DNA of 26,108 nt, from positions 1 through 26,108 of IMG/VR virus record IMGVR_UViG_3300004461_000687. One strand, 5' to 3'. Position numbers and translations under genes: made by a program. The DNA comes from a virus. Shown here in pieces: positions 1-26,108 of the stretch. Numbering within the stretch: position 1 is the first letter of the stretch; every line of letters begins with the position of its first letter. The notes under the pieces are model-generated. The model did not search any database. It saw only the letters and a program-made list of their open reading frames with translations, and was not told the DNA's origin.

Positions 1-2
1 CT

Positions 3-122
3 GCACCGACACCTGCACCGACCTCTATGGCCGAGGCATTAGGCGTAGAAGCCTCTTACAGCGTTTCAGCCGTTATGTCTGGTTCTCAACCGAACAATCC
101 TAAGAAGGAGGAATCAAATTGA
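3..122 (+). CDS. C-terminal fragment of a gene cut by the window's left edge
   Basis: An open frame runs from the window start to a TGA at 120-122, giving the last 39 residues of a protein that begins outside the window. The visible part opens with a Pro/Ala/Thr-rich stretch (APTPAPTS), typical of a flexible linker, encoded by a 10-bp sequence (CTGCACCGAC) that occurs twice with a 12-bp period. The tail is Ser/Asn/Lys-rich. No domain can be recognised. The stop overlaps the TTG start of the next gene (TTGA), the same tight coupling seen throughout this rightward block, which supports the frame being real. Confidence 0.6.
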   Translation, partial: APTPAPTSMAEALGVEASYSVSAVMSGSQPNNPKKEESN

Positions 123-376
123 TTAGAAGCGGCATGGAGGCTAAGGCTTTGCGCGGCAAAGTATCATATCTAATTCAAACAATGGATTCAATCGGTGAAC
201 CTGCAACATCAGGAATCATTAGAGATCGATACAACGGCAAATTCAAACAAGGAATGTCGATGAATGAATTGACTCAAACGCTTGTTCGATACAGTAGATA
301 CTTCCGAAAGGTTGCACCGGCAACCAGACGAAAAAGAGAATGCACATGGGCTTTGGAGGCTTGGTTTGATGAGTGA
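119..376 (+). CDS. Small winged-helix-like protein (85 aa)
   Basis: This is an 85-residue protein that I cannot assign to a named family. It starts at TTG 119. The choice is supported by a strong Shine-Dalgarno AAGGAGGA about 8 bases upstream and by the TTGA overlap with the previous stop. The pattern looks like a winged helix-turn-helix: a first helix near residues 9-24, a second near 30-38, a third near 47-60 (SMNELTQTLVRYSRYF) and a short beta wing ending in ECTWALE. The C-terminal part carries a basic patch (RRKRE), so DNA binding is plausible. It is the first of a run of small overlapping genes, perhaps a viral regulator. The fold is inferred from the helix/turn pattern alone. Confidence 0.65.
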   Translation: MIRSGMEAKALRGKVSYLIQTMDSIGEPATSGIIRDRYNGKFKQGMSMNELTQTLVRYSRYFRKVAPATRRKRECTWALEAWFDE

Positions 377-521
377 AGAAACATTTCAAAAGGTCGCTTA
401 TGACGCTATCCGGGTCATGTCGTCTGTTGGTTTCAACACCAACAATCCCGATTTGAAGGAATATGCAACGCTCTTACAAATGCGCTATGAGAAGTTATTG
501 ACTGGCGGTGATTTACAATGA
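369..521 (+). CDS. Hypothetical small helical protein (50 aa)
   Basis: The 50-residue protein starts at ATG 369 (MSEETFQKVAYD). A longer frame is open upstream to 282, but that extension lies inside the previous gene and has no ribosome binding site. ATG 369 has GGAGG about 10 bases upstream and an 8-base overlap with the preceding stop. The sequence is predicted to be mostly alpha-helical and has no Cys motif, signal peptide or membrane segment. I do not recognise a family. The next gene overlaps its end by an ATGA junction. Confidence 0.6.
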   Translation: MSEETFQKVAYDAIRVMSSVGFNTNNPDLKEYATLLQMRYEKLLTGGDLQ

Positions 522-802
522 AGAAGAACAATCGTGGCCCAAGAGTCACACGATATGAAAGAAAGCCACCAAGCCGATCCGTAGCAGGTAAAGTCTGGGT
601 AGCCGCATATCATTTGTTTGGTTGCCCTCCCTCATTTATGCGAGTCATCCCTCCATCCCGATATTACGAAGAAGCAGGCGAAAGAATCCTCACTAAAACA
701 ACAAGGTGGGAGATTGGATACCCTGAAGACGATGAAGAATACATTGTCGTAAATGGCCCTGCTAAGAAAGCAATTGAAGCAATAGGGGAGGCGACAGTAT
801 GA
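518..802 (+). CDS. Hypothetical basic protein (94 aa)
   Basis: The start ATG 518 overlaps the previous stop (ATGA), with GGTGA about 6 bases upstream. The first 25 residues are strongly basic (KKNNRG, RYERKPPSRS), and the rest holds a Gly/Pro-containing core with aromatic residues and an acidic turn (PEDDEEY). No metal-binding, signal or membrane motif is visible. A basic N-terminus in a cluster of DNA-metabolism genes hints at nucleic-acid contact, but that is only inference. Family unknown. Confidence 0.7.
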   Translation: MKKNNRGPRVTRYERKPPSRSVAGKVWVAAYHLFGCPPSFMRVIPPSRYYEEAGERILTKTTRWEIGYPEDDEEYIVVNGPAKKAIEAIGEATV

Positions 803-1326
803 GTGCCTCGACTATCCCAACAGCACCATTAACGCCAATTTATGTAGTGTTGCGTAGGACTTTGGCTGACGGCCTAATTCATGCAATTTTGCCTTATGTT
901 GATATTCCGAATAAGGAGAAAAAACATGGCAAATTTGCGTTTGTTTTAGCCAATGGTCTAAGAGGTTCAATCACTCAATCTATGATTGAAGGAAAAACAG
1001 AACCATGTTCGGTCAAAGAAGCCGAGGACATTGATGTTGCTATGCGAGATCAACATTGGGAACCAATTTACATCAGGTATGAAGACATTGATTTCAAGCG
1101 ACACTTTGAATTGAGAGTTGATGATGGGATACACGATCAAGTATCGTTATCTATGTTCAAAGACTTGAACGATTGGATTACCTGTGCGTATTGCGGTCAT
1201 CCGAATGAACCCCACATTGAACAATGCGAAGCCTGTGATTTGCTCTTAGTGACAGGAGAGGTTCCTGTTATAGAGTTGGATTTTAAGCAAACAGGTTTTA
1301 ACTTTGAAGGCGGGGCATGGGAATGA
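799..1326 (+). CDS. Hypothetical protein with a C-terminal zinc ribbon (175 aa)
   Basis: The start at ATG 799 has GGGGAGG about 7 bases upstream and an ATGA overlap with the previous gene. The N-terminal 120 residues look mixed alpha/beta and match nothing I know. Residues 129-146 hold two CxxC pairs (C129/C132 and C143/C146, ten residues apart), in a pattern close to RanBP2-type or rubredoxin-like zinc ribbons (CAYCG...CEAC). Such ribbons mostly mediate nucleic-acid or protein contacts. A similar Cys arrangement occurs inside the methyltransferase at 11103-12239. The overall role is unknown. Confidence 0.75.
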   Translation: MSASTIPTAPLTPIYVVLRRTLADGLIHAILPYVDIPNKEKKHGKFAFVLANGLRGSITQSMIEGKTEPCSVKEAEDIDVAMRDQHWEPIYIRYEDIDFKRHFELRVDDGIHDQVSLSMFKDLNDWITCAYCGHPNEPHIEQCEACDLLLVTGEVPVIELDFKQTGFNFEGGAWE

Positions 1327-1646
1327 GCCTTTATGGTTGGTATCGTTATGGCTCTACCATGACGAGAGCAAAGCGGCATTCCGATGGGCTAAAAGCGTTG
1401 GATGCCTTAAAATTAGCGACAGAACCTTGGGACACTGTGATTCAAGAGTTGCGGGCCGATAGAGGAATACTCTTGGGTAGCGCACAGTATGAGGAATTGA
1501 ACGGTGTTGAGAAGTGTGAAGCATTGAATAAAATTGATTCAAAATTGAGAACGGCTTACGATTTTATTGAATCATACGAAAACGATCTTACAAAGAAATT
1601 AAAGCAATTGCGAGTAAGGAGAGGAACATTGTATGCCCCCGAATAA
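1317..1646 (+). CDS. Hypothetical helical protein (109 aa)
   Basis: Two in-frame starts are possible. ATG 1317 has AAGG about 6 bases upstream; ATG 1323 overlaps the previous stop as ATGA and would give 107 residues. I list the longer form. From about residue 20 to the end the sequence is rich in Leu, Glu, Lys and Arg and lacks Pro until the last residues, as expected for a long helical or coiled-coil protein (for example EALNKIDSKLRTAYDFIESY). It ends with a basic segment (KKLKQLRVRRG). No family is recognised. The next gene starts inside its last 14 bases. Confidence 0.65.
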   Translation: MGMSLYGWYRYGSTMTRAKRHSDGLKALDALKLATEPWDTVIQELRADRGILLGSAQYEELNGVEKCEALNKIDSKLRTAYDFIESYENDLTKKLKQLRVRRGTLYAPE

Positions 1647-1977
1647 ATTATCTGGTTTAGTGCGAGAAGTATTGTCGAAAGACGAACCAATAGGTTTCGT
1701 AGTGGAATGCGAAGATCAAAAAAAGAATGTTCAAGGCACGATATACCCACCTTCTAAAACAGGATGGTGCGAAGTGACACTGGCTGGAAAAAACAAACAT
1801 TGGGTATTGAAAAACCATAGAGAGGAATTGTTCATCGAAGCCGAAAACCTCTTGATAGAAATGAATTTCAAAAAGAATAACAACAAACGCCCTTTCAATT
1901 GGAAATTGATTTCGTCATCCCTCGATCCCAATTTTTTGTATTCAACATATTTGCGGCATGGTGGTGGAGATAAATGA
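1633..1977 (+). CDS. Hypothetical protein (114 aa)
   Basis: The start ATG 1633 follows GGAGAGGA by about 7 bases and lies inside the end of the previous gene. The first two thirds read like a beta-rich domain (GFVVECEDQ, VQGTIYPPS, WCEVTLAGKNKHWVL). A basic Asn/Lys stretch (KKNNNKRPF) and a short tail follow. I cannot name a family. The stop overlaps the start of a 54-residue zinc-ribbon gene as ATGA, so this gene belongs to the same translationally coupled series. Confidence 0.7.
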   Translation: MPPNKLSGLVREVLSKDEPIGFVVECEDQKKNVQGTIYPPSKTGWCEVTLAGKNKHWVLKNHREELFIEAENLLIEMNFKKNNNKRPFNWKLISSSLDPNFLYSTYLRHGGGDK

Positions 1978-2138
1978 GCGAAAGGCATTATTGGATGGAT
2001 TGCCCTGATTGCGGCAACCCCCACATGGTATTAGAAGGTATGAAATTTGATTTTATGACGAGAGAGGAAAAGAAGAAATTCCGTTGCCCTCAATGTAGGA
2101 GGTGGGCTTATGCAAAGGAATTTTCCCCAACCCAATGA
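1974..2138 (+). CDS. Very small zinc-ribbon protein (54 aa)
   Basis: This gene is short enough to be missed by usual length cut-offs. It starts at ATG 1974, has GGTGGAG about 5 bases upstream and overlaps the previous stop as ATGA. The 54 residues begin MSERHYWMDCPDCG and carry CPDC near residues 10-13 and CPQC near 38-41, a classic two-knuckle zinc ribbon spanning almost the whole protein. Its 3' end overlaps the next gene by 29 bases in another frame. Known relatives of such ribbons bind nucleic acid or act as transcription-factor-like adaptors. No specific function can be given. Confidence 0.7.
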   Translation: MSERHYWMDCPDCGNPHMVLEGMKFDFMTREEKKKFRCPQCRRWAYAKEFSPTQ

Positions 2139-2643
2139 AAAGGATGTAGAATGGGCTTATTTGCTTTGGAATTCAATGACTATTGGCGGAGAATGGACTT
2201 TGCCAAGTGTGGGAGTCTATGTGCGAACAGGGGAGGCTGAAATGACCTTAACCGAAATCCATTTCTCAAAACCCAATGATGAAGCCATGACTTCGGTTTT
2301 CGATCAGCATCATTGGATAATGATTTTAGCCGATTTGATTGGCTGGAAAATAGAAGAAAAAGTCGAAAGAGCATTTGATTATGACCTTGAAGTGAACATA
2401 CCTGAAGAGATGTTGGGCGATGTTTTTGTTTGTTCTTCACGATGCGGTGCAATGTTTCGCGTCGAACCACTCTCAACAGGTGTCAATTATACATTGATTG
2501 ACGAAGAGGCGACTTGTCCTTGTTGCGGGAATGTTAATGCTGTTGATGAAGTATTGAAAGGAGTCCATGTTGTTCTTGATGACGGCGGGTGGGTTCTCAA
2601 ACAAGCGAGAATCGCTCAAAATAAAATTATTGAAGAGGAATGA
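2110..2643 (+). CDS. Hypothetical protein with a zinc-binding C-terminal half (177 aa)
   Basis: The start ATG 2110 has a near-perfect Shine-Dalgarno (GGAGGTG) about 6 bases upstream, inside the preceding small gene. Residues 1-100 form an acidic alpha/beta region with several Trp. Residues 108-139 carry CSSRC (C108/C112) and CPCCG (C136/C139), consistent with a zinc ribbon with an unusual first knuckle of three intervening residues. The last third is helical and ends in an acidic tail. No family is recognised. Its position among small zinc proteins suggests an accessory regulatory or DNA-contact role, which is inference. Confidence 0.75.
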   Translation: MQRNFPQPNEKDVEWAYLLWNSMTIGGEWTLPSVGVYVRTGEAEMTLTEIHFSKPNDEAMTSVFDQHHWIMILADLIGWKIEEKVERAFDYDLEVNIPEEMLGDVFVCSSRCGAMFRVEPLSTGVNYTLIDEEATCPCCGNVNAVDEVLKGVHVVLDDGGWVLKQARIAQNKIIEEE

Positions 2644-2648
2644 ATCAC

Positions 2649-2945
2649 ATGACAAAAGGAGTTGGAACAAAATTTGACAATCGTTTGGCTAAGTCAATCG
2701 ATCCGTCTTTGATATTGGGCCAAAGCCTTCACATAATGACTACTCAAGCATACGGACAGTGGGTTTTGAATCTAAGGCTTCATAGAAACACCCCGTCAAT
2801 GTCTGGATACATGGGATACACTAAACAAGGCTTCATGCTTACAAGAGATGAGGCGAGAGATTTAGGCAATAGCCTCATGGATTTGGTCGCAAATGATGAT
2901 GCTTGGATTGATGATGAACAAGGAGTTGAAGATCTTGATGACTAA
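2649..2945 (+). CDS. Hypothetical acidic-tailed protein (98 aa)
   Basis: The frame has ATG at 2640 (overlapping the previous stop) and at 2649. I chose 2649 because the GAGGA motif ends directly against the 2640 codon but lies about 9 bases before 2649. The protein has a basic, beta-looking middle (QWVLNLRLHRN), then a helix with the pattern LTRDEARDLGNSLMDLV and a very acidic C-terminus (DDEQGVEDLDD). No known motif was found. The next gene overlaps its end by 8 bases. Confidence 0.65.
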   Translation: MTKGVGTKFDNRLAKSIDPSLILGQSLHIMTTQAYGQWVLNLRLHRNTPSMSGYMGYTKQGFMLTRDEARDLGNSLMDLVANDDAWIDDEQGVEDLDD

Positions 2946-3330
2946 GGAAAAATGGGATGCGTTGATTGAATCCGGTGGAGAACAAATTGAACATTTGGCT
3001 ATGCGCGTTTTCGATGAGGATGAATTGCTACAAGAAAGAATTGCTGAATTAACATTCAATATGTGGGAGGAATTGATGAAGAAACCTCCCCGTTCACCTG
3101 ATTCTTTGGCGGCTGATGTATTCTACATTGTTTGTAAAATGACTGGCAATCGAGTGTCGGTAGCAAATATGAAAATATATACCGATATGGTTTATGGAAA
3201 GCCATTGAGGGTCATTCCTCGTTCTAAAATTACTAAATCGAAATGGCCGGTTGAAGAAAGAGAGAAAGAAATTATTCTACGGCATTTACCTGATGAAGAA
3301 GCATACAACGACATGGTTAAGGAATGGTGA
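2938..3330 (+). CDS. Helical protein, possible single cyclin-box (TFIIB-like) repeat (130 aa)
   Basis: The start ATG 2938 (MTKEKWDAL) is preferred over an upstream in-frame run of ATGs that lies inside the preceding gene. Residues about 50-85 (RSPDSLAADVFYIVCKMTGN, then RVSVANMKIYTDM) resemble one cyclin-box repeat of archaeal TFB/TFIIB, where a slAAa-YIa segment is followed by a gap and a second helix pair. Only one such repeat and no N-terminal zinc ribbon are present, so this is not a full transcription factor. It could be a viral TFB mimic or an unrelated helical protein. The following gene is a DNA methyltransferase. The existence of the gene is much surer than the cyclin-box idea. Confidence 0.65.
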   Translation: MTKEKWDALIESGGEQIEHLAMRVFDEDELLQERIAELTFNMWEELMKKPPRSPDSLAADVFYIVCKMTGNRVSVANMKIYTDMVYGKPLRVIPRSKITKSKWPVEEREKEIILRHLPDEEAYNDMVKEW

Positions 3331-3332
3331 TT

Positions 3333-4667
3333 ATGTCTTTTGAATTGGTTCAAGGGAATTGTCTTGAAGCCATGAAAAAAATGTCAAGCAATAGTGTGCA
3401 TTCAATTGTCACTGATCCGCCATACGGATTATCCTTTATGGGTAAAAAGTGGGATTATGATGTCCCTTCTATTGAGATTTGGGAAGAGGCTTTGAGAGTC
3501 TTGAAACCCGGAGGACACTTGCTCTCATTTGCTGGCTCTCGCACTTATCATCGAATGGCGGTGAACATTGAGGATGCTGGCTTTGAAATAAGAGACCAGA
3601 TAATGTGGATATATGGTTCAGGGTTTCCGAAAAGTCACAACATAGGTAAGGCAATGGATGGCAAAATAGGGAAACAATCACAAGGTTTTTCTGCAAGCGG
3701 AGATGATGGAAGAAAAGCAGAATTAAAACAAAATCTTAGTTTTAGAAGTGATTATGGATATAAGTTTGAACCAACATCAGACAATGCTAAACAATGGGAA
3801 GGGTGGGGAACTGCCTTAAAACCCGCCCATGAGCCTATTGTCGTCGCCCGTAAGCCTCTCATAGGCACTATCGTTGAGAATGTGCTTAAGCATGGCGCAG
3901 GCGGCTTGAACATTGATGGTTGCCGCATCGGAACTGATGAAGACTTGAATGGTGGTGCGTATGCACAAAATGGAACTCGAAGGGATGATGGGTGGGGTAT
4001 GCAAAGAGGGGAAGCAGGTGAATACGCGCAACCGTCAGGTCGCTTTCCTGCCAACATAATTTTCGATGAAGAAGCAGGTGCTATTCTTGATGAGCAAAGC
4101 GGAACCACGAAATCCGCACTAAGACCGCCTACGGGAAAGGCTCTTTTTGCATCCAACGATCCCAACCGTTCTGTGAAATGGAATGCAAATAATGTTAAAG
4201 ACACAACGACAAGGGGGCATAGCGACTTCGGCGGTGCTTCTCGCTTCTTTTACTGCGCCAAACCGAGCAAACAAGAAAGGAATGCGGGGTGCGAGGGTTT
4301 AGAAGCAAAGGTAAAATATAGTGATTTTGGGTTAAATCATAGGGTTGAAAACAACATCAAAACCAACAAAAGAACAAATGAAGAAGCGGCCTCAACGCTC
4401 AATAACCACCCAACGGTAAAGCCCGTTGCTTTGATGAAATACCTTTGCCGACTTGTCACACCTCCAAATGGAATCGTTTTAGATCCCTTTTTAGGCAGTG
4501 GGACTACGGGGATTGCCGCAACACATCTCGATTTTAATTTCATTGGAATCGAATTAAGCGAAGAATACATGGAAATAGCGCGACACAGAATCAAAAGTCA
4601 TGTTGATGTGAAAGAAACGATTTTAATAGAAAAGGAAAAGCAAAAGTCATTGTTTGATAACTGGTGA
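3333..4667 (+). CDS. DNA methyltransferase, beta class, DPPY type (444 aa)
   Basis: This protein transfers methyl from S-adenosylmethionine to DNA bases. The catalytic motif IV DPPY is at residues 28-31 near the N-terminus, and the SAM-binding motif I (DPFLGSGTT) is near residue 384. The order IV, target recognition, I defines the beta class of amino-methyltransferases. DPPY favours N6-adenine, although N4-cytosine is possible. The long middle (about 110-370) is the target-recognition region. The start ATG 3333 has AAGGA about 9 bases upstream; ATG 3324 in the same frame has none. No restriction endonuclease lies beside it, so it is an orphan enzyme, usual in viruses that shield their DNA from host restriction. 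The next gene overlaps by GTGA. Confidence 0.92.
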   Translation: MSFELVQGNCLEAMKKMSSNSVHSIVTDPPYGLSFMGKKWDYDVPSIEIWEEALRVLKPGGHLLSFAGSRTYHRMAVNIEDAGFEIRDQIMWIYGSGFPKSHNIGKAMDGKIGKQSQGFSASGDDGRKAELKQNLSFRSDYGYKFEPTSDNAKQWEGWGTALKPAHEPIVVARKPLIGTIVENVLKHGAGGLNIDGCRIGTDEDLNGGAYAQNGTRRDDGWGMQRGEAGEYAQPSGRFPANIIFDEEAGAILDEQSGTTKSALRPPTGKALFASNDPNRSVKWNANNVKDTTTRGHSDFGGASRFFYCAKPSKQERNAGCEGLEAKVKYSDFGLNHRVENNIKTNKRTNEEAASTLNNHPTVKPVALMKYLCRLVTPPNGIVLDPFLGSGTTGIAATHLDFNFIGIELSEEYMEIARHRIKSHVDVKETILIEKEKQKSLFDNW

Positions 4668-6127
4668 TTCATTTGTCGTTTTATGATTTTAGGGTCGTTG
4701 CTGAAACCTCTCGGATACTCCATAAAATGAAACGCCCACAGCGAACACTGTCTGGTTGTTTAGCAGGGACTATGGCCGACCAATGGCCCGTCGTTCACTT
4801 TTTTTATTCCCCTTCATCTCCTGTGCGTTTGAGCGACGAGGATCTCCGAGAGATTTTCTTTCACCTTACCGACGCATATCCAAGTGAAATCGAAGACAAC
4901 CCTGATTTGATAATGGCCTTGTCAAGACTCTCTCAAGCGGATAAAACAACAGTGACGCTTGGCAGGGTGAGTCAAGTTATAGAACAAATCCTCTCAAATG
5001 ATAGGGACAATGAACAAAGAGCGATGATATTACAGCCCTTGTATTCAAGAATCAATGAAGTGGATATGCGAAGTGTCATTCGCCGCCTTTCTTTTTTCCC
5101 CACCGTCGCTAAGAGAACATGGATCATATCGGCACTGGCAATAGCAAATGATGTGCCGTTCAGCGTTATGCGCCGGTCTTGTTTAATCACTGGTTTGAAT
5201 CAGGTCGCACACTTATGTTCGATTAAAGACTACGATGCAATCATAGAAGCCCAAACACCACGCATCAATAATGGTATAATCATCCCCACGCCCTTGTCAA
5301 AGAAAATTGACGCTGTTCGCTTTTCAAAGTGCCTTGTCGATTCACCCCAAGGCGAATTCATAACTGTGCATAAAGGCGAAGAATCCATCGCCATATTTGA
5401 TTCGGCAGGTCATGTCGTTGAAGAAACGGTTATATCAAGTGACATCATGCCTATGTGGTCTATTCCCCTTACTGTATTACCAGACGGGGTTTATTTGGCC
5501 GAATATGCCGATGGTAGAGAGATGGAGGTTTTGATTTTAGATTGTTATACCGCCGCCCCTAATTTGTCTTTAATCGAAAGGCGAGAGCAAATACCAAACA
5601 TTATTTTGAAACCTATGCAAGAAGCACCGTTCCCTAAAGCGGCTGAACAAAACAACAAGAATGCACTTTTACTATGGAATCCATCATCACTGCTTACTTA
5701 CGAAAATACTCAAGACGAGGTGGTGCTGATAGATCATAATGCAAATCTGTGCATCTTTAGGGTCTTAAGCGGCATTTGGGGCGAAGTCGTTGAAAACGGG
5801 GGCATCCGCTTGGCGAAGTGGCGGATTGGTGCTGTCGATGCCGACGATTATATGCCGGTGGGTGTCGTTGAAGCATCAGTAGATGTAAGCAAAGAATTAA
5901 CGAAATACTGCGAGGATTCAAGCGCATACGAGGGCGAAAATGTTGCATTGAAAACGCCTGTCTTTGTCGAAGTAGATGTGATTTCATCTGGATTTGGGGT
6001 TTTGGGAGGATATGTTCAAGGCCGGATTGCCAGCGTAGCGCATAATGCGGGCAAACGAAATGTGGTTCGCGTAGAACAATTAGATTTCTTAAATCAGGAT
6101 GGGGATTTTGGAGATGATGAAGGATGA
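4664..6127 (+). CDS. ATP-dependent DNA ligase-like protein lacking the catalytic lysine (487 aa)
   Basis: The sequence follows the layout of archaeal/eukaryal ATP-dependent DNA ligase. A helical DNA-binding domain lies at about 8-190 (ETSRILHKMKR resembles the usual aTssRleK start), a nucleotidyltransferase-like region at about 215-350, and an OB-fold-like end from about 383 (LAKWRIGAVDADDYMPVGVV). ERREQI near 305 matches the ligase motif IIIa region. Aligning SPQGEFITVHK (227-237) with the family pattern KYDGERVQIHK puts Ser at the AMP-accepting lysine and Gln at the motif Asp. The motif IV Lys also seems absent. The product is therefore probably inactive as a ligase and may bind DNA structurally. 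The GTG start at 4664 is kept because the homology begins within the first ten residues. Confidence 0.75.
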   Translation: MIHLSFYDFRVVAETSRILHKMKRPQRTLSGCLAGTMADQWPVVHFFYSPSSPVRLSDEDLREIFFHLTDAYPSEIEDNPDLIMALSRLSQADKTTVTLGRVSQVIEQILSNDRDNEQRAMILQPLYSRINEVDMRSVIRRLSFFPTVAKRTWIISALAIANDVPFSVMRRSCLITGLNQVAHLCSIKDYDAIIEAQTPRINNGIIIPTPLSKKIDAVRFSKCLVDSPQGEFITVHKGEESIAIFDSAGHVVEETVISSDIMPMWSIPLTVLPDGVYLAEYADGREMEVLILDCYTAAPNLSLIERREQIPNIILKPMQEAPFPKAAEQNNKNALLLWNPSSLLTYENTQDEVVLIDHNANLCIFRVLSGIWGEVVENGGIRLAKWRIGAVDADDYMPVGVVEASVDVSKELTKYCEDSSAYEGENVALKTPVFVEVDVISSGFGVLGGYVQGRIASVAHNAGKRNVVRVEQLDFLNQDGDFGDDEG

Positions 6128-6266
6128 GAAAGAGAGTGGGCTGGCATGGATATTTTTGAAGGCGTTGATTCTAATTCCTCCGTTAATGATTCTGATAGTA
6201 GCCTTAGCGATAGGGATCGCAATCCTATACCCTCTTATGATGTTAAAGAACAAGATGAGCGCATAA
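6114..6266 (+). CDS. Predicted small membrane protein (50 aa), overlapping two genes
   Basis: This short frame runs between two longer genes. It starts at ATG 6114 (or 6117, with GGAG 3 bases upstream), overlaps the end of the ligase-like gene by 14 bases, and continues for 121 bases under the next gene in another frame. The product begins with a charged MMKDEKESG, then has an almost uninterrupted hydrophobic run at residues 10-44 (WIFLKALILIPPLMILIVAL and on), and ends KNKMSA. That is one long or two short membrane spans with a Pro-Pro kink. A holin-like or other small viral membrane role is possible but unproven. The hydrophobic pattern could also be a by-product of the overlapping Ser/Asp-rich frame, hence moderate confidence. 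Confidence 0.5.
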   Translation: MMKDEKESGLAWIFLKALILIPPLMILIVALAIGIAILYPLMMLKNKMSA

Positions 6267-6625
6267 GTCCACTGGTCTTACAAACGCTCTCCTTGATTGA
6301 ATACTTTCGAGCCGATATAGTGTGCCAATTTAGCAATGAACGCCCCTGTGGTTATTTGATTAGACCGCAAATTTGGTTTTTACGGATTACGGAACCCATC
6401 AAAGGCCACTTGGATTCTATTGGAGTCAAACCTCAAAAGCGATACACTAAAGCGAGCGACATTACCAAAATTTTGCATTCGATAAAACAAATTGAATCAA
6501 TTATTAAAAACCAACGAGGGCTTCATCTCGTTAAACAGTTAAATGGAATACTGCGGCAACCTTCTACACATAATGAAGTCCTAAAGGCACTTGATTTAAT
6601 CGAACAATCTCCAGAGAGGCTTTAA
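6146..6625 (+). CDS. Hypothetical protein with disordered acidic N-terminus and helical core (159 aa)
   Basis: The frame opens at ATG 6146 with weak Shine-Dalgarno support. Residues 1-38 are Ser/Asp/Asn-rich and look disordered; this stretch overlaps the small membrane-protein frame at 6114-6266. From about residue 42 the sequence is a helical domain (SPLVLQTLSLIEYFRADIV and KILHSIKQIESIIKNQRGLH). If the membrane gene is real, translation here might start later, for example at TTG 6293, which would remove the odd N-terminus. No family is recognised. The gene ends at the CTTTAAG box of the first repeated regulatory element. Confidence 0.65.
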   Translation: MDIFEGVDSNSSVNDSDSSLSDRDRNPIPSYDVKEQDERISPLVLQTLSLIEYFRADIVCQFSNERPCGYLIRPQIWFLRITEPIKGHLDSIGVKPQKRYTKASDITKILHSIKQIESIIKNQRGLHLVKQLNGILRQPSTHNEVLKALDLIEQSPERL

Positions 6626-6657
6626 GTGTCAAACCCCCTTGGGTTGGAATGCGAGAA
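6620..6657 (+). promoter_or_regulatory. Repeated intergenic element, copy 1 (TATA-like box plus hairpin)
   Basis: Between the stop at 6625 and the next gene lies CTTTAAG (6620-6626), six bases, then ACCCCCTTGGGTTG (6633-6646), which can form an ACCC/GGGT hairpin, then GAATGCGAGAA. The same order, spacing and most bases recur at 14305-14344, and I saw it nowhere else. CTTTAAG resembles an archaeal TATA box with purine-rich bases upstream, as a BRE would have. The downstream hairpin would then lie near the transcript start. A promoter for the gene set beginning at 6678 is the simplest reading. An RNA control element or processing site is the alternative. Confidence 0.5.
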
Positions 6658-6677
6658 GCACAAACATGGTGAATAAT

Positions 6678-7985
6678 ATGGTATTGAATGAAACATTAAA
6701 GCGACAAATGGAGAAGAACAGTTGGAATGAAGATGAAACGGAGAAGGCTTTTGCCGAATTCGTCAAAGAATCATTCCCCGAAGTATGGGGTGCGGCAGGC
6801 CAAAACCTTGCTAACCTCGATCCCGAAGACTACGATTTCTTTTCATCCTCATGGGAGATTACAACAAACCGCCGAAAGGGGTCTGGTGGCAAGGGTGAAG
6901 TATGGGTTGGTATGCTTGTTGGATATGACGGCGAGCGAGATACAATGCAACGCCAGCGTGACACTGCGGTTTCCGCCGCCGAAGCAAACATCAGCCAAGC
7001 ACTACGGTATGGCATCAAAATCAAAGACCGCCAAATTGGAATCGGTCGTGCGTTTTTGGATTCGGGCAAATGGAAAGTCGCAAACGGCGATGATACCATT
7101 ATTCATTCAGAGGATGTCAAGGGCGATGCAAAACCTCGTTGGGCCATTCCACTATTCAACGGCACACACATTTGCCTTCTCAAAGACGACAAGAAATCGC
7201 CAAAAATGGCTTACATGCCTAAGCGCACTTGGTTCTTCATTGGGAACAAGCAAAGCGAATTCTTCAAAGAAGGCCCGATTGCCGAAATCCTCCCGTTGGA
7301 GTGTTCTTTCGGTGCGGCTGATGTCGATTTGAAAATCCTTCGGCCAATCTCTTTCAAGGCTGAAATGGAGGAAGCATGGACTGGCGACGGTTATGTTCTC
7401 AAGGCTCTCGACATCGAACCGACATACGGGCTTGAATGGGTTCCTGAAGAGATGCGGGCAACCGCTACCAAAATGTTCTCGCCCGACCAATACCTCGCCA
7501 CTACTGCGCCGGTTGTTGATTTGAATGATGCTATGGACTTTCACATGAAGGGCCGTAAAATGCTTCAAAGTGGCAAAGACTTCGGCCCACTGTTTGTCGT
7601 ATCTGGTGTTGTTGATTATGTCGATCACGATGGCAAAGCCCATGAGTGGACTGATGGCGGCTTCAAGCATTCTTTGACTCTTACCAGTCAATCTCTTCGC
7701 CGTGAAGACCCCAACGCTCAAATGTGGATTGATGTTTCACGCACACTTGTTGCCGACCATGAAGCATTCAAGGTCAAGAAGGCCGATGGATGGCATGAAT
7801 ATGCAAAGGGTTCAAGGGTTTGGGTCGTTGTTCGCTCTCGCACATGGGAATCTACTACTGGCGACATCAACCTCAACATGGATGCCAAGGGCGTTTATGC
7901 TATGCCTCTACGCTCAATTGTTGCACCGAAGGTTGATGATAACATCAGTGACCTCGGCCACCTCGACCAACCGGGGGGATACTGA
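6678..7985 (+). CDS. Predicted replication/recombination protein, possibly ssDNA-binding (435 aa)
   Basis: Family membership is not certain. The protein is an alpha/beta mixture with several beta-rich stretches, for example EVWVGMLVGYDG near the N-terminal third and SRVWVVVRSRTWESTTGD near the C-terminus, which read like OB-fold strands. It sits directly upstream of a small protein and a Sak4/RecA-like ATPase, where many viruses place their single-strand DNA-binding protein. Its codons end in C clearly more often than those of its neighbours, as in highly expressed genes. Start candidates are ATG 6666 and ATG 6678. I prefer 6678, which has GGTGA 5 bases upstream. It is the first gene after a repeated promoter-like element. 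The ssDNA-binding role is inference. Confidence 0.7.
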   Translation: MVLNETLKRQMEKNSWNEDETEKAFAEFVKESFPEVWGAAGQNLANLDPEDYDFFSSSWEITTNRRKGSGGKGEVWVGMLVGYDGERDTMQRQRDTAVSAAEANISQALRYGIKIKDRQIGIGRAFLDSGKWKVANGDDTIIHSEDVKGDAKPRWAIPLFNGTHICLLKDDKKSPKMAYMPKRTWFFIGNKQSEFFKEGPIAEILPLECSFGAADVDLKILRPISFKAEMEEAWTGDGYVLKALDIEPTYGLEWVPEEMRATATKMFSPDQYLATTAPVVDLNDAMDFHMKGRKMLQSGKDFGPLFVVSGVVDYVDHDGKAHEWTDGGFKHSLTLTSQSLRREDPNAQMWIDVSRTLVADHEAFKVKKADGWHEYAKGSRVWVVVRSRTWESTTGDINLNMDAKGVYAMPLRSIVAPKVDDNISDLGHLDQPGGY

Positions 7986-8267
7986 ATGGGATTCTGGGCT
8001 TCAAACGAGAACGGCGGTATCGCTTCAAAGGGTTCTCCTTGTATTTGGGGGGATTCATTTGCCGATATTCTTGATGCGGCTATGGTAGAAATTGAAGCAA
8101 CCTTTGAGGTTCAAATTGGCCGAAAGCCAACGCCCGAAGAATTGCGTCGTGGACTTATGTTCGCCGCAGGCGGATATTCTCTAAAGGCCAAGGAACAAAA
8201 ATCGGATGAAGTGCTTAAGGAATTGGGCGCATTCGATCCTGATTCAGTCAAGGAGAGTGAAGAGTGA
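7986..8267 (+). CDS. Hypothetical small protein between the SSB-like and Sak4-like genes (93 aa)
   Basis: The start ATG 7986 follows the previous stop directly and is preceded by a GGGGGGAT Shine-Dalgarno. The protein begins MGFWASNENGG, then has two helical segments (FADILDAAMVEIEATF and TPEELRRGLMFAAGGYSL) and an acidic tail. No family is recognised. Its C-rich codon use matches both flanking genes, and it is enclosed between the putative ssDNA-binding protein and the ATPase. It may be an accessory factor of that recombination set, which is inference from context only. Confidence 0.75.
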   Translation: MGFWASNENGGIASKGSPCIWGDSFADILDAAMVEIEATFEVQIGRKPTPEELRRGLMFAAGGYSLKAKEQKSDEVLKELGAFDPDSVKESEE

Positions 8268-9427
8268 TGGCGGGAACAGGATTCTTCGACTCTTGGGAAC
8301 CCAAGGACACCAACAACCCAACGCCTTCAATGCCCACTCCTATGACCCCTGCGGTAGAGGAACCAGTCGTCACCGACGAATGGCCCAAGGGCGACAAAAG
8401 CGAAGGCTTTGAGGATGTATATGATGCAATCAGTAGTGCGATTGACGAACACCCACTGGTGGCGGGAACGCCAGCACCGGCCAAGCCTCCATCCAACAAC
8501 CCTGCATGGGCGGCAATCGCCAAGGCTCGCATTCAAGCGGCCAAGCCGAATACCACTACCTATGTGTTCAATGCCATTTCAGGCCATCCTAAGTCCGGCA
8601 AAACCGGAGTTGCGTTGGATAGCCTTGCTGATGAAGAGATCGAAGCGGGTGCTGAAATTATCCACATCGACTTTGACATGGGCGGCGAATCGACAAGAGC
8701 CGCACACCATCATGGTAAAACCAACATCCTCACGATCAATCCTTGGATACTGCATAAGAATCCAAGCCGTGTGCCTTATGATTTCCCCGCCACTTATCAA
8801 AATGTGATGGATATTCTACTGGCCGCACAGGAACAGTCCGAGATTCAAGATGCCTATGTTGTTGAACATGGCGAATTGCCAAGGCCGTATTTGAAGACGG
8901 TCGTTTTCGATGGCGCAGGCCACTGGCTCAACATCTGTGAAACGATGATGAAGGTTGAAGACTTGGAGTTGGGTGATGATGGGATTGCTGTTTCAGGCAA
9001 GAAGGCCACCGTTCAAATTGGCAGGTTCAATTGGAACATCCGAAAGAACCGCTACAATAGTGCTATGACTGCATTAACCGAATTATGCCGCAGTGGGATC
9101 CACTGCTACCTGATTACGCACCTCAAGGACTCTTACGACTCCAACGGGAACGAGATTGCAGGTGCGGAGGTTCCTAATTGGTTGAAAGGAACCGAGAAGT
9201 GGCTACAACAGCGCACAGTCATGGAGACTGTCAAGGAACGCAACGAAAAGGGCGAATTGACCGGTAGCGTGAAATCATACGCTGTCCTCGTTGAAAACCG
9301 CACTTCTTTGAAGACTCAAGGCAAAGTCTTGGTCTTTGAACAAAACAAAGAAGGCGGCACATGGCATGGTTGGAAAGGCTTGCGAGATGGTTCCTTTGAA
9401 CACCCTGATGATGTTATTGCGGAGTGA
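8267..9427 (+). CDS. Sak4/RecA-fold ATPase (386 aa)
   Basis: This is a RecA-fold P-loop ATPase of the Sak4 type, proteins that work with a single-strand annealing or ssDNA-binding partner in viral recombination. Walker A is GHPKSGKT at residues 106-113. The strand IIHIDFDMG follows, then Walker B TVVFDGAG with Asp 215, and ITHLKDS near 283-289 matches the sensor-like segment of the family. About 95 Pro/Thr-rich residues precede the core and are probably a disordered linker. ATG 8267 overlaps the previous stop as TGATG; a GTG at 8264 would add one residue. Codon use is C-ending, like the two genes upstream. It is followed by a Cas4/RecB-like nuclease, a common pairing. Confidence 0.82.
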   Translation: MAGTGFFDSWEPKDTNNPTPSMPTPMTPAVEEPVVTDEWPKGDKSEGFEDVYDAISSAIDEHPLVAGTPAPAKPPSNNPAWAAIAKARIQAAKPNTTTYVFNAISGHPKSGKTGVALDSLADEEIEAGAEIIHIDFDMGGESTRAAHHHGKTNILTINPWILHKNPSRVPYDFPATYQNVMDILLAAQEQSEIQDAYVVEHGELPRPYLKTVVFDGAGHWLNICETMMKVEDLELGDDGIAVSGKKATVQIGRFNWNIRKNRYNSAMTALTELCRSGIHCYLITHLKDSYDSNGNEIAGAEVPNWLKGTEKWLQQRTVMETVKERNEKGELTGSVKSYAVLVENRTSLKTQGKVLVFEQNKEGGTWHGWKGLRDGSFEHPDDVIAE

Positions 9428-9432
9428 TCCTA

Positions 9433-10473
9433 ATGGTATTGAAAATCAAACCGCCCAAGGCATATCCTGTCCCTAATGCGGATGGTTTGAATTCGACATA
9501 CGCTTGGCATCCGGGTATGCGAGATTATGACGGCAAAGGAAAGGTGATACTACGCGTTTCTAAATCCTCATTGGGCGCATTTCAATTTTGCCAACAGCAG
9601 TATTTCATCAAGTATGTTTTAGGAGTCAAAGAGCCTTCGACTGATGACATGACGAGAGGAACAAATGTTCACGATGCAGTTGAAGACTTTTACAATGACC
9701 TTGATGTTGATGAAGTGTTAAAATTAACTTATAAGGATGAATTAGACACACAGCAAATTTACGATCATTTCTTGTCTAAAATCCCCACCTCGTCTAAGGA
9801 GAAGGAATGGGGCGGAGTCATTACGCCATCAGCCCCGTTTGCCTTAGATGAAGGACAGCACTTAGACCGATTTATGAAGGCGGAGGCTGTTCGGTTCGCA
9901 AATAGCAATGTCGAACACTTCATACCATCAGGGAACGAGATTTCAAGAGATGTTGTCGTATCAATTGATGTAGGCAACACATCTGTTTTGGTTCATTTGA
10001 CCGGAATTATAGATCGTGTCTTCACTGATGAAGAAGGTCGTTTGCACATTCACGAATTAAAGACTGGTGCTTGGAAATTAAACAACAAAACGAAATTAGA
10101 TGGTATGAGAAAAGAAATGGCTTTTTATGCTTATATGATTCAAAAGTCGGATGGCATAGAAACCTCATATTGGGGTTGGGATCATACCAAAGGAGTGAAG
10201 GATTCTGGCGAAGACCGGATTTATCGCTTTATCGAACCTGTTCAAATTGCGGGCATCACAGGGATGCTCAAAGACCTTACGAGCCTTGTTGAATCGCACA
10301 TGGCTTACTTCGGGGGATATTCCGGCGATTCGTATGAAATTCTATCTGGTGGTGCTGAAAGGTTCATCTGTGAGCCTTGGTGCAGGGTCAAAGGATACTG
10401 CCCCAAATACGAGAGAGCCTTAATGCCCTATGATATGAAACAACAAATAACAGGAGATGCAAAGAATGACTGA
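9433..10473 (+). CDS. Cas4/RecB-like PD-(D/E)XK exonuclease with four-Cys signature (346 aa)
   Basis: This is a nuclease of the RecB/Cas4 superfamily. Visible elements are the N-terminal VSKSSLGAFQFCQQQYFIKY (Cys 53), GTNVH with His 80, an Asp in GIIDRV (194), the E-x-K of HELKTG (E208, K210), and a helix (EMAFYAYM) replacing the usual QxxxY. Cys 313, 317 and 323 (CEPWCRVKGYC) with Cys 53 make the one-plus-three Cys pattern that holds a 4Fe-4S cluster in Cas4 and AddB. The start ATG 9433 has GGAGTG six bases upstream; the in-frame GTG 9424 has none. Next to the Sak4-like ATPase, it probably resects DNA ends for viral recombination. There are no other CRISPR genes nearby. Confidence 0.87.
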   Translation: MVLKIKPPKAYPVPNADGLNSTYAWHPGMRDYDGKGKVILRVSKSSLGAFQFCQQQYFIKYVLGVKEPSTDDMTRGTNVHDAVEDFYNDLDVDEVLKLTYKDELDTQQIYDHFLSKIPTSSKEKEWGGVITPSAPFALDEGQHLDRFMKAEAVRFANSNVEHFIPSGNEISRDVVVSIDVGNTSVLVHLTGIIDRVFTDEEGRLHIHELKTGAWKLNNKTKLDGMRKEMAFYAYMIQKSDGIETSYWGWDHTKGVKDSGEDRIYRFIEPVQIAGITGMLKDLTSLVESHMAYFGGYSGDSYEILSGGAERFICEPWCRVKGYCPKYERALMPYDMKQQITGDAKND

Positions 10474-10972
10474 AATAAACAAAACGATGCTTGAAGTAAG
10501 AACGATGATTGACAAATTGGGGTTGGACTATAATGAAGGAGATGCCGTGACATCGATCATCATGTATTCCTTAATCCGAAGAGAACAACCTCTAAACAAT
10601 CATTTACCCTTTACAATAAATGAACAATTGAATCGAGCAATCGAAGCAATCAAGAGAGATGCGCCCACGCCTGCGACTAAAACTCTTGTAAATCGAAATG
10701 CCCCGTTCACGCCATTCAAGAAATCCGATTTTCTAAAGGATGACTCTTATGATGAATTGATGAAAGACAAGCCAAAATTAGGCCGACCCCAAGGATCAAA
10801 GAACAAGCGAAACAAAAGTCCGACTGGTGGCCGAGGAAAGAAAAGACCAGCCAGACAAGGTAAAAAGAACCGATGCTCAAGGTGTGGCCGAATAGGACAT
10901 AAAAGGCCGTCATGCGATTACAAGACACACATTAACGGCTCAATCGCAAAGCCTTTGTTGAAGAAAAAGTAG
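10466..10972 (+). CDS. Nucleic-acid-binding protein with AT-hook and CCHC zinc knuckle (168 aa)
   Basis: The start ATG 10466 has AGGAG about 9 bases upstream and an 8-base overlap with the nuclease gene; an in-frame ATG at 10457 is less well placed. Residues 1-60 are helical. The second half is highly basic. It contains GRPQGSKNKR, close to an AT-hook (minor-groove contact), then CSRCGRIGHKRPSC, an exact C-x2-C-x4-H-x4-C zinc knuckle of the retroviral nucleocapsid type, which binds single-stranded nucleic acid. The protein ends in LLKKK. Binding to DNA or RNA is well supported. The specific job, perhaps annealing or condensation alongside the Sak4/Cas4 pair, is inference. Confidence 0.78.
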   Translation: MTEINKTMLEVRTMIDKLGLDYNEGDAVTSIIMYSLIRREQPLNNHLPFTINEQLNRAIEAIKRDAPTPATKTLVNRNAPFTPFKKSDFLKDDSYDELMKDKPKLGRPQGSKNKRNKSPTGGRGKKRPARQGKKNRCSRCGRIGHKRPSCDYKTHINGSIAKPLLKKK

Positions 10973-10981
10973 GCGGAATTC

Positions 10982-11116
10982 ATGCGTAAGGAGTGCAAAA
11001 ACACCAGTTGCACGACGATGATTTCAACCACCGATGGTCGAAGGAGGAATCGTTGCGCTCGGTGTTGTAGATTGCTTAGAGAGAAAAGAGAGGCGGGCAA
11101 GAATGGAAAGGTATAG
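10982..11116 (+). CDS. Very small zinc protein (44 aa)
   Basis: A 44-residue frame fills the apparent gap before the second methyltransferase. It starts at ATG 10982, preceded by GGCGGA, and ends inside the methyltransferase start (14-base overlap). The product begins MRKECKNTSCTTM and continues with GRRRNRCARCCRLLREKREA. Two Cys pairs (CKNTSC and CARCC) are separated by a basic stretch, a compact zinc finger. The length and Cys spacing resemble short phage zinc proteins of unknown role. The gene falls below common length cut-offs and would normally be missed. Confidence 0.62.
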   Translation: MRKECKNTSCTTMISTTDGRRRNRCARCCRLLREKREAGKNGKV

Positions 11117-12239
11117 CATTTTGTTGGGGGATTGTAAGAAGACCCTTGCCACCTTGCCTTCGGAATCAGTGCATTGTTGCATCACTTCGCCTCCGTATTT
11201 TGGACTTAGGGATTATGGCATGGATGAGCAAATCGGCCTTGAAGAAACACCTGATGAATTTATCGAATCATTGGTAGATGTGTTTAGAGAAGTCAAGCGT
11301 GTGTTGAGAGATGATGGCACATTATGGATCAACATAGGAGATTCATACTGCGCCGGTAGTCGAAATACTTCTACAATTCAAACGATGTCTGAAAAGCATA
11401 GAGGCGAACCTTTGACCCGTCGCAACAAAGCAACAGGTGACATCAAGAATAAGGATTTGATAGGAATACCTTGGATGCTTGCCTTTGCTCTAAGGGCCGA
11501 TGGTTGGTATTTGCGCCAAGACATAATTTGGTCTAAACCAAATTGTATGCCTGAATCCGTTAAAGATCGTTGCACTAAATCACATGAATATGTTTTTCTT
11601 TTGAGTAAATCGCCGCAATACTTCTACGACCACGCCGCAATCAAAGAAATAACAGAAGACAACAAAGGAACGAGATCGAAGCGCAGTGTATGGCATGTGT
11701 CTCCAAAACCATATTCCGAGGCACACTTCGCAGTGTTCCCTCCTGAATTGATTGAGCCTGCTGTTTTAGCAGGGGCTTCAAGCGGAGGTTGTTGTTCTAA
11801 ATGCCTCGCTCAATATGAAAGAAAATCAGGTAGGTTATGTGAAAAATGTTCTTTTTTGATACCGACCCAAGCAAAGGAATGCTCAAACTGTGGTTATCGC
11901 AACACTGAATGGCTTAACGGGAGAGTTGAAAATTCGTCTAAAAGGGCGGGCGAAGACAACACCGTTGGGGCTTTAGTCGCTCGTAAAAAGGTGATGGAGA
12001 GTGCGACAGTAGTAAGCAAGGAGTATTACCCAACATGCGATTGCGATGCTGAAAAAACTCCTTGCACAGTGCTTGACCCATTCGGAGGTTCAGGAACTAC
12101 TGCTGGCGTTGCTATCAAAAATGGCCGCAATGCGATTCTATGTGAATTGAATGAGGAATATGCCGATTTAATACCGCAAAGGATTAAGCAAATCACTAAT
12201 GGCTTCGTTGCAGGGCAAATGACTTTGGGGGATTATTGA
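11103..12239 (+). CDS. DNA methyltransferase, beta class, SPPY (N4-cytosine) type, with zinc-ribbon insert (378 aa)
   Basis: This SAM-dependent DNA methyltransferase has motif IV as TSPPYFGLRDYG (SPPY 29-32) and motif I as DPFGGSGTT near 325, so it is beta class. SPPY is typical of N4-cytosine enzymes. The region 230-263 holds CCSKC, CEKC and CSNCG. The first pair is usual in this phage family, but the CEKC/CSNC unit looks like an extra RanBP2-like zinc ribbon in the target-recognition part. ATG 11103 (MERYSILLGD) is chosen because the DNA-MTase homology begins right there. An upstream in-frame ATG at 11034 would add 23 unrelated residues inside the tiny zinc gene. No cognate nuclease is present. 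Confidence 0.9.
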   Translation: MERYSILLGDCKKTLATLPSESVHCCITSPPYFGLRDYGMDEQIGLEETPDEFIESLVDVFREVKRVLRDDGTLWINIGDSYCAGSRNTSTIQTMSEKHRGEPLTRRNKATGDIKNKDLIGIPWMLAFALRADGWYLRQDIIWSKPNCMPESVKDRCTKSHEYVFLLSKSPQYFYDHAAIKEITEDNKGTRSKRSVWHVSPKPYSEAHFAVFPPELIEPAVLAGASSGGCCSKCLAQYERKSGRLCEKCSFLIPTQAKECSNCGYRNTEWLNGRVENSSKRAGEDNTVGALVARKKVMESATVVSKEYYPTCDCDAEKTPCTVLDPFGGSGTTAGVAIKNGRNAILCELNEEYADLIPQRIKQITNGFVAGQMTLGDY

Positions 12240-12240
12240 T

Positions 12241-13335
12241 ATGCCAAATTTGTTTGAACATTTCCCTCGCGAAGTTGATATGCGAACTCGAAAGGTCGTG
12301 AAGAACCGTAAGGAATTACAGCGATTTATCAATTCGATGAACGGTAAAGACAACATTACCACTACGGTTTATGGGTTTAGGGAGTTGAAACCAAACGGAA
12401 CAAGGGGCGAATACAACACTGCGATTATACCCCACTTTGTTATCGACATGGATCGAAATCGAGCCGAGGAAAAATTAGGCATGAGTCCTGAAGAAGCGGG
12501 CAATCGCTGTTCCGAAGAAGCATGGCGGCTTACCTCTCATTTACTTTCAAAGAAAATCAAACACGCTACATGGTTTTCAGGTGGCGGGTTTCACATTTGG
12601 GTTATGCTGGATAAGGAGTATGCTTTGCCACCTGCCGAATTAAACGACTTTCTTTTTTCCGGTCGGGCCATGATTAACAAATGGGTGCATGACATGGATT
12701 TAATCACGCTCGACCCCGTAGTATCATTTAGACCTGACAGGCACATAAGAATCCCTAATTCATACAATTTCAAAAGAAACCTATGGTGCATACCGATATA
12801 TCCCGGAACGCTTGGCGAAGACTGGTCTTTCTTAGAGCAATTGGCTCAAACGCCAACACCGGGATTCTACTTGGTGGGCGACAAAGGTTTAGAGATTGAA
12901 ATTGTAAAGCGCGACCCTTCTAATCCATTTCACCGTTCTGGTAGCGGAATGGGTAAATTCGATGCCGAAGAAATACGGGTCGAGATGGGCCGTGTGCAAA
13001 ACATACCCATTTTGCCCTGCTTAGAAGCCTCTACATGCGAGAAAGGGTCAAACCCCCCACATCACCCTCGATCATACCTAATGATGTATCTAATGGACTT
13101 CTTTAGGCAATTTTCACGCCCACCGCATGATGCCAAAGTTAAAAATGACGAAGTTATCACCAAAACCCATGCTTTCATCGCTTCTTTAGAATGGGCGGAT
13201 TACAACCCAACAATTACACAGCGTATGCTTGAGCATGGTGCGAACCGATATTACCAATCACCGACTTGTCCGACATTATACCGTGAGGGATTATGCGTGG
13301 GTCGGTGTCCTTATTACGATGGAAAGGGGATTTGA
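12241..13335 (+). CDS. Archaeo-eukaryotic DNA primase with fused PriL-like Cys domain (364 aa)
   Basis: This protein makes primers for viral DNA synthesis. The AEP catalytic motifs are clear: hDhD as VIDMD (D69, D71), SGGGFHIW (S113, H118) and a third Asp in ITLDPV (D158), followed by HIRIPNSYN. The C-terminal 110 residues resemble the Fe-S domain of the large subunit: Cys 260 and 266 (PCLEASTC), then Cys 343, 352 and 356 (SPTCPTLYREGLCVGRC). In cellular archaea these functions sit on two subunits (PriS and PriL), so this looks like a compact single-chain primase. ATG 12241 has GGGGGAT about 8 bases upstream. It lies just before the ERCC4 nuclease and AAA+ ATPase genes, fitting a replication module. 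Confidence 0.85.
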   Translation: MPNLFEHFPREVDMRTRKVVKNRKELQRFINSMNGKDNITTTVYGFRELKPNGTRGEYNTAIIPHFVIDMDRNRAEEKLGMSPEEAGNRCSEEAWRLTSHLLSKKIKHATWFSGGGFHIWVMLDKEYALPPAELNDFLFSGRAMINKWVHDMDLITLDPVVSFRPDRHIRIPNSYNFKRNLWCIPIYPGTLGEDWSFLEQLAQTPTPGFYLVGDKGLEIEIVKRDPSNPFHRSGSGMGKFDAEEIRVEMGRVQNIPILPCLEASTCEKGSNPPHHPRSYLMMYLMDFFRQFSRPPHDAKVKNDEVITKTHAFIASLEWADYNPTITQRMLEHGANRYYQSPTCPTLYREGLCVGRCPYYDGKGI

Positions 13336-13337
13336 AT

Positions 13338-13601
13338 ATGACTGATGAAGACGATGATATTGAAGCAATAAAGCGAAAGAAAGCCGAAGAGATGTTGAAG
13401 AAGCACCACGATGGAGAGATTTCACCTGAAGTATTAAGTTGGTCTTTTCGATACAACCTTGAAAGTCAATTTCACGAAATCGTTCAAAACGGTGAACGCT
13501 TAGTCGCTATTACTCAAGACGCAAATTGGGCTAATTTGGTTTGCGATTTGTTGAACAGTGTTGAATTGGCAAACAAGGTAGTTGAATCGCATGACGGATA
13601 A
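13338..13601 (+). CDS. Hypothetical small acidic/helical protein (87 aa)
   Basis: ATG 13338 (MTDEDDDIEAIKRKK) is chosen because AAGGGGAT lies about 8 bases upstream; the longer frame back to 13293 lies inside the primase gene. The first 25 residues are charged (DDDIEAIKRKKAEEML), slightly reminiscent of the N-terminus of PDCD5-type proteins, but the rest (VLSWSFRYNLESQFHEIV, LVCDLLNSVELANKVVE) does not follow that family. It is predicted all-helical, without Cys motifs. It sits between the primase and the nuclease, with an 11-base overlap with the latter. Confidence 0.65.
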   Translation: MTDEDDDIEAIKRKKAEEMLKKHHDGEISPEVLSWSFRYNLESQFHEIVQNGERLVAITQDANWANLVCDLLNSVELANKVVESHDG

Positions 13602-14301
13602 AAAAATACTATACATCGACAACCGAGAACGGTCGGGGCTTGAAAAATTAGTGATGAAATACTGTGATAAAAACAAAATCAAGTATGAGGTTCTTCAAAC
13701 CCACTTGACGGATTACACATTTGGATCCGTTGGCATCGAATCAAAATCAATCAATGATTATATGAGTAGTCTTTTTTCAGGTCATTTAGAACAACAATTA
13801 CAAAACCTCGATGACAATTACGCACAGCCAATTTTACTTGTTTGGGGAACTTTAGATCAGTATGTGGCCCAAGCAACACGAAGCGGTAGAAAAATCCCGT
13901 ATTCTCGCGCATTCTCTTCATACACTGGTTCATTGGCTCGATGGTGCAATGATTTTGACATTCAAATTATCACATTCCCTGATAAATCCTCGGCGGCTCG
14001 CTTCATTTGTAAGCGGTTTGAAAAGGATGGCACATTGTCTTCGACCAATACATATCGAGTCATGCGCCGAACCTCGACAGAAGACATGAGAGTTGATGTT
14101 TTACGGGCGGCTGGATGCAGTGATGCCATCGCAAAGCGAATGTTGGAGGCGCATGGTTCGGTTGCTGAAATAGCAGGCTTAAACGCAAAGACCTTAATGG
14201 GAATAGAGGGAGTTGGTAAAGTGCGGGCTGAAAGAATTATGAACGCCTTGAACAGTGAAGAAGCCATTGTTCAAGAGCGTGTGAAGATGAGTCGGGCATA
14301 G
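13591..14301 (+). CDS. XPF/ERCC4-type structure-specific nuclease with HhH repeats (236 aa)
   Basis: The protein combines an ERCC4 nuclease domain and a C-terminal tandem helix-hairpin-helix, the architecture of archaeal XPF and the nuclease half of Hef, which cut branched DNA such as flaps and stalled forks. Visible are YIDNRER (D10, R12, E13), TDY (40-42) and GIESKSINDY (E50-S-K52, D56), which corresponds to the family signature ERKxxxD with Arg replaced by Ser. The HhH pair spans about 167-221 (VDVLRAAGCSDAIAKRML, GIEGVGKVRAERI). No helicase domain is present. ATG 13591 overlaps the previous stop; a TTG at 13582 is the alternative. A second copy of the repeated promoter-like element follows the stop. 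Confidence 0.87.
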   Translation: MTDKKILYIDNRERSGLEKLVMKYCDKNKIKYEVLQTHLTDYTFGSVGIESKSINDYMSSLFSGHLEQQLQNLDDNYAQPILLVWGTLDQYVAQATRSGRKIPYSRAFSSYTGSLARWCNDFDIQIITFPDKSSAARFICKRFEKDGTLSSTNTYRVMRRTSTEDMRVDVLRAAGCSDAIAKRMLEAHGSVAEIAGLNAKTLMGIEGVGKVRAERIMNALNSEEAIVQERVKMSRA

Positions 14302-14304
14302 AGC

Positions 14305-14344
14305 CTTTAAGAAGGCGACCCCCTGTGGGTTGAAATGGAGAGAA
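14305..14344 (+). promoter_or_regulatory. Repeated intergenic element, copy 2 (TATA-like box plus hairpin)
   Basis: CTTTAAG (14305-14311), six bases, then ACCCCCTGTGGGTTG (14318-14332) with an ACCC/GGGT hairpin, then AAATGGAGAGAA. Order, spacing and sequence match copy 1 at 6620-6657. This copy has one extra base in the loop, and its last part supplies GGAG for the ATG at 14349. As in copy 1, it lies in a true gap of the otherwise gapless rightward block, straight after a stop codon. A promoter for the ATPase gene is the likely role. Confidence 0.5.
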
Positions 14345-14348
14345 TGTT

Positions 14349-15800
14349 ATGATGCTAAAACCAACAACGGATGCAGGCGGTAGAAAGTGGGATGATTACT
14401 CGTTAATCAAAGCCCCTTGGGATGGTAGCAAATTTCTTAGATCTTATATTGAGAGATTTAACACTGTTTCGTTTTTCAATGAGTATGCGGGGATGCTTTC
14501 TTATTTTTTCGTTTGCGGCCAAGTGCTTGCCCCTTACATGAGAATCCCTATTCATGGGGCGCATATTGATTGCAGGGTGCATGTATATTGGATTCAACAA
14601 TCCAGAACGGGAAAATCAATTGCATACGAATTTACCGAAAAATTGTTGCAGGCTTGCGGCATTGAAGGTGAACAATTCAGCGCAGGTTCCGATGCTAAAT
14701 TGATTGGGACTGTTCTTGAAAAAGCCGTCTATGATGATGACGGAAAACCAACAAAAGAAACTGAATATGAAACGGTTCCCGGTATTTTAAACGGCTACAA
14801 AACCCTATTGTTCGATGAAGCCAGTGTGCTTTTGAATGATGCTAAAGCATTTTTCAGTGACAAAATTCTGTATCTACAACAAGCGATGGCCCCTATTGGT
14901 TCAGCGACGAATGTTCTTGTAAAGCACTTGGTCGGAGGATCGGTTCGCACACCGTCTGGAGTATCTCTTTGGATGACAACATATCCGCCAAAGGACATTA
15001 TGCACCATGTCCTTGAGAAAGGTTTCTTTCAGCGTGTGTTCTTGTATCAAAACGATGTGGGGGTCGAGCAACGGCAAACCACAAGCGAACATCGAATGGC
15101 TGGCGTGTATGTCCCTGTTCCCGACCGCCTATGGTCTTACGAGGATTTAGGCGGGTTCATGCTGGATGTTCAAGAAGAGGTAAAGCAACGCTTGTTTGAT
15201 TCAGCAGGCATACAACAGGAAGAATGGGATGCAATGACCGATGCGGAAAGAGAAGATACAGCGATAAACAACGCAGGTCTTATTTTCACTGTTGGGCCAA
15301 ATTATCATGCGGCTTTGTTGAACGCTGTCGATGACTATTATGAATTGATTAAGGGCATCCAAAATGAAAACATCCGTGAAACAGCGATGACTTTTATTCC
15401 GAATGTTGAGAATTATACAATCATATTTGCCAATATCATTGCCGCTACTATGAAGTCAAGTGTTATCACTGCGGATCACATAATGATGGCAACCGAAATT
15501 ATTTACGACAACCTCCATAATCTCACTATTTGGCTTGAGCAAAAGCAAGACTTCAGGGAGTCAAAGAAGCGAGAGGCGGCATCACACACATGGCGCAAAG
15601 CATACAACAAGTGCAAGCGTGTAGTGGATAAGCGAAGCGGGAGAGAGGTTGTATCAAAGACGGACTTACAAAAGGTCTATTCCCAAATAGAGGGTGTTGC
15701 TGTAAGAACTGCCGAGCGCAGGCTTGACAAAATGATTGCTGGCAAAGCCCTCATCCGATTACAAGTGGGTAAAAGGGTATTCATAGCGTTGGAGGAATGA
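14349..15800 (+). CDS. AAA+ helicase-like ATPase with C-terminal winged helix (483 aa)
   Basis: This protein is probably the motor of a viral replicative helicase. A degenerate Walker A (IQQSRTGKS, residues 82-90) has Gln in place of the first Gly. Walker B is LLFDEAS (153-159), a sensor-1-like strand is SLWMTTYPP (206-214), and FFQRVFLY (227-234) holds a likely Arg finger (R229). These features fit AAA+/DUF3987-like helicases, and a distant relation to MCM cannot be excluded. The last 60 residues (SKTDLQKVYSQIEG, RTAERRLDKMIAGKALIRL) look like a winged helix. The start is ATG 14349 or 14352, with GGAG about 8 bases upstream. It follows the primase and nuclease genes, as a replication module would. 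Confidence 0.72.
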   Translation: MMLKPTTDAGGRKWDDYSLIKAPWDGSKFLRSYIERFNTVSFFNEYAGMLSYFFVCGQVLAPYMRIPIHGAHIDCRVHVYWIQQSRTGKSIAYEFTEKLLQACGIEGEQFSAGSDAKLIGTVLEKAVYDDDGKPTKETEYETVPGILNGYKTLLFDEASVLLNDAKAFFSDKILYLQQAMAPIGSATNVLVKHLVGGSVRTPSGVSLWMTTYPPKDIMHHVLEKGFFQRVFLYQNDVGVEQRQTTSEHRMAGVYVPVPDRLWSYEDLGGFMLDVQEEVKQRLFDSAGIQQEEWDAMTDAEREDTAINNAGLIFTVGPNYHAALLNAVDDYYELIKGIQNENIRETAMTFIPNVENYTIIFANIIAATMKSSVITADHIMMATEIIYDNLHNLTIWLEQKQDFRESKKREAASHTWRKAYNKCKRVVDKRSGREVVSKTDLQKVYSQIEGVAVRTAERRLDKMIAGKALIRLQVGKRVFIALEE

Positions 15801-15803
15801 ATA

Positions 15804-16496
15804 GTGAATGAAGACTGGTTAAAAGAAAACGGATACATGGCTCTCAAAGCATTTTCTGAAAGCGTGAAAGGAGACATGGATGAAGGTTTCATCGGCGTGA
15901 TCAATAAAGGAGAATTGGATTTTGTCATCTACAATTGCGGAACAGGTCGGAAAATATACACGGAATTGGATTTGCCTTTGATGAGCATTAGCATAGAAGA
16001 GAAGTCCACGAAGGAGGAATTTGTCAAAGCGTTGAAGGAGTCGAAAATGATTATCGGATATGACATTTCAAAATTTGATATGCCGCTAATACAGAAAGCA
16101 TTGGATGAGAAAATTGAAACGCCGTTGAAAGACCTATTGACAATATCTCTTGATGCAACCCAAGCGTATTACGGCAACGAAAGGAAAAGAATACCGCTTC
16201 ACATATTATACAAGAGAAACAGCACCAGCCATCGAAGCAATTTCGTGTCTTACATCGGCTCTCATTATGTTCGATTGAGAGATTGGAGAATGGGAGGAAC
16301 GCGTTCAGTATTGAAGTCTGTGAACCATGAAGTTGTCTTTATCATACTGATAGCACATGCAATTTACAAGACCAATCTCATCAAATTCCCTGATTATGAG
16401 TCGAATAAAACCGTGTCGATGATTTACGACTTCAAAGGTTTAGGGTTGTCTGAATCGGCAACCCCAAACATAGAAGATAAACAGTCATCTGTTTGA
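15804..16496 (+). CDS. RNase H-fold/DEDD exonuclease-like protein, possibly degenerate (230 aa)
   Basis: The GTG start at 15804 is supported by GGAGG about 8 bases upstream. The segment MIIGYDISKFDMPLIQKALD (about 90-109) is very like motif II of DnaQ/PolB-type 3'-5' exonucleases (GYNI-FD-P-L), and it is followed by a helix and a DLLTISLDAT strand. The place where motif I (D-x-E) should stand reads GFIGVINKGELDFVIYN with no D-x-E pair, and motif III is unclear, so activity is doubtful. Two hydrophobic stretches near the C-terminus (VVFIILIAHAIY) look buried rather than transmembrane. It is the last gene of the rightward block and overlaps the convergent methyltransferase by 12 bases. Confidence 0.65.
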   Translation: MNEDWLKENGYMALKAFSESVKGDMDEGFIGVINKGELDFVIYNCGTGRKIYTELDLPLMSISIEEKSTKEEFVKALKESKMIIGYDISKFDMPLIQKALDEKIETPLKDLLTISLDATQAYYGNERKRIPLHILYKRNSTSHRSNFVSYIGSHYVRLRDWRMGGTRSVLKSVNHEVVFIILIAHAIYKTNLIKFPDYESNKTVSMIYDFKGLGLSESATPNIEDKQSSV

Positions 16497-16503
16497 AGAC
16501 TGT
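16479..16503. terminator. Competing hairpins at the convergent gene junction
   Basis: Where the rightward and leftward blocks meet, AAACAG (16479-16484), TCAT, CTGTTT (16489-16494) forms a perfect 6-bp stem. The overlapping ACAGTC (16481-16486) and GACTGT (16498-16503) form a second 6-bp stem sharing ACAG. Both stop codons lie within or next to these stems. On the plus strand the second stem is followed by CTTTT. A bidirectional transcription-stop or transcript-end structure is plausible, but archaeal termination often needs only T-rich runs, so this is tentative. Confidence 0.4.
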
Positions 16504-17873
16504 CTTTTGCCGCCCGCACCTAATTGTCGTCGCATAGCAGGCCGGACATTCCCTCTTGTCTTATTTCGCTTGTAGCGGCGGGCTGTGCGCCCTCTTTTCA
16601 CCTTTCGACTAATTCCCCAAGCCTTTGCCTTTCCTTGCCTTAAGGGGCGGTCGCTGATGGTGTTTTTGGCATATCCCTTGAACTTGCCTTTACCCTTAGT
16701 GATTAAACCCCATGCTTGTTCAAACGGATCTTCACTGGCAAACTTCATATCAGGGTGATTTTCAAACCAATCGAAATCATCCAAATTGTGCATTATCGCT
16801 TCTGGTTTCACCAATGGTTGCTTTTGATTATAATTGCGGTATCTGTCTGGCCGACCCAATAATTGCGTCTTGAATCCATGCTTTTCATACAACGGTGCAA
16901 CAATTGGGTTGTTGGTGGCGACTATCGGCATACCCTCCGCCGCTTGCTCGCCTGCTAATTCAGCAAGTAATTCTTGAGCCTCCCAAGGCATAGCCTCGTC
17001 GTAATTTGCACCTTCACCGCCAGCGTAAGGAGAATCGAGGAACATAAAATCGTCGTTGGGATCTATACTCGGCAATTTGAAGAAGTCGGCAAAGTCCATG
17101 CCCGACCGAATATCAAAATTGCGATACACTGGCGCATTCACGCCATAATCAATTTTTGAACCAGCAGGGAATTTGAATACTTCCGAGTTTGAGGTTTGGT
17201 TCGCCCAACCTTTAGGCATCCTTGCATCTCCCCTCCATGCCATTCTTTGATAACGAGCATACTGTTCCAGCATGTCTCGCATCTCTTGTTCCGACAATTC
17301 TTCTCCTTCTTTCTCCCTGCGAAGATAGTCGTTAAACGAATTTGGTAGCAATGTATCCCAAGTAGAATTGAAGCCAGCCTTTTCTCTTGTCATTCGGCCT
17401 TTAGGAACTGCGCCACGAATGCCCTCATAATATGTTTGTTTAGGCACGACACCATCTTGCATGTATGGTTCCATGTCTAAAACCATGTCATTGTTTTGAA
17501 TACGCCTAAAGACTTCTGGCATGAATCTATTGTAATCAGCAACCAACGCCCTTTGACCCGGATTGACATTTGCTGATGCGTTTAATGCCCCCATGAAAGG
17601 TTCAAGCATACGCCGTCGCCCTCCTGTTTTCTTAGAAGGATTTAGATCCATAGCACGACGCAATGGGCCGATATAATGGGGTTGCGCTTTACTGCCAGTG
17701 TATTTCATTGGCGCAGGTATAATTGAGCCTCTATTTGCTTCGTAATCCCGCATGACTTCTTCAAAGCGTTCTGGCGGGAATGCCTTCATTCCGCCTCTCG
17801 CTTTTTGAATCAAATGTGGCCTAAGTGAACCCCATGCTTGCTCAAATGCGGTCATCTCTCTTTCACCGTTCAT
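16485..17873 (-). CDS. D12-class DNA adenine methyltransferase with terminal FEQAW motifs and basic tail (462 aa)
   Basis: A Dam/D12-type N6-adenine methyltransferase core is visible: motif X as MKYTGSK (56-62), motif I as EPFMGALN (91-98, normally EPFxGxG, so a Gly is lost) and motif IV as DSPY (280-283, normally DPPY). The core is framed by two copies of FEQAWG, at residues 10-15 and 384-389. The last 65 residues are extremely Arg/Lys-rich, like a DNA-condensing tail. It lies in the late virion-gene block, not beside the other methyltransferases, which suggests a virion-associated enzyme. The start is ATG 17873. An in-frame ATG at 17855 would place the motif right at the N-terminus (MTAFEQAW). 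Confidence 0.83.
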   Translation of the reverse strand: MNGEREMTAFEQAWGSLRPHLIQKARGGMKAFPPERFEEVMRDYEANRGSIIPAPMKYTGSKAQPHYIGPLRRAMDLNPSKKTGGRRRMLEPFMGALNASANVNPGQRALVADYNRFMPEVFRRIQNNDMVLDMEPYMQDGVVPKQTYYEGIRGAVPKGRMTREKAGFNSTWDTLLPNSFNDYLRREKEGEELSEQEMRDMLEQYARYQRMAWRGDARMPKGWANQTSNSEVFKFPAGSKIDYGVNAPVYRNFDIRSGMDFADFFKLPSIDPNDDFMFLDSPYAGGEGANYDEAMPWEAQELLAELAGEQAAEGMPIVATNNPIVAPLYEKHGFKTQLLGRPDRYRNYNQKQPLVKPEAIMHNLDDFDWFENHPDMKFASEDPFEQAWGLITKGKGKFKGYAKNTISDRPLRQGKAKAWGISRKVKRGRTARRYKRNKTRGNVRPAMRRQLGAGGKRQSSNR

Positions 17874-18069
17874 TACGAGGTTCGCCTTTTACCATAGACC
17901 AACCAAAGTCAAAGGACTTCTTCAAATCCTTAGCCTTGTAGCAAGGGCATTTCGGCTCTTTGCTTGAGCATTCCATAACACCTTTCTTCATGCAAGCGCA
18001 GGGAGTTTCCTTTGTTGCGCCGCAACAGCATGAGGTTTTCTTTAATTTACTCAAGCGGTCGCCCACCAT
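17863..18069 (-). CDS. Small Cys-rich protein with C-terminal FDFGW motif (68 aa)
   Basis: The 68-residue protein has eight Cys between residues 14 and 43 (SCCCG, CAC, MEC, KCPC), metallothionein- or zinc-cluster-like, followed by KSFDFGWSMVKGE at residues 51-63, close to the C-terminus. That motif is shared with the three neighbouring genes. The start ATG 18069 overlaps the end of the upstream gene by 23 bases, and its stop overlaps the methyltransferase start by 11. No family is recognised. In a late block it is likely a minor virion or assembly component that binds metal, which is inference. Confidence 0.72.
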   Translation of the reverse strand: MVGDRLSKLKKTSCCCGATKETPCACMKKGVMECSSKEPKCPCYKAKDLKKSFDFGWSMVKGEPRNER

Positions 18070-18610
18070 TTCTTTTCATTTGACGCTCTCTTTGCAGTTT
18101 TGCATCGTGAATCCTTCTCTCTCTACGAGCCGCTTCTAATCTTGCTGATTGCGGGTATGGTTCTCCGCCAGAAGAAGTGGCCCAAGTGTAAGGTTTAGGT
18201 TTGCTTGACATTTCTTGATCGTGCCTGTATCGCATGTCTATGTCGGGGAAATTCTTTTTGTATTTATGGTAAGCATCCGACGCATCTCGCTCGTTGCCCT
18301 CGTCGTCAAGGTATCCTTGAATTTCAGCCGCAATAAAATTATCCCATTTACGCTGGCCGTATAGCACCTTGTTGCCTTCAACCATGCGCTTTCCTTCTTC
18401 GACTTTTTCTCTTGGGCCGATGAAATTTTTCAAAACAGACCATCCAATATCAAATGATTTATTCAAGTCGCTCATAAATTCTTCTTTGAACGCCGATACC
18501 GCTTCTTCTTTGGTATGGCCGGAATACCGCTTTCGCTTTCTTTCTCCATCGATCATCATAGATACCTCGATGGTTTCATTACCGACCGAGACTGTTGGTT
18601 CTTCTGACAT
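18047..18610 (-). CDS. Late protein with FDIGW motif (187 aa)
   Basis: The start is ATG 18610, which shares its A with the stop of the upstream gene (TAATG) and has GGTGG upstream. An in-frame upstream extension to 18700 would lie inside that gene. Residues 1-45 hold a beta-like stretch with a basic turn (DGERKRKRYSG), then KSFDIGWSVLK at residues 51-61. The remainder is charged and mainly helical with aromatic patches (PKPYTWATSSGGEPYPQS) and ends in a very basic helix (RLEAARRERRIHDAKLQR). Family unknown. The shared motif and position suggest a virion-associated or assembly protein. Confidence 0.72.
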   Translation of the reverse strand: MSEEPTVSVGNETIEVSMMIDGERKRKRYSGHTKEEAVSAFKEEFMSDLNKSFDIGWSVLKNFIGPREKVEEGKRMVEGNKVLYGQRKWDNFIAAEIQGYLDDEGNERDASDAYHKYKKNFPDIDMRYRHDQEMSSKPKPYTWATSSGGEPYPQSARLEAARRERRIHDAKLQRERQMKRNGGRPLE

Positions 18611-19380
18611 TAGCAATTCCACCTTTTCAATGCCGCACCTTTTGGAGTCATTTTGCCACCCTTGCTGGTCGGCCCTTTGACCCCACCCATTCTGGCGCAA
18701 AATGATTTTCGACGCTTTGCTTTCTTTGAACCGGGTTTCAATTTACTCGGCTTGGTAGTGACTGGTGGCTTTAGATTAGCACCTTCTTCACGCTTGGCCT
18801 TTGCTCGACCCTTCGCATTCAAGCCGCCTTTTCGACTGTGCTTGTTTGGATTATAGCCGTGAAAAGGCTTATCTTTCTTTTTGGAGATTAGTGCTTTTAC
18901 TAATGTTCCGCAAGTGGCGCAACCGCATGACTTTTTAACGCCTTTAATCGGAACGCAATTAGGAACACTTCGGCCATTTTTCATCTTCATACCGACTTGC
19001 TCATAGCCATTCCAACAAGGATCACCGTTGCGCTTTTTCTCGATATTTGAGCGAAGAATTGTATAATTTTTATTGTTTCTTTGCGAAGGCTTAGTGACTC
19101 TTTGACTACCGAAAGGTGTTTTTACAGTATTGCATCTTTTACAAGGTATTGCTTGTCCTTCACCATTGCATTCGGCGCAAGAATGGCGACCGGCTTCTGC
19201 ATCTGGTGTCGGCTTTTTAACTCGGTTTATTTCTGTTTTTAGAAAGGAAAAGCCAATATCAAAAGCGGATTTGTTCAACGACCCAAGAGCGTGTTTCTTA
19301 CCGCACTTATTACAAAGAAGGGTTGTGTTTTTGCCCCTACCGTGAGGGACTAAACGATTTTGGCAATTAGGGCAATCCAT
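18610..19380 (-). CDS. Modular Cys-rich late protein with zinc ribbon, FDIGF motif and two phage-type Cys modules (256 aa)
   Basis: The protein is a string of short modules. An N-terminal zinc ribbon has C3/C6 and C23/C26. The tag-like SAFDIGFSFLK lies at 38-48. A DnaJ-like CxxCxGxG piece (CAECNGEG) is followed by CKRC at 68-83. DPCWNGYEQVGMKMKNG...VPNC spans 120-142, then CGCATC at 152-157. The basic C-terminal unit begins KGGLNAKGRAKAKREEGANL and ends KSFCARMGGVKGP...LKRWNC (226-256). From memory, the CW/VPNC and KGGL/FCARM/WNC units recur in many marine phage proteins (the latter as a DUF6321-like module). Their roles are unknown. ATG 19380 starts the gene nine bases after the previous stop. 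A structural or assembly role is inferred. Confidence 0.75.
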   Translation of the reverse strand: MDCPNCQNRLVPHGRGKNTTLLCNKCGKKHALGSLNKSAFDIGFSFLKTEINRVKKPTPDAEAGRHSCAECNGEGQAIPCKRCNTVKTPFGSQRVTKPSQRNNKNYTILRSNIEKKRNGDPCWNGYEQVGMKMKNGRSVPNCVPIKGVKKSCGCATCGTLVKALISKKKDKPFHGYNPNKHSRKGGLNAKGRAKAKREEGANLKPPVTTKPSKLKPGSKKAKRRKSFCARMGGVKGPTSKGGKMTPKGAALKRWNC

Positions 19381-19389
19381 AATTTCATC

Positions 19390-19614
19390 TCAATAAGGTT
19401 TAGTCCATTTTAAAGCATCTTCGATTAAACAAGTAGTGCATTTTGACGAATGAGCCTGTGCCTTCTTGCACCGCCTACATACTGTCTTATATCTAATGCT
19501 TGCGGGCATTTTTATTCTAATGTTGTGCTTGAAACGAGTATAGTGGAGATCATATCGGTTTTTAGCCTCGGTCGTGCGCCTTCCCATATATTGTCGCATA
19601 AAGGACACTGCCAT
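19390..19614 (-). CDS. Small basic Cys protein, weakly RNase P Rpr2-like (up to 74 aa)
   Basis: The start is uncertain: ATG 19614, 19599, 19587 or 19509 are all in frame, and none has a clear Shine-Dalgarno. The longer forms overlap the upstream zinc-ribbon gene in a different frame. The C-terminal part reads NIRIKMPASIRYKTVCRRCKKAQAHSSKCTTC. The basic RY-rich segment followed by CxxC resembles the first half of archaeal RNase P protein 4 (Rpr2/Rpp21: rv-lP-e-r-xxCkkC), and the second knuckle is CTTC. The resemblance is weak and could be chance for a short basic zinc protein. Confidence 0.5.
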   Translation of the reverse strand: MAVSFMRQYMGRRTTEAKNRYDLHYTRFKHNIRIKMPASIRYKTVCRRCKKAQAHSSKCTTCLIEDALKWTKPY

Positions 19615-19727
19615 AAAAAAACTCGGTCGCGATTGCCCGCATAAAACCCATTGATTCTAATTGCCAAAACATTTGTTTCACATGAAGGGCATGTTTGAGA
19701 GATTTTGTTTCGGTATTTTTTAATCAA
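19512..19727 (-). CDS. Small zinc-ribbon protein (71 aa)
   Basis: The likely start is TTG 19727, preceded by GAGGTG five or six bases upstream, next to the stop of the fibre-like gene; an in-frame stop lies immediately upstream. The protein begins MIKKYRNKISQTCPSC and has a second knuckle, QCPLCDNIW, a standard zinc ribbon. The last 22 residues lie over the next gene's frame and look less protein-like, so the useful part may be only the ribbon. Function unknown. It is one of several small zinc proteins in this genome. Confidence 0.6.
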   Translation of the reverse strand: MIKKYRNKISQTCPSCETNVLAIRINGFYAGNRDRVFLWQCPLCDNIWEGARPRLKTDMISTILVSSTTLE

Positions 19728-19736
19728 TCAAACACC

Positions 19737-20888
19737 TCATGCGTGGTGGCACGAATGAACATAAGTTAAGTGAATATGAGTCAAAGAGGGTGCGGCAGTG
19801 GCCCAACCAGAAGGGGCCGCAATAGTGATTTTATCGGCGGCGACCGTATAATCGACTCCTTGAATCAATGTCCTCGATAGGCCGCCAGTAGTGTTTGCAT
19901 ACATTTGAATGTTCACCAAATATCCCGGTTGCCCTGCTTCTTCACTGCGAAGAGGGGCGAAAAGAATTGTAGAGCCATAAACAATTTTGCCTGCTGTTAA
20001 TGACGAATAGGTTCCCTCCCACCGAGAAGTGCGGTGAACAGGTGTCAATTGATATGAACCTCCGCCACCAGCCAATGTTCCACTGCCTTGATCTCCTTGA
20101 AAGAACAAATGTGTTTGCCCTGAACCATGTTCGACTCCACCGTGAAATCCAGCAGGGTCGCGAGCGTAAAGGTGGCCTAAACCAGTGATAGGCAAATTAG
20201 CCGCATTGAATCCAGCAATGTGATCGTTGCGGATATGCGCCGCCGAGCCATTTGAATGAATTTGTTTTGCTAAAGGATAAGGGCCGGGTCTAAAGAATAC
20301 TCTTTTGTCTTCAACACCAACAATTACTACTGCGGTTGAACCCTTTCCGACACGGATGGATGCTAAAACAATTGATTGCTGATTTAGATGTGCCGAGGGA
20401 GATGAAGGAAATAGCCCCGAAGCAGTATCTACAAACGACCCGTAAATCAAACCAATGTTGTTATTTTTAGTTGGATCGATATAGACGAGCATTATTGCTT
20501 CTTCGTTTGCACCTGATGGATTAGAGATTGCCGAACCCGAATGGGTGCTGTCGAGATTGGCAGTGTTGGATGAAACGGTATATGTCGTTTGAGATACGGA
20601 ATAAAACATGCCATCTAAACAAACGGTTCCAGCATCAACAATTACTTGATTTGCCGAGCCAAGCGAGCCGACTAAACGAACCACGCAATTGCCGGTATTC
20701 GCATCATTTCTGGCAGTGTTATTGTAAGCACTCATTGTCACAGGAACAATGCCGTTCAAGAATCCTCTTTCGACAAAATTAGTCAATGTGGGGCTTGTTA
20801 AAACATCGGTGTCTCTCAAACCGTCTGCTTGGTATGACACGCCAGTAGCGGTCTTCAAGTGTCCTTCGGCAAGGTTTGTATTACCCAT
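19737..20888 (-). CDS. Probable tail fibre or baseplate-associated virion protein (383 aa)
   Basis: The composition is typical of a viral fibre: rich in Ser, Thr, Gly, Asn and Ala, poor in Lys and Cys, with repeated short beta strands. The N-terminal MGNTNLAEGHLKTATG and FVERGFLNGIVPV segments look like a conserved attachment part. The middle is beta-rich (VIVDAGTVCLDGMFYSVSQT). The C-terminal third has Gly/His-rich loops (AGFHGGVEHGSGQTH) and a beta sandwich-like end (LIQGVDYTVAADKITIAAPS). No enzymatic motif is seen. Its start shares bases with the previous stop (TAATG), and it follows the hub and a small tail gene, fitting a receptor-binding or baseplate-periphery role. Confidence 0.72.
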   Translation of the reverse strand: MGNTNLAEGHLKTATGVSYQADGLRDTDVLTSPTLTNFVERGFLNGIVPVTMSAYNNTARNDANTGNCVVRLVGSLGSANQVIVDAGTVCLDGMFYSVSQTTYTVSSNTANLDSTHSGSAISNPSGANEEAIMLVYIDPTKNNNIGLIYGSFVDTASGLFPSSPSAHLNQQSIVLASIRVGKGSTAVVIVGVEDKRVFFRPGPYPLAKQIHSNGSAAHIRNDHIAGFNAANLPITGLGHLYARDPAGFHGGVEHGSGQTHLFFQGDQGSGTLAGGGGSYQLTPVHRTSRWEGTYSSLTAGKIVYGSTILFAPLRSEEAGQPGYLVNIQMYANTTGGLSRTLIQGVDYTVAADKITIAAPSGWATAAPSLTHIHLTYVHSCHHA

Positions 20889-21229
20889 TATCGCACCTCC
20901 ATTAAAACATCAATGCGAACCTCGGTATTTGAGTCCTTTGTAATCGGTAAAAAGGTTGAACGAAACGCTGGCGTGTCTAAGGAGGTGTCGCCGTGTATTG
21001 CTAATTCCATTATTTCAGAAGAAGCGATTTGTTGAGTATCGAATAGAGCAGTGACCGCAATGGTTCGATCATCAATCCGTGTGACTTCAGGGGTGACTGA
21101 TAATTGGCCGTTGCCAACGCCCGCATCTCTCGATGAAGAATTGCCACCGGATGAGCCAAGGCTTACACCTGAAATCAATGTTTGCAGGTGGTCGGTTAAA
21201 GCGGCTTTAATTGAATCTAAAATTGGCAT
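20888..21229 (-). CDS. Small tail-associated structural protein (113 aa)
   Basis: The gene lies between the hub/tail gene (stop at 21230, adjacent) and the fibre-like gene (TAATG junction). After a helical start (MPILDSIKAALTDHLQTLI) and a Gly/Ser linker, the core has TPEVTRIDDRTIAVTALFDT, EIMELAIHG and FLPITKDSNTEVRIDVLMEV. This pattern of strands (response to a variable, an ELxIxG turn, then xxPIxKxxDxxVxIxxxxEV) recalls small phage tail-fibre-connector or tail proteins. The function is inferred from context and pattern, not from a catalytic motif. Confidence 0.7.
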   Translation of the reverse strand: MPILDSIKAALTDHLQTLISGVSLGSSGGNSSSRDAGVGNGQLSVTPEVTRIDDRTIAVTALFDTQQIASSEIMELAIHGDTSLDTPAFRSTFLPITKDSNTEVRIDVLMEVR

Positions 21230-24200
21230 TCATTTCACCTCAAAGAACCGGCTCTTACTATTGCCGAGAGGCTTTGCTTTCTTATTGTTATCGGCAACAC
21301 CAATCCGACCTAAACCGCCGTCATATTTAGCCCCAATGATGAAATTTTGCTTGTTGTTGGTGCGAATATACATTTTGGCGACAGCGATTATTTTGACTGA
21401 ACCACTTAAAGAAATCTCATTTAATTCATTGGATTCCTTTGCCTTTCTCTTGCTATTGTCTTTTTTGCCTGTTGCCACTTGAATGTCCGAAAGTAGTCCT
21501 TCAATTCCTTTTTCATATTGAGCGATAATTAAATCGGTAGTCCCAAGAGATTGATAATGAGTTGCTTCAAAGACGGCGAATGTGCCTCGGATTCCATGAG
21601 TCGGCAAATCAATTTTAACCATGTCGCCGGGAATGATTGATGAGGCTTTGAGCAAACCATTTATTGTAATCAAAGGCGCACCATTTTCGGCCCGACTTAA
21701 CAATGACTTGGCGATTCGCAGTGCTTCCTTATTTGTTTTCAATCCCGGCACTTCTTTCTTCAAAACCCTTACTAAATTAGAATTTGGACTTGAGCCTGAA
21801 GCGGATCTCATTTTTTCCAAATCCTTCACTGTCACTTCAATTCTTTCGTTTTCAGCAACAATATCCCCTATAATCACGACTTGATTTGGTGAATCAAACA
21901 TTTTACTTACTTGAATATCGCTCGCCCCGCTATCCAAACCAAGACGAATGTTTGTTTCTCTAAAGGTGCTACGAGAATAAATCATTGCACCATTTTCTTC
22001 AACGACCAATTGCCTGCCATCCATTTCAGTCAATGACTTAATGACTTCAAGAATGTTTAAACCTTTGATATTGCGAGCCACATACTCTCCACTATGTTGT
22101 TTCATTAGGCTCAATACAGGGTTTGCGCCAATTTCATTTGAATACTTTGCCCCTTGGTTTTTGATTATGTCTGTTGAAGGATATGGTAAAAATCCAGCGA
22201 TGTTTCCCGCCGAATCATTTAACAAATTCAAAGCCGCATCGGAGGTTCTAAGTCCAATGAAACCATATTGACCCGTCAATACCTCTCCAATTGCTATTTC
22301 TTTTGAGATTAAGTCGCCATCAATGTTCCTAATAGCGATTACATTTGTTTCAGCATCAATGCCAGAAACCCGATATAATTTTTCATTTGAATCAATTAAA
22401 TAAGGCGGGAATTCCCCATTTTCGGTTCCGATGTTATCTTGGATTATGCTTGAACGAATATATTCCTCGACAACGCCTCCGCCCTTGCCATCAAACAATC
22501 GCAACGGCCTTTGAGATCCCATTATGAAATCGCTTGGACTGTATTCAAGTAGCCCACGATAGGATAGATTTGTTTTTGCCACCTTATTTGTCACATTGTC
22601 CCAATTTCTCCAAGTGAAGTCCGATATTTTGTTCAAGACAACGGCGTTATCAATTAAAGAAGGCGCAGTAGGCAGTGAAGGCGTAAATGACCTTTTGTTT
22701 TGAATGGTTTGGGCTGTTGCTGTTCCATCGTTTAGGAACAAAACATCTCCGTGTTCGTATGAGGTAATCTCGTTGTTCACGCCTTTCAAAAGCCGCCCAT
22801 CAACACTTGTGTAGGTCAATTTTCCGGTTTTACCAATTACCGAAAGTGTTCCTGAAGAGGGGAGACTTACTGTTTGTTCTAAGAGGTAAGTGCGAGATGT
22901 TGCACCGCCACCAGTAAAGGTTTGTAGAGCGACAACAGAAGGATAATCACGAAGCATTGTTTTTTGTTGTTGCATTTTGAACTCTTGATCCCTCTTGGCA
23001 TAATCGCCAGCATTACCCGTTCCATCTACCTCATAACTCGATTCCGATTGATACAAAACTTCGTTGCCACCCGATACTGTTGATTGAGAATACCGAGCCT
23101 CTACCGCCGGAATAAACTCTCCCTGTTGCTTTCGGTTTGCATCGGATTTGAAGTGTTGTAGCATGTTTGCGGAGGGTATCAAGTGCCAAACAGCCGTTTG
23201 GTCGTTTGCATCAGGCCATTCCATTTTCAAAGCACCGCTTGAAGATGCCAAAAAATCAATCGCCCCTAAATCACGATCTTGGTTTATCTCAAAAACACCG
23301 TATCTCTTGTCGCGTGTAAATGGTTGAAAACCTAATCCGCCGGTATTGACTGTGGAGGCATTTGCCCCCAAAACCCAACCATCGCTTTGTAGGTTTGAAG
23401 CCCAACCATACATTTTCAATGGTCGAACCAAGCGAACAACATAATCAATGTATTTTCTTTGTGGCTGGTGCGCTTGAGCGAAAGCCCCGTCAAGAACGGA
23501 TTCATTGTTCAAAGACTCTTCAACACGGTTTAGATATGTCTTTCTTAGAATATACACGCCGCCCCACGCTGGCATATCAGCCGCACCACGCACCGACCAA
23601 TAATCCATGCCATGCGTTTGAGCATCGACTCGCACTGTATCATTTGAAACCGTAATTGGCCCCTTCGCCGCATTCCCATCTGGCGACCAATAGGGGTATT
23701 CGTGACTCATAGCAACGGTAGGAGTTGTATAAAGAGATCCGGCGGCGGGATTTGAGCGAACACCAGTTGTCATACCTTGATGCCGACGACTTGTATTATT
23801 GCCCCATGCGGGCAATACAGGGAACATTTGCCCTATTGCTAAATCGCTATGCAAGGATACTGATTTAGTGCCTGTGACTTGATAATCTGTTCTTTTCGCC
23901 GCATTTCTTTCGGATTCGGTTTCAATTACCATTCCAAGCCGAGGCTCGCCTCTCGACTGTATTTGCCGGTGATCGGATATTTCAGAAAGAGGGATAGGTG
24001 CGGCGGCATAAGCGTTTTTCAAACCCCAACCAGTGATAGGATAATGCGTATCGGAAGAATGGTTTGCTACTGCCGCCGCATTTTGGTGTAAAGCCGAACC
24101 TTTGAGCGAATAGTGTTCGCCCGCTTGTCCCAATCTACCTGCGCCTGCAATCAATTCTTGTTTGAACGCATTTGGCGACTCTTCTTGATTGTATGTGAGC

Positions 24201-26108
24201 GAACCGGTAAATTGCACTAAATCAACATAAGGATCGGTTCCTTTGTTTTGAGGTATCATATTCAAAGCCGATTGAGAGTATGCGTGGGCGGTTGGCAATG
24301 TTTTGTCGTATTTCAAAGACAAATAGGCTTCGACATGTTGAATTTCAGTTGCCGATAAAGCCCTATCGTAAATGATTATTTCACCTATTTGACCTTTGAG
24401 GAAAAACGATGAAGGGACATTTCCAATCCCCACCGCATCAGCCGTTGATTTGTAGAAAGCCGCCGTTCCGGTTGCTTCTTGCGTTCCGTTTAATCGCAGG
24501 GTTGTAGTCGCAGTTGCACCCGCACCGTCGCCTCCACTAATGATACACGATACAATGTCGGCTCGATTTAATGCTAAATCGGTTGTTGAACCTCTTTGAG
24601 TCCAACCGCTGTTTGAACCAGTCCAAAACGACCAACGGTTTGAACCAGACCATCTGGCGTATAAATTGTATCCCGATCTTGCGACAGGTGAACTTGAACG
24701 AGATTCAATAACACCTTGATGACTGTTGCCATCTGTGTCTGATGCGGCTACAACAAACATAGTCATTTGGCTTGGATTCAAAGCCGCATCAAAAGCCGCC
24801 ATCACTAATTGATCTCCACCGTCACAATCAACAACAGGATGGCTGTTAAAATCTCCATCGGATGCAACAAATGTAGGTTGAGATGATGAAGTGCCTTGAA
24901 CAAATGTTCGACCGTTGCCGGTTGAATCGGCCCATTCGGTTATTGCCTCCCCATCCTTTAAATCTAAATCGCCCGCTTTAAGCCAAAGAACAGTGCCGGA
25001 AATCGGTAATGTTGATGGCCGCACTTCTTGTTCTTTCAAATCCCAATGACCTGATGCAAGAGCAGTAGGGGTGGTTGTTCCGAATGTTTCTAATTTTAAT
25101 TTGCGACCTATCCCCAACGGTTCGTCACTAATCGACAACGGCTTGTTTGTTGTTTTTGAAATCCCCATGAACTTGTTTGCTTCAACGGTTTCGCCGGAGA
25201 ATACAAATCCAATTGGAGTTGATTTAGTGGCATTTATGGCTTTTTGCGTAGGAGTCATCCATTGAGAACCATGTGTTGTAGCATTAGGAATATCATTCAT
25301 TGTATCATGTAATCCTCCATCAAAACGCCCCTTTCCAAATACGCTCTCCATGCTTGCTGTTGTTTCGGTGGGTGTGCCTGCCAGCATGTCAAGTGCATCG
25401 GAGGTTGTTCTCGCCCCCCACGCACGAACCGGCAAATGTCGAGAATAGTTGATTGCTGTTGAGGGATTAACCAAATAATTGATTTTACTTGTAGCCACTC
25501 CATCGGAGTCGGTATCAATAGTGACTCTCGCACTGTCTTGGTTTGGATCTAAACCGTCACCAATTCCCTCCCCTCTTGTTTTTCTCATAGCGGCAGTCCC
25601 AAACAAATTCCCAACCGAATCAAGAATTTGCATGGTTCCTTCAGGTTCAGCCAAACCAGTGTGGCCCATCAACACTGCACCTGCTGAACGAATCCCTTCG
25701 ATATTCCCATGACCGGCGGCATTCAAACCATTGTAGCCATAATTCTGTCTCCACTGATTGACATAAAGCATCTCAAACGGTTTTGCATTTACAGCAAGTC
25801 CAGCAGTAGATTGATTAGAATAATTTCTCAAGAACAAGCCGTTTGTTGCAGGGTAATTTGTTGCTCTTGGCATTCCCGCTTCTCGATAGCGGAATGTAAG
25901 GTAATGCTCTCTTGAGGTTCCTAAAAGAGCAGGGTGGCTGTATTCGGCCAACCATGTGCAAAGGAACGCGTCGGGGGTTGCGCCAGTATTTGTATCGGAG
26001 TCTTTCATTAGCCCCATGTCGGTATGTGCTGAAACGGTGTATGATGAGCCGCCATAAATAGGAACAGCCGCCATATTAAGCGAATCGGGGTCATGTAATA
26101 TCAATGGC
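21230..26108 (-). CDS. Giant baseplate hub/tail protein with LamG-like domain, 5' end outside window (over 1624 aa)
   Basis: The frame is open to the right edge, so the true start lies beyond the window; the first TTG (26104) is not a credible start. Numbering from that codon, a LamG/concanavalin-like domain at about 366-600 (SGTVLWLKAGDLDLKDGEAI, then GQIGEIIIYDRALSATEIQHVEAYL) would bind glycans or surface polymers. Residues about 1345-1545 have the look of phage gpD/gp27-type hub domains (LNILEVIKSLTEMDGRQLVV, IIPGDMVKIDLPTHGIRGTF, LIIAQYEKGIEGLL). The rest is beta-rich and low in Cys. It probably joins tail tip and cell contact in one chain. The following gene starts directly after its stop. 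Confidence 0.78.
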   Translation of the reverse strand, partial: PLILHDPDSLNMAAVPIYGGSSYTVSAHTDMGLMKDSDTNTGATPDAFLCTWLAEYSHPALLGTSREHYLTFRYREAGMPRATNYPATNGLFLRNYSNQSTAGLAVNAKPFEMLYVNQWRQNYGYNGLNAAGHGNIEGIRSAGAVLMGHTGLAEPEGTMQILDSVGNLFGTAAMRKTRGEGIGDGLDPNQDSARVTIDTDSDGVATSKINYLVNPSTAINYSRHLPVRAWGARTTSDALDMLAGTPTETTASMESVFGKGRFDGGLHDTMNDIPNATTHGSQWMTPTQKAINATKSTPIGFVFSGETVEANKFMGISKTTNKPLSISDEPLGIGRKLKLETFGTTTPTALASGHWDLKEQEVRPSTLPISGTVLWLKAGDLDLKDGEAITEWADSTGNGRTFVQGTSSSQPTFVASDGDFNSHPVVDCDGGDQLVMAAFDAALNPSQMTMFVVAASDTDGNSHQGVIESRSSSPVARSGYNLYARWSGSNRWSFWTGSNSGWTQRGSTTDLALNRADIVSCIISGGDGAGATATTTLRLNGTQEATGTAAFYKSTADAVGIGNVPSSFFLKGQIGEIIIYDRALSATEIQHVEAYLSLKYDKTLPTAHAYSQSALNMIPQNKGTDPYVDLVQFTGSLTYNQEESPNAFKQELIAGAGRLGQAGEHYSLKGSALHQNAAAVANHSSDTHYPITGWGLKNAYAAAPIPLSEISDHRQIQSRGEPRLGMVIETESERNAAKRTDYQVTGTKSVSLHSDLAIGQMFPVLPAWGNNTSRRHQGMTTGVRSNPAAGSLYTTPTVAMSHEYPYWSPDGNAAKGPITVSNDTVRVDAQTHGMDYWSVRGAADMPAWGGVYILRKTYLNRVEESLNNESVLDGAFAQAHQPQRKYIDYVVRLVRPLKMYGWASNLQSDGWVLGANASTVNTGGLGFQPFTRDKRYGVFEINQDRDLGAIDFLASSSGALKMEWPDANDQTAVWHLIPSANMLQHFKSDANRKQQGEFIPAVEARYSQSTVSGGNEVLYQSESSYEVDGTGNAGDYAKRDQEFKMQQQKTMLRDYPSVVALQTFTGGGATSRTYLLEQTVSLPSSGTLSVIGKTGKLTYTSVDGRLLKGVNNEITSYEHGDVLFLNDGTATAQTIQNKRSFTPSLPTAPSLIDNAVVLNKISDFTWRNWDNVTNKVAKTNLSYRGLLEYSPSDFIMGSQRPLRLFDGKGGGVVEEYIRSSIIQDNIGTENGEFPPYLIDSNEKLYRVSGIDAETNVIAIRNIDGDLISKEIAIGEVLTGQYGFIGLRTSDAALNLLNDSAGNIAGFLPYPSTDIIKNQGAKYSNEIGANPVLSLMKQHSGEYVARNIKGLNILEVIKSLTEMDGRQLVVEENGAMIYSRSTFRETNIRLGLDSGASDIQVSKMFDSPNQVVIIGDIVAENERIEVTVKDLEKMRSASGSSPNSNLVRVLKKEVPGLKTNKEALRIAKSLLSRAENGAPLITINGLLKASSIIPGDMVKIDLPTHGIRGTFAVFEATHYQSLGTTDLIIAQYEKGIEGLLSDIQVATGKKDNSKRKAKESNELNEISLSGSVKIIAVAKMYIRTNNKQNFIIGAKYDGGLGRIGVADNNKKAKPLGNSKSRFFEVK

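Follow-up and report, generated by a model that had tools for sequence, protein, structure and literature searches.

Pseudoenzymes are a known kind of protein. Archaeal DNA ligases bind PCNA via their DNA-binding domain, and a split DNA polymerase B (PolB-NTD/CTD) has been published for magroviruses. A ligase gene adjoins the prohead protease gene in a group A magrovirus (PMC7318539), and the published profile of Adrikavirales / Satyavativiridae includes the phrase 'possibly using host replisome' (PMC13108676). Our literature search found no inactive viral ligase and no conserved family of dead DNA ligases; an earlier mention for magroviruses is possible. Here, we analysed a 26,108 nt stretch of viral DNA (the window; IMG/VR record IMGVR_UViG_3300004461_000687, positions 1 to 26,108). 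Computational analysis of one of its genes, termed the pseudo-ligase, and of its homologues showed a ligase fold, catalytic loss in about 50 copies, strong purifying selection, and synteny with a ligase slot.

The pseudo-ligase gene had been described in an initial annotation as a long, intact reading frame of 487 codons, and it is open throughout 4664-6127 (+), beginning at GTG. The true start may be the TTG at 4673, as a relative with 74% identity (L020) has ATG at the equivalent residue. The gene and its parts are as follows.

4664..6127, + strand: pseudo-ligase, 487 aa, ligase fold without catalytic residues; start at GTG 4664 or TTG 4673
4664..5263, + strand: DNA-binding-domain-like part, about residues 1-200, all helical in the model; boundaries approximate
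4826..4852, + strand: near-invariant RLSDEDxRE, residues 55-63; intact ligases have a conserved KK..K here (charge inversion)
5264..5743, + strand: nucleotidyltransferase-like part, about residues 201-360, from the alignment and the model
5342..5353, + strand: motif I site, S227-P-Q-G replacing K-x-D-G, from the sequence and the family alignment
5486..5488, + strand: motif III site, G275; Gly in 47 of 47, where intact ligases have an invariant Glu, from the alignment
5675..5677, + strand: motif IV Lys site, W338; Trp or Arg in 45 of 47, alignment less certain than for motif I
5744..6097, + strand: OB-fold-like part, about residues 361-478; lacks the Arg and Lys of motif VI and has a new conserved SGWGDxGxY

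The ligase call had been made by eye and lies at the limit of what profiles can detect, or beyond it. The only Pfam match of the window protein was to DNA_ligase_A_N, with an E-value (0.097) that amounts to a hint: PF04675 scored 13.3 bits, below its curated cut-off of 24.6, and neither PF01068 nor the NAD-dependent ligase adenylation domain PF01653 matched. A PHROGs search of the same protein returned nothing, and PDB sequences searched with phmmer and a profile hmmsearch yielded no ligase match. The first AlphaFold2 model, built from nine sequences, matched ligases already, yet was poor (pLDDT 53), so the run was repeated with 40 family members (pLDDT 85.4). All 50 PDB matches listed by Foldseek for the latter model were DNA ligases, archaeal ones first (6wbo was the best, with E 1.2e-19; 3rr5, 2cfm, 3gde, and 2hiv were among the others), and its matches to viral structures were also mostly DNA ligases. 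Whole-chain TM-scores against ligases were low, about 0.37, which we attribute to different domain placement. When the family was compared by hhalign with 22 intact viral ligases, collected via a motif I DNA pattern, the alignment spanned 466 columns and three domains (probability 95.7, E 8.9e-9), and a basal family member (L074) matched an intact ligase in plain BLASTP (E 2e-5). According to Foldseek, hhalign, and the secondary structure of the model, the DNA-binding, nucleotidyltransferase, and OB domains are kept in ligase order. The full ligase layout proposed in the initial annotation was thus borne out for all three domains, and the matches to the ligase fold were strong.

We then tallied residues at the catalytic positions of 47 pseudo-ligases and the 22 intact viral ligases. 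Motif I of the window protein reads S227-P-Q-G-E-F-I-T-V-H-K, exactly as annotated. The adenylation Lys was present in none of the 50 copies covering motif I, its place being taken by I, T, S, H, N, E, P, Y, or V. Conservation of the Ser and Gln, which the annotation had raised as a check, was not found: the Lys site drifts freely and the Asp site is mostly Glu, with Gln or Arg as further replacements. The motif I Arg was retained in 14 of the 47, and the Arg of motif Ia and the Glu and Gly of motif IV are gone. The annotated lack of the motif IV Lys also held, the column being Trp or Arg in 45 of 47 pseudo-ligases versus Lys in 22 of 22 intact ligases. Motif V retains its first Lys in one and its second in nine of the 47; in motif VI, the Arg is gone and the Lys has become Ala or Ser in all 47. 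The intact ligases have the catalytic residues at the same positions in 22 of 22 sequences (21 of 22 for motif VI). The columns of motifs IV to VI are less certain than those of motif I, as they were aligned at low identity (about 12%). This residue pattern supports the view that the window protein would be without ATP-dependent DNA ligase chemistry.

The residues still present in the pseudo-ligases (G230, H236, G249, D293, R306, and Y346) are mostly structural. K316 is invariant among them (47 of 47), with Arg in its place in 19 of 22 intact ligases. No conserved Lys was found near motif I; K222, which had been named as a possible alternative and which we rejected as a relocated nucleophile, lies in a column that is Lys in 28 copies and otherwise Arg, Gly, Glu, Asn, or Asp.

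The pseudo-ligase family comprised about 50 IMG/VR loci. A direct scan with the window protein gave one near-copy (97%). The neighbouring ERCC4 nuclease as a query gave seven related virus contigs, all except one of which carried a pseudo-ligase homologue (34-74% identity), and alignments of the first homologues as queries raised the number to 26 loci and then to 51. The homologues have full-length open frames, apart from cuts at contig ends and two cases interrupted within contigs (the L071/L076 pair and L053, whose frame ends at 298 aa). No credible relative was detected in an annotated phage collection (one match, E 8; none with L030 as the query), among the plasmids searched, or in two pattern scans of 84,980 prokaryote genomes. 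Most virus records here are, or may be, fragments; the sole contig seen with ends that overlap as in a complete circular assembly (by 98 bases) was the 96.6 kb G007.

Pairwise dN/dS ranged from 0.026 to 0.076 across the 13 pairs with computable dS; dS is near saturation in the more distant pairs, and the close pairs agree on the ratio. The family also has invariants of its own, foremost RLSDEDxRE. That about 50 homologues are nearly all full-length and open, at such low dN/dS, indicates that the reading frame is not there by chance. With the catalytic residues gone, this supports the suggestion of the initial annotation that the gene is apparently under selection without ligase chemistry.

The genes conserved around the pseudo-ligase in the window are listed below, with cluster labels where gene orders are compared.

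2893..3330, + strand: conserved neighbour of cluster C2, 145 aa; in relatives directly before the pseudo-ligase
6146..6625, + strand: conserved neighbour of cluster C3, 159 aa; weakly like C24 of intact-ligase viruses
6639..7985, + strand: conserved neighbour of cluster C4, 448 aa; homologous to C25, which belongs to the ligase operon in intact-ligase viruses
8264..9427, + strand: Sak4/RadA-like ATPase, cluster C1 (phrog_124, E 1.7e-5), also present in intact-ligase viruses
9424..10473, + strand: PD-(D/E)XK nuclease, same module (E 4.1e-19)
13582..14301, + strand: ERCC4-type nuclease, same module; served as the query that led to the virus family

The gene order is chaperonin - ligase - C24 - C16 - RFC - C25 - RadA-like in intact-ligase viruses and chaperonin - ... 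- pseudo-ligase - C3 - C4 - RadA-like - PD-(D/E)XK - primase-like - ERCC4 in pseudo-ligase viruses. Two records, L072 and L074, have an intermediate order: pseudo-ligase, C3, C16, RFC, C4, RadA-like, PolB. C4 and C25 are homologues according to hhalign (E 5.5e-10, probability 96.6), and C3 and C24 are possibly homologous (E 1e-4, probability 58). The gene orders are colinear, and the pseudo-ligase occupies the same operon slot as the magrovirus-type replication ligase. On a phylogenetic tree, the pseudo-ligases formed one group (100/100) apart from the intact ligases, with L072/L074 on its first fork; the root of this group is unsure, given the long branches to the intact ligases. The colinear slot and the two intermediates indicate that the ligase was inactivated in place, the pseudo-ligase being an inactivated orthologue. 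Head genes are also common to the pseudo-ligase clade and the magrovirus-like viruses. The host of the lineage is probably Poseidoniales, judging from the related magroviruses and the shared chaperonin and head genes (compare PMC5332604).

Several other genes of the window were characterized. An N6/N4 DNA methylase gene (3324-4667) lies between C2 and the pseudo-ligase; its homologues are at different positions in two other records (L115, 14344; L021, 14925), which points to a mobile gene. A second methylase is encoded at 11034-12239, and 16485-17873 (-) encodes a late-strand protein that combines a D12-class adenine methylase-like domain (E 5e-5) with a long basic tail. The 230-aa ORF at 15804-16496 has weak RNase H-like (E 0.002) and PolB-exonuclease (E 0.05) matches and is possibly the remnant of a lost polymerase. 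The 1624-aa product of 21230-26104 (-) contains a concanavalin-like Laminin_G_3 domain (E 9e-9) and is probably a tail or receptor-binding protein.

On balance, we lean towards the explanation that the replication-module ATP-dependent ligase of a marine tailed-virus lineage lost its activity without leaving its slot and was retained as a non-catalytic scaffold. Nicks in the viral DNA would then be sealed by a host ligase, and the pseudo-ligase would hold replication proteins at the viral DNA instead of joining ends. Candidates for the proteins held are the C3 and C4 products, the RadA-like ATPase, or parts of the host replisome. The word 'scaffold' is used here as the default reading for a conserved pseudoenzyme.

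The distribution of charge bears on what the protein may contact. The KK..K of intact DNA-binding domains is replaced by an invariant ED..E in the pseudo-ligases, in a segment aligned without gaps as far as a common invariant Glu (E75). The mean net charge of the nucleotidyltransferase part is -9.6 in the pseudo-ligases versus +2.8 in the intact ligases. For the DNA-binding part, the values are +2.1 and -1.8, respectively; it is slightly more basic overall, and DNA binding thus still seems possible. The inverted charge in the DNA-binding domain, together with the acidic nucleotidyltransferase domain, counts against a simple DNA clamp, one of the roles put forward in the initial annotation, and suggests that the main contact of the pseudo-ligase may now be a protein, not a nick. 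A possible but unlikely alternative is that the three domains still enclose DNA but do no chemistry, protecting nicks or the ends of the genome against nucleases or passing them to the host ligase. The retention of all three domains in order, the more basic DNA-binding domain, and the position of the gene among nuclease, RadA-like, and primase-like genes would suit such a binder, but it would have to work with an invariantly acidic segment in place of the basic one, a strongly altered charge in the nucleotidyltransferase domain, and none of the motif residues that touch a nick.

We compared the replisome genes of records G005-G041 with those of G023-G031, G042, and G043. PolB (PF00136) was found in six of six intact-ligase viruses, and also in L072/L074, versus none of the 12 other pseudo-ligase records (67-108 kb); RFC followed the same pattern. 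No intact ATP-dependent ligase scored above the PF01068 cut-off in the pseudo-ligase records searched, and the same profile, as a control, recovered the intact ligase in 16 of 16 intact-ligase viruses. An NAD-dependent ligase (PF01653) was absent from 17 related records, and no pseudo-ligase was found in the 16 intact-ligase viruses. In G007, with its overlapping ends, no intact ligase, PolB, or RFC was found. The published remark on host replisome use (PMC13108676) would fit a possible relationship of these viruses to Adrikavirales / Satyavativiridae (PP497040). Among other observations on PolB, a match with five stop codons inside was seen in L138 (G031:C1:8362-9405), and in some other intact-ligase viruses the gene is split over two frames.

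Lacking PolB and RFC, the main clade presumably uses host replication proteins, which leaves room for a host-directed decoy or adaptor. Such a protein would bind host PCNA, ligase, or polymerase and either bring the host replisome over to the viral DNA or block host replication; the PCNA binding of archaeal ligases through their DNA-binding domain would favour this. We consider this improbable, since a by-eye look revealed no conserved PCNA-binding box, and the basal L072/L074 have a dead ligase yet keep PolB and RFC, meaning that inactivation preceded dependence on the host polymerase.

Weak PF01068 matches in the pseudo-ligase records led to a second ligase, a head protein roughly 1,140 aa long (1113-1167 aa) encoded in the head module between the portal and the S78 protease / SU10-type major capsid protein. 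The equivalent slot of intact-ligase viruses is occupied by a protein of 827-865 aa that has a clear ligase domain (E 2e-31, VQEKYDGMRIQIHK) and keeps KYDG. The corresponding domain in 13 pseudo-ligase viruses reads VQKMPEGKRM, VQKKPKGKRV, or similar, with the Lys position still K in some copies. Its motif III Glu has become Tyr or Phe, its motif IV Lys has become Arg, and WIKWK has become WVHFA, WIRYA, or similar, with both motif V Lys lost. Examples are as follows.

L048:3775-7260, - strand, and L051:2399-5812, + strand: degenerate, enlarged head-module ligase between the portal and the prohead protease
L108:6104-8662, - strand: intact head-module ligase counterpart in a magrovirus-like virus

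No such protein was matched in the window's own record, as could be expected for a fragment. The computational comparison thus shows a second ligase of the pseudo-ligase clade, in the head module, that was inactivated in parallel. In the haloarchaeal relative HVTV-1, gene 115 (L157:1458-5399; 1313 aa, annotated as 'zeta toxin') occupies a comparable slot, with genes for head assembly on one side and the protease on the other; by this annotation, a different enzyme domain stands in place of the head-module ligase.

The parallel loss also bears on whether the pseudo-ligase could still be an active ligase or nucleotidyltransferase that uses a relocated nucleophile (e.g., the invariant K316, or H236) or another nucleotide. 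K316, mostly Arg in intact ligases, and the retained motif I residues H236 and G230 would be the starting points, but motifs I, III, IV, V, and VI lost their catalytic residues together, metal and phosphate binders included, and the head-module ligase underwent the same loss; we regard continued activity as very improbable. That the gene is a decaying pseudogene open by chance, as the missing catalytic residues and missing partner genes PolB and RFC might suggest, has a negligible probability and is contradicted by the selection data: dN/dS is low in 13 of 13 pairs, almost all of the about 50 copies are complete or truncated only where a contig ends, and new family-specific invariant residues have arisen.

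Returning to the scaffold explanation, the presence of PolB and RFC in L072/L074 and their absence from the main clade imply an order of events. Most economically, both ligases would have died first, and PolB and RFC would have been lost afterwards. We give an even chance to the broader proposal that in this lineage the inactivation of the replication and head-module ligases came before the loss of the polymerase and clamp loader, and that both ligases are now needed as non-catalytic proteins, one as a replication scaffold and the other as a virion or head-assembly component. If so, one virus would use the ligase fold structurally in two of its modules.

The same catalytic loss has affected two unlinked ligase genes in one virus lineage, and the viruses form a natural series, from those with an intact ligase, through those whose ligase is dead but which keep PolB and RFC, to those with a dead ligase and neither PolB nor RFC. 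This series lets one ask what roles ligases have besides sealing and how a virus shifts from its own replisome to that of its host. There is also a warning for annotation: pseudo-ligases pass unnoticed in profile searches, and annotation by fold would label them 'DNA ligase'.

Among known systems, eukaryotic DNA polymerase epsilon has an inactivated polymerase module kept for a structural replisome role (PMC7308368, PMC6265327). It is a precedent in concept alone, with a different fold and system: its dead module is fused to an active one, whereas no active ligase was found in the pseudo-ligase viruses. Archaeal ATP-dependent ligases (Thermococcus, Pyrococcus, Archaeoglobus, and Sulfolobus) were the best Foldseek matches of the pseudo-ligase model; identity to them is about 14%, and the pseudo-ligase has none of their catalytic motifs. 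The head-module ligase was inactivated in the same virus clade but is a different gene in a different module. The intact magrovirus-like replication ligase (about 515 aa) is alike in gene slot, domain order, and length, and shares the motif I G and H, the motif IIIa D, R306, and Y346. It differs in having K, D, and R in motif I, E in motif III, E and K in motif IV, both K in motif V, and R and K in motif VI, without exception or with a single one among the 22 sequences; the pseudo-ligase family has lost these, its nucleotidyltransferase domain is acidic, and a stretch of about 22 residues that follows motif III is missing from it.
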